Part shown: positions 1 to 64,000 of the stretch, piece after piece | Layout: the number at the start of each line of letters is the position of its first letter | How positions within the stretch are numbered: the first letter of the stretch is position 1 | Assembly: GCA_033065855.1 (NCBI GenBank) | Contig: JAVXUO010000128.1 | Span: 268,501-332,500 of the forward strand | Direction of reading: 5' to 3' | DNA length: 64,000 nucleotides | Source of the DNA: Escallonia rubra | Taxonomy: Eukaryota; Streptophyta; Magnoliopsida; Escalloniales; Escalloniaceae | Made by a program: the position numbers and the translations under genes | The notes under the pieces: generated by a model | Told to the model about the DNA's origin: nothing | Databases searched by the model: none | Seen by the model: only the letters and a program-made list of their open reading frames with translations

Positions 1-3000
1 GGAGGGAACATCAATGGGAAGCCAACATATGCACGACGTTCAATCACGGCAACAAAAAAACAACATGCAACAACAAGGGCTAATACACGAGAACATGGCA
101 GCAATACCCATATCATCAAAATAAATATAAATCATAGGTTTGCAGGCCACTACAGCAACGTTGCAACATGATGGGCGCTGAAAGTCTCAAGAGTCTACCG
201 CTGAGCCTATAGATTGGACCATCCAACATCAAACTTGGCCTGCCGTCTCAGCTACTCTTCCTTTTGACCCTTCACCTCGGCACGCCGCCTCTGTAGGTTG
301 GCCACCTGCCTTTATAGGTCGGCCAGTTGTCTGTCGATCTCGGCCAACTCACCAGCAATCTCTGACCTCTCCTCCTCTAACCTTGTCCATTGCCTCTCTA
401 GCAGTGTCTCATGCATGCATACTAGGGCCAGCCTCTCCCCCACAGCACTTCCCTGACTCCTCGACCGAAAGAACTTCGCCAACCAATCCAAATGCAGGCC
501 CAATAATGTAAATGGTACGAAAGAGACCGCAATATGAACTCTGAAGTCCAGCCCGCTAGCAGCATACTAGCAAAGGGCATCAACCAATCCACGAAGCCGG
601 TATACAGCCACCTCAGAAGCACTGGGTTCCCCACAGTCACCCCTTCAAATGTTTGTGGATAGGCCACCTTCATAGCCTTCAATCGTCGTCTCGGTAGGAT
701 GCTCAAGACTCACCCACGATACCAAGTCTACCTGCCCGACCGAGGACCCACTACTAGCATCATCGGTTTCCGCACTAATGCCACCCGCTACAAGAGTCTC
801 TGACAATCCCATAGTCGTTTGTGCACCAATAGTCGTTGAGTACATCGCCAAAAAGAGTGGCACCAATATCAACAGCTGACCCCGACGATGTGTCCTGAAG
901 ACGCACTGGCTGAACATGAGTCTCCTGCCAGTGCACCGGGGCTGTCACCACAGGTTCCCCACGATCACCTATAGCGGCCTCTGTCTCCATGCCCGTCCAC
1001 CAGTCACCACCGGCATCGAACATCGGAGTATCGCCCAAAGGTTCGCCATATAAAGCTTCCACCGTCTCTTCCGGGACAGGCAATGACCTCGATTGTCTCT
1101 CCGGCTCCACAACATACTCCACAGCCTCGGTCTCCTTCGTCATCCCGACATCTAGTGTCTCGACCTCATCAGCCTATGCTATCTCAACTGCCTCGGCTGC
1201 CATAGCCTTCATCACCTCGGCCTCTGAGCTCGGCTCGCTGCACTCCTCGCTGGCTACATCATCGAGGTCCTGTCAAAACAACCATCAATAAAAATATATA
1301 TCAGACCATTGGCAATTAGCACATGCAACTGGAATTGATAAAGGAAAAAAAATGCTAACCTCGGAGTCTTGCTCATCTGACACATCGCACCGCCTCTTCG
1401 ACCCTGATATGTATGGGGCTGACGTGCCCGTGCCGACCTGTCGAGTAGTCTCCATTATCCCAACTCATAATGAGACAGGGGACCATTATTGGCCCCCGGA
1501 ACCCTAGGCACATGCATAACCAGATCCTCCCTCATGTCACCCCTCTGGGCATCGTCATCAGGTCCCTCAGTACCCTCATCAGCATCCCTCTTCGAGCTCC
1601 CAACGGAGCTCCCAGTAACTAGCGCTGGCATCCCATATAGTCTAGCAACTGAGGCCGATATCAAGCTCAAAGCTCTATCACAAGAAAAAACATCAGCCCA
1701 CCGACGTGTGTCCACTGGCTGTGCCAACCACTCTGCCCAGCTATCTCATAGCCGTTCCCACCACTGTATGTACCCTACTGACACCACCCTGGCTGACAAC
1801 GAACCAGACTGCCTCCACTCTGTAGTCAGTGTCGACCACTGACGGACTTTGTCATATCGTGTGTACTCGAAGGCGGTCACCACATTCCACGGGCTATAAT
1901 ACCCACATGGGGGCTCCAAATCAAAACCAAAGGCATGTGAAAGCCGATCAAGGCTATACCTCGCGACGTAGTAGTGATAATCGGTGGGCTTCCCGCCATC
2001 ATCTATCATAATAGGGAGCCACCCCAGGAAATATGAAACGAGTAGTGTTAGCTGTCTCGCTCCCAAGTCTCATTTCCTGGTCAGTGTGGTCACGATATCC
2101 TGCATATGCAACCATGGTGGCACCTCATATGAAGAATGCATGTCCATGTATAGCCGTGACGAGCACGCATCCTGCCTATTTAGGACCTGCACCAAAGGGC
2201 ACTCCGGCCTCCTAATGCCCGCCCATGCATATGCCTGCTCACCGCCGCACCACTAAGCCACCTGGCGTAATGGCCTGCCTGGCTGTGTCATCGTACCCAT
2301 CGTCAGAGACGAATCCTCATGGGGGTACCCCGTCAGCCGATAGTCAGGATAACACTCATACATATACCGCTACAGGAACATCCAGTCCACGTACGTCGCC
2401 ACCTGATATCGATCATGTGATCGCTTCACGTCATTTACAAACTGATCTCGACGTGAATATAAGGTGCCCAGATACACGGGAGCCAGGTCGACGCGCCTAC
2501 CCTACGCCATACGAATAGCAAGCGGGAACACCCTAGGGGCAATGCCATCCTCTGGTGTCCTCTCAAACACAAACCTACAGGTATAGACAGATAGCATACA
2601 TCAGGACTCTATCCTACAGTACAGTGCATGGCAGAGTGAAGTGTTATCAACTACAAAAATTTTCTAAGTACAAGTTTGAGATATTATATACATGGCAAGC
2701 GTGACACATATACAACATATACAAGAATAAAGAAAGAAGACAATACAAAACTTACCTCGACAAGAACATGGCTAAGAAGGCCACCATCTCGTATCTCTCC
2801 TTGCCGTGGTACGGTCCCATAACAAAGTCAGCAGCATTACCCAGGTTATGTCCCGTCTTCGCCTGCGCAACACTGAAGAAATGCTTGATCCACCCACTAT
2901 ATGTCCCTTTCTTATGCCTCTTTGTCTCGGCCAAGATGTCTAACAGCTGTGTCTATAGTACACGCTCCTCGTTGCTAAACAGGGGTCACTCTCACATCCT

Positions 3001-4600
3001 CCTTCCCATGCATAGACAACCCTGTCAGCATCATCACATCAAGCAACGTCAGCCCCCCCCCCCCCGATCTCTCCGAACTCTGTCACAAAGGTATACGACT
3101 GGGTGCTCCATCTGGACAATAGTAGGGTCATACCCGACGTAACCATGTAGAGCTCCAGCCCCCTCGTGGTAATATCTATCGCCGGTAGCAACCCCAATGA
3201 TTGCAGCATCCCAGTCCGCTCCGGACACTCCAACATATAATCACACCAGAAATCCCACCCTACCGGCATTGCACTATGGCTCTTGAACACCATAGGCGAC
3301 CAGGGCATGTCCCCCCTCTCGGCCAACAGCGTCGATATGTATCTCAGCGACATGAGAGGTGCCTCCTCCCAGCTCAGAGCGCAAACATAAGGCGATGGCA
3401 CACGAGGCTTCTCTCCTATTGACGAACCACTTTACAGCGAAGTAAAAGCTCCATCGGCCACACGCATAGACAACTCCCTCTATAGCTCTCGGTCTGGCGT
3501 ACTGGGCACGACCCCCTTCACTCCCAACAAAGTGTTCGTCTTGCTCGACTCGAGATCAAAAGTCCTCACCCCTCCATCATCAAACGTCAACGGCACCCCC
3601 GACCCCCGATAGGCTCTGGCACGGCCTCGGCGCGGGCGCCGGTACGGTCGCTGTGCCCCGCAACAATCGCGACGCGCTAATCATTGTACCTCTCGGCCTT
3701 GCCCACTGCTTCCGCCTTATTTTCTTCACAACATTCACCGGCTCGGCATGCTCGCCTTCTGCCCCTTGCTTGGCCACAACCTCATCACCACGCTCGGACA
3801 CCCCACCTTGCCTACTATATTCGGGCACCTTGTCCTTTCCTTTGCCTTGGCCACTGCCACCCTCCAAACCCCGCGATCCCTTTCCCTTCGCCGAGCCCCT
3901 TACACCGGCCAACCCCCTCCATACCCGCCGACCCCTCTCGCCCGTCGATGGGGCCTTTGGCCCTTCCTCCTCCACTTTCCCCTCTCCTTCCACTTTCTTC
4001 CCCTTCCCCTTTTTCCCACTCCCTAACATCATAGCCGAAGCACCAACACCGGTCGAGCCCTCAACGTCGGCTGACCCACCAACACCGACCGAATCACCTC
4101 CACCCCGGGTGACATCAACACTGGCCAACCCACCCCCACAACGGCCAACCCCAACACCGGCCGATGCACTCCCTCCCCCACCGACCCTTAAGCCGGGCGG
4201 CCGACCCACCCAAGGTCACCGACGCCTTCGCTCGGCCGACGCCTTCTCTCTTCTTCTCCCCTCATTCCCTTCCCTTCTTCCCTCCCCCTCTTTCCATCCC
4301 TTCCTCGCGGATTTCGGCCTTCCCTCGCTCCCCCTATGGCCTTCGGCCTCCCCACCACGCCGCCCCTCGGCCACGGTCGAAGCCCCTCATCTTTCTCCCC
4401 TTCTTTCTTCTTTCTTTCCCCCCTCTCCTCCTCTCTTCCTCCCTTTCCCCTGCCTCCTTCCCTCCTTTCCCCATGCCCGCTGACCCCCTCTCCCCGTCGA
4501 CCCTCGGCCACGGCCGAGTGCCTTGGGTCAGCTCGGTGGGTCTCGCCACCACCTCTTCTGTCTTGAATGAGTAAAGTGAGGTCAAAGACTCCCACCTACC
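1..4600 (-). mobile_element. Antisense PMD gene of a Tat-like LTR element (copy A), fossil
   Basis: A minus-strand coding remnant of an aminotransferase-like plant mobile domain (PMD) protein; it starts near 4595 and runs off or ends near 240. The order is a low-complexity Gly/Ser/Arg/Lys-rich N-terminal region (about 3580-4590), the PMD core (about 1740-3420) and a Glu/Arg-rich coiled coil (about 240-500). The family is known from free host genes and as cargo in MULEs and Ty3 elements. It is assigned to an LTR element because the 4600-6925 block next to it recurs beside a second PMD 5' segment at 33061-34340, where the next LTR block leads into a Tat-like gag region. The element is broken, with many breaks. 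Large plus-strand frames such as 3653-4483 are shadows of its GC-rich N-terminal part. A MULE-borne PMD is the main alternative. Confidence 0.6.
1746..3401 (-). pseudogene. PMD core domain (fossil)
   Basis: The segment at 3039-3401 reads a Trp-Ser-Thr...Tyr-Thr-Phe-Val-Thr-Glu-Phe-Gly-Glu-Ile-Gly stretch, the recognisable PMD motif in which a conserved Trp and Thr-His/Tyr-Thr-Phe precede the Gly-Glu of the fold. The segment at 2752-2934 carries the downstream motif ending YEMVAFLAMFLSR. The segment at 1746-2066 carries a further Tyr/Trp-rich stretch. The molecular function of PMD proteins is only partly known; host members (MAIN, MAIL1) act in silencing and genome stability. This copy is non-functional as read. 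Confidence 0.6.
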
Positions 4601-4603
4601 CCC

Positions 4604-4611
4604 TTTATATA
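4604..4611 (-). promoter_or_regulatory. TATA box for the antisense PMD gene (copy A)
   Basis: On the minus strand the sequence reads TATATAAA just upstream of the PMD N-terminal region. The equivalent place in copy B (33703-33711) has TATAAATA on the same strand, so a minus-strand promoter appears to be a kept part of this element. The ATG at 4595 lies too close to the box, so translation probably starts further downstream. Confidence 0.45.
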
Positions 4612-4787
4612 TGTGGCCCAAGATTCAACCTTAGCCACTCATTTGAATTTCAAACCAAAAAGTTTTTTCCCTCAAAAAAATCCCAACAACTCTTTTTAAA
4701 CGCTTACCCCATTTCGGGTTAACTTCATTTTTCGCTCTATCTTTCTTGGAAACGATGTTACAATTTTTTTTTCAAAATTAATATTAC

Positions 4788-4975
4788 CACTACAAAAATT
4801 TCACGCGCTCCCATTTTGCGACGCAACTTCTATTTTAGCGCAACCATTCTCTTTTTGCGCTACGCTACTAAAAACGCATCTCATGATTTTCACTGTTATT
4901 CTTTTCTGCTATCTACAAAATTCGCGCTACTCATTTTTCGTGCTTAAAAAAAAGAGAGATGTTATTTTTACGCAA
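4788..4975. repeat. CACTA-like terminus with subterminal GCG-rich repeats
   Basis: It starts with CACTACAAAAA, the usual CACTA (En/Spm) terminal motif. Several short related motifs follow (for example TTTTGCGACGCAAC and TTTTGCGCTACGC), like the subterminal repeats of that superfamily. No matching right end was found, and homology to copy B resumes near 4975, so this is at most a remnant. Confidence 0.3.
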
Positions 4976-5284
4976 CAACGTTTATGTGTGCGGCGCTCGC
5001 TCGGGTTGCCCCTCCGCGCACACCCCACGCAAGTGGCTTATGTTCCCAGCCTACTTTGGTTGCACCCAACCAGGGATCCCATTTTGCGCGACACGTCATA
5101 TATTCAACGGTCAATTTTTTAACTCTTTCAACCGGTCAAAATACGCACGCTCAAGTCACGTACATTTTTCATTGACTTTTCACGGCAATTTATGACTATT
5201 TATTTTCGTGTCGCCAACGTAGCGACTTTGGCGCCACCAAGACTTAGAAAAATGTACAAAAGTAGACTTGGCGCGATTCCCACC

Positions 5285-5335
5285 CTAAGAGGGTCAGCCA
5301 CCTCCCTTAAAGGAGGGTCGGCCACCCCTACCATG
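5285..5335. repeat. GGTCGGCCACCC short repeats (copy A)
   Basis: Two to three copies of a GTCAGCCACC/GTCGGCCACCCC motif alternate with AGG-rich spacers. The same motif is repeated many more times at 34077-34280 in the same relative place of copy B, just before the U3-like tandem array. Confidence 0.5.
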
Positions 5336-5602
5336 GACGCTCGAGGCCACATTTTTTGCCACTCATTCGAGCACTATGTCTGCGATGCTCACCCATCACC
5401 TGCGACCATACGACGCCCATGCTCCGTAGTCGTGACAACTGTTGCCCGCGGCCGCGCAGCGTCTCCCGCGACCCCTATTGCCCGCGCCCACGTGCCATCT
5501 TCGACACACTCTGCCGCACCCATGCACCGCGCCGCTGATACAGCTGTGCCCCCGGGCTCTCTGTCACAATTTCGTGCCCCTCGGCACCATACACACTTCA
5601 CC

Positions 5603-5870
5603 GCGCCCATGCGCCACTTTCATGACATGTGCCCCAAACACTAAGTATTGTCTCGCGATGGTCGTCGCCGCGCCCATGCGCCACTTCCATGACATGTGCC
5701 CTTGGCACCAGGTATTGTCTCGCGACAGAGGTCGCCTCGCCCATGCGCCACTTTCATGACATGTGCCCCCGGCACCAAGTATTGTCTCGCGACAGACGTC
5801 GCCGCGCCCATGCGCCACAATCATGTCTCATGTCGTTGGCGTAGCGCTCATGCGCCACAATCATGTTACA
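5603..5870. repeat. 67-68 bp tandem array in the LTR-like block (copy A)
   Basis: The phrase CGCCCATGCGCCAC begins at 5603, 5671, 5738 and 5805, giving a period of 67-68 bp. Each unit also contains TTTCATGACATGTGCCC and AGTATTGTCTCGCGAC, with few differences between copies, so the amplification looks fairly recent. A fifth degenerate unit follows. Overlapping frames with repeated MRHFHDMCP-type peptides are by-products of the array. Confidence 0.85.
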
Positions 5871-5939
5871 TGCCTCCGGGCACCATACTCATTCACCACA
5901 TCGTGCGCCCCCTGCCATGGACGTGCAACATGCTTTAAC

Positions 5940-6925
5940 CCACTATCTGGAATGTGCAGCATTCCGAGGAGCTCTGCTCGTAGTGCTCCGGGACGAGGAC
6001 CCTTCACATTGGGATAGACTAGCTACCACAGAAGCTATCGTCACCTTCATTCCCGGGGGCTCCGCTCATAAGTGCTCCGGCATGAGGACCCTTCGCAGCA
6101 AGATAGGCTTTCTACCACATAAGTTATCGTCTCCTGGGGTGACTTGCATGACATTAGGCACGTTTGAGCTGTGACCACGTCCACTCACATTACCGGTGAT
6201 CATCGGCTCCCCCAAGACGATGACCCCCGAGTCACTCCAAGACGGGAGCAGGTCTTTGGAGGGCATCGCGCCTAGTCCACCTGGCAGTTGGTCACAAGGA
6301 CCTTCCCTCACCACTGTCAGGTTCTCTCTGCATCTCTTGACGCACCCTTGTGGGATTCAGTAAGGACTTGGACTGGTGGCTAGGGCAACGGGCTTACTCT
6401 GATCATGCCGCCGCTCTGTGGTCAGTCTTCTCAGACAGGTAGAGCGACGCTGTGTGGGGCAAGCAGCGTGAATTTAGGAACCGACAGTCCAATGGAGAAC
6501 CGATATTTTTGGACCCCCTGTTGACGAGTCACTTCCAGGGGATGACACGTGTCAGCTGATGACACATGCACACTTTACTCTATAAATAGTGGACTTTGGA
6601 TTTCATTTTCAACAAAATTCCCTCATTGGACAAAATCAGTTTTTCACTCTAGAATCCAAACCTCTGGAATTCTAGAAAGAGAAACTAACGTTGGACCTTG
6701 ACTTGGAGCCTAACTTGGACTGTCGACTGCCGGCCCTGTTTGTCTCCACCTTGTCTCCACAGCACTGCCACTCCTCACGGTCTGTCTGGGGAGCCTTGCT
6801 CTCTGCCCTTACTCCACCCTCACTGTCTCTCACTTTGTACATTTGGCAGCTGATTCGGACTGCATCTTTTGTGGCACCTCCACGTAGGTACGAACCCACT
6901 TTCCTTGGCATCAAATGTGAATAGG
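5940..6925 (+). mobile_element. LTR-like promoter/R/U5 block, Tat-like element copy A (fossil)
   Basis: This block aligns with 32560-33060 and with 34986-35845 in the same orientation. The shared landmarks are the GCTCCG-rich start, a CACTCC(A/G)(A/G)GACGGGAGCAGGTC segment, a CAGTAAGG(A/G)CTGGGACTGG segment, G-box-like and TATA motifs, and the C/T-rich leader after the TATA. Similarity to copy B by eye is clearly lower than between the two B blocks, so copy A is the older one. The block ends near 6925 without reaching a primer-binding site. Whether it is a truncated 3' LTR or a solo remnant is not settled. Confidence 0.6.
6544..6588 (+). promoter_or_regulatory. LTR core promoter: palindromic G-box plus TATA (copy A)
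   Basis: A perfect palindrome GACACGTGTC (6544-6553, core CACGTG) lies about 27 bp upstream of TATAAATA (6581-6588). The same pair occurs at 33001-33046, and in slightly altered form at 35451-35494. G-boxes are bound by plant bZIP and bHLH factors, so the LTR promoter may have been light- or stress-responsive. Confidence 0.55.
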
Positions 6926-7587
6926 GATTCCAACATTTTCATTCACCTCGGTTACAGATTGGCAAAAATAATTAATGTGTTGTTATCATCTAAATTAAAA
7001 CTAGACATTGGTTAAAACCTCCAGGCTATCACCTTTATTGATTTCAATTCTTGATTCCTTTCTTTCTTTCTTTTTTTGGTTTATGGCATGCATATGGGTA
7101 TTTCACTTCTTACTCGGTAAAAAACCAAAAATTCGAAAGTATATGACACCTAACCATATTTTTCATCTGGAATTAAAGCATATCTACAACCGAATAATTG
7201 ACCAACAAGGGAATTGAATCTTCGTTTTGATTTTTACTTCTATTTGGTTGGATTCATTTATTGAATTTAAAACTTCAGTTATTTCATATTGGTTGTTTAT
7301 TCTTTATTTGGTTTTCATCATCGGACAGTGCCCAATCTTACTTGCCATTACAAATACAACTAATTCCATAAGCTAGATTTCTCAAACATTTTTCCAAAAA
7401 TCAGGTTTTACTTTATTAAACAGACTATTTTTCTCATGACTTATATCTTTCCTTTTTTGGAAACTGTGTCTTCCAAGGCACAAGTGATACCCGTGTATAG
7501 ATAAAATGGAAGTTAGTTATTTAAGTGAAAGACATTGAAAAAAACTGAATGTGAAAACCTAAAAGATAGTTCTTTTAACATCATTGA
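6926..7587. other. AT-rich spacer, no gene seen
   Basis: The only frame (7008-7217, 69 codons) has no recognisable domain and a composition typical of non-coding DNA. No terminal repeats or RNA gene were recognised. Confidence 0.6.
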
Positions 7588-7974
7588 GAGGTTGTTTGAG
7601 ATTGATTCTAGAATGATCAAACCTGATTAAATCGGATTTAAAATGTTTGAAAAAAAATAACTGATTAAATATGTTCCAATGAGCTCAAAAGTGATTAAAT
7701 CACTAATCCACATTTTCATGGATTCTGGTTTAATAAGTTTTGGAGAATCAGGATTAACCAAGAGAATTACTAAAATGTCCTCAAATATAAACATACATTA
7801 TTTGCTCCCTTTCAATTTGAATACACTATATGGTAATTTTGCCAAACCAAACCTACTTTTCTATCCAAATACCTTCAACAACTTCTAACCTATTATGCTT
7901 GAAATGGATTAAAGCTGATTTTAAAAACTGATTCTGATTTAATCAAAATCTACTTTTGAAAATTGAACGACCTC
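7588..7974. mobile_element. 387 bp MITE with 12 bp imperfect TIRs
   Basis: The left end GAGGTTGTTTGA and the reverse complement of the right end, GAGGTCGTTCAA, match at 10 of 12 positions. The ends are followed by mirrored GATTNATTC/GATTTTGATT motifs and an AT-rich core with repeated TGATTAAAT. No clear target duplication was found, so the superfamily (hAT-like is likely) is open. The 69-codon frame inside is not a gene. Confidence 0.5.
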
Positions 7975-9085
7975 TTAGATTTAAAGGTGCTATCGTCCGA
8001 TTTATAACACGAAAGCTGTCAAAACTGAGAACAACAAAAATCTATGAGAATAGTTCTTCAATTTGGTAAAAGAACTTTGTCATTAAGTAAGACATAAGAA
8101 CTTTGTCAATATTTTACCTTGCGGCGGAGGTGTTCGGAGTTCACGTGCCGAGTAATTTCTAGTGATGTATGATGGTGATTGTATCTCGTAAACGCTCATC
8201 AAGGGGTTATTGCGGGTGACATCTCATCTTCGAATATGCATGAAAAAGACTTTGATGACTTATAGTCGAAAGGCAACCACCTAGTAAGGCTATAGACATC
8301 AGGGTTTATGGCTCGTCACATGTCGTACTACCTTTGTAGCTGTTCACGAGCATTCTTAATCAGCTAAATCATCAGTAGCGGAGCTTACCCATGGGTAGGG
8401 GAGGCCATCGCCCCACATTACATACATTGTACTCATAGCAGACCTCTCACTTTCTTCTTCTTCGCCTAGGTTATTAAGAATTCTGGTAGTGTTGCTAAGC
8501 GATTCTAATTCAAATTAAAATCATCTTTCTGTCCCTCACTTCTTTAATCAGTTTCATTTTTTTGTTTTTGGACAACAGTTACATATTACTTGGTAATTTG
8601 AACTATTTTAAATAATATATAGTCAAAGTTTATGCTATATGGATAAGGAAATTGACGAATTTGTTGAATTTTGGCATCACTCTAGCTCATATGAAACTAT
8701 TAGGCTAAGATAAAATTTACTGATATATAACGCTTCAAGCACGATATAAAAGTTGACAATATTGTAGTTATTTAGTTGTCTCCCTATAATAATCATATAA
8801 AATTTAATACTTAATGTACCTCCTTAAAAAAAGTGCTATCGTATTCTTACATTCGTAAGTAGTCAATCTTCCTTTATGCACTTTTTGGCTCCTCAATATC
8901 ACATTCAAGATCCGCACGTACTTTAATCATTAAAGTAAATGACAAAATATATTACTTGAATATTCTAAAATACTAAATTAACGAAGAAATTAAAAAGTAA
9001 CCGGTCTGAACCATACTATATATGTTATGTATAAAGTTATTTAACTCATTAACAAGGCAAAACGAAGGATATAAACCGAATAATA
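7975..9085. other. AT-rich intergenic stretch, no gene seen
   Basis: No coding frame or RNA gene was recognised. Near 8373 a CAGTAGCGGAGC motif resembles the end of hAT-like elements with CAGTGGCGG termini (compare 30160), but no matching second end was found. Confidence 0.5.
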
Positions 9086-10230
9086 AAGGTAGTGTTTGAT
9101 AAGGTTTTCTTTTTCAGTTTTTTCTTCAATTTTGTAAATCGGAAAAAATATTGATGTTTGGTCTCCATTTTTTATTTTTTTTCTCATCAGTTTTGTAAAC
9201 TAGTTGGCAAATTTGGCTTATTTTTGAAAACTCCATTTTGGAGTTTTGGGTTTTGTTTTGTGATATAGCCTTCAAACTTCATTAAAAGCAATTTGCTATC
9301 CACATTTTAGAAAACTCATTTCATTTCATCACTTCCACTACTACCACTACTTACCCTCTAAGCCCTCACCAACACTACCACCAGCAGACAACCATCGTCA
9401 CCACCTCGTCGCCGCCCTAACCACCATACCGTCGTCACCCACTGTCATGCCACCACAGATCTGCCTCACTGCCACCATCCTATCGCTGTCACATCAATAG
9501 ATCTATTACACTGCCGCCACAATCTCATTGTTGCCCCCGACAGATCTGCCTCACCATCGCCATCGCCACCGCCACCGCCACCATTACTACACAAATCTGC
9601 TCCACCATTGCGTCGCATCAACCAAGCAGACAACATCACAACCACCATCTTAACAACCAAGCACCATCACCACCATCTTAACCACCAAGCACACTGCCAT
9701 AACTGCCGACAATCGATCAACGTCGGATAACATCACAATCGGACAACACCGCAATCAGACAACATTGCAACCACCATCGATCAACGTCGATGTTGTCGAT
9801 TTCACCACTCCTAACCACTAGTCGTCAATCTCACCACTACCGTCGATCGTCACTATCATCTCACCACTGTCGTCGATCTCATCAGATCTGGTTTTCAGTC
9901 CAAGTAACGTCGTCGTGTTTTTGGCGGTTCGTCGTGATGGGTGGTGGTTACTAGCAATGGGTAGCGAAGATACCGTGGCGTGAAGGGGTTGGTTAGTTGG
10001 TGGTGGCAGTCGACGATAGGGTAGTGGTGGTAGCCAACGATAGGGGTGGGGGTTGGGGGGGAGGTGTTCTGTTGAAGAATGAAGAGTTGAAGAAGAAGAA
10101 GAAATTGCAAAAATTACATAATCAAAGAAAATTCAAAGTAAAAAACATCTAACCAAGCATTAACTCTTTTTGTAAAAAATGAAAACTAAAGAAGCATTTA
10201 GTTTTTGTTTTTTTGCAAACTAAAATCTCA
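9086..10230. repeat. CCACC-rich core with T-rich and A-rich arms, MITE-like
   Basis: The left arm starts with GTGTTTGATAAGG and T-rich sequence. The centre (9340-9890) is dominated by CCACCA/CCGTCG motifs. The right arm is A-rich and is cut by the Harbinger element that starts at 10231. Its layout matches the Tourist-like MITE at 23470-23988, whose core reads GGTGG/CGCCGG on the plus strand. The low-complexity frames 9466-9660 and 9895-10110 are not genes. Confidence 0.35.
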
Positions 10231-10581
10231 GGCCCTCACGGAAAATACTTCATGGAAACGTTTTCCAGAAAATGCTTTTCGGAAAAGTAATCTCCTGAAA
10301 ATGTTTTCCTGAAATTCATTTTTCGTTGTTTGGACGACACCGAAAAATGATAAAACTACCTACGGTCCTATGCTAAAGATTCTATATAAAAAGAAAATAG
10401 TATAAACATGATAAAATCCGGTAAACGATACAACGACCTTGTCCAGTTTACATTCAGATTCTTAGCAGAAAAACAAGTACAATAAAAATGTCACAACATA
10501 AATGTAAATAAACGGCTTCCTAAACATTTTCCCCCCTTCTAAGATAATCATTTCACATTTCCTTTACTATATGGTCCCTTT

Positions 10582-11876
10582 TCATTGCCCATTCTCTATG
10601 TTCTTCCCTCTCCTACCGTTGAGTTGGCTCTCGTCATGTTTGTTCTCGTCCACTTTGTCGTTGAGATTATATCTCTCGCATAACATCTCGAGTAATTTGT
10701 GATCCACACCCATAATGTAGTTGTGAATGATACAACATGCAAGTACAACATCCACCTGTCTTTTGAATGACCAATACGAAATAGCATCTAACAAGAGAAA
10801 ATGCCCCTTCAATACTCTGAAACCTCTTTCAATAGTTGTTCGCAAAGAAGCACGGCAGAGGTTGTAGAGCTCTCTCTCATCTTGAGGTGGATGCTCACTA
10901 AACTCTTCCAAATGATAACGAACACCACGATAAGGAGAGAGAATCCCATTTCTAGTACCATAACCAGCATCTCCAAGATAGTATTTTCCTGCAAATATGA
11001 AAAAATATATATTACTTACGGCAAGCTACTTGTTAGAAATAACTGAAATATTCTAACTTTTGTTAATTCCTTCAGGAATGCTTAAACCTCTCGGCCTCAA
11101 AAGTGCATTAGTTATAACACGAGAGTCATGCGCACTTCCTTCCCATCCCGTGAGTACATAAGTGAATCTCAAATCAAAGTTGATTGCACATAAGACATTT
11201 TGTGTCGTTCCCTCCTTTTGACCATGAAACCTCCCTTGAATATCTTGAGGGACCTTAGCATGAACGTGAGTTCCATCTAGTGCCCCCACATAGTCATATA
11301 GTTGCACGTAACAACATTACAAATAGTTGAATAAAAGCATGTATTTCTAATGTTATTTCACGCTTACTACACATGATAATTAACTTGAAAATACGGGAAA
11401 CACCTGCGACTATTCCGGATTTTTGGGGAGTAGAATCCTCAGGTTGTATGATAAGTTCTTTATACAACTTCAATACTGCTTTGAGGACAATATTGAAATA
11501 TATATGGACTGTCTCAGTAGACCTATGGAACCGTCCACCTATCACCCGAAATCTTACGTTTGTGTCTAAGTACATGTAGAAAAATTAGAACTTGTTCCCT
11601 AATTGACATGTTTGTAGTTGCATGAACTAAAATTTTCTTGGCTAGAAGATCACACAATCCAAAAAATACCGAAAGCCTCATACGTATTTGGCTTATGCAA
11701 TGTCGGTCACCTCTATACGAAATTGTGTTCATGTACCTCTCCCTCGCAACTTCATCATTAACACGGCTTGGTATATAATCTTGATTCCCCCAGTTGTTCT
11801 CTAGCATATCAACTCCCACAGAGATGACGGAGGCAGCTGCACCCAATATCGCGGCATAAATGCATTTATTATCCAT
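10582..11876 (-). pseudogene. Harbinger-type transposase/nuclease (HARBI1-like)
   Basis: A DDE_4-type nuclease of the PIF/Harbinger family that would cut and rejoin the element ends. N-terminal part at 11523-11876 (RERYMNTISYRGDRHCISQI, a helical region before the nuclease). The first catalytic Asp is in GALDGTHVHAKVP (about 11268-11300). The second Asp is in GWEGSAHDSRVI (about 11110-11145). The Glu is in TTIERGFRVLKGHF (about 10800-10840). A Gly-Asp-Ala-Gly-Tyr motif near 10950-10980 precedes the Glu. The coding pieces lie in different frames (11294-11575, 11053-11307, 10809-10994, 10582-10911). Some junctions could be introns, for example near 11050, but others look like frameshifts, so a decayed gene is most likely. 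The catalytic residues themselves are all readable. Confidence 0.75.
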
Positions 11877-11879
11877 CTA

Positions 11880-13740
11880 CACAACCATTTTAAAACAATT
11901 AGCAGATTTTAGGGAGCTTAGCACCATGGATAGACTGCACAAAAACAAACCAAAACTGCACAAATCACTATAAAAGGAAACATGTTAAGAGTCACTTAGC
12001 ACAGAATGCTATCTTAGCAAGTGCTACTACACAATCCAAGAAGATGTTGTCTCAAACAAAAAATACAACTATAGAAGTTGTTTTTAATGCAGAAACATGT
12101 TACTTATTGAGATACTGATCATGAACTTATAATAACTATTTACAACATATTCTGTTTGAACCAGCTCTTCTTTGCCATAATTTGCAGCCAACAATGATGA
12201 ATGAGTTTTTCAAGAATGAAAATCATTGGCAACAACGCATTAACAATTAGAAGTTGAACATACCTAATAGCTACACAAACATATACAGATGATTAACCAA
12301 ATTGCATACGCAAGGATGGTGAGATTTTACAATAAAGTACAGTGGACTATCCTTTCTTTTCTGTATCACATTAGATTAGGGCCATGTGTCATACATCATT
12401 TAAACAAAATATCAAATTCTGCTCAGCAAAGAAAATATCAAATTCTTATTTCAGATTTAAAAGAACAACCAATTTATCTTCTGCAGACATAGTGAAATAA
12501 CACATTAATGCAGAACCACTAGCCCTTAAACCAATTCACCTTAGAGATAAAACCAGATCCTAGAGATCATCTGATATCTACATAGAGGATAATGAACAAA
12601 CACAAGTTCACATCAACTACCACCGGGTGTCTAGCAACTACCACCAGGTGTAGACAGGATAATATCAACTTTGATAATGCATCAAATGCTTTATATTTGT
12701 AATTTGTAAGTGCTACATGTATTTTCATCTTGGACCTGATTGAAAGTGCATGTATAAGCCATGGGAAAATAAATTCTCAAATCACAAATGCAAGTGATTA
12801 AGCTGGCTGGGGGTGGTCAACGTTTAGCCAGATCACAAACGCAAGTCACAACTTCCATACCCACGTCAAGCATTTCTTTTACCCTCTTTAATTTCACCAC
12901 AATAACGATATGTGCCAATTTATAATGCCAGCACCAGCACCAGCACCAGCACCAGCACCAGCACCAGCACCAGCACCAGCATTCTTCCCGTACTCTCATC
13001 AGTGCATAAATACAAGATGGGGTGGTCTATTCAACCAAAGTACACGTGCACAACTGTACTGAATTTTAAAATTTCAGCCCCTACCTCTTTGGTGTGGCCA
13101 CCATTTCTACCACCACAACTAGCTTTTTTATGGAACTTACAGCCAAAACTCCTAACTTTGGCACACTAGTACATTTTCCGTATACTTATGAAGTCCGATA
13201 TGAAGAAGTAGTTTCTGTTGCCAAAGATTAATACACTTACTTCTTTGAAAACTAAAGTTATTGGGAGGCTCAAAATTTACAGGTGGTAGAAACTTATCCC
13301 AAATAACCCCTTGCCTTGATTAGAGAATCTGGTCTTTGATCAAACTTTACTACCAGCATTGAGTAGTGAGTAGTGAGAGTCAACTAGAAAACACCGAAAC
13401 CATCCATCCAAAGCTCAAAACTCATCATTCTGCTATAAACATTCTATGTCCTTCTCATTATCCCCCCTCTCCCTCCCACCATGAAAACACACCACCCAAA
13501 GCTCAAAACCAACAAACCACGCCAAAAGAGGAGAGGCATCACCTTACGGGTTAGACAAAGCCAAATTTTACAAGAATGGCATCTTAGATTCTTAATTAAT
13601 AACATAAAAACGTAGCAGTACATAAATATCATAAGCTATAAAATAGCAATGAACCTACAAAAGAAAACATAAATCTAATGACAAGAACCCAAATCTATTT
13701 CTAAATCCAATTAACATATGAATAAGATCGGTATGAATTC
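11880..13740. other. Non-coding interior of the Harbinger element
   Basis: No convincing coding frame was seen. The 85-codon frame at 12912-13169 and its opposite (12817-12999, Trp-Cys repeats) come only from the hexanucleotide repeat at 12928-12982. An ORF1 Myb/SANT gene is expected here in a complete element and is not visible. Confidence 0.5.
12928..12982. repeat. (CAGCAC)n hexanucleotide microsatellite
   Basis: About nine uninterrupted copies of CAGCAC. It is likely length-variable between individuals. Confidence 0.9.
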
Positions 13741-13750
13741 ACAAAATTTT

Positions 13751-14026
13751 TCATAAAAAATGGAATAAAAGATTAACGAATTGAAGAGGCGGCAATAGAT
13801 CGGAAGGGCTCAGATTTATAAAGAAGAAGATCAAATACAGTGAAAGAATGAGATAGGACAAACTTAAAGGAAGCGGAGGCAGCGGTGGCAGAGACAGAGG
13901 AGGCAGTGACATCAATGGCAGAGGCGGCAACAACAGAGGTGGCGGAGGAGTAGGCAGCGGCGTGTACGAGCGATGTAGTTGGGTTTCAGGAGAAAAATGA
14001 CGAGGAGAAAAGTGACGGAACTTCAT
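13751..14026 (-). other. Low-complexity Pro/Leu-rich frame in the Harbinger terminal region
   Basis: This frame is Pro/Leu-rich because the plus strand holds GGCGGNGGCAG repeats (13870-13960). No domain is visible. It probably belongs to the 5' leader of the element and not to a gene. Confidence 0.4.
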
Positions 14027-14396
14027 TTTGGAAAATGACTTACAGTCTTAATTTTGAGAAATCGTTTTCCAAATATTTTGTCTTTTTTTTATGGTACATA
14101 AATATTTTCCGTAAATAGTTTCCTATAAATACGCCAAATACCGGAAAATAATATTTTTTGTAAAACAAATGAGCCTCAAAATCACAAGGACTTCACACAT
14201 ACCCAAAATTTTCAAATAGTCCGGTCCAAAGCCCTCATCATCCACCCAGCGCAATCTGCCCAGTCTCACACCCATCACGTTTTTCACATGTACGTGTCAA
14301 CTCTTCACAGACTCAGACACAACAAACTAATCCTAACTATATACACCACATAAAAACCCACCTATACTTTAATTTCTCTCTCGCAAGCCTCTACCT

Positions 14397-14460
14397 TATA
14401 TATATATATATATATCGAACTAGGGTTTGCAAGATCCCCAATCCTCTCTTTCTAGGGTTT
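14397..14460 (+). promoter_or_regulatory. Core promoter and telo-boxes of the hnRNP Q-like gene
   Basis: An alternating TA run (14397-14415) lies about 100 bp before the start codon and can serve as TATA box. Two telo-box motifs TAGGGTTT follow at 14421-14428 and 14453-14460. Telo-boxes just downstream of the transcription start are known in plant genes for translation and ribosome components active in dividing cells, which fits an RNA-binding protein. C/T-rich sequence at 14370-14460 is typical of a plant 5' leader. Confidence 0.55.
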
Positions 14461-14516
14461 TTGTTATACTTGCGATTTCTTCGATTCCATCGTATTGACC
14501 TACTGATCGGGAAAAG

Positions 14517-17500
14517 ATGCCGCCGAAGACGGTGAGGAAGACTGCCGGCGGACCGGCGGCGAAGCGGGGCAGGGCGACGAGGGGGACGCCAAAGTCGAAG
14601 AATGTACAGCCGGAGGTAGTTGAAGAGGTGGCGAAAGTTGAGGAGGCCGAGCTAAAGGAGGAGGTTGTGAAGGTGGAGGAGGAGGTGGTTGTTGAAGAGA
14701 AGCCAGTGGAGGAGGTGGCGGCGACTGAGCCGGAAGCGGTGGCGGATGAGGAGCCTGAGGAGGAGGATATGACAGTTGCTGTGAAGAGTAAGTTTTGCCT
14801 TTTCTTATTGGTTTTAATACGGTTAATCGGCTTTGAATTGTGTTTGGTTAAAAGATCTGATTTACTTGTTAGCCTAGTTGTTAAAAACTGCTTTTTTGTT
14901 GTTGTTGAATATGGGGTTTTGAAGGTTAATTTTGTGCGGTTGATTATATAAAAACCTAACTTGTCCGTTTAGTTTTTCATGTTATGATTCTTGAATTACT
15001 GATTGACGACTGTAGGAGATATATGGTATTCTAATATGTACAAAAAAAGGTATTTGATTGAAAAATTTAGATTAGATTGGGTTACCTCAGTATTGGACGA
15101 GTATTAAGTGGTTACTCTTGAGCGTAGTACAGAAAAATGGTTTCATTGCAGCTGATTCGTTAAGATTTGAATATGTAGTCTTTATCAATGTTGGATTTAT
15201 AACTAGATTTGGATTTGCTTTTGGTCTGAGGTTCTGAGTTATTGTGGAACTGAAACACGCCATGTTCCCCCCTCCCTCCTTATGATCTTTATCAATTAGT
15301 TATGAAGCAGCACATATGGTCTGTAGTTGTTGGCTTTGTGCTAAAAGCCTGGGAAAGTGCCGGCTTTAAGTTGCCTTATTGTTGGACTGGTTTAGCGGGA
15401 GTAGGATATCCCTTTGTTTTGTTGGTTGAAGAACATATATATAGTTATCACTCTATATATGTATATGGAACTTCTAGTTGTGCACGCATTCCTATTTTTC
15501 TTATGTGCGAGATCGTGTGTTCTATTTCTTTCATAAGGGCTCTGCTTGATCGTCAATGTATTTTTTGGTCATATTGTCTCAACCTAATGAACCTCATATC
15601 AAGTTGGTTCGTTAGAATATGAGAGTTGTACATGGTTTTCCTCCATTTGTCTGGAATTTTCTTGGGTGGTTGTGAATTTCACTCCTTGTCTGGGCTGGAT
15701 GTTCATATCTTATTTCTACCTGGCAGAGGAAGATGAGGTGAAAGAATCTGTTGAGGAATATGAAAAAGGTGAGAGGTTAGACTTGGAGGATAATGAACCT
15801 GAATACGAACCCGAAGAATATGTTGGTGAGGATTACGACGAGAAGGAAATTGAACAGGATGTTCAGGAAGAGGGTGATGAAGTGGAGGAAGAAGTTGAAG
15901 AGGGTGATGTAGGTGAAGAGGAGGAGGGCGATATGGTTGAGGAGGAAATGGAGGATGTTCCTGAGGAGCTTGGGGGTGAGGAAGACGACGAACATGGTGG
16001 TGAGGAGCATGCTGAGATGGTTGATGCAGAGGAACAGGAGCATCATGATGTTTTTCAGGAGAGGCGCAAGAGGAAGGAGTTCGAAATCTTTGTTGGGGGC
16101 TTGGACAAAGATGCTACTGAGGATGACCTTAGGAAGGTCTTCAGTGAAGTTGGCAAGGTTACTGAAGTAAGACTCATGATGAACCCTCAAACTAAGAAGA
16201 ACAAGGGGTTTGCTTTTCTCCGTTTTGCAACTGTAGAAGAAGCAAAACGAGCTTGTGCTGAACTGAAACATCCAGTGGTATTTCCTTGATCCTGTTGTAG
16301 TTCTAACGACAAGTCATCTTATTTCTACATTGAACTGTATTTTGATGACGACCAAATTCCAGGTTAATGGGAAAAAGTGTGGTGTTACGCCAAGTCAAGA
16401 CAGTGATACTCTTTTTCTGGGTAACATATGCAAGACATGGACAAAGGAAACTGTAAGTAGATTAGGGCAATAACTTGTGCCGCCATCAAGCGTTCAGTTA
16501 TATGCAAGTTTATGTAGAGTTCTATAATTTCTGTCTTACTGATATTAAATGTGCTTCCAGTTGAGCGATAAATTGAAGCATTATGGTGTTGAGAATGTTG
16601 AGGATGTGACATTAGTTGAAGACAGTAATAATGAGGGAATGAATCGGGGATTTGCCTTCTTGGAATTCTCTTCTCGTTCAGAAGCCATGGATGCGTTTAA
16701 ACGGCTGCAGAGGAGAGACGTGCTGTTTGGCGTTGATAGGCCTGCTAAGATTTCTTTCGCAGATTCCTTCATTGACCCTGGTGATGAGATAATGGCTCAG
16801 GTACACACATTGGACGTCGTCTATGCATTCCATCAAGAAGACCGTATCTCTCTGTGATTCTGACCTTTATCTATTGAAATTACTCTTCATTTCTTCTACA
16901 CGAGCATTATCTGTCTTTCTGGCCTATCTTATCCGTTCACTTACGCTTTTTGTGGTGCTTGATTTGGGTGCTAGTTATAGCTTGAGTGGCTTCAAGCAGG
17001 AAGCTGTTTTTTTGTTTAGGAGTTTGTGGTTTAGCTCTGTTGACAGTGATTATTGCCATAATGGTGTATTTACTGTGGCCACAATGCCAGAAGGGGTCAC
17101 AAATTAGTCTTGTAGCTCAAGTTTAAAATTATCTAATGTCTTGCGGTCATTGATATCGCTTGGTGGGACTTGCTGCTTATTTACCGTGGTTTTTGCGATG
17201 CATATGTTTTAGAAGGATAAAGAAGTTTGGAACAATTTTGTTGGTAACTTATCAAAAAGGTTACTATTGATAGCATGTTTCTGAGTTCAGGTTAAAACAG
17301 TATTTGTTGATGGTCTGCCTGCATCGTGGGATGAGGATCGCGTCCGTGAGCTTCTGAAGAAATATGGCGAGGTTGAGAAAATTGAGCTTGCCCGAAACAT
17401 GCCGTCTGCTAAGAGAAAGGACTTCGGATTCATTACTTTTGGCACCCATGATGCTGCTGTGACATGTGCTAAAAGCATTAACAATGCAGAGTTGGGGGAA

Positions 17501-19099
17501 GGGGAAAATAAGGTTGGTCCAGCTTTTTTTAATTATGTGTCCAAGCGCACACATACACGTATACTTATGTGCTTGTGTATATTTATGGTCTAGTTCTACA
17601 AGCAAGCTTCCAAATGTTATGTGGTGTGGGTTTATGCTGTACATGGCTTCATTTGACAGCTATTTGTATTCCAGGCCAAAGTCAGGGCCCGGTTGTCAAG
17701 ACCACTTCAGAGAGGGAAAGGAAAGCATATTCCTCGTGGTGATTATCGACCTGGACGTGGCATTGCAAGGAGCTTTAGAAGTCCTTGGGCTCGTCCACTT
17801 CCACGTAGTCTTCCTCTGGCTGGGGTAAGAGGAATTAGAGGTCGCGTGCCACCTCCCATTGATCGTGGTCTGAAAAGACCTGTTGGATTTAGGGATAGAC
17901 GACCAGTCATGGCTATGCCACCAAGGGGCAGACCACTGCCTCCGTTTTCAAGGTCCTATGATAGGAGGCCTCCTGGTATGCCTTTTTTTTATTTTTTATT
18001 TTCTGTCATGCCCACGCTTTTCCTTCATTGATTCTAATTGCTGAAAGCTCTACCTATAGTTCCTTCATACCCGAAGAGTAGCTTTAAGAGGGACTATGGC
18101 CGGCGTGAGGAGCTTCCTCCAAGGAGCAGAGCTGCTGCAGATTATGGGTCTAGAGTTCCATCAGAGAGGCGCACATCATACAGAGATAGTTATTCCTCTC
18201 GTGGATCAGGCTATACTGATTTGCCTAGAGTCACGTCCCGCCCTGCAGCAAGAAGAGGTTATGTTGATGAAGGCTATGAGCAAAGGTTTGAAAGGCCCCC
18301 TCCAAGTTACCGTGAAGGACGGGGTCGTGAGTACGATACTGTGTCTGGGTCCAAACGTCCATATGCTGCAGTGGTGAGTTTTGCCACGATGGCTATTGGC
18401 ATTTCTACTTTCTTTTGTGCTCTCCCATTTTGGCTAGAGTTAGCTGATGTGTGATAATATTTCAAGGACGATGTTCCCCCACGCTATGCTGAACCCGGAG
18501 TGCGCCAGTCACGTGCTCGTTTGGATTATGAAGTTAATGGCAGTAGTTCTCAGTATAGCGATGCTTACAGTGATAGGTTTGATTTTAGTAATCATTCCTT
18601 TTGGAACCGGTATTATAACCGTGACTTGGCTACTTACCTTCATTATTACTTGCAGAGTTGGGAGATCTAATGTAGGATATAGTAGCAGTAGAAGTTCCAT
18701 GTCAGGTCAAGACTCACATGGGCTTTATAGCAGTCGTCAGGGTATGGGTTACGGTGGAGGTGCGTTTTATGTTTTATATGAAATAATGATGGACCGAGAT
18801 ATAGGTGGTGGAATAGCTAAATGTTTTGCTGTGGCTTGCAGGCTCTTATAGTGGTAGTGATGTTGGTGGGATGTACTCCTCAAGCTTTGGTAGCGATTAC
18901 ATGTCTCGCGGTGGTGATGTATGTTTATACTTTCAGTTGTTGCTCTTGAGAACTTTTGACATTGTTTAGTGGTTAATGAATGCCTGTAATTTTATTGTTA
19001 CTGCAGGTTGGTGGTAGCTCTTACTCTTCACTGTACTCTGGTCGCAGCTTGGGTGGTAATAGTTACATGGGCAGTGGTGGTTCTGGATCATACTATTAA
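14517..19099 (+). CDS. hnRNP Q-like protein with acidic N-terminus, three RRMs and RGG/SYG-rich tail
   Basis: Proposed coding exons: 14517-14787, 15727-16277, 16363-16452, 16561-16800, 17291-17512, 17675-17975, 18060-18373, 18467-18576, 18656-18759, 18842-18918, 19007-19099. All introns are GT-AG and all phases join, giving about 790 residues. Residues 1-90 are Lys/Arg then Glu-rich, and 91-205 are strongly acidic. RRM1 (about 208-275) shows FEIFVGGL and KGFAFLRF. RRM2 (about 285-384) shows TLFLGNI and RGFAFLEF. RRM3 (about 385-459) shows TVFVDGL and FGFITF. The tail is Arg/Pro-, then Tyr/Ser/Gly-rich and ends SGGSGSYY-like before TAA. Length and layout resemble the roughly 800-residue Arabidopsis AT2G44710 type more than the shorter LIF2 type; this is from memory. 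Such proteins bind RNA in the nucleus; LIF2 relatives partner the Polycomb protein LHP1. The start has no upstream rival in frame. The gene looks intact. Confidence 0.9.
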
Positions 19100-19100
19100 G

Positions 19101-19184
19101 GTATGCCATTGGTTCCTCTGTCACTCGTTTTTAGAATGAACATGGGAAATCGAGTTTTTGTGCTTGGTTTGTCTTTTATGTAGG
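19101..19184 (+). other. Possible 3' UTR intron of the hnRNP Q-like gene
   Basis: Two bases after the stop codon a GTATGC donor begins, and TTTTATGTAG at 19175-19184 can act as acceptor. This would place a short intron just after the stop, a position that avoids triggering nonsense-mediated decay. It is inferred from the motifs only. Confidence 0.35.
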
Positions 19185-21282
19185 ATCTTTGGTTGCCCGC
19201 TGGCATGCATTTTGTTTTCTGTTCCAAAGAGCTTGCTTGACACAAAGGAGCACATGGTCATTTTTGAATTTTCTATGGCACAGATTTGAGTTGACAAAGA
19301 GGCTGCTGTAGAATGTGGATTGTGTGGAGCTTATGCACTATGAGAACCGTTTACCAGGGAGCATATAATCCAACATAGAAAGCCTCTTTTTGTTGGTTGT
19401 GAGGAAGGGTGTTAGTTTTTAATCCAAGTGGAAGGAGGGTGTATTGCTTAAGGATATGCTAGATCTACTTTTGGATATTTTCTGTGAGCTGATGTTTCCT
19501 GCTGTAAGGAAAGAGTTAAACAGAAGACATGTATTTGGTATCTATAAATGCTCGTTTCCTGTTCATATACTATTGGATAGAAAGGAGGCATGCTGCATCA
19601 TGTGTATCAATGGACAGATTATATGATAAAAAGCTCAAGGTGCTCTCTGTACAGAAAAGGTTCTTTTGGATTAATTGCTACGAGGGATTGATGGCAGTAT
19701 ATCAGCCCTGGTGGAATCTTTTTTTCTCCAGTGTTAAAACCATCAAAGATTGCAGAATCAGCAAGTGGTGTAATTTAGCTTCTCACTCAGTCGTTAAGGA
19801 AGTTCACAAAGCTTTTGGTATTGTTTTACTACTGGCTAACGAAAGCATGTATGTGGGAAATGAGAGGTTCCGCGCCGAGAGGTTTTTTTAGGTAATAGCA
19901 CTGATGACAGTCGTGTAACAACCGAAAACACTTCTCAAAATTATTATGCAATTAAACCACCTTTTCATGGCAGTAGTAGATTCAAATTTCTGGTAGTTGG
20001 AAAATGATGGCGATTGCGTCTGTCTAGTCTGTTACTTTGCTGCCCAAGTGGAATGACGTATGGATGAATGAGGCAGGACAGAAGTCCTAGGTTATTTTCA
20101 GGTTGGTGTTAACTAAGTGGTGTGGAAGACTTCCTGTACTATCATCATGGGTAACTAGCTGAAGATGCTTATTAGGTAAGACTCCCCCATCAACTCTTGA
20201 GAGAGAGAGAGAGTTGTGAGATTTAGCCTGTAATAGGCTGACTTGAGAACTGTTTGTATCAGAATGGCTTACTTGACTTCTTCGTGGCCGCTAGTTTTAA
20301 GGCCCGAATAGACGGCAGTCATCCTCTTGGCTTGTGAAAATGCGCTTCATTGAGTCTGTACTCCTCGTCTCCAACTAGAGAGTTGTTTGAGCCTTGGTTG
20401 ACTAGGTTTGAGATTCCAGAGATAAGAATTTTGTCCGAGTCAATATCTAAGTTCTCTTTAATTTGCATATGGTGCTCTTTAATTTGCGTATATGCCTCGG
20501 ATACATCTCAAAATTTTGTCCTGTGAAACCCACGAGTTCAGAGAGGAGTTTTTGGTGCGTTTTTACTTGTATCGTAAACTTTTAAGGGCAAACGCAGACT
20601 GTCCACCAATGGAGCAGACCACCACTGCTATGCGTGGTTATTCCTACTCTAGGTTTCAACTCCTAAATAAATGTGGCGGAATATGTAGTGTAGGGTTCTT
20701 TGCGAATCATCTGATCATTGGGTTTTGTGATCTCAATCCCTGTTATGAATTGTGGTTGTAGTATCAAACTTTTTTGTTTTAGTATTTCACTCTGCTGCCA
20801 ACATACTTCATGCCACACCTTCTTTTCTTATGCCAGATTTATATATCCTTCCAAGTTCGAATGAATCCTCATCTCTCAAGTATGCTTCCTAGGCTAAATG
20901 TTATTACCTCCTCCTAGTTTTCATGGCAATAAGTTCCAATCACATAGAATCAAAATTTCCTTGTACACGATTTCAGTCTTCATCTATTTACGTGGAATCA
21001 TGTGAGGAAGTTCCCTTTTTACTGCGTCAATATATTTCTGTGTCAGCATTCGTAGTTGCACAATGACTTTGTCAAGATGGCTCTATAACTTGCAACAACT
21101 GATTAACCATAGGTTGATTCATTCCATGATTAGTTGCTATAGGTTTTGCTGTGTGTAAGTGGAGATGTTTATGGTAACAGCGACAGGATTTCTTAATTCT
21201 ATAGTTCATAACATCATCTTTTAAATGTGAGCACTTTTACAAGATGATGACCGGGAGATGTGAGATAAAGTCTGCGTCTGCA
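19185..21282. other. 3' flank of the hnRNP gene, no further gene seen
   Basis: The first several hundred bases are probably 3' UTR; no single strong polyadenylation site stands out. A short (GA)n run lies at 20200-20214. The frames at 19444-19626, 19529-19891 and 20492-20761 have no recognisable domain and are not supported as genes. No repeat family was recognised. Confidence 0.5.
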
Positions 21283-21789
21283 ATTTTTTATTTATTTATT
21301 GAAAATTGGAAATACATGTCAAGAAGGAAAGAGAATGGATGACAACCCCATCCAGAATAAGTAAAAGACCACCCAAAAAGACTAATGGAAAGACAAAACA
21401 CCTGTAGGACAACCTCAACTTTGGAACGAATCAAAACAAGGAGAAACTTACAGGCTATACTGACGATATCTATTCCTGCAGTATGGCCTGTCCTGATTGA
21501 GAAACAAAAGAACCCTAAGCTGATGAAGGTACTAGCATAGCATCTGTACCTTGGGCGATATGCAACGAGTGCCAGATTACTGCAGCCAATAGTCGGTTTG
21601 GACTAAAGGTGAGTTCATTCGACCGAGTCAGAAAAGAAATGGTGGATCTGGTGAACAAATTGTGATGAAGAAAGTAAGAAAACAATTTAGCATTGTGGAC
21701 CCAGTCAAGAGCAAGAAGTACAACACTAGTGAGAGCATGTAGAGGATCAACTGCTAAGTAAACTAGAGCACTCGCTCCCCTTGGAACCT

Positions 21790-23238
21790 AAGAGGAGTTG
21801 AGCAAGACCAGTCCAACCTCATAATGATCAACTTCTCTCTCTAAAACCTTTTTCTCTGCCTTCTCTCTAGAACTCTCTAGAAGCTCATCACAGAAGGCCA
21901 CCCTAGCCGCCCCACCGTGCTTTCGCGCACGTGGGGCGGTGGCCACTCCGGCGGCATAATATGTAGTTTTGTCGTAACGTCTGTGTGGTGGTACCATTTC
22001 GAGGAGTGATCGGAATTTGGCCGGCGACACCACTGAAGGGAAGACGACATTGCGATGATGACGCCTCTCCTCATATTTGATCGGAGATGGCGACCTTGCC
22101 GAAAAGGCTCAGACCTCGGTCGATCTTGCCATTGACCGGATGATGACGACGTCACGACAAAGGGCAGCTTTCCCCTGAACCGATCGGCAATGACGCATCA
22201 CCGGAAAGCTGGCCGCGACTTTCGTAAAATGATCGGAGATGGAGCCCTTTCCAGAAAGTCTCTGTTCTTCTTTTCTCTAGCTTGATCTATGTAGATCGGC
22301 TAGATCTACATCTTCTCTACTGCTCGGAGAATGTGACCGGATTCTCACCGACGGTGACCGAAATTTTTTTGACAGTGGTCGGAATGGCGTTTAACCAGAT
22401 TTTCTGGATTACTTTCTTCCTTTTGCATCTTCCCTTTTTTGTCGTTCCTATTTTGTGGTAGTTGATCTTGGGTGTGGGGTTTGTATGGTTGTTTTCGGGT
22501 CTGTGAGACATTTTGGGCACTGTTTTGGCTAACACCTGAGTTGTATTAGGGTCCTAGCCCTTTTTTGGGCTTTACTTTGGGGCCCCCGGGTGTCTGGGGG
22601 GGGGGGGGGGGGGGGTAGAGGGCTTGCATGGGTGTCCTGTTTGGGGTTGTTTTGGGGGGGTGGGGTAGGGTGGAGGGGGTATGGGTTTGACTGTTGGGGT
22701 CTTTTCGGGTAATCCGTGGGTGGGGTGGGGTGGGGGTTAGGTGGGGTTTAGGGCCTCTATTGGCTGGGCGCTTGAGTGTCTTCTTTGTGTCTGCATTCCT
22801 AATGGGTATAGAGATCGTTTGGTCCAGTTTCAGTACGAGATAGGGGTACGAGATAGGGGAAGATTGTAAATTTGTCTTATTGAAAATCTGTGTGTGAGCG
22901 CCTTCATAGAGGGTTGTTTCAGTTTTGGGGTCGCGCGATTGTTTCTGATTATCTGCTGAAATGTTACTATTTTTTATAGTATTTCTTTTTAGTATACTAG
23001 GTGTGTTTTTAACCTTTAAACTTATGCTTGTTACTTAAAATTAATCTAAAGTGTAAGATATACTCTGTTTTAGTTTAATTGTAATTGGTTTTGAGTTTAT
23101 AAATTTGTTGTTAGTTTCTGACTTTTGTGGTCGTGTATATTCTGAGTCACGGGAATGTCGTGACCTTTACTCGCCATTGGGCAACTCTGTAACCCTTCTA
23201 ATTATCAATGCTATTCTCTTATTAACAAAAAAAAAAAA
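21790..23238 (+). mobile_element. Poly(A)-ended non-autonomous LINE-like element inside the LINE
   Basis: This plus-strand insert ends with ATTCTCTTATTAAC and 12 A residues (23227-23238), a typical plant L1 3' end, and starts near 21825 with a CTCTCTCTAAAACC leader typical of L1 5' UTRs. Between them are CGG-rich 5' sequence, a G-rich middle (22560-22740) and a 3' UTR-like T-rich end; no reverse transcriptase is present. Minus-strand LINE 3' UTR lies on both sides, so it inserted later. The left boundary is approximate and no target duplication was found. Confidence 0.45.
22596..22615. repeat. 20 bp poly-G tract in a G-rich stretch
   Basis: An uninterrupted run of about 20 G, followed to 22740 by many GGGG groups (TTGGGGGGG, GGTGGGGTGGGGTGGGGG). 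G-quadruplex formation is likely. The exact length of such a run is prone to sequencing error. Confidence 0.8.
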
Positions 23239-23469
23239 CAGCTGGAAGGAAGGAGAAACCAGTAAGGAACAGTGACATTTAGTAGAGAAATGAAAAGGGG
23301 ATAGAGGGGAGGATAAAAGTGATCAAAAGAGATTCTTGTTTGTAGAGGTATAAGGACTGAGTGGGTCTCAACATCTAGAAAAGGAATGGGTAGAACATAT
23401 GTTATGAAAGGAGAAGTTGACGTTCATCAGAATATCAGTTGGCCAGAAATGCTCATTCCTCAAGACTAA

Positions 23470-23988
23470 GGGTTCGTTTGACAATTTTTTTTTTTTTGGT
23501 TTTCAGTTTTTAAAGAGCAGCTTAATTTGTTTTTTTTTACAAAAACAAGTGGGTGTTTGATAATCCTATTTTTTTTGAGTATTTTTTTTTTGGTGTTTGG
23601 TAACCCTTTTTATTTTGACTTTTTTTTTGGTGGTTTGCGGTGGCGGTGGTGGGGTGTAGCGGTGGAGATGGTGGTGGCCGGAGGTGGTTGCCGGCGGCCA
23701 GAGGTGGCTACCGGTGGTCGCCGGCGGTGGTGTCCGGCGGTCGGAGGTGGCTGCCGGTAGTCTCCGGTGGTGGTCGCCGGCGGCTGGTAGTGGGAGGGTG
23801 GTGGTGGTGGTCTTAAAAAAAACCAAAAGTGAAAAAAAAAAAACCAGTTTGTTGAGTTTTTTTTTTATTCTTCAGTTTAAAAACTGGTTTTTAAAATTGA
23901 AAAAAAAATGGTTTCCAAACGCTCCCTTTTTTTCAATTTTTTAAAACTGCAAAAAGAAGAGCACATTTTTTTTTTGTCAAACCTAGCC
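23470..23988. mobile_element. Tourist-like (PIF/Harbinger) MITE, 519 bp
   Basis: The left end GGGTTCGTTTGACAA and the reverse complement of the right end, GGCTAGGTTTGACAA, match at 12 of 15 positions. Flanking TAA at 23467-23469 and 23989-23991 forms the 3 bp target duplication expected for the superfamily. Long T- and A-runs flank a CGG/TGG-rich core (23636-23805), whose frames are low complexity. It interrupts the 3' region of the LINE. Confidence 0.7.
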
Positions 23989-24009
23989 TAAAGCATTACG
24001 TTCAATCTA

Positions 24010-25150
24010 GATTTGCCAAAGGATGACAACTATCCAAATGAAGTGCTTCAAAACTTTAGTGTGGGATCAGAATTCCACACTAAAGTTTGCCAAATGAAAA
24101 TTACCCCCCAAATGATTGAACTCACAATCAGTCTGCCAAAGATATTGTACGAAACCACATTCCAAAAAGAGATGATAATGCGTTTCAGAGTAGAGTGATA
24201 ATGCGTTTTAGAGTAGAGTGACCATAGGGATCAGAATTCCAAAACAGCGCATTTTCTTTTGAGCAATTCAGACATGAGAGCTAATCGTTCATGCTCTAAT
24301 TGCCATAAGAAAAACTTAGCATTGATGTGACTATGAGGCAGAACCTGAGAATGCACTTGCACAAGAGCCTGATAGGTTCTTTTTACAGAAAAGGAACCAT
24401 TCATCCCATGAGACCAGATCTTAACATCCTGAGTATCATCCGAAGAAATAGCTAGGTTAAGGATCTGAGAGACGATATCGGGAGGGAAGATAATAAGTGT
24501 ACATTTCAAGAATGAGAGTTTGGAAGAAACAAATGATGAAGCTTCCAATGAGAGTTGTCAGGGAGACGAAAAAGCCGTAATTGATCCAGAGAGACGTTTG
24601 ACAACCACGAATCCATCCAAACCGAAATAGATCTCCCATTCCCGATATGCCATTGAATATCCTGTTTCAATCTTCTTTGTCCCACAAGCAGACTTCGCCA
24701 AACCCAAGACCCAGCCCTCTGAATATCTAAAATGTCCTTAGAAGTAAGGTATCGACCTTTCAAGATCTCTGTAAACGCTTATTATTATCTATGCAATTCT
24801 CTCATTTATTTTTAAAAAAAAAAGAACTGGTATAATAAGGAATTCGGTTTGGTCCAAATTCTCCAAGCTTGTTTAGATAACAAAGCTTGATTAAAGTAAG
24901 GAAAATTCCTAAACCCAAGGCCACCAAAACTTTTAGGTAAACAAAGAGTAGGTCATGCAATCCAATGAATAGACTTACGGCTGGCCTCACCCGACCACCA
25001 GAAACGGGTTAGGATTTGATCTAACTGAGAGCAAATATGTACAGGAAATCTATAAACAGACATGCAATGAACTAAAAGAGAGGATACAACTGATTGAATT
25101 AAAGTAGCTCGACCCACTTTATTGAGTAAAGGCCCAACCAATGAGCACAA
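24010..25150 (-). pseudogene. LINE ORF2 C-terminal region with zf-RVT-like end
   Basis: Pieces at 24953-25150 (GRATLIQSVVSSLLVHCMSV, the region after the polymerase core), 24506-24763 (DIQRAGSWVWRSLLVGQRR and ISVWMDSWL) and 24231-24548 (WSHGMNGSFSVKRTYQAL and FFLWQLEHERLA) match the usual order of plant LINE C-termini. Further down, SLFLECGFVQYLW can be read near 24140-24170, the end of the zf-RVT motif. Frame changes between pieces mark decay. Confidence 0.65.
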
Positions 25151-25282
25151 CGATCTTGAACACGAGTGACCAAACCCCTGGAAATTTCTTTCTTCTTAGC
25201 CGTTACATCCAAATTAACGCCTAAATATTTACCAAAGGTAGGAGTAGCTTGAAACTCAAATCCCGATTGGATCATTTGAAGC

Positions 25283-26274
25283 CTAAAAAATATATATATA
25301 AGTCATCAGTATACATAGGGTGAGAAATTGAAGGAGAAGATTTGCTGGCTTTAATACCTTCAATTTCCCTTTGTCTTTACGCCTCAAGAAGAGATAAGGA
25401 CAACACCTCAGCACAAGGGATAAAAAGGTACCCTTGCCTGAGACCACAAGAAGGATAAAAGCTGGGAGTAGGAGCCTCATTCACCAGTAAGGAATAAGAG
25501 ACTGAAGTAACACACTAAACCACAAGGTTCAACCAATGGGTAGGAAACCCCAAACGAGAAAGGACAACTTGGATAAAATCTCAATTTAAACGATAAAACG
25601 CTTTGCTCATGTCAAGCTTGAGAGCAACCAAAATAGCACCCCCTTTTTTCTGCCGACGGACATAGTCAGTTAATTCTTGAGCTAATAGAATATTATAAAA
25701 AATAAGTCTGTTAGGCACAAGGGCACTCTGAAAAGGTGAGATAAGTTCGGACCTAATCGGGCCCAACCGATTAACCAAGACTTTAGAGATGATTTTGTAG
25801 ATCACATTACACAAACTGATAAAATGAAGGAGAGCGAATTTTAGGAACTAAGGTAATGAAAGAGCAATTAGCCAGCATTTTCTCTAAGAGCAGAAAGGAA
25901 AGAACAACTTTAACTACCAAAGGACCTAACACAGTCCAACAACGTTCTTAAAGAACCGTAGGAATTTCATCAGGCCCAGGGGCTTTGAACCCACCCGATT
26001 GGAAAACTACTTTTTTAATCTCCTCAGGAATGAAAAGTTGAAGAAGGTGATTGAAATGAACATTCGACAGAGTTACAAAGGGTAAAGAGTTTAAGTAGGA
26101 AAGCAATTCATCCCGATGCAAAAGAAGATTAATAGAAGGTCTGAATTGTTTACTAAAGAAGGAAACGAGGTAACTGCGAATGCTATCAATGTCCACCAAT
26201 TCAGTACCCATATCATCAGTAATATAGTGAATATGATTAGGGTCAAATACACGTAGGTACCCTGAAACTACCAC
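25283..26274 (-). pseudogene. LINE ORF2 reverse transcriptase domain
   Basis: The polymerase that copies LINE RNA into DNA. Visible motifs: KAPGPDEIPTVL (fingers entry, about 25950-25985), QSALVPNRL, motif A ALKLDMSKAFYRLN with the catalytic Asp kept and the usual Asp of KAFDR replaced by Tyr (25581-25640), a frame-shifted GLRQG region near 25430, and the catalytic box read as YTDDL instead of the usual YADD (about 25300). Several frame changes show that it is not functional. The Pack-MULE at 26240-27619 splits the upstream part. Confidence 0.7.
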
Positions 26275-26440
26275 AAAGTCTCAATTGAGGGTCCCAAAGT
26301 TTAATTTTTACACATAAGGGTCTGCAACTACAAATTTGCAATAAGTAAGTACATCCGTCCAAATTCCTAAAGATCTAGCCCTTCCGTCAGGGGTAAAATT
26401 GTCTGGACATGTTTAAAATCTTCTTCTATTCTCTTCTTCT
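26240..26440 (+). repeat. Left TIR of the Pack-MULE
   Basis: About 200 bp that pairs with 27420-27619 in inverse orientation. The match runs from the terminal GGGTCAAATACACG through GGGTAAAATTGTC and GGACATGTTTAAA with only scattered differences, and fades into CTTCTT-rich sequence. Confidence 0.85.
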
Positions 26441-26737
26441 TTAATTTTTTTCTCTTCTTCTTCTTTAAATCAACTATTCTCTTCTTCTTCAATTTTTCTA
26501 TCCCTCCCGCTGACGCATCTTCCTCACCTCTTCCACGAGCCCAACACCACCGACTCCACCGCAGGCGCTAACGACGTCGCTTGACTTCTCCGGCAACACC
26601 GATGTCACCAACTTCACCGGCTCAAGAGATCTTCAAACCCTAAACCCTCCACGCCACCGCCTGCCACCTATCAGCCGTCGACGGAGCCCTAAATCCCGAT
26701 TCGCGACCTGACCTAGTTGAGCTAGTGACCCTATTTT

Positions 26738-27020
26738 TTATTCAACTGATGATGATCGGGAAGTTACTGTGGCAACTAGGGTTTCTGGGTTTGTTTTCAA
26801 TTGGGGCTTTGGTAACGAAGCGGCAGCATAATTGGAGATTAGGCTGTGCAAGGTGTGGTTTGGGATTAATGAAAGGAGGGTCTGACAAGGAGATTGCAAT
26901 GTCTGGTAGCCGGAGTCCATCCACTGCTGGATTGACGGCCGGTCAAAAGTGTGGCCGGAGGAGAGAATAACTGGGTCTGTCATTATCTCTAGCGAGATTG
27001 GGATTTGTTTTCTGCCTGCG
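26738..27020 (-). pseudogene. U-box E3 ligase fragment (PUB8/9-like) captured by the Pack-MULE
   Basis: The minus strand reads PISLEIMTDPVILSSGHTFD, then RPSIQQWMDSG, then LIPNHTLHSLISNYAAASL. This is the first two-thirds of a plant U-box, the RING-like fold that recruits E2 enzymes for ubiquitination. The middle (about 26890-26925), where Arg-Thr-Cys-Pro is normally found, is out of register through compensating small indels and reads QTLQSPCQTLL. The usual residues just before PISLEIM are also altered. After the U-box the frame continues about 30 codons to a stop, with none of the ARM-type repeats of full PUB proteins. The parent is probably a PUB8-type gene elsewhere in the genome; that placement is from memory of the motif. 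Confidence 0.8.
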
Positions 27021-27419
27021 TAATAGTTTTCTTTCCCTCTGTTTGTGCCGATCTGGTGGCCCTTGGCGATGGGTCTGGCCGGTGGGTCAGGTGATGGAGC
27101 TCCGGCCAACTTGTGGTCCCCGGCGATGATGTTGCGCCGATTATTGATGGCGAATATGTTAGTGCGCCACGGTGGTTGTGGTATTGGCACCGGTGGTGAT
27201 GTGAGGAGACGGCGTCGGCGGTGATGGTAATCTGATGAGATGAGACGGTATGGTGGTGGTTTGACTGTGTTGATGTTGATTTAGGTGATTTGGCTTCTTT
27301 GTGTATGCTAGATCGTTGGTGGGGCTTGGATAAGTGCCGAACTGGGTAGGAGGAGTTGAGTGAAAATTTGAAGAAGAAGAAGTAAAAAGAAATTAAAGAA
27401 GAAGATAAGAAAAAAGTTG

Positions 27420-27619
27420 AAGAAGAGAAGAGAAAAAAAATTTAAACATGTCCGGACAATTTTACCCCTGACGGAAAGGGCTAGATCGTTAGGAATTTGG
27501 ACGGATGTACTTACTTATTGCAAATTTGTAGTTGCAAACCCTTATCTGTAAAAATTAAACTTTGGAATCCTCAATTGAGACTTTGTGGTAGTTTCAGGGT
27601 ACCTACGTGTATTTGACCC
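27420..27619 (-). repeat. Right TIR of the Pack-MULE
   Basis: The inverse counterpart of 26240-26440. The few differences by eye suggest a fairly young insertion. Exact identity was not calculated. Confidence 0.85.
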
Positions 27620-28064
27620 ATATGATTACTACGAGGACATATCACTGTAGATGTGTGGAACAATTTAGTATTCTTCTCATCGCCTTCTAGCCAGCAAAGT
27701 TTTGACCGTTGAGCCTAGAAAATATGTTCACATTCTAACACAAAATAAAGCCTACAACGGTTGTGAAAGTTCGCCAGTCGACTAAGATTCGAGCTGGATA
27801 CTGAGGCTTGGGCTATTGCAAGAGATTGTTGCACATACTTAATATGTGCAAATAGATCTCCAAAACGACTACGGCTCCAAGCATGTAATACCCCCAAAAT
27901 AGATGTAAAACAACGCATCAGATGAAACAAAGGAGATCCAACGGAAGGCTGCGCACAAATATTATTGATAAGTGGCAAACACGAAGGGTCAGATAACCAC
28001 ATAGCCTCAAAACGGTGAGGGGAGGGAAATGAACGCATGATTCGATTGCTGAATAGCCAAATTA

Positions 28065-28631
28065 CTAGCCATTGCAGAGCAAAAGAGAATTATTCACGAC
28101 GGAGAAGCAAGCACCCGATGGAGCTTTTCGTACACGAACCCATGGTGGGGAGAACCTCAAACCCAAGTAAAAGGAGGACCACACCAACTGATATCTGAAA
28201 ACTAAATCTAAAAAGTCTCTAAAACTTTGAACCTCGGGGATAACTGAAGAATTACTGCCAGTTTTCTCTTCAGAGACCAAAACTTGATTAAAATCACCGC
28301 ATAAACATAAAGGACCAGGAAACGGTTCTAAAATCGAAGTAATAGTACCCTAAGTAAAAGGACGAAACTTAACTTGGGGGTGACCGTAAACAAAACTATA
28401 ATATACAGACGAACCCGAGAAGAAAGCACACGAAGTGAGGATTAGGTTTGGATAAACGCTTAGAATAATCAAACAAATGGGAGAGCGCCACCCTAACCAT
28501 AATCCTCGACTTAAACTAACTGGAGGCAAACCAACAAAATCCAGAAACCCAAATTTATGGAAAAGCAAAGCAACCTTACTCAGAGCCATCTTAGTTTCCA
28601 TAAAATACACTATGTCCAAAATAATGAACAC
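28065..28631 (-). pseudogene. LINE ORF2 endonuclease domain (APE-type)
   Basis: The domain that nicks target DNA to prime reverse transcription. The YFMETK motif holds the catalytic Glu (28560-28620), followed by a Ser-Arg-Gly-Leu-Trp-Leu-Gly-Trp stretch that matches the usual GLSGGLALLW region. Near 28280 Asn-Gln-Val-Leu-Val-Ser-Glu-Glu-Lys-Thr corresponds to the GDFN...EK motif of the family. The coding frame changes between the two blocks, so it is broken. Confidence 0.65.
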
Positions 28632-29620
28632 GGATAAGAGAATAAGCTATTAGAACGGTAGATGGCTGACCCATTCCCCCATAATTCCAGCAAAGCATAC
28701 TCGACCCATTGTTCACCTAAAGATACATTATTCCCACCCCCCAAATGTGCATCCTGACCCAATGAGAAATCCAAGGCCACGTGAGATGCCAACGAATAAG
28801 TGGAATTACAGATGTCAACAACAGGAGGGAGGTGAGACACATTAGACAACCACCTGTCTAGAGGATGTTGACCTTGGGAAAACGCAGACAACGCACTACC
28901 GACAACCTCGAGAAAGGGACCCTCCGGCAACGTCTCTGCAGATTCTGGTATCTGGTTAATAAGAGAATCCGAAGGACTAGATAAAGAATAAAAAGTCCCC
29001 TCAAAAGACGCCGGAGTTGCAGCCGGCGAAGGACCATTAGCCGGAGAGACCAAACTGATTCCTTCCATCAAACTATTTCGACTATCAGCTTCCTCAGAAA
29101 TTTCATTGGAAAAAATTTGATCCAACTCCATCACATCAAGAACCTCCCAATTATTAATTATTAATCATATTAATACGACTTGTGCGATTCCAGCTAGTAT
29201 TAGCATACGCACGAAGACGCTTAGTAAACATAGTCCTACGATTTTGATAATAAACCCTAGCATCAACAAGAGGAGGATACTTAACCAGAACATATTCAAG
29301 AAGCTGACGAGCTGGAACAAGGGAGAGATGACAATCAAAATTTACATGTCCAATTACGCCACAACGATAACAAACCTCAAAATTTTCTTATATGAAGCCC
29401 AAATTCAGTTAACATGGCCCTCCACTGTTGGAACATAAACACCAATAATCCAGTTAACATGGCCCTCATCAGAGAGTTCTTCATAGGGGATCCCACCTTA
29501 GTCACTTTTCTGTCTTGCAGGCCATCGATCCAAGTTAGGGTTCCTGATCATATTTTGAGCAGCAACATAATGACGCCATCCGTGGAATCCACTAGCCTAG
29601 CCAATTGACCTCAAGACAAC
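28610..29620 (-). pseudogene. LINE ORF1 (DUF4283/CCHC nucleic-acid-binding protein)
   Basis: ORF1 proteins of plant L1 elements bind the LINE RNA. A zinc knuckle of the form C-Y-R-C-G-x3-G-H-x4-C is readable on the minus strand at about 29315-29370. It follows an N-terminal region beginning near 29680 and precedes a 174-codon open stretch (28610-29134) rich in Ser/Pro/Glu, as in the usual ORF1 tail. In-frame stops interrupt the upstream part, so it is decayed. Confidence 0.6.
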
Positions 29621-30159
29621 GCAACAGTCGTATCGCAAGCCATCGCGTGCAAAAACTGTCGAAACCTCTGGCTCGCGTCTCTGGTTCCAACAACCATCAC
29701 AAGAAAAATAAATGCTAATCACAAGTCTTTGAAGAAAATTGAAAACTCAGGAAACTACCACCCCACCCGTATTAGAGGAGCCACCGGCGGCACCATTGTC
29801 AAAACGGTCCAGCCGTCTTCGCAGCAAAACAAAGAAAAGAAAACCAGTTTAAAGCTGCCACAATCCACCTTATTGTCGACAATGAACAGTCAGCCAGCCG
29901 GATGGCTCTAGACCAACAACTAAACAACCCACTGTCGCGGCAAGATAGCAAGCCAATCACAACAATAAAATGGACAGGAGGTAACGCCACGAGAGCCATG
30001 GGCACCACAACCCTACACAGCCACCAAAGGGTCGCCTCCCTTGCCAGCGTCTCCAGCCGTGCCACCACAAAACAAAACACAGAAGGAAAAATAAAAGGGA
30101 TAATCAAACCCCGCAAAACCCGTCGACGATCAGTCGTCAGTTGCATAACCATCTCCACC

Positions 30160-31091
30160 CAGTGGCGGATCCAGAAACATTGAGCAGGGTGGGCACTAGA
30201 TTTTTTTTTTTAAAGATTCAACGAGAAGGATATTCACAAAACGCATGCCCCAATATGCTTGTCCACGCTTTTACGCTAGCAAAATTTAAAATTTTATGGA
30301 ATTAAGTCAACTTTCAAACTAATAAAATAGTGACATTCGAAGCCCCCTGGTTCTGTCTAGATGGCTCAATCAGAAGGCCCAACAAAGAATTATTTGGGTG
30401 TTAAAGGCCCAATTGCTACTATAGTTAAACATACAAATTATAAGTTCCAAACACGAAACTTACCATGGAAATCGCTACCATGACCTTTGGGTTTAAAATA
30501 TAAACAAGGAGTCCACATGAAATTGCCACCAGCCAACAAGTAACACTTCAGCTTGATTCAGGCATCTAAAAAAGAAGATAGAAAAATCTCCTTCTGTTAC
30601 AATATCAATCGAGGGAAGCAACTTTTAACCGAAAGCCACCAGAATGGCTGGCTCGACTTTATTGGATCTTACGCAACATGTAGACCAGCCGGAGGAGGGA
30701 GAGAATAAAACAGGTGAGGCCAGAGGCAGAGAATGAGGTGTAGCCGTCAGAGCCCAAAGGCGGTGTGCTCTGTTGACTTGTAAAGTCTAAACTGTGTGGT
30801 TAAATATGTTGACTTTATGTGTTTACTTATTTGGAGTTTGAACTTTACTTTTTTTGTAATTTTTTGTATAACTTTAGCATTTTAAATGACTAAAAAGACA
30901 TTTCTTTTAACTTTCGCTAAAATATTTAGGTACTTTAACATGTAAAATAACTAAAAAAATATATAATTTAAGTAATTTTAGAATTTTTAGGTGGACATTT
31001 TTATCATTGTGGATAAAACTTACCACATAAAAGGAAAAAAATTTGGAGTAGCTGGGCGGCCTACCGGTGCCACCCATTAGCACCGCCACTG
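30160..31091. mobile_element. Non-autonomous hAT element, 932 bp
   Basis: The ends CAGTGGCGGAT and, reversed, CAGTGGCGGTG share a 9 bp perfect TIR. A perfect 8 bp target duplication TCTCCACC lies at 30152-30159 and 31092-31099, the length typical of hAT elements. The AT-rich interior has no transposase. It is inserted in the 5' leader of the LINE. Confidence 0.82.
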
Positions 31092-31545
31092 TCTCCACCA
31101 GGGTAACGGGCACCACAAACCGCCGAGCAACGACTACCAAAAAGTAAAGATTAACTAAAAGAAGAGGATGAAGCAACAACAACGCCATCGTAACCACTAG
31201 CATCAAGCGGTGCCATCACCACCGATGGCATAGGGCACACGCCACATCGTCGTCCAGCTCCAGATCTGCGCCACCGTTCAGCCACCACCCTTGCTCCCAA
31301 TCTGTGCCACCTTTTGCCCCCACCCTTGGTCCAGATCTACGCTACTGCGGCCACGGGGAAAATATCGCCACCGTCTACCACGACCAACAGTGACGTCGCC
31401 ACTTTGACAGCATCGTGCCAGCCGAGACTTTGAGACCATGATAAGTAGTGCCGCCTCACTGTTTCCTCACCGTAGCCGTCGCCTCACCGTTGCACCGTCT
31501 CATTGTTGCGCGCCGCCTCACTAAGCCACCGTTGCTCAATGAAAA

Positions 31546-31743
31546 AGGGGCAGACTTCAAAAAAGAAAAGAAAAGAAAAGAAAAAGGTCCATTCTTCCTT
31601 TTTAGAGAATTTTGTATTCCCCTTCATATCTACATTTAAGACCCACATGCTGTGTTTGGCGACAAGGATAAGGATTCTAGATAGGATAGGATAAGGGCGA
31701 ATAAGGCCGGACAAACTATAATGTCGGATAAGGTCGGATAAGC
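31546..31743. other. Junction between LINE leader and LTR material
   Basis: Contains an (AAAAG)n run near 31560-31586 and short GGATAAGG/GGATAGG repeats near 31665-31745. No gene is supported. Confidence 0.5.
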
Positions 31744-32560
31744 AAAAAGCCCTCGCTGGCTCAATCAACTAACAGGGCTCCGGCCCTCGCGGCGGGATGG
31801 GCTCGCAACCCTAAAGCCCTCGCCAGCTCAATCAAACTGATAGGACTCCGACCGTCGCGGCGGGACGGGCTCGCAACCCTAAAGCCCTCGCCGGCTCAAT
31901 CAAACTGACAGGGCTCTGGCCCTAGCGGCAGGACGGGCTCGCAACCATAAAGCCCTCGCCGACTCAATCAACTGACGGGCTACGGCCCTCGACGCGGAAC
32001 GGGCTCGCAACCCTAAGGCCCTCGCCAGCTCAATCAAACTGACAGGGCTATGGCCCTCGCGGCGGGACGGTCTCGCAACCCTAAAGCCCTCGCCGACTCA
32101 ATCAAACTGATAGGGCTCCAGCCCTCGCGGCGGGACGGTCTCGCAACCCTAAAGCCCTCGCTGGCTCAATCTAATTGACAGGGCTCCGACCCTCGCGGCG
32201 GGACCTCACCGGCTTGATCAAACTGACAGGGCTCCCTCGCCGGCTCAATCAAACTGACAGGGCTCTGGCCCTCGCAGCGAGACGGGCTCACAACCCTAAA
32301 GCCCTCGCCGGCTCAATCAAACTGATAGGACTCCGGCCGTCGCGGCGGGACGGGCTCGCAATCGTAAAGCCCTCGTCGGCTCAATCAACTGACGGGCTCC
32401 GGCCGTCGCGACGGGACAGGCTCGCAACCATAAAGCCCTTGCCGGCTCAATCAACTGACGGGCTCCGGCCCTCGCGGCGGGACGGGCTCGCAACCCTAAA
32501 GCCCTCACCGGCATAATCAACCGGGGGCTCCGGCCCTTGCCCGCACAATCAACCGACGGG
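31744..32560. repeat. 68 bp tandem array, left LTR-like block (copy B1)
   Basis: About 11-12 units with the phrases GCCCTCGCCGGCTCAATCA, GGGCTCCGGCCCTCGCGG and GACGGGCTCGCAACCCTAA. Full units are 68 bp; shorter variants lack a few bases at CAAACTGACAGG. A second array of the same family lies at 34345-34985. The frames across it (for example 32175-32516) are repetitive by-products. Confidence 0.9.
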
Positions 32561-33060
32561 CTTCAAGGGGCTCCGCTCGTAGTGCTCTAGCACGAGGACA
32601 CACCGCCACGGACTCTGAGTATCGAGCTGTGAGCATGTACGCTCATGTTACCAATGATCATCGACACTGCCAGGGCAATGACCCTTGGGTCACTCCGGGA
32701 CGGGAGCAGGTCCTCGGAGGGCATCGCATACGGCCCACCTGGCAGTTGACTGCAGGGGCAACCCTCACCGCTGCCAGGATCTTGGCGCGTCTCATGACGC
32801 ATCTCGTGGGATTCAGTAAGGGCTGGGACTGGAGGCTGGGGCAACGGGCTACTCTGACCATGCTACCGCGGTGTGGCCAGTCTCCTCAGACAGGCAGAAG
32901 AACGCTGCAAAGGCAGGACGACACGATCTCAGGGACCGGCAATTCGACGGACAATCAATACTGTGGGAGCCCCTCCGACGACGTGTCACTCCCGAAAGAC
33001 GACACGTGTCGGTTGATGACACGCGCGCATTTGTGCCTATATATAGTCGGCACTGGCTCT
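32561..33060 (+). mobile_element. LTR-like promoter block, Tat-like element (copy B1, fossil)
   Basis: It aligns closely with 34986-35510 in order and orientation and more loosely with 5970-6600. It ends just after the TATA box, where the sequence passes directly into the antisense PMD segment. This suggests a large internal loss between this LTR and the PMD part. Confidence 0.6.
33001..33046 (+). promoter_or_regulatory. LTR core promoter: G-box and TATA (copy B1)
   Basis: Palindromic GACACGTGTC (33001-33010) is followed by CTATATATAG (33038-33047). Same spacing class as at 6544-6588. Confidence 0.5.
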
Positions 33061-34000
33061 ATCGTCACAACTCGAGGTGGTTGCCCCGCGCTTGCCGCAC
33101 CACCTCACGGTTGTGCCACCACCTTCTGCTTCAGCTTTTTTGGAGCGGGCGCTGGCTCGGCAGATGTGGCCTTGGCCCCGCCGACCCCCTGCTCCCGCCG
33201 ACCCTCCAGCGCCTGCCGACCCTCTTGGGCCCGCCGACCCCCTCTCCTCTCGGCATCCTTCCCTTTCTCTTCCCCCCCGGCAGCGGGTCCCCCCACTCCT
33301 CCATGCCCGGCCGACCTCCCAGGGGTGGCCGTGCCCCCTCGAGTGGCCGAGCCACCTCGTGCGGCCGACCCCCATCCTCTCTCTTCCCTTTCCTCCCTCT
33401 GTTCTCCCCTTCTCTCCCCCGAATTGGCTTACCCACCTGGGGTGGCTGAGCCCCTCGCGGCCTCCCCCCGACGAGCCCCCTCTCCCCGCCGAGCCCCCTC
33501 CCCTTTTTTCCTTTCTCCCCCCTTCCCCTCTTCTTTCCTTCAACCCACCCCCGCCGACCCCCTGGCCCTGCCGACCCCCATTCCCCGATGACCCCTCGGC
33601 CACTTGTTTTCCTTCTCTCGCCATTTCGCCTCTTCACACTCCTCTCCTTTTTGCTAAAAATATTAAAATGGGCTCTTGTGCACAACCTCTTCCCCTCTTC
33701 AATATTTATAGGGGTGGGCCACCTTTCAATCTCAACCACCCATCTCAGTTTTTCTTCGCGCTCAATTTTTTTCGTCGACACCATGTGTTTTCGTTCACCT
33801 ACAAAGCCCCCCCTTTTAATTGTTGTTTCGCAACAATCATGTTTGGCTCCCCGTGCGCATCCAACACCGTTTATGCGTACGGTGCCTGCTCGGGTCGCCC
33901 CTCAGCGCACCCCGCACGTAGGGGGCTTATGTTCACAACCTATTCGGACCGCAACCCGGGGCCCGCTAAGAGATCCCAGTGGCACGACTCGTCACCCGTC
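33061..34000 (-). mobile_element. Antisense PMD-gene 5' segment (copy B, fossil)
   Basis: The GC-rich part (33130-33640) matches the low-complexity N-terminal region of the copy A PMD gene in composition and phrase (GCCGACCCCC repeats on the plus strand). The part at 33640-34000 aligns with 4600-5110, including CTCGGGTTGCCCCT/CTCGGGTCGCCCCT and GGGGGCTTATGTTC-type phrases. The PMD core is absent. The long plus-strand Pro/Ser-rich frames here (for example 32629-33591 and 33077-34003) are composition artefacts. The segment is broken. Confidence 0.5.
33702..33710 (-). promoter_or_regulatory. TATA box for the antisense PMD segment (copy B)
   Basis: The minus strand reads TATAAATATT, at the position corresponding to the TATATAAA of copy A (4604-4611). 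Its presence in both copies supports a real antisense promoter. Confidence 0.4.
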
Positions 34001-34076
34001 TAGCGGTCAACATCGCTCAACATCATTGCTCGGTCAGAGCGCTCTGCCTCGAGCATCCGAACGGCGATCGAAGATC

Positions 34077-34280
34077 AGCCACCCCCCTAAGAAAAAGGGT
34101 CGGCCACAACCTAAGGAAGGGGCTCGGCCACCCTCTTTAGAGGGGGGTTGGCCACCCATTTGGTTAGGGGGTCGGCCACCCTTGCAAAGGGGTTGGCCAC
34201 CCACTTGGTAAGGGGATCGGCCATCCTCCTTGGTGAAAGGGGGGGTTGGCCTCCTTTGCCCTTAGGGGGGGGGGGGGGAA
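34077..34280. repeat. GGTCGGCCACCC short tandem repeats (copy B)
   Basis: About ten copies of (G)GTCGGCCACCC/GTTGGCCACCC with 8-20 bp A/G-rich spacers, ending in a run of about 12 G (34266-34278). Counterpart of 5285-5335. Confidence 0.75.
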
Positions 34281-34344
34281 CCTGCTGCACGGCACTGGCT
34301 TCTCGCTCCAACAACACTCACCCACTATCTTCAGTAGCGCAACG

Positions 34345-34985
34345 CTCATTGTCGCCGCGGGATGGGCTAGCAACCATAAAACCCTTGCCGGCTCAATCAA
34401 CTGACGGGCTCGCAACCCTAAAGCCCTCGCCAGCTCAATCAAACTGACTGGGCTCCAGCCCTCACGGCGGGATGGGCTCGCAACCCTAAAGCCCTCGCCG
34501 GCTCAATCAAACTGACAAGGCTTCGGCCCTCGCGACGGGACGGGCTCGCAACCTTAAGGCCATCGCCGGCTCAATTAAACTGACTGGGCTCCGGCCCTCG
34601 CGGCGGGACGGGCTCGCAACCCTAAGGCCCTCGCCGGCTCAATCAAACTGATGGGCTCCGGCCCTCGCGGCGGGACGGGCTCGCAACACTAAGGCCTTCG
34701 CCGGCTCAATCAACTGACGGGCTCCGGCCCTCGCGACGGGACGGGCTCGCAACCCTAAGGCCCTCGCCGGCTCAATCAAACTGATGGGCTCCGGCCCTCG
34801 CGGCGGGATGGGCTCGTAACCCTAACGCCCTCGCCGGCTCAGGCTCCGGCCCTCGCGGCGAGACGGGCTCGCAACCATAAAGCCCTCGCCAGCTCAATCA
34901 ACTGACAGGGCTCCGACCCACGCGGCGGGACGGGCTCGCAACCCTAAATCCCTCACCGGCACAATCAACCGGGGGCTCCGGCCCT
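34345..34985. repeat. 68 bp tandem array, right LTR-like block (copy B2)
   Basis: About nine units of the same family as 31744-32560. Variant units, including one missing most of its middle near 34840, show unequal exchange. Confidence 0.9.
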
Positions 34986-36090
34986 CGCCCGCACAATCAA
35001 CCGACGGGTTTCAGGGGGCTTCGCTCGTAGTGCTCCGGCACGAAGACACACCGCCACGGACTCTGAGTATCGAGCTGTGAGCATGTACGCTCATGTTACC
35101 ATTGATCATCGACACCGCCAGGGCAATGACCCCCGGGTCACTCCGGGACGGAAGCAGGTCCTCGGAGGGCATCGCATCCGACCCACCTGGCAGTTGGCTG
35201 CAGGGGCAACCCTCACTGCTGCTAGGATCTCGGCGCGTCTCATGACGCATCTCGTGGGATTCAGTAAGGGCTGGGACTGGAGGTTGGGGCAACAGGCTTT
35301 TCTGACCATGCTATCGCGGTGTGGTCGTTCTCCTCAGACAGGCAGAGGGACGCTGCAAGGGCAGGACGACACGAACTCGGGGACCGACAATTCGACGGAC
35401 AATCAATACTGTGGGACCCCCTCCGGTGACGTGTCACTCCCGGAGGACGACACATGTCGGTTGATTACACACGCGCATTTGTGCCTATATATAGTGAATT
35501 CTCGAGCTTATTCAAGGACTTCTCTCTCATTTGACATTTTCACTTTCTCTCTCTAAAACTCATTCTCTCTGGATTTCTAGTGAGTGAAAGACATTTGGAC
35601 TCTTGACATCGGACACTTAACGTTGCACCCTTGACGCGGACTGTCTACCGCCGTCCTTGTTCGTCGTCACCCTGGTTGCGCGGCGCTGCCAGCCCTCGCG
35701 ACCTGCCTGGGGAGCCTTTCTCTCAGCCCTTACTCCATCCTTGTTGTCTCCCACTTTGTCTACCTGGAAACCAACTCAGACTGCATCCTTTGTGGCACCT
35801 TTGCGTGGCATCCGAACCATCTTTCCTCGGCAACACATGCTATGTGTTTTTCGGGCCAAAATTCAATAAAAACGAAGTAGAGACCGAAGGGGTGCGGCGG
35901 GTGCCAGACACCTTCTGGTTGCGTAACTTAGTTCACAAACCCTTATTTTGGTTTCAATAGACTAGTCGTCCTTTTGGACACTTTAGAGTCATTTCAGGAT
36001 TTTTCTTATTTTCCCTAGTTTAAATTAAATAAGATGTCGACTTTGAACTAAAATCCTCTTGGGGATTTTTTCCGAGGTGGTTCGCCATAG
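34986..36090 (+). mobile_element. LTR block ending at the primer-binding site, Tat-like element (copy B2, fossil)
   Basis: The first half is nearly the same as 32561-33060. The middle (35495-35845) aligns with the copy A leader (6590-6920). The last 245 bp (35845-36090) align with 42405-42650, the end of a different LTR (41351-42655). It leads into a PBS-like site and a gag region, so it acts as the left LTR of the 36111-41350 interior. Confidence 0.65.
35451..35494 (+). promoter_or_regulatory. LTR core promoter: altered G-box and TATA (copy B2)
   Basis: GACACATGTC (35449-35458) has one change from the G-box palindrome of the other two copies. CTATATATAG lies at 35485-35494. Confidence 0.45.
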
Positions 36091-36093
36091 TAG

Positions 36094-36110
36094 TGACTCC
36101 GCTGGGGACA
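36094..36110 (+). other. Primer-binding site of the Tat-like element
   Basis: GTGACTCCGCTGGGGAC directly follows the LTR end. This resembles the (C)GACTCC(A/G)CTGGGGAC sites of Tat/Ogre elements, which use a tRNA-Arg primer; the primer identity is recalled from the family and not tested. Confidence 0.55.
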
Positions 36111-37301
36111 AAACAACTAAGAGGACTAAACTTGAAAAGTTTTTTACTGATCTTTGGCATTGTTGTATTTTCGTTGTATTTTGTGACATGTACAATATGA
36201 CATAAATGTGGTACTTGCGCTTTTATTTTCATGCCTCACACACGCGCACATCTCACCTCTACCCACCCATTCGAGAGCGCAAGTTGAAGCCCTAGGTTCT
36301 CCTATTCACAAGGTGAACTTTAATTCTGCTCTTAACTCCACGGTCTAGTACTATAGATCCCTCCTGGTTTCTTGGTATATCAAATGACTTGTATAAGTAG
36401 TGGTAATCGCCCATTATTAACTTCCATAGTAACGGGCGGGAGGTATATGGTACAATCGAACTGATGGGGTGACCTTTACGCTGATGTTACAATGAGGAAG
36501 CTACATACCCGGACTATTCAGTGTCCTACCCTTTGTTGGGTGAATACTTGTATTGGCCTATGCCATGTTGGTCGGGAAACAAAAACATTCTATAAGCTAA
36601 ACTAGTATGTGCATTACTTGTAAAAATTTGAAACTGGCTAGTTCACACCCTGATCCAACCCACTGACCAACTGACCAGTTATCCATCAGGATGAGCAGAC
36701 GGTTAGTCAGAGACCTCATCCTCCAGAAAGTTCTCAGAAATAAACCCGAACCTCACTAACCAACTGGCCGGATATCCACCACGATGACCGAACAGTTAGT
36801 CGATCCTCCTTTCAACAAAAAAAAAAAACTCCCCCAAAACCAGAAAAATTCCTTTCACCCCTATTAGGGTATGAGCTAACCAACTCGTTATCTGTGGTAT
36901 GTATGATTAAATTCTCAATGACTTTCTTTATACAATTAAGGCCAAGCATGGTTGGTGTCGAGACTCATCCGGAAAGCTCTCACAAACTCCCATGGCCGAT
37001 GAGTACCCTTAGATCTCTAATTTGTCCGTATCATCAGTGAACTTCAGAAGGATCTTCAAAATGGTTTCACCACCTTAACCGAGCAATAATCCCGAACCGT
37101 CAAGGAATTGGATAACCTCAAGAAGAGAAGTAGGAAAGAACAGGAAGAAGGATGATAAGAAGAAAGGTCAGGAGTTTGATTGGATGTATGAGTTCGAGGA
37201 AGAGGAAACAAAACCCCATGCCGTACCGGAATGGAAAGAGAAGTTGGCCACACTCGAGTCCCAAATTGCTAGAATGGAAAGAGCTGATTACCCTTTAGAC
37301 C

Positions 37302-38208
37302 TCAAACCATGAACCCCAATGATAGGCTATCCCTCAAGTTCAAGATGCTGGAGATGGATAAGTTTGACCGCGACAACAAAATCCCAAGATCCATGTCAAG
37401 ATGTACATGCGGGCATTGGCCCCATATGCAATGACTCAGAATCAATTGATACAGTTGTTCCACCGTACCCTTACAGGAGCTACCTTCTGTTGGTTCCTCA
37501 CTTTTGATGAAGCCCGAGTTCGTACTTGGGAAGTTTTTGTGAGAGAGTTTGTAAAGTGGTACCAATACAATGCCGACCTAGATATCACCCGGAGAGATTT
37601 GGAAACCACAAAGCAAGAGTCGAGAAAGTCAGTTTCATCTTTCATTACGAGGTAGAGGAATAAGGTAGCTCAAATGGTGAATCGTCTGACAGGAGAAGAG
37701 CAAGTGAACATCAAGAACAACCTACTTCAAGTCTACCACGAATATATCTTTGGCCATTACCACACGTTGTTCAAAGCTCTTATAGGATCCCTTAGATAGA
37801 TAGAAGATGCAATCAACAAGGGAACCATCTCTAGTGAGTTGAAGCCTCTAGGATATACGAGCCAACCCAAGGAGTTCTAATGTCCAGACTAAAACAACAA
37901 TGTCAACACCATGCAAGGACTATGGGCAGTGACATTGGAAGCCACTACGGAGACTAAGAAGAAGTTCATATCATTGAATGCACCCCTTCCCAATGTTTTT
38001 AAAAGTGATTGTTGAGGAGGGGAATGATATCTAAGTTACTGCCTACCCCCACACCAGCGGTAATACCTGAAGGATATGATATGCAAGCCTTTTACGACTA
38101 TCACAAAGGAAAGGATCACTCCACAAACAGATGCATTGCCCTACGACACGCCATACAAGATCTCATCGACAAGGGCGATGTTTATCCTTCTGTTAGGCGG
38201 AATGTCTA
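37302..38208 (+). pseudogene. Ty3 Gag remnant (fossil)
   Basis: The Gag core is recognised by MYMRALAPYAMTQ, then LTGATFCWF, then WYQYNADLDITRRDLETTKQ, the standard order in Tat-lineage Gag. A downstream part (38050-38208) with FYDYHKGKDHSTNRC and ALRHAIQDLIDKG corresponds to the zinc-finger-like C-terminal region. Treated as a fossil; broken. Confidence 0.7.
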
Positions 38209-38682
38209 AAAAGAGCCCTTGCCGACTCATAGGCTTAATTGTATTGATAGCTAGTCAGTTATGAATTCGATCGTTCTCATTGTTCCAGCCAGCCAACCAG
38301 TTTGGAAGTCAGTGTCCGCGTATGATTCTCTGTCTTAATTTTGTGATGTGGTTACTTGGGAATAATTGATGGAAGGTGAGGCCTTAAGTGTTGAAAAAGA
38401 GTATAATGAAGAAACTAGGTTTATGTTTTGACCCAGTGCCGAGGTATCCCACCTAACCCGATCCAGCCAAGTGTACCAAACCCCGCCCCAGCCAGCCACA
38501 TTTGACCCATTGTTTTTCCAAGACCCTCCTGATGACGAAGTCCTTAGACAGTTAAAGGAAACCCAAACCAACATTTCCATATAGGGTTACTGTCTTCCTC
38601 ATACTCCCACCGCCAAGCCCTTATCAAACTCCTTAGCAAAGCCCAGATACCAATCTAGGCCCAGCCATAAGACCTGTCTCAA

Positions 38683-39110
38683 GTGCTAGGGGCTATACAT
38701 TTCGGAAACATCCTCACCTTTTTCAAGTCTGATCTGCCCAAAGCAGGACTAAGCCACAATGATCCGGTCCATATCATTATGCCAACACTTGATAAAAGGG
38801 TTCCATTAATCCTCATAGACCATGTTTCTGCTCTAAATGTTTGTCCCCTGCGCGCTGTTCAAGCCTTTGGCATTGACCCATCAGAGTTCACCCCTTCTAA
38901 CCAAGCGGTTCGAGCTTATGATAACACCTGAAGAGAGGTGATTGGTACAATAAAACTCATTGTGACTGTGGGTACTACTAGCTTATATGTTGAGTTTCAA
39001 GTGTTGGATATACCCGCCGTTTATAACCTTCTGTTCGAAAGACCTTGGATACACTCTGTGGGCGCAACCCTCTTTACAATGTACTAGAAGACGAAGTTTG
39101 TGTTAAATGA
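38683..39110 (+). pseudogene. Ty3 aspartic protease remnant (fossil)
   Basis: Recognised by the HVSALNVCPLRAVQAFGI block (in the family Asp-Asn/His-Gly-Ser-Ala-Leu-Asn-Val), PSNQAVRAYDNT and a following region with VEFQVLDIPAVYNLLF-like sequence, as in Tat/Ogre polyproteins. Broken. Confidence 0.65.
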
Positions 39111-39256
39111 TGCCGTCTTCACCATAATGGGAGATTCACACTTGCCTCAGAATGGACAAGTTAAAAAGGACAATGTTCAGGTACCGCATGATTCTTTAGA
39201 TGTTCTGCTCAGTGGATTCATGATGGATCACCCATATTTAGTGTCTCGAGTATGTC

Positions 39257-39870
39257 GCGGTGAAAAGTTTGACTTCGACCGAAAACTTTGGCTTCAACCG
39301 AAAAGTTTAACTTCGACTAAAAAGTTCGGCTTCAACCGAAAATGTTTTGCTTCGAATCAAAACTCTTGGCTTCGACTGAAAAGTTTAGCTTCGACCGAAA
39401 ACTTTGGCTTCGATCGAAAAGTTTAGCTTCTACCGAAAACCATTTTTGAAGACATAAAGAAGGACACTGATCGATTAAGTCGAATGAAAATGTTTGCCTT
39501 CGAATGAAAGTTTCAGATTTGGTTCTTTACTCGAATTTCTGGGAGATCTTTTAAAAAAGGCTTAGTGACAAAAATAAAATGCTTCCAGCTCTCGAATCTT
39601 TGATGTAGTCCAAGTCTTTGTTCAATCCCAATACCAAGTCCAAGCTTTGTTCAATCCAAGTTCAAGTCCTTGTTCAATTCCATGTCCAAGTCCTTGTTCA
39701 ATCCCATGTCCAAGTCCTTGTTCAATCCCATGATCTTTGTCTTTGTTTGATTAGGATAAACCCTGAAATAGTTATCTTAATAATTGTGTTAAGTTAATGT
39801 TAGAAATAATAATTTTGGAATCATCAAAATCAATAAGTCAGCACATAGTACATGGACTCTTTTCAAGGAT
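39257..39870 (+). repeat. 19 bp array plus unique tail, second copy of the 60218 repeat
   Basis: Positions 39257-39440 hold about nine 19 bp units of the form GGCTTCGACCGAAAACTTT. The flank that follows (39520-39860) matches 60740-61030, including GAGATCTTTTAAAAAAGGC-like, CTTTGTTTGATTAGGATAAA and ATCATCAAAATCAA phrases. The frame 39100-39426 crossing it is a by-product. This repeat has replaced or displaced the polymerase part of the LTR element. Confidence 0.75.
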
Positions 39871-40549
39871 TTAAAAATACAGGGACCAAAATAAAAATAT
39901 GGGTAACATACAAGGGACTAAAATGCAATTATTCCTTTCAAAAACCCCAAAGTCACTGACTAACTGACTGGTTTTCCCGCCAATACGAAAATTTACAAAA
40001 ACCTATTGACTAACCATCCGGTTTTTTTATCCCAAATTTCAAATTTTCAAAGTTCATCTAGGTTCCGACTAACCGGCTGGTTTTCCAACCTTTTTCAAAA
40101 AATTAATAAAAATAAATTAAAAATAATTGTTTTTACACACTTGTATGTTTGCTTGCTTCGAGTGTCTACGCCATCAATACAATCTTGTGTGTTTGCCTAT
40201 TTGCTTGTTCTGCATAATACATGTTCATTCACTCGAAGGCGTTATTATCCATCAATTCCGTGTTTGCTTGCCCGTCTTTGCATGTCCGATGTCCTGACCT
40301 AGGGTTGGTTCCCGAACCAGATTTTTCAAATCTATTGCTCTGTTCAATGGTTATTGTATGACGTAATGCCAATGCAAGATTTCGTATTTGTTGCTAATCA
40401 CAACAATGCCCTCGTGTCAAATGATATGACTGCACACTCAATGACCAACTGCCTTTATGGCATTGTTGTCTCTAGCTTTGAGTAGTATCTTCGAAATTCT
40501 CTTATATCCAAGTGACCGACCCCTTTAGAGCATTGTTGGCTCTGGCTCT
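39871..40549. other. Non-coding LTR-element interior
   Basis: Short repeated GACTAACCGGCTGGTTTTCC-type motifs near 39955-40090 echo those in the leader at 36660-36800, which supports one element. No coding frame is supported. Confidence 0.45.
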
Positions 40550-41095
40550 TAGTCAAGCTTTTACTTTGTCCATCGACCCTTTCAAATTGATTTGGGAGCT
40601 CTGGCAGCATTCAAGATTTCTTTTACATGTCTAGATGACCCTTCCAAATTGATTTGACGGCTCCGACATCTAGATGTGAGTTTTGTCTGCCGACCATTCA
40701 AATCAATTTGGTGGCTCCGACAACAAACAAAAATTTTCTTTGATATATCGTCCGTCGACCCTTTCAAATTGATTTGTGGGCTTCTGCAATGGACGGGTTG
40801 GCTATTTCTTTTATATGTCTAGACGACCCTTTCAAATCGATTTGTAGGCTTCGACATCTAAACGTGAGTTTTGTCTGTCGACCATTCAAATCGATTTGGT
40901 GGCTCTGACAACAAACAAAAAATTTCTTTGGTATATCCATTCATTAACCCTTTCAAATCGATTTGAGGGCTCCGACAATGTACAGGTTGGCTATTTCTTT
41001 TACATATCTAGACGACCCTTTCAAATCAATTTGGGGGGCTCCGGCGTCTAGACATGAGTTTTGATGGCCTCAACAATAGGCAAAAATTTCTTAGA
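40550..41095. repeat. About 190 bp tandem repeat in the 3' part of the LTR element
   Basis: Roughly 2.7 copies of a unit with the phrases GACCCTTTCAAATCGATTTG, GACATCTAGACGTGAG, TTTTGTCTGCCGACCATTC and GGTTGGCTATTTCTTTTAC. The last phrase recurs at about 40800 and 40987, giving a spacing near 190 bp. Confidence 0.75.
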
Positions 41096-41350
41096 TATAT
41101 TGTTCGACGACCAATCATTGTTACTGTTGGCTCTGGCTTCGAACTATATCTTTATCCCCTCTGAACTATGTTGGTCTGATTCCTTTCCGAGGATATGTAG
41201 GAAGCCTATGAAAGTTCAACCTCATATCTGTGTACGTCTTTGAGTATTTCCTTGAGTCACGTGCTCTTTTTCCGTGTTTTTACTACAGAATGTGTTGTCC
41301 TTTTTTCGGTGATGTTCACCCGCAAGCGCGCTTCATCCCCGAAGGACTCT

Positions 41351-42655
41351 GTAGACACCCCATATTTGTAGGCATTTTTATTTAAATAAATAACGGGCTT
41401 TATTATTGATTAGAATTGCATTACTAGGTTTAGGCTTAGTAATGTGTTTTTTTAATCAATTCAGTCCAGTCCAGTCGCATGTGTAGTCTAAGTCAAGCCC
41501 GTCAATCCAGTCTGTCAGTCCAGTCTAACTGCATCAGTCCAGTTCAATTATGTCAAGTCCAGTCCAAGGTTTAGATTATTCTAATTGATGTAGTTTGTCT
41601 AGATGACTTGGGAAAATAACCCATGATTTATCCTTGATATAGAGATCATATCAATTCATTTTTTGGTTAGGAAATAACTTATCCTGAATCTGGTGCATCC
41701 CATTTGCGATTTCAGAGATAAAAAAATAAGGTTAGATAATGCCTCTAAATTTGGAAAATTTATTTTTAATTAATAAGGTGAACCAGCCAATTTTTGACTA
41801 AGCAGTCGGTTTGTTGACTTTTTATCAATCTGCGATTTTATTACTTATATTAACTTATCTCCAACCTTACAGATTGGCATTGCCAATCTTATCAGATTCT
41901 GTAACCCTGAACACTATAAAAGGGGTTTTGGCCTTCATTTTTAAGGGTCGAGAAGCTTATTCTCTTTAAAGCTCGTGTGTCATTTCTTGGTGAAGTGACA
42001 TACTATCTCTCTTAAGAATCCTAGCAATTCAAACCACTCTTAAAACTTCATTTTTTTCTCTTTGCATCGTGGATTCTACAGAGAATATCCCGGAGCCGTC
42101 AAGACAAGTAACACCCTGAGTTAATATTTACTAGCTTTCTAGAGTAGAAGATCAAATAGATTGTCTCCCCTCCCCCATGATCCCGTTTCATCTCAAAAAC
42201 TAAAAAAAAAAAATATTTTCATCTTTTCTTTGTCTAAAGTCTAAGATCGAAATGTAGATTACTTCACGTAGGTCCAGACTCGAACTACGACGATTTTGAT
42301 TCTGATTAGTCCGATCGAATATGTAGGCTATTCGACCCCTTTGTCGAGTTCAAGCCAAAAATCCAAAAATTTACTTAGGGTGAGTCTTATCGTACTTTAC
42401 TTGCTATGTGTTCTTAAGGCCAAAATTCAATAAAAATTAAGTAGAGACGGAAAGGGCACGACAAGTGCCTAACACGTTCCTGTTGTGTAACTTAGTCAAT
42501 AGACCCGTCTCTTGGTTTCGATAGACTAGTCTTCCTTTTGGACACATTAGAGTCATTCCAGGGTTTTTCTTATTTTCCTTAGTTTAATTTAAATAAGATG
42601 GAGACTCTGCATTAAAATACTTTTAGGGATTTTTTTTCCGAGACGCTTCGCTACA
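41351..42655 (+). mobile_element. LTR of a Tat/Ogre-like element (fossil)
   Basis: It begins TGTAGACACCCCATATTTG, the usual start of Tat/Ogre LTRs, after a typical pre-LTR segment (41150-41230, CTATGTTGGTCTGATTCC). It contains a TATAAAAGG box near 41917 and C/T-rich leader sequence, and its last 245 bp match the end of the 34986-36090 LTR. Upstream of that shared end the two LTRs are unrelated by eye. It abuts the pararetrovirus fossil at 42656. Confidence 0.65.
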
Positions 42656-42959
42656 ATGTCCTCATCAAAACTTTCTTCATCTTTGGTAGAGTCTTCTACC
42701 ATTTTTTCCTTACCTTTACCTTTTTGATTTGTAGATGTGGAAGGTGTAGAAGAGACAAAATGTCTCCTTGGTTTTTTGAGGATGACAACACCTTTATTTT
42801 TCCCAATATGCATGTGTTCTAGTTGTTTACTAGCTAATATTTCTCCTATCACCCATTTTTTTAGGCCATGATAATTGCTTTGGATTTATCTTCCGTGCTT
42901 TTGTTGCTCGGATATTACTACTTGTTTGTTCAAATAGTTCTACTTTTCTATTTAGCGCT

Positions 42960-43335
42960 ATACTAGTGGATTCACGGTATTTACCACTATATAGACTAGA
43001 TGATATTGTACTGCAATATTTTTGCATACTTCTCGTAATTCGGTCATGCCTTGAGTCTGAATCTTCAGTCTTAATGCTTTATTAAGATAATGATCTTTTA
43101 AGGACATGAAGTAGTTTGGTGTAGTTTTAAACCAAGTTGGTACATTATATAATTTACTTTGGATTTCCCGTATTAGAGCTTTTTTCAAAAGTTTTTCACT
43201 GATTGTCTGTTGGATAACAGATTACCGATGTATCTCTGCCATCTATGAATAATGGATGAAGACTAACTTGTATCATGCCAATATGAACATAGTGATAACC
43301 TTATCTTAGGTATTGTTTTATCTTATCTATCTTAA
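42960..43335 (-). pseudogene. 30K-family movement protein region (fossil)
   Basis: Recognised by VHIGMIQVSLHPLF, then ALIREIQSKLYN, FKTTPNYFMSLKDHYLNKAL and LKIQTQG, and a final YIVVNTVNP. This is the order of conserved blocks in caulimovirid movement proteins, which open plasmodesmata for cell-to-cell spread. Confidence 0.65.
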
Positions 43336-43759
43336 AAAGAGGAATGTCTAGTATTTTTTTCCTCAGTTTGACCTTCAGAGGTTTCCCCTTCGGATATCTC
43401 TACATTGATCTTACTTCTGAATCTGACTATGATTTTTTTGTATATTTTTCAACCTTTATTTTAGGCATCTCCCAATTATTTATAGTTGAATCAGGAGTTT
43501 CTTCCTCAATTGATTCAGTCTGACTAACTATGTTATTAGATAAGGGAATCATCTCTTCTTCATAGTCGTGGATTTCTAACATCATGAAGATCGTGCCTAC
43601 GCCCTTTAAAGTTTTGTTTAAACTTTCATCGTCATTTGACGTTGTTTCATCATTAGACTCATAGTCATTTCTGAAACAAGCTCTTATGCTTCGTCTTCGT
43701 AATCTAATTTGTATCCCCATGTTGGCTCGTATCTTTCTTCAGCAAATAAGAGAGATCTT

Positions 43760-44900
43760 ATATTTTGCTTCCTTTTCTTACTTGGACATTTATTTGCATA
43801 ATGTCCTTTTTCGCCAGATAACCAGCAACAATCACACTCTTCTGGTGATTTTCCTTTTGGATATGAAAGTTTTTTATGCGGAATGTTAGATTTTTTCTAA
43901 TATATCTACCCCTTGGTTTTGATTTTTCCCTTGATGGATTAAATTTTATTTTTTGAATTTTTTTCCATTTCTTCCCATATCCTTTTTTCATTTCCAAACC
44001 TTTCTTCTCAATTTTTTTCTTCGTAAATTTTGGCTTCTTTTCGCATCCATAGCTGTTTACCATGCTATCGACTTTATAACAACAATCGTAACTCATATGA
44101 GATTTTTTCATATCTTTTAGTGTTTGTCCTTAAGTACAATATTTCTTTAGAACTTCTTTTGCAGTGGCTATTTTTCCTCCTAAGGAATCGCAAAGGATTC
44201 CATAATTTAGGAGTTTAACAAATTATTTTTCCGTTTACTCGTCCTATGATTTAAGAAATTTGGCAAAAAATTGTTTTTGCCAATGGAGGTTGTCTCTGAG
44301 TTCGAATTTGTAAAAATATTTTTTAAGTTCACAAGTGTAACTTTTAAAATAGTACATATCACATATTTGTAGTTTTGTCAAATTTGTGAAGGCAATTTTT
44401 TCTTGAATATGTATGTTATTTATAGATATTTCGCAGAACTCTCTTTAGAGGTTATCTGAATAAAACATTATCCATTTTTCGGAAATGTTAAGCTTGCTCT
44501 GGACTTCAATTATCAGTTCGCTATCTGTTATGCTATTCCAGAACCGAGCTATTTTTCCTCACAAGGTTGCTCGAATAAAATGTTTCATAGCATGCATTTC
44601 TGTTAAATTACTACCTATTATGACAATTCTTAAGGCTTGCGCCCAATTATCGATTATTTCTTCAGTATTCGAAAGACAATCGATATCAAGATATATACCA
44701 TATTGATTTATGGGTTCACTTCTTCCATTTAGGGGACAAAATCAGTTTTAAATTTGTCTTCATAGGGGCGTTATTAGATTTAGAATTTCTTTCTAGATCT
44801 AACTCTGGATTCCATGCTTCTACATAGTTTGGATCAGTTTCTCTGTTCCATAAATTCATATCAGCAAATGTTTTTTTACTCTTGATATGACTCTTTTTTC
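43760..44900 (-). pseudogene. Caulimovirid capsid region with zinc finger (fossil)
   Basis: Recognised by a LDIDCLSNTEEIIDNWAQAL stretch near 44600-44700, a Lys-rich basic region (43900-44050) and a zinc finger of the form C-x-C-C-W-L-x-G-E-K-G-H-Y-A-N-K-C-P near 43785-43830, the hallmark of caulimovirid coat proteins. Confidence 0.65.
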
Positions 44901-45400
44901 TTCTTGTTTATATTGATGTTATTTTAGAACAACTGGATCTATTTCATTCATCATTGTTTTTTTCAAAGATTTTTATTTTTCTACTTTTTCTAAGTAGTCA
45001 TTTATTAATTTTTCTAATTCTTCTACATCCATTCCATGTACGGGGTCCTTGGTGTCTTTTGAGCCACTCGAAGAAGGTTTTCTTTTACATTCGCTACCAC
45101 TGTATGATCTAACCTATTATACATATGAAGTTTTGTTGATATAGTAATTCTTGGTAGTGTCATAACTTTCAAAGTTTGATAAGAAGTTATCTGAGTTTAG
45201 GATGTGGTCTTCACTTCCTAACCCTTTATCTGAATTTTTTAATTCAATTAATGTCTGAGATGTTATATTGTTTAGATTCATGAGATACATCCATTATTTG
45301 ATTAATAATTCGGTTATCTCAGTTTTTCCAATTCCACGATCTGAGTGTATAATTCATGTCATATGATTTAATAAACAAGGGGGGATCTTGCCTTTGATTA

Positions 45401-45413
45401 GGCCATGATACCA
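45401..45413 (-). other. Met-tRNA primer-binding site of the pararetrovirus
   Basis: The minus strand reads TGGTATCATGGCC, close to the TGGTATCAGAGCC complement of initiator tRNA-Met that primes reverse transcription in caulimovirids. It sits upstream of the capsid region as expected. Confidence 0.55.
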
Positions 45414-45499
45414 GTTTTGTATGGCCAATTTCTCTTTTGGTCAGGAATGACATATTCTAAACTTGAGAGGGGTTAGTTTTAGTTTTTTGAGAAGCATGA

Positions 45500-45500
<1 letters not shown>

Positions 45501-45557
<57 letters not shown>
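45501..45557. repeat. (TA)n microsatellite
   Basis: About 28 TA repeats, next to the pararetrovirus end and the palindrome at 45576. AT dinucleotide tracts are known to be favoured integration sites for caulimovirids. Confidence 0.9.
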
Positions 45558-45558
<1 letters not shown>

Positions 45559-45575
45559 GAAAGAGAATATAAGAT

Positions 45576-45602
45576 TAGCCTCACGCAACTTGCGTGAGGC
45601 TA
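45576..45602. other. Perfect 13 bp inverted repeat with a 1-base loop
   Basis: TAGCCTCACGCAA and its exact reverse complement are separated by a single C. It lies just after the (TA)n tract. It could be an element terminus or a hairpin formed at a repair junction. It is too compact for a microRNA precursor. Confidence 0.7.
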
Positions 45603-48350
45603 GCGGCAAAAACTGCGTAGTTTTATTAAAAAAATGAGGTCAGAAATTAAACAGTTAATTCGTTTTCCTCTCTTTTTCTTTCTTTCTCTCTCTCCCCTTT
45701 TCTCCTTCCCGTCTCTCTGTCCCACGCCCTAGCAACGACCGCCCAACCTGTCGGCGCTGCCCAACTTCCCCAATCACCGCCCCAACCTTCCTGCACCGGC
45801 CACCGGCATGCATCCTCCTGCCGTGACAGCACAAGCAACCCACTGCCCAAATTTCCTGCGCCGGCTACCGTCATAGGGTCGTCTTACCGTCGAGGAGAGG
45901 CATTTTTTGGCAAGGGTGCAACGCTGCTGGGCAGAGTATTTGTTGAAAAACATGCCATGGTTGCTGCCAGAGCCCTTGTGAGGCAATTATCTGTTGCAGT
46001 AGCGAGAGAACGGGCATCTTTTTCCCAAAATTCGCTCTGCGTTTCCCCTTTGTTGTACGAGCTATCAAACTTTATCTTATTTTTGCGAATGATTTCTTGC
46101 TTCTTTCATATTGGACATCTTTTGTTTAATTAGTGTACAGGTGAAGAATCTTCACAGTTTCTAACACTGTATATACTTTCCAAGTTGATTACCAACTGTT
46201 CGATGAAAGTCCTAGCCCAAACCATACATCTGTATGGTATCTTATCTCTCGGTAGTATATGGAGAGGCTAATTTCTGGTTCCCTTAGTGTCATTATGAAT
46301 TTATTTGCCTTCATGTAGGTTGTCCACTGGGGCCTGCATATGCAGATATTCGAAAGTTTATAGAGTTCCAGACTTCCAGCTTAGCGTTAATGTTGGGGCC
46401 GTCGTCATTAATGTTGTGGCTGCAAAATCTTCTGGTGATCTACCGTTGAACACTGCGCAAGTTTATTTCTCTCACTTTACTGTTGGCTCGTTGTCACTTT
46501 GTTGCATTTATCAGAATGTGTTTAATATAGTAGTACTATTATTCGGGAAGGCAGTTGGATGTTTGGCCTAGATTTCTTATAGATAACAACCATTGGTCTT
46601 GTCTGCCCTCCATAATTCCTCCCCGAGTATTAACAAGAAACCAAAAGTTAAATTACCAAGTTTGAGGCTATGGTGCACGTTCTGGGGTCGACATATGTAA
46701 ATTTGAACCTGTCATATGTAATAAGGTACAATATTGTGTGAATCTTAAGATATGTTACATCTTTTTCCGTGGACGTGAATATGTTTTTTGATTTATAAGA
46801 ATGGTACGTCTTCACTGTGCTTGTACTTACACAATTATAAATTCTCTTGCTATGTGAAGACTGTCTGAGGCTTCAATTTTTTAGAATCAATTAACATGCG
46901 ACTATAATTTCCTCTTATTTTGAGGCTCGTAAAGTGATATCATGTTAGTTATCATCGGCTCTCGTTATACATGTTGTGAGGCTGATGGCTATACTTACAC
47001 TAGTACAGTGACATTTTCGTCAGAGTTGATGATTTGCTGCTCTTGCATTTCTTTTGGTACATCACTGTTTTTGCAATCACAGTCATTCTGGAAATATGTG
47101 CTGCAAGTGTTGGCTTAGAATCTTACGTTGTTGTCTCTTTTGTCAGTTGTAGTTGTTCGAACTTCTTATAGTGTAAATCTCAACATCTATGCATGCTTTG
47201 AAACTTAATTGTAGCTCAGATTCTGTGTGTTCATCCTTGACAATTGCTTCCCCATGGCATGATTGTCTCTCCTCTTTGGTGGTGCTCATATTAGAATCAT
47301 CAAAACGAATTTCATTTGTATTTAATAGCATTCTCAAGGTGCTCTCACTCTAAATGCTGCCCGGCACCGCCCCCCGCCGCCCCGCCAAGGTTCAACACTG
47401 GCATGCTCAAAAACATTTTTCATCACAATTATTTAAGAGGGAAGGAAGAATAGCGAGGAGAGAGAAAGGCTAGTTTATTTTGTTTGATCTTTTCTGTCCA
47501 TTTTCTGATAGCTTGATGGAATGAGATTATATACCACCATGTCGCAGTTTTGGGATTTCAGACAACCTTTTTTGCTTAAGAGGGTCAAAGAGTTGCTTCA
47601 GATTTTTAGCTTCTTTTTAGACAGTAAGCTGGTGGGATTCAATGGGCAATTATGCAATTTGCCACCCGCTTTGTTGTTCTTACAAGTGACGCTTCTAAAT
47701 GCAGAAATAGAGAAACTGAAATATACATGCCTCCGATATGCAACAGCAACTCAGTGGTTGATTGCATCTTCTATAGCTCAGATATGACCTTGCCATCTTT
47801 TCATACTTTCCATTTCTTCTTGAGGTGCATCTAATTTTTTCCTAATAGCATTTTATCTTGTTATAATGAGTCGTTAATTTCTATTTGTTGTGTTGCAGCT
47901 TGAATGTGATGTGCATGATCTTGAGCCCTGTTTACCTGCAAATTAGCCATCGATAATTCTTTTCATTGATCATCGGATTCCTCAGTGACCAGAAAACTAG
48001 CTAGGAAGCTCTTGATGCTTTTGGGGAATTGGCAATGCATCACAATTCAGAAAATACTGCCATGTCACAGAGATCATTAGCTGATGGATTGATTGCTTGA
48101 GTGGATCTCAAATACACAACTGCTATAACTCCAGTGTTCAAGAACTATTTTTTTCGATTGTATGAACTTCTACATGAAGGTGTTATAATTATTCACGACT
48201 TGTGATACACAAGTATGAGTGCATGATCATGTCCAAGATCATTTTTTTTATGATAGATGACAATCTTTGTATCATATGCGCTTATATTTTGTTGATCTCA
48301 CATTTTAGATGTTGATCTCATATTTTATTCATAATCATGTCGGCACCGGT
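45603..48350. other. Intergenic stretch without a recognised gene
   Basis: A C/T-rich leader-like stretch (45650-45740) and several open blocks with plausible splice sites (46319-46470, 47640-47780, 47900-47946) give the impression of a decayed spliced gene. None shows a motif that I recognise. The longest peptide phrase is FQLSVNVGAVVINVV at 46370-46420. No assignment is made. Confidence 0.35.
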
Positions 48351-48799
48351 AATGAATAACAGGACACGAGGCAAATCAATACGCTACGAACACCTCAATC
48401 AAAGGTAGAATTTATCCTTAACAAACTTAGTTCAGTAAAACACCAAATCCTAATAAGACACAGATATCCATAACTAAGAATGTCATAAAGAATTAAAATC
48501 CCAAAACTAAGCTTGGACTCTCAACATAAATCCCTCCCAACAGACTTTGCAAGTCCAAAGTGCGTACTCCTTATGTAATCTAAACTTGTGTCCCGCAGTG
48601 TTTCTACATACCAATAAGACAATTCAATTATGTCAATAAAAAAGCAAGAAAAATGAAAGCACAACATGAATCAAAGTCATATACAAAAAAACTAATAAAT
48701 AAGAAACCAGTAAAAAAACGGAAAGAGACACCCAAGAAAATAAGAATGTTATACCAAATCTTACGCAACTATTGAACATAATTGCCCTCTCCTTCATCC

Positions 48800-51290
48800 C
48801 TCTGAAATCATGCACCTTTATAAGTTAGTATATACATTTCAAACGATTCACGCAACATGATATTACATTGAAAAGAAAAAAGCTATATGTGAGATTGACT
48901 TCAAAATATACCTTTCGCTTAACACAACCAGTTCGGTAATGGCCTTTCCCATGGCAATATGCACAAGTTCTTTGTTTCTTTTCTTCTTTTGCCAATTCTA
49001 TAGAATATTTCAACCTAGTAGCAACCTTTGGGCGCCCTTTGGTCTTAATAGGGGCAGCTGGGTCACGTATAGAAATTTGATGCATACTTTCAATTTGAGA
49101 AACATTTGTACTTGAACCAACTTGACTAACCATTTTGTCGCCAACAAGTTTCTCCATATTGTTTCTTGCAGCTTGCTTTTCCAATAAGCTATTAAGCCAT
49201 GCATCAATCTCACGTATTTCTGAAGGACAATTTCTTCCATTATCTATTGCCTTAGAAAATTTTGCTCGAACAGACCGCAATGTTAAAAGGCTTACTCCCT
49301 TTTCAGTTGAATAGCTACTGATCTCGTCCTCTCAATCGCCAATATCTCCCACCTTATACCGAGCATGAATTGTCCACCTAGGCAAAATGTAATACTCAGG
49401 AAGATCAATTATTTTCTTTTTCTTCAATATATAAAGGATATGCTTGCATAATATTCCTGCCGTCTCAAACTTAGCACATGAGCAAGTAGCCTTAACACTT
49501 TCTGATGAATAATAGTGAACAATTCGCCATTTCTCTTTATCAACAGTTATCAAACCCACCTTGTACCTTGTAACGCCAGGTTCCTTACTCAATGTTATGT
49601 GCAAACAACTAACACTAGCATTCCATTCTTTCTTGAAGATCTCAAACAAACTACGAGTATAGCATGCTCCAGCTCTTGCTTCAATTGGATGATCATATGA
49701 TAAAACTGCTCTGGAATTCATGGTCTTAAAATCTTCATCTTCCTCGGCATACCTTCGATTATACACTGCTTTGTCATATTTCACAATAAATTCATTCAAC
49801 ATGGTATTAGAATTCACATACCCGTCAAAAAATGAATGTGTGCTTTCACTTCGTCCACTAGTGGTCATGCCAGCAAAAAAAGTATCTTTGAGAAAAGGCT
49901 TTGCCCAATGTGCACGTAGGTTGTACATATTTTGAATCCACAAATTTTCTTTTAAGTCATACATGTCATTCAAATCCACCCATCTGGCCTCAAAATCTTT
50001 AATACTCTGACTTTTTGTCCAATTGCTATGGGCTTCATGAAAGTCATCATATCATGATCGCAAAGGTTGTAGATGTTCCATGACGTGCTTCTTAATGTGC
50101 CATGTGCAAAAACGATGTGGCGTATTCGGAAACACTTTTGCAATTGCATTTCTCATTGCACCATCTTGGTCAGTGATAATTGCAATTGGGTGCCTCTCAA
50201 ACATGCAACGCAAAAAATGCTCAAACAACCACACAAATGTTGCCTCTGTCTCATCCTCCAACAATGTAGCTCCAAAAAATATAGACTGGCGATGGTGGTT
50301 TACTCCAACAAATGGAGCAAATGGCATCCTAAATTTGTTAGTCATGTAAGTCACATCAAATACAATAACATCACCAAACTGTGCATATGATGCCCTTGAC
50401 CTTCCATCTGCCCAAAAAACACTTCTGAGAGAACCATCTATAGCTAAATCCACAGAAAAATAATAACTGTCATCCGACGTGGCCTTCTCTTGAAAATGTT
50501 TAATAATCACATAACATTCTTTCCCCACATTATTTTTTCTTTCGACGCGTATAATACTAGAACATTGTCTTGGAGTTACATCAGCTTCTTCGCTAGGCTT
50601 CATCACATTCACAACCTAGTAATCTGAGAAGCTTTCAAGCCCTCATGGTTAAGGTCAGACACTAGAGACTTACATACGTTTGTACAATGGTATTTACTAT
50701 GAGAACGATGTTTGATTACCTTTGATGGAGTAGTAGTGAGAGGATGGTTATGAACATCTTGAAACTTGTCGACAACCCACACTCCAAACTTTTTTGACAA
50801 AGTAACTTGCATCATCGCTTCACAACCGGTTCTCAAGTCCCTACGCCTTTTTTCGTTCACATTCGGTCTCTTGTCATCCAATTTCTTGAAGCCCTCCTTA
50901 TTGCACACGAATTGCCTCCTAAAAATTGTAACCGTGGCCCTAATCTTATGTGCATTGTGTTTGCGACTAGAAAAACCATTTGAAAGAGCATACTGATTGT
51001 AGAAGTCATATGCCGCTTCCAGCGTATCAAATGTTTTTCCATCTATCAGTTGACTATCAAAATTGTCAAAATTTTCACAGCCCTCATTCTCTCTAGGCGT
51101 TCTAACCTCGTCATCACATTACAAAAGATCACAAACATCATCTACCCTAGGTTCATTATGGACACGAGTATCGAAAATATCGAAATCCGTCAAACCTTCG
51201 TTCGCATCAATTTCCTCAATCGACTGAAAACTATGTGAGCTAAGTTGATGTGCTTCGTTCGCATTTTCCTCATTGGTGTGCTTCCACTAC
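48800..51290 (-). pseudogene. FAR1-related sequence (FRS) gene, decayed
   Basis: FAR1/FHY3 proteins are transcription factors domesticated from MULE transposases. In order from 51290: acidic N-terminus; FAR1 zinc-finger domain (about 51040-50640: DTLEAAYDFYNQYAL, RRQFVCNKEG, TGCEAMMQV, DVHNHPL); MULE transposase domain (50612-50052: FGDVIVFDVTYMTNKF, PFAPFVGVNHH, AIITDQDGAM, HRFCTWHIKKHV); middle region (50050-49530); SWIM zinc finger (ATCSCAKFETAGILCKHILYI, about 49440-49505); and a C-terminal CCHC knuckle (CAYCHGKGHYRTGC, about 48915-48960), followed by a GTATAT donor-like site. Damage seen: TAA at 51119-51121, a 1 bp loss near 50625, and TGA at 50052-50054 and 49332-49334. Otherwise co-linear with full-length family members, so decay is recent. 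It could be a free host gene or an element-borne copy; no flanking TIRs were found. Confidence 0.85.
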
Positions 51291-51537
51291 GAGTCATGTA
51301 ATCGAACCTGAGCTAAGTTGATATAAGTTGTGGCTGGGTTACCTGCCCACACATGCGTTCAACAAAAAACATGCAAGTATTAGCTTACAAAAACCAGCCA
51401 AATAGGCAGGAAATATCATATACGGGTTGGGTGCTATAGAGTACTTAAATCTCGATACCATCGTTGAAGGCTCGTGAAATTTCGTCAAACTTTCATCTCA
51501 CGTATATCTTAACTGGTGTTCTATGTCTAAAAGTAGA

Positions 51538-51638
51538 CCCTTTTTAACCATTAGCTAATAGTTTAATGTTGGTCATCACCAAAGGAATTTTGAATATGGT
51601 ATAAGGTAGTTTTTTAGGCTTACCTCGCATGGTAGTTT
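51538..51638 (+). repeat. Direct repeat left of the hydrolase exon
   Basis: About 100 bp containing TTTTTAACCATTAGC, AGTTTAATGTTGGTCATCAC and TTTTGAATATGGTAT. It matches 52067-52165 with few differences. Confidence 0.85.
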
Positions 51639-51774
51639 TTAGGCTTACCTTGCTAAGTAAAATAAATGGTTATTTCAGTAGTTCCATTTTTTGCATTTCA
51701 AAAGTCCTATTTTAATCCTTGCGTGGTATACAGTTGGTGTGGTAGTTTTTGGATCTTTTAGTTTTTTATTGAAG

Positions 51775-52063
51775 GCATTTGTGGAACACAATGCATGGGA
51801 ACTGAAGCAATACACCGAGGAGCTATATATACTGGGGGTCTGGCAAACGTGTGATGCTGCTTGGTCATAGCAAGGGTGGTGTTGATGTTGCTGCTGCTTT
51901 GTCTATTTATTGGTGTGACTTGAAGGAAAAAGTAGCAGGACTAGCACGGGTGCAGAACCCATATGGTGGCACACCTTTGGCTTCTGATATCCTTCGTGAA
52001 GGCCAGATTGCTGGCAAGGAAACCCAGAGGGTCATGGAGCTCTTAATCTGCAAGCTAATTAAG
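51775..52063 (+). pseudogene. Alpha/beta-hydrolase exon fragment
   Basis: One exon of a plant alpha/beta-hydrolase (lipase-like) protein. It reads NAWELKQYTEELY, then after a small insertion that shifts the frame GSGKRVMLLGHSKGGVDVAA, then LKEKVAGLARVQNPYGGTPL and SDILREGQ. GHSKGG is the nucleophile elbow around the catalytic Ser. An AG acceptor precedes 51775 and a GT donor follows 52063 (ATTAAG|GTATCC), so the piece kept its intron borders and did not come through mRNA. No other exon of the gene was found nearby. The near-100 bp direct repeats at 51538 and 52067 flank it. Confidence 0.75.
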
Positions 52064-52066
52064 GTA

Positions 52067-52165
52067 TCCCTTTTTTAACCATTAGCCAATAGTTTAATGT
52101 TAGTCATCACCAGAGGATTTTGAATATGGTATGAGGTAGTTTTTAGGCTTACCTAGCTTGGTAGA
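52067..52165 (+). repeat. Direct repeat right of the hydrolase exon
   Basis: The second copy of 51538-51638. It begins almost at the exon's splice donor, so it is, or has become, intron sequence. Confidence 0.85.
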
Positions 52166-52314
52166 TATCCATAATTTGGATCATTTGTGAAGATCATTGC
52201 AGCAAAGATCTACGTAGGAGAACAAGGTAATTGGTCATCCATGGGGTCATCTACAAAAGAAAATGTCAAAACTAGAAGAGCGGCCTTGCTGTTGCATTTC
52301 CATCTTAAGATCTA

Positions 52315-52315
52315 C

Positions 52316-52353
<38 letters not shown>
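52315..52353. repeat. (TA)n microsatellite
   Basis: About 18 TA repeats at the left border of the LARD-like element. Confidence 0.9.
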
Positions 52354-52357
<4 letters not shown>

Positions 52358-53935
52358 GTTATTACCTATAGAAGGGAAGTCAAACGGAGTGAGCTTTTGA
52401 GAGCCCAGTAAGGTCGATCAATGCTCAATTGAGTGATACAAATGATTTACATATTTAAATACGATAACAATATGGGAGAGATTCAACTCAATCCCTGAAA
52501 TTATATATCAATAAGTACACTTTCAGATACATTGTAAACAATTCAGATGCAACAAATTCAGATGATATTGACATGAGCACATGGTAACTAACAGATGAGC
52601 AAAGTCATAAATGCAGTGCAAGATAACACTTAGCAAAGCTACATAGGCAGTGCTCACTATCACAAACTACATATCCATATGTACACGGGTAGTCTATCAA
52701 GGCACTAGCCCAAACCAATACACACCAACTCCTCTAATACACACCAACTCCCGCCCATACACATCAATGCAGAATTTCATGTCAATATTCAGAAAAATAA
52801 TATACGCTAATTCAATATATGATTCAACACAAAGTTTCAAAGACAATAATTCTCAATTCAAAACATAACATAGTCCAAAGAAATCCGATAACAATTCAGA
52901 ATAAAATACATCCTATCAAATTTGAGGATTTAGGTTTCGGATAAAAATTCCTTACCTTGGTTCGAAGCTATGCTAAGGTAAGCGGCCTCAATCAGGATCC
53001 TTCTAAATCAACCTAAATTGAGCAATTTCACTATCGTAATAAAACATAACATCTTAACACTATGAACCCAATACTAATTGCTTAAAAGTTGCTTACACCG
53101 ATACTCTAAACACAACTCAAATTAAAACGGAATCCCCGTACGTCCAAACCTTGCTAGGAACCCTGCACACTCCTAAGGCATTATGATACCTTAAAATTTA
53201 TAATAATTCCTTATAAAATATTTTTGTGAATTTTCAGTATTTTCTAATTTTTTTCTTAAATACCTGAAAGTCCCAAAAATAGTCATCAATATATCTAGCT
53301 CAAATAAAAGTACCACAATTTTTACGATAGCTTTACAATATATATATGGAAAATACAGAAACTGAAATTTGGATTTGAAAAGCATTGAAACCATTTTAAA
53401 CTCATTTGTTTTGCTAAATCAAATGCGATACGAATAAAGGTACCAATTCAACTCTAAAGTTCATAAAACTTAAAGTGGGACTTCTTTGTCATAAAAACAA
53501 TACTGTATAATTTAAAAAGATATTTTATGACTCAAAACGAATTTTTGAAAAGTCAAAATTGCGTAAAATACTAAACAATTTCAAAAAAATCTGAAATTTT
53601 AGCACTAGTTCTAATATTACCCTAAGAAAGTTTCTGCAAACTTTTAGCAATTTAAAACAAGCGCAAGATATCCCACAACTACGTGGTACAACTATGCAAG
53701 CACAGTGTACTACCCCCCCACTGCATAAACCCATTTCACTCTCACCCATCTTCATCTTCATCTTCATCTTCCTCCCTTACTCTCTGTAACATAAACTCAG
53801 CACTTTCGTAGGTCACCATTTTTTTTTCTTTCTTCTTCATCCTTCATTACACACTCTTACACTTCACTGGATGCACCCCCTCCTATTTCATTTCACCACT
53901 ACACACACAGTTGCTCACCCCCTACGACAGCTTCC
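52351..53935 (-). repeat. Long direct repeat, left copy (LTR-like)
   Basis: It starts with ATGTTGGTTATTACC and matches 56167-57907 through GATGATATTGACATGAGCA, CATCTTCATCTTCCTCCC and TACGACAGCTTCCTCACAC. An inserted (AC)-rich segment makes the right copy somewhat longer. Many point differences show an old duplication. Confidence 0.8.
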
Positions 53936-55760
53936 TCACACACCTTACACCGCTAATACACACACATAACACAATGTCCCCCACCCTTCTCACAGACACA
54001 CACAAAAACGCACATATATACATGGTACACTGCACCGCAGGTGTCTAGCAATATCCTCCTTCCACAAACCGTACACACACATCCTATAAGTTCTCATGGA
54101 GTCTGACAGCCCTTACAGTACCCTCGCACATACCCACAAACCTCAGCTCCCTTCATATACAACACGCTAAATAAATTCGAGCGGAGAAATGGTAGAAGGC
54201 TGACCAAAAAATCACGCTTCGTCGAAATTTCAGTCTAGCATTCCTCTCTGTGTGTGTGTGTAGCTTCCCTTCTCTTGTATAACTGCCTCTTTCTCTTGAA
54301 CACCTAAGCTCTCTCTCTCTCTCTTTATTTCCCGAAATCTCTCCTTCTTATTCTGACTTTCTTCTTTTCTTTGGTTGTAACCGACTGGCAAAAAATGCTA
54401 AATTACACGATTTATTCCCTATTACTTTCATTTGTTCCCTTTCTTTCCGAAGTAAAAGGGTTGACAATATCTTTTTAGAATAAGTCAAATTTTTTGCCCT
54501 TTTTAACTTTTATTAATTGCCTATTGTACCCGCTTAAAAAATTGTCGCTAAAAGCTGCCGATAAATATCGTTTATGTAAATTGACGCTACAAATTGCATA
54601 TACAAATTATCACTAAAGGTTGCCCATAATTTCGCTTAACTTTAAATGTTGTTTACAAAAATTATCGCTAAAGAAATAAAATACTGGCTAGGAAGTACTA
54701 TCGTTCGGGCTCACCGATATGTGTTTAACACACTTTAATTCACCAATATATATTGCCTCAAATTAAATCACAAGCCTTGCTACACTGTAAATGCTATCTC
54801 TAGAATATGCATTTTCTCCATTTATACCATTAAATCGTTGCTAATTGTCCAGGTAAATTTGTCATGGTTAATCGTAATCTTAATTTGAGATCATCACTTA
54901 TGCTCTAACATTCGTAGAACCTCAAGTCCAAAGGCTATGAAGTTTTAGAGTGTTATCTTTCCAAGTTTTTCACAATAAAAGAATAAAACTCATAAGTCTT
55001 TAATCGATACTTAACCTGACACATTTTAAGCCTAATCTTTGAGTTCCACCCATAGTGCATTATTGTAGAATCAAGACTGCCTAAGTACAACACCCACTAA
55101 TTTTATCTATTTTTTTTGTTCTCCAGAATACACTTAAGCACAAAAGTAATTCTATCAATAGCACCCTGCTAGAAGAGCTAAATTTAGAGTTTACAGGTCC
55201 TATGATTGATACTTAAGATCTTCGTTTCGCATTCTGTTGGTAGCTAAAAAAAATTATGACCTAAGAATAAGAATATTGACTAGCCACTGCCCAAATGGAA
55301 TTCCTACAACACCAAACTTCTATCATCCACTAATTTCTAAAACAATTTTGTCCCTGAACTTCTCAAATCCAAAATCTCAAGGTACGTTAATATCTTAATA
55401 GATCACTATGCTTTCGCTGCGCACTCTGATGTCAAACCAAACCAATTTAAAATATTACCAAATCCATCACATAGAAAGTATTACCTTAAAGCACCACCCA
55501 AAAATCTGATTCTACACACACATATATCACACATCCACTAGGAATCACAACCTTCATTGTTCATAACTTCTACTTGATGGAGTTACTCAAGGAAACCAAA
55601 AGATTAAAGTCTTATCGTTGAATCATCTTATTTGGTTAATACTTAAAATCCTAGAATTCTAAGGTAAGTAACCGGTCTACTATTGCGTACTTAGCACAAT
55701 CTCAACCTAATGTTAAAACATCACTACTTAGGCTTATGAGTCTACAGAATCTCATACCTA

Positions 55761-55910
55761 AGCTTTGATACCAACTGTAACACCCCCAACTCCCGAAGCG
55801 TTAAAACGATCACTAAGACAAGTTTTCAAAGTCCAATATCAGTCACAGATTATCTTAGGCTTATGAGTCTACAGAATCTCATACATAAGCTCTGATACCA
55901 AGTGAAACAC
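55761..55910 (-). other. Duplicated LTR/primer-site junction
   Basis: Two copies, about 127 bp apart, of a segment with TAGGCTTATGAGTCTACAG, an AGCTYTGATACCA primer-type site and AACACCCC. They mark the end of the minus-strand LTR and a local duplication of it. Confidence 0.6.
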
Positions 55911-56166
55911 CCCAAACTCCTGGAGCGTTAAAACAATCACTACTTAATGACATGAAAACCTCGATTCAAATAACCAACGTCCAAAACTTATATCAGAACT
56001 TCTAACCAATACAATCCCTCAAATTCATTAATACATATGGCGATAAATAAAAATATATTTATGCTCTCTACAGAGCGAGTTAAACGGTGTTTACCCATGC
56101 AGGAATTCTAATGAACAATACTAAACTTAAATCGAATTCTCTCGCTTGGCTCTAATCAAGTAACCT

Positions 56167-57907
56167 AATGTTGGTTATTACATGCAGAAGGAAAGTCAAA
56201 CGAGAGTGAGCTTTTGAGAGTCTAGTATAGTCGATCAAGGATTAATTGAGTGATACAAACGATTTTAACGATTTAATATGATAACAATATGTGAGAGATT
56301 CAACTCAGTCCCCTTAAATCAAATATCAATAAGTACACTTTCAGATACACTGTAAACAATTCAAGTGCAACAGATTCAGATGATATTGACATGAGCATGG
56401 GGTAACTAACAGATGAGCAAAGCCACATAGGCAGTGATCATCACTATCACAAACTACATATGCATATGTACACTGGCTAGTCTATCAAGGCACTAGCCCA
56501 CACCAATAAACACCAAGTCTTCCAACACAAACCAACTCTCACCGATACACACCAATGCAGAATCTCATGTCAATATTCAAAAAAATAATATACTCTAATT
56601 CAACATACGATTCAATGCTCGAATAAACAAAGCGGATGTGCATTAATAAGAGTTTCACTGAACGTTTAAGGGTCAACACAAGGTTTTAAAGGCAATAATT
56701 CTCAATTCAAAACATAACACAGTCCAAAGAAATTTGATGACAATTCAGAATAAAATACATGCTATCAATTTGAGGAATAAGGTTTCGGATAGAAATCCCT
56801 TATCTTTGTCTGAAGCTATGCTAAGTTAAGCAACCTCAATCTGGATCCTTCTAAATTAACCTAAATTGATTAATTTCACTATTAGAATAAAAATTAACAT
56901 CTTACACACTATGAACCTGATAAAATTGCTTAAACTTTACTCACTCCGACACTCTCAACACAACACAAATTAAAATGGATCCTATGTACGTCCAAACCTA
57001 GCTAGGAACCCCGCACACTCTTTAAAGCATTATGATACCCTAAAATTCATAATAAATCCTTATAAAAAAAACTTTTGTGGCTTAAAACAGAATAACAAGT
57101 TAAAATATGAATTTTCTATATTGTTGAATATTTTTGAATTAAAAATCCTTTTTCTTAAATGCGATACAAATATAGGTAACAATTCAACTCTAAAATTCAT
57201 GAAATTTAAGTTGGGAAATCATTATATCATAAAAACATTACTTTAATTTTCCTAGAATTTAATGAGAATTTTAAACACTCAAAACAATTTTTTGAAAAGT
57301 CAAATTTACAAAAAATATTAAACAATTTCAAAAAAAAATCTGAAATTTTACTAGTAACTCTAATATTACCCTAAGAAACTTTATGTAAAGTTTTGGCAAT
57401 TTACAATAATCGTAAGTTATCCCACAGTCACGTAGTACAACTGTGCAAGCAAGGTGTACTACCCCCCCTTGCATAAACCCATTTCACTTTCTTTCATCTT
57501 CATCTTCCTCCCTTACTCTCTGCAACATAAACTCAGCACTTTTATAGGTCACTCACGGCAGCCCCACCCCTTCTCCTTTACACACACTATCACACTTATG
57601 CACACACATTACACACTTACATACACTCCAATACACACCATTTTCACAAACACATACGTACACCCAACAAGGCACAACATTGCTCCATGCTGCTGCTTCC
57701 CTTTCCCCCGTCAACCCTTTCACGCATACAACACAACACCCATAAACACTCTTAAACTGTCCAATCTTAGCAGCACAACTTCCATTTTTTTTCTTTCTTC
57801 TTCATCCTTCATTACACACACTTACACTCCACTGGTTGCACTCCCTCCTCTCTCATTTCACCACTACACACACAGTTGCTCATACCCTACGACAGCTTCC
57901 TCACACT
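56167..57907 (-). repeat. Long direct repeat, right copy (LTR-like)
   Basis: Counterpart of 52351-53935. The 196-codon frame at 57454-58044 over its CACACA/TTACACAC-rich part is low complexity (Thr/His/Pro) and is not a gene. Confidence 0.8.
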
Positions 57908-58938
57908 TGTTCTTTTTGAATCTCTTTTTAGGTGAACAATTGTTGAATCTACTAACTTTTGCATGTGGTTGCAATATTAAATTTGTCGACATAGGACCGT
58001 ATTGGTTTTTTAGATGTGTAAGTGTAGTCTTATCGTACAAATGATATGTGCCAACAATAAAAATCGTGTGACAAATATATGCTAAATTACATGCACAACA
58101 ATATCAACATGTAATATGTAGTACTAAGATTAAGGTCACGTAAGGTTAAAACAAAAGAGAGCTTTAGGGTATACCATAAGCTGTTTAACAGAAAAAGGGG
58201 GAAAAGAAGATAACACTAAGATTAAGCATTGCTTTAGACAAATTGTAGAAGATAATACTTCAATTTTCAAGTAAGAGATACATAAAATACATAAAAGGTT
58301 TAATAAGATTAAATCATTACCAAAAGAAAATATAATGGAAGGGCTATTTTGATCCCAACGACCATTGCTATAAGAAATGATCATCACTCTACATAATGAA
58401 ACGTGATGGATGACAGATGATACCGAAAGTCATATATGATGATATTTTGAACTTTAATGAATATGCTTGCAAGAAACAAGGCCAGAACTTTAAAAGTGAA
58501 CGATAGATAATTCAAGAAGATCCTTGAAAGTTACAACTGCTATATTTGTTGCATAAACAATTAAGTAGTTACACGTGTCTTGCTGGATCTCTTGAGTTCA
58601 TTTGATTCTTGATTTTAAAGATACACATTGAAGCTCTTAAGTCCTTCCGTTTTACAAGATTTCTAATAACTATACTAGTCCTAACAACTTTCCATCATAC
58701 ACAACCTTTAATAATCCTTTTTAGGTTATAATTTTTGAACATTTGTAAATATAACTTAATTATAATTCAAACTTCTTATTAGTTCCTAACTTTTATCTGA
58801 CACTTTCTAGACTTATATACGTGCCGTAGAATTATATTACAAGACATTGGAAAACTCTAATATAATCATTTTACATGACATTTTATGTGCATCAAATTAT
58901 CTCTAGAATGTATTCTTCCCTTTTCTTACTGCAATATA
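57908..58938. other. AT-rich intergenic stretch, no gene seen
   Basis: The frame 58136-58387 (minus) has no recognisable domain. No RNA gene or further repeat was recognised. Confidence 0.5.
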
Positions 58939-59296
58939 CACCCTCCGTCCCTGAAAAATTGCTCTATTTTGACTTTCCACGTATATTAAAGATTTAAATT
59001 ATATATTGTGTATGTCATTCTACCCATTAGAGAAAGGGGGGAAGAAAGTGAGTCAGGAGAGAAGTAAAGTTGGTGCAATGTTAAATGTGAAGAGAGAAAT
59101 TAAATAAAAAAGTGTAAGAAACTGAGCTAGGATAGAGAAAATGATTTGGTGCAGAGTTAAATATGGAGAGAGAAATAGAATTAAAAAAAGTGTAAAAATG
59201 GTAAATATGAAAAACATAAAAAACACCTACAAAATATTTTCTAAATTGAAAAGTGAGCAATTTTTTTGAGACGACCGAAAAAAGGGAGGGAAGGAG
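58939..59296. mobile_element. Stowaway (Tc1/mariner) MITE, about 358 bp
   Basis: The left end CACCCTCCGTCCCTGAAAAA and the reversed right end CTCCTTCCCTCCC with AAAAAATTGCTC downstream match the widespread CTCCCTCCGTCCC Stowaway terminus. TA dinucleotides at 58937-58938 and 59297-59298 are the expected target duplication. The minus-strand frame 59081-59407 across it is not a gene. Confidence 0.75.
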
Positions 59297-59599
59297 TAGT
59301 ATTTGGTGAGAATCAAATATTTGTAGAAGATATTTGAAATTGATTACTACAAGACATAATATGGAATCATTAAGATTCTCTTTTGTGAAAACTTTTTTTT
59401 TAATCAAAAGAGAACTGCATTAATATGGGCTTTTAGTGAAAACTTGACGTAACAAAAGAAATAAGTATGATAAACAGTGACAAATATTATTCATAATTGG
59501 CATTAGCAGTTGGCATTTAAAAGTAAGACCATTGTTTCATGCAATAAGCTTTTAATACTTTAAATTTGAGTTATTAATAGACAATTGATTTACTTACTA

Positions 59600-61035
59600 T
59601 GGTTTACTTAAATTTGTAGGTCCTTAAATACACCTAGAGGGGGGTGAATATGTGTTTTACAATTTTGAGTATAAATTTAAACTTGAGATTATGAGGTAAA
59701 GACAGATATAACAGTAACAAGTTTAACACAGAGATTTATACTGGATCGGCCCCACCAGCCTACGTCCAGTCCTCGAGCACTCCACACAAGGGAGACCTAC
59801 TCGAGCCTTTCACTAAACCAACTAGCTTCGGGTGCTAGCTCAAACCGCAGTACAATTTCCGAAACCCTTCCAAGGTTTCCAACAGATTACAAATGAAAAG
59901 AGATTTACAATTTGAATATAATAAACAAACTCCTTCTTGAGCAGATATTACAATGAAAGTTTAAGACTAAGCCTTCTTAGGTGGGAAGATCTATATCCTT
60001 TCCAGAACCAAACCAAAGAAGCTTACAAAGAACTTTCTCAAAGGTAAACTCACTTAAAAGACAATAGATAAGAATAAGAGATTTGAGATGAGAGATTTTT
60101 TAAGAGTAAGAAGTTCGTGCGAGAGAAAAATGTGATAAATGCTCTAACGGACTCCCTATTTATACAGGAAAGAAATAGTGGGCCGTTAGGAAGAAAAGCC
60201 AAACAAGAAGGATTTGACTAAAACATTTTGGCTTCGACTGAAAGTCTTGGCTTCGACTGAAAGTCTTAGCTTCGACTGAAAGTCTTGGCTTCGACTGAAA
60301 GTCTTAGCTTCGACTAAAACATTTGGCTTCGACTGAAAATCTTGACTTCGACTAAAACATTTTGGCTTCGACTAAAAGTCTTGGCTTCGACTAAAAGTCT
60401 TGGCTTCGACTAAAACATTTGGCTTCGACTGAAAAACTTGACTTCGACTAAAACATTTTGGCTTCGACTAAAAGTCTTGGCTTCGACTGAAAGTCTTAGC
60501 TTCGACTGAAAGTCTTGGCTTCGACTGAAAGTCTTAGCTTCGACTAAAACATTTGGCTTCAACTGAAAATCTTGACTTCGACTAAAACATTTGGGCTTCG
60601 ATTAAAAGTCTTGGCTTCGACTGAAAATCTTAGCTTCGACTAAAAGTCTTAGCTTCGATTGAAAGTCACAGCTTCGACTTAAAGTTTTAGCTTCGACTAA
60701 AACATTTTGGCTTTGACTGAAAAACTAGACTTCGACTAAAAATTTTGGCTTCGTTCTTTATTAGAATTTCTGTTAGATCTTTTAAGAAAGACTTAAAGAG
60801 AGTCTAATCAATAAAAAATATACTTCAAGATCTTGCATCTTCGTCTGTAGTCCAAAACTTGAGTCCAACCAAGTCCAAAGTCTTTGTCATCCATGTCAAG
60901 GTCGTGCAAAGTCTCTGTCTTCCATGTCAAGGTTATGTCTTTGTTTGATTAAGATAAAACCTGAAATTTTTTATCTTTAATAATATTGTCAGATTAATGT
61001 TAGATAAGATAAGTCTAAAATCATCAAAATCAACA
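59600..61035. repeat. Dispersed repeat with internal 19 bp array
   Basis: The left part has CACCTAGAGGGGGGTGAAT and a GGATCGGCCCCACCAGCC segment, the middle is the 19 bp array, and the right tail (60740-61030) recurs at 39520-39860. The AGAGGGGGGTGAATA motif is common in plant dispersed repeats. Terminal repeats were not identified, so the class (non-autonomous LTR or other) is open. Confidence 0.55.
60218..60755. repeat. 19 bp minisatellite (GGCTTCGACTGAAAGTCTT)
   Basis: About 28 units alternate GGCTTCGACTGAAAGTCTT, AGCTTCGACTGAAAGTCTT and GGCTTCGACTAAAACATTT types. A higher-order pattern of several units repeats twice (for example 60240-60360 and 60475-60590). Confidence 0.9.
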
Positions 61036-61063
61036 AGTCAACAAAATTAACCGTATTAATTAA

Positions 61064-61400
61064 GGGTATGTTTGATAATACCATTCAACACTTAAAACTG
61101 AATTTTTTCAATGATTTCATATTAAGTGCGTTTGGTAACGCATTTTTTTATCACTTAAAATAATAAGTGATATGCTAATTGAAGATCAATATTTTAAGTC
61201 ACACATAATGACTTATCACTTATCATTGAACACTGTCAATGATTTGGGATTAAGAGATTTTGCCAATAAAGGACAGATTTGCCCCAACTTCCTCATCTTC
61301 TTCCCGTCTTCACCTGCTCGTTGCTGTGCTGCTGCCGCTTCATCTTCTTCTTCTTCCTTGCTGATTTGCCGCCTCTTCTTCTCTTTTCACGGTACTAAAG
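61064..61400. repeat. Possible TIR element start (GGGTATGTTTGATAAT)
   Basis: GGGTATGTTTGATAAT after TAA, followed by a GTGCGTTTGGTAACGC repeat of the same theme, resembles MITE termini. No right end was found before the LRR fragment. The CTT-rich coding-like frame 61172-61408 has no recognisable domain. Confidence 0.3.
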
Positions 61401-61667
61401 GTGTGTGATTTCACGGTGTTTCATTACATAGGTGTCGCTTCATTTGTGAATGTAATTAGGGCTTTTTTTCCCAATTCATATTGGATCGATTTTCCTGCCT
61501 CTTCATATTGGATCGATTTTCTGATATTGTTTGGACCGACCTTGCATATGGTAGTGCGATTTGCATCTTGTATATCTATCTATGTAAATGCCATCAAATT
61601 TCTTGTACATCTTGTATATCTATCTTGTATATCTATCTATGTACGGTGGGGAGCCCTGTGGTATGAT

Positions 61668-61818
61668 TGGGAGGGATCTCGACTTGGCGATAAACGGCCT
61701 GTACGGGCAGGTACCCAGTTCGCTCACCGGGTTGACGAGCGTTGTGCAGATTGAGCTGTACAATAACTCGTTGGCCGGCGAGTTACCTGTGAAGGGGTGG
61801 TCGAACAAGAAGGGGACT
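61668..61818 (+). pseudogene. LRR fragment of a HAESA-like receptor kinase
   Basis: Reads DLDLAINGLYGQVPSSLTGL, then TSVVQIELYNNSLAGELP, then GWSNKKGT and a stop. This is just over one and a half leucine-rich repeats with the plant-type LxGxIP signature. The VVQIELYNNSLTGE phrase is characteristic of HAESA/HSL1-type receptor kinases, which sense IDA/CLE-type peptides at the cell surface. No kinase domain, signal peptide or further repeats are near. The G+C content is higher than in the flanks, which supports a captured or stranded fragment. Confidence 0.7.
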
Positions 61819-61967
61819 TAACCAGAGTCAACGCAAAACCTGATTATCCAAGCACTGCAAAGAGCCTAAGAAAAATAGGCTAAAGCATAGCCTCAAGAGA
61901 AACTCATATACAGAATCTTGCTTTTCTTTTTTCGACAAGTATGCAATTGTATGCACTAAGAAGTGCC

Positions 61968-62595
61968 CGAAGGGGAGTGAAAAACAGATAGTAGTTTCAT
62001 ATGAATGACGGCATCCAGATGGAGACTCCAACAAGAGAGACAAAGCTTCACTAATGGCTGTAATTTCATTTGGAGGGAAAGCAAAGGGAGTGTCTTAGCA
62101 AATACATGTATTTGTTCCACCTTAGGAGCTTGTTGACATGCAAATATGAAGCTAGCTGTACCAAAATGCTATGAATTGAAGGGGGAGTGAAAAACAGAGT
62201 AGTTTCATATGAATCACGGCATCCAGATGGAGACTCCAACAAGAGAGACAAAGCTTCACTAATGGCTGTAATTTCATTTGGAGGGAAAGCAAAGGGAGTG
62301 TCTTAGCAAATACCTGTATTCGTTCCACCTTAGGAGCTTGTTGTCATGCAAATATGAAGCTAGCTGTACCAAAATGCTATGAATTGAAGGGGGAGTGAAA
62401 AACAGAGTAGTTTCATATGAATCACGGCCCCAGGTATTGACTCCAACAAGAGAGACAAAGCTTCACTAATGGCTGTAATTTCATTTGGAGGGAAAGCCAA
62501 GGGAGTGTCTTAGCAAATACCTGTACTCGTTCCACCTTAGGAGCTTGTTGACATGCAAATATGAAGCTAGCTATACCAAAATGCTATGAATTGAA
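61968..62595. repeat. 209 bp tandem repeat, three copies
   Basis: Copies start near 61968, 62177 and 62386 with the phrase GAAGGGGGAGTGAAAAACAG. Each contains GTTTCATATGAATCACGGC, GACTCCAACAAGAGAGACAA, GGAGCTTGTTGACATGCAAA and GCTAGCTGTACCAAAATGC. Copies two and three are nearly the same except where the third reads CCCCAGGTATTGACTCC. On the minus strand each begins an open phrase MSLLLESPSGCR, possibly a remnant of a coding sequence that I do not recognise. Confidence 0.9.
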
Positions 62596-62937
62596 TACCA
62601 GCTCCTCCCTATTTGTGGTCTTTTATGGTTTGGCTCAAATTTCTTTGCAACCTTCTACCTTAACGTACATTTTAGTCCGTTTGAGTTCCCTATCCGTCGC
62701 TTTTTGTTGGGGGCAGACTGATGGCGTCATAGAGGTTTTGGCATTTGGTACGTAGGACAATGGGCAGCTTTGTTGTCTCCTATATTCTTCTGTCTTTAGG
62801 AATTAATAGATCCTTGAACAAAACATTCACTACCCAATCTTCATGCATGCACGCTGCAACGTTAATAATAGTATTTACTGTTGTTAGTAAACAAAAGCAA
62901 CAAATACTTGTACTAATGCTATAATACTTGTATAGGA
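62596..62937. other. Upstream region of the Myb/SANT-like gene
   Basis: No gene is supported in this stretch. An AG acceptor-like TTGTATAG lies directly before the start codon, so a 5' UTR intron is possible. No clear TATA box was identified. Confidence 0.4.
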
Positions 62938-63846
62938 ATGGCTTCTGGTGACGGTTCTAGAGCAAACTGGAAGGATCCAGAACTATATAAATTTTTCATA
63001 GATGCATGCTTTGTAGAAGTCGCGGAAGGTGGAAAATCTGGAGGTAGTTTGAAGAAGGCGTCATGGGATGCTCTAATTAAAAAAATGAAGGAGAAAAGGG
63101 GTATTGTCCTTAATAAAAAACAACTAAAAAACCAGTGGAATTATTTGAAACAAAAATATGGTGTATGGTCGAAATTAATTGAAAAGACTGGAAATGGTTA
63201 CGATCCCATGACAAACACTGTGAACTGGAGCCCAGATGAATGGGATGACTACATAAAGGTACAATTTTGTTAACCCTAATATATATTTATAGAAATATGA
63301 AAAATTATTTATGTGTAACTAAATTTTAAACACATTGTACGACAGGCAAATCCAGATGCGAAACAATTTCGATATGCTGGACTACAGTATGCAAATGAGA
63401 TGAAAGCATTATTTGACGGTATTGGAGCAACTGGGAAGGATGCTTGGGGTCCATCAAAGGATGGGTTGCCTATCGATGGTGGGTCATCATCTCAGATACT
63501 TGTAGACGACGACTCTGATGTGCCTCCTACACTTGATTTGGAAACGGATGTACCGAAATCAAAAGTCAAACGCCATAAGAAGGACAAATCTGATAAGCTT
63601 GATGATCAATTAGTTGGGGTTCTTAAAACTTTGGAGAAATCAGAAGGGCCGGGCATGGAGGAGTGCAACCGTATTTTAAATGAGATGCAAACGTTACAAA
63701 TGACTGACCACTTATACATCGTTGCATGCAGCATTTTTTGTGAAAGTAAAGCATACAGAGAACAGTGGATGATGCTCAGTCAAACACCAGAAGAAGTTAG
63801 AAAAAGTTGGATACAAATGAATGGAAAAAAGTTAGGACTTTTGTGA
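62938..63846 (+). CDS. Myb/SANT-like DNA-binding protein (Myb_DNA-bind_3 type)
   Basis: Two exons, 62938-63258 and 63346-63846, joined in phase 0 by a GT-AG intron, giving 273 residues. The Myb/SANT-like domain spans about residues 10-125: NWKDPELYKFFIDAC, KKASWDALIKKM, LKNQWNYLKQKYGVW, WSPDEWDDYIK, then ANPDAKQFR after the intron. Residues 150-190 are basic (KSKVKRHKKDKSDK, a likely nuclear signal). The helical C-terminus ends GKKLGLL. Plants have many such genes; relatives include L10-interacting Myb proteins and the ORF1 partner of PIF/Harbinger transposases, which binds element ends. No transposase lies on the visible flank, so host gene versus Harbinger ORF1 is open. Both exons are fully open and look intact. 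Confidence 0.8.
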
Positions 63847-64000
63847 AGTGTCCTTGGTTAGTTTAGTGTTTCGATTAGGAACGCGTTCATAGAATGATTT
63901 TTGGACTAGTAGGAAGTTTACGAACTATTTTTTTTTTTGTTTTTTTGTGTCCTTTTCGTAGCGTGATTCTTGACATTTATATGTCGTTTAGTCATTACAA
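63847..64000. other. 3' flank of the Myb/SANT-like gene
   Basis: T-rich sequence after the stop, probably 3' UTR. The window ends here, so a neighbouring transposase cannot be excluded. Confidence 0.4.

Follow-up and report, generated by a model that had tools for sequence, protein, structure and literature searches.

Within the window analysed here, a stretch of 64,000 nucleotides from the genome of Escallonia rubra, part of a U-box ubiquitin-ligase gene lies between long inverted repeats inside a decayed LINE, which raises the question of how this gene piece came to be there and whether it has any function in its present place. A preliminary description of the window had claimed a Pack-MULE with a perfect 9 bp target site duplication (TSD), carrying a U-box ligase fragment and lying inside a LINE. 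Our analysis leads to a closely similar reading, in which the locus is almost certainly a non-autonomous Mutator-like Pack-MULE that captured the 5' part of the gene PUB8, was amplified, presumably in trans, landed in the LINE and probably carries its gene fragment as a passenger.

A bounded element inserted into a LINE

The element is 1,380 bp long and its limits, 26240-27619, are exactly those first given for it (Table 1). Its terminal inverted repeats (TIRs) have a length of 259 bp and are 90% identical over 261 aligned columns, and arms of such length are not due to chance. Both ends of the element start with GGGTCAAATACACGTAGGTACCC in inverted orientation. A second inverted-repeat call returned outer arms of 151 nt that are 95% complementary, including seven bases of the target duplication on each side. 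The duplication itself is indeed perfect, and a hand calculation gives about 4^-9 as the probability that 9 bp agree perfectly at precisely these two ends. Because the TIRs of a MULE need not be identical to begin with, TIR identity was left out of dating. The element contains two frames of at least 150 aa, the larger of which, when scanned against Pfam, matched only U-box and RING-U-box families and contained no transposase; the U-box match (6e-11) lies in a 180-aa open frame on the minus strand at 26738-27280. Long TIRs, a 9-bp TSD, a host-gene fragment, occurrence at several sites and no transposase found are together the features of a Pack-MULE, and the initial classification is upheld on these grounds.

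The flanks of the element read as a single decayed LINE on the minus strand. One of six flank pieces scanned, taken from the left flank and entered with one stop symbol omitted, matched the reverse transcriptase family RVT_1 (1.5e-9), and no reverse transcriptase match was obtained in the other five. When the flanks were joined with one copy of the TSD, a single unbroken LINE frame was restored over the site, reading WLEGDEKNTKLFHTSTVICPR and then SNHIHYITDDMGTELVD, which we take to be a familiar plant LINE motif. These observations support the view, already put forward in the preliminary description, that the element inserted into the LINE, an event that would have given rise to the 9-bp target duplication.

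Table 1. Coordinates of the element, its parts and its host LINE in the window
Feature	Position	Strand	Remarks
Left target site duplication ATATGATTA	26231..26239		identical to 27620-27628
Left terminal inverted repeat, start GGGTCAAATACACG	26240..26498	plus	90% to right arm, 261 columns
Segment A, 60% GC	26499..26668		with PUB piece in 16 of first 20 family loci
Captured PUB8 fragment	26669..27007	minus	parent CDS nt 27-374, codons 12-125 by protein; without ATG
Lesions of captured PUB8 fragment	26669..27007	minus	two frameshifts and 9-nt loss in U-box loop 2
In-frame TAA (parent: TCA)	26738..26740	minus	seen in 15 of 24 copies, other 9 with the site deleted
Right subterminal segment	27047..27361		87-96% to 9 of 10 fetched family loci without PUB piece
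Right terminal inverted repeat	27362..27619	minus	inverted-repeat alignment to left arm
Right target site duplication ATATGATTA	27620..27628		identical to left copy
Host LINE interrupted by element, decayed, with frameshifts and stops	25500..28700	minus	stretch used in joining test, not measured limits

A search of the 64-kb window found no second copy of the element at E 1e-3, and comparison with a plasmid collection gave no match. Other repeats are present in the window. Two related tandem arrays occupy 31740-32540 and 34351-34988, with 31854-33047 matching 34351-35495 at 86%, and further tandem repeats are located at 60213-60753 and 61972-62595, the neighbourhood of the former being related to 39264-39843 at about 68-76%. 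A direct repeat pair, matching in pieces at about 80-93%, lies at 52352-53941 and 56168-57906 and possibly represents the long terminal repeats of a retrotransposon.

The captured fragment matches the start of PUB8

The fragment had been recognized as a PUB-type U-box capture and placed at about 26720-27030; its nature stands, and its extent is corrected to 26669-27007. The parent gene, which it had been proposed to seek by alignment to the same genome, is PUB8. In the 566,129,122 bases and 3,222 contigs searched, with 112 of 212 candidates scored, we found only one intact PUB8 locus (G000:C1968:144151-145248, minus strand; its DNA was fetched as L039), whose protein shares 98% identity with E. 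herrerae RJ639_032635 (P0017). Among the same 112 scored candidates, copies of the element matched PUB8 at 58-87% over parts of its length, and loci outside the element family reached at most 41% over at least 100 residues. A protein search with the fragment returned P0017 at 74%, the match covering 94% of the query, and no other species exceeded 63% among the 120 of 257 hits listed; a separate protein search gave a short Vitis stretch at 67% over one third of the fragment query. At the DNA level, identity between the window fragment and the parent is 87.4% over 349 columns, with 42 differences at 338 aligned sites (K2P distance 0.137). Taken from these comparisons, derivation of the captured piece from the 5' part of PUB8, between 14 bp before the ATG and codon 125, is supported.

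A probable single capture in an amplified family

The preliminary description had regarded TIR homology shorter than 50 bp with no other copies as evidence against a Pack-MULE and had suggested a search for copies with the same TIRs; we found arms of 259 bp and a family at many sites with different TSDs. A 361-bp query covering the left TIR returned at least 43 genome matches, including the window's own two arms, and because only 40 of 1,076 candidates were scored the family may be larger than the copies counted. Six other places match the left end at 95-97% over this query. Our family sample consists of 33 fetched loci in sets of 20, seven and six, the seven having been picked for their PUB8 match. 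Flanking 9-bp repeats are exact at 18 of these loci and differ by one mismatch at seven; one end was not found at six (L012, L019, L042, L045, L079 and L082), and two, L017 and L043, show no match at the ends called, although shifting L043 by one base yields eight matching bases. The flanks of L040 and L044 agree at about 92%, so that the 18 loci with exact TSDs represent at most 17 insertions, and L040 and L044 are, as judged from these flanks, one duplicated locus. An additional insert of about 180 bp within the PUB8 piece is also common to both.

The PUB piece is present in 23 of the 33 fetched loci (16/20, 7/7 and 0/6 in the three sets), a share that is not a rate because seven loci were selected by PUB8 match. 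The remaining ten have the TIRs in common with the others and carry different interiors, and all of them except L082 keep the right subterminal segment. Frames from four loci (L026, L028, L081 and L083), of which the L081 frame may lie outside its element, contained no Pfam family. Across these loci, the element is best read as one member of an amplified Pack-MULE family and not as a lone capture.

Two members of the sample deserve separate mention. At L084, a 2.3-kb family member (937-3267) with an exact TSD, ATAATATAA, lies about 140 bp from a match to the STN7 kinase (795-370) and by position appears to be in or beside an STN7 gene or a piece of one; a captured STN7 piece was rejected, as the match falls outside the element, which starts at 937. 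At L041 (1716-3895), the 9-bp flanks of the ends at 1716 and 3895 differ by one mismatch, the same holds for inner ends at 2529 and 3644, and this element is apparently nested.

Comparisons of the PUB8 piece across copies used 24 sequences, namely the 23 fetched loci that carry it and the window copy. Homology to the parent ends at CDS nt 374 in 19 of the 24 and at nt 376 in one, and in the other four BLAST found nothing past a 35-bp deletion. At the other side, L040, L042, L043 and L044 retain 12-14 bp of 5' leader together with the ATG, and L045 starts at nt 8; 17 of the other 19 copies start at nt 27-34, and L017 and L023 start further in. Because some copies retain the leader and ATG, loss of the start codon probably followed the capture. 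The TAA that replaces the parent's TCA (Table 1) is found in early copies as well as late ones, and the frameshift with 9-nt loss in loop 2 is seen in 16 of 24 copies by a strict pattern; L042, L043 and L045 retain the parent-like TGTCCAATCTC in loop 2. In a tree of the copies, the late ones are grouped with a support of 100 and L040/L044 stand beside them with 99, and the deepest splits are weak (53). Many copies thus share lesions and seem to go back to a single old capture, which modifies the earlier view of a capture particular to this locus: the capture itself is borne out, its uniqueness to the locus is not.

The same scar, LQSPCQT, is carried by three predicted proteins of E. herrerae (P0001-P0003), which suggests that the capture and the scar are older than the split between E. 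rubra and E. herrerae, unless they passed between species. The E. herrerae models RJ639_041866, RJ639_000488, RJ639_038090 and RJ639_006238 (P0001, P0002, P0003 and P0005, respectively) show matches to the interior of the element and probably represent Pack-MULE copies that were taken for host genes in annotation. That several 'U-box proteins' of this species would be transposon copies matters for gene counts.

Possible small-RNA effects on PUB8

A family with so many PUB8 pieces could in principle act on its parent by producing small RNAs from these pieces that silence PUB8, an idea already raised in the preliminary description. Exact 21-mers are shared with the parent (15 in the window copy, 8-70 across all 24 copies), antisense RNA could arise if the element were transcribed from one end or the other, and MULE-derived genes of rice carry 24-nt small RNAs according to the available portion of PMC4858842; such 24-nt species, however, would be expected to act first on the elements themselves. 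Segment maps of 27 loci revealed no inverted duplication of the PUB part, the only duplications of it being direct ones in three loci (L018, L021 and L023), and at 26000-28000 there was no Rfam match at gathering thresholds. On balance we consider silencing of PUB8 by the family unlikely. Effects of small RNAs on PUB8 are possible, would be likelier to stem from other copies, and have in the window copy a weak candidate source. More doubtful still is the wider idea that a genus-wide Pack-MULE family with the PUB8 5' end supplies small RNAs that tune PUB8 in Escallonia; if true, a ubiquitin-ligase gene would be regulated by its own transposed scraps.

Coding status of the captured fragment

In the window copy, the parent ATG is absent, the region of the loop-2 CP motif is frameshifted with a loss of 9 nt, and a TAA follows after codon 101 in parent numbering; by sequence, this copy has neither the start codon nor the intact U-box fold and loop 2 of a PUB ligase. 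No protein constraint of the kind a PUB ligase would show is visible between copies, which diverge near-equally at the three codon positions (0.108, 0.103 and 0.110 differences per site at positions 1, 2 and 3; 24 copies, pooled non-independent pairs), a pattern to be expected where such constraint is lacking. In comparison with the parent, the window copy differs at 11 of 112 first, 13 of 113 second and 18 of 113 third positions. In 19 of the 24 copies the maximum falls on the third position, L015 and L043 show a tie between first and third positions, and in L018, L023 and L046 the maximum lies elsewhere. We infer that this third-position excess reflects constraint on the parent's own branch, which is common to all of these comparisons.

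Might the U-box frame nevertheless be a new functional gene, encoding a mini U-box protein, that evolved from the capture? The 180-aa open frame with its Pfam match, the slight third-position excess of the window copy and the decision of the E. herrerae annotators to call related copies (P0001-P0003) genes speak for it, but the lost ATG, the frameshifted loop 2 with its missing 9 nt and the near-equal divergence between copies do not fit such a gene, and open frames of at least 90 aa differ from copy to copy, with none in L015 and L020. This alternative is in our judgement highly improbable. We regard the U-box fragment instead as dead cargo that is not maintained as a protein, because its ATG is gone, its loop 2 is shifted and a stop follows.

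Superfamily assignment and transposase source

None of 30 MULE-domain loci (of 150 listed), each taken with about 1.5 kb around it, yielded an autonomous element with these TIRs. The only matches between these loci and the element were of 30 nt and at chance level (E 0.38, four loci), and extension of one locus to 9.7 kb brought a single match of 30 nt (E 0.039) and revealed no ends of this kind. Because no autonomous relative with these TIRs was found, the proposed MULE assignment is based on TIR length and the 9-bp TSD and not on a transposase relationship.

FAR1-type MULE genes are abundant in the genome, with at least 150 loci (150 scored of 3,309 candidates; L047-L076 are among them). Open frames of 777-783 aa with equal scores recur in many of the 150 scored copies, which suggests that this family was recently active; the copy extended to 9.7 kb has no long TIRs on its flanks. 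It was rejected as a partner of the Pack-MULE on the basis that no TIR is shared within about 1.5 kb around 30 loci or, for one of them, within 9.7 kb. The window itself contains a FAR1 / MULE transposase / SWIM gene at 48825-51118 on the minus strand, spread over four open frames, three of which have Pfam matches. This gene was also rejected as the autonomous partner, since no inverted repeat of at least 40 nt other than AT runs was found in 44000-58000.

TSDs of CACTA, PIF and Mariner elements are shorter than 9 bp, and those of hAT elements are 8 bp. Membership in another TIR superfamily, as a Pack-CACTA, Pack-hAT or Pack-PIF element, is very unlikely: Pack-TYPE elements do exist in all main superfamilies (PMC8903248, available portion) and no transposase partner was found at the 30 MULE-domain loci, one extended to 9.7 kb, but exact 9-bp TSDs at 18 of 33 loci and TIRs of 259 bp fall within the ranges that the accessible text of PMC4858842 gives for MULEs (TSDs of 8-11 bp, TIRs usually of 100-500 bp).

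For the Pack-MULE, we propose the following history. An ancestor with these TIRs would have taken into its interior a copy of the start of PUB8 that reached from 14 bp ahead of the ATG as far as codon 125, presumably before E. rubra and E. herrerae split, and transposase provided in trans would have amplified the resulting element. The lineage that is most multiplied among the fetched copies would then have lost its start codon and its reading frame across U-box loop 2, and the present copy would have landed in the LINE, creating the 9-bp target duplication, with the fragment probably carried along as passenger DNA.

Comparison with known Pack-MULE families

This locus is an ordinary, well-preserved representative of a type of gene-copying transposon that is already known, and its capture can be traced. 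It leaves existing knowledge of Pack-MULEs unchanged, and it documents the capture and spread of one gene piece in a campanulid, including its parent and breakpoints, its early as well as late copies, and their target duplications. Narrow keyword searches returned no published Pack-MULE study for Escallonia or asterids, and for Pack-MULEs together with U-box the literature available in part yielded only an orchid PIF element.

Rice contains more than 3,000 Pack-MULEs (PMC4858842, in part), and the Escallonia element resembles them, as portrayed in the accessible portions of PMC4858842 and PMC8903248, in its long TIRs, a TSD in the 8-11 bp range, its gene piece and its want of a transposase. 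It differs in its host, which is a campanulid and not a grass, and in GC content, which is 45.8% for the element overall, 34.7% for the TIR and 48.9% for the PUB piece. Pack-TYPE elements that grow by fusion between adjacent copies, as outlined in the available text of PMC8903248, also share TIRs and subterminal sequence while their interiors differ, and L041 looks nested; for the PUB8 capture of the Escallonia family, no fusion intermediate was seen. The nearest precedent that we have seen is PM-ZIBP of tomato, which in the accessible part of PMC3310237 is a Pack-MULE family of 14 copies carrying a fragment of a zinc-ion-binding protein gene, with lengths of 944-1372 bp and TSDs of 9-10 bp in three table rows. 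In both cases, going by that portion of the paper, a dicot family captured one fragment whose parent is present in the genome and was then amplified. The two differ in that tandem TIRs bound 13 of the 14 PM-ZIBP copies on both sides and were not noted in the Escallonia family, and in that the captured gene encodes a zinc-ion-binding protein in tomato and a U-box ligase in Escallonia (PMC3310237, same portion).
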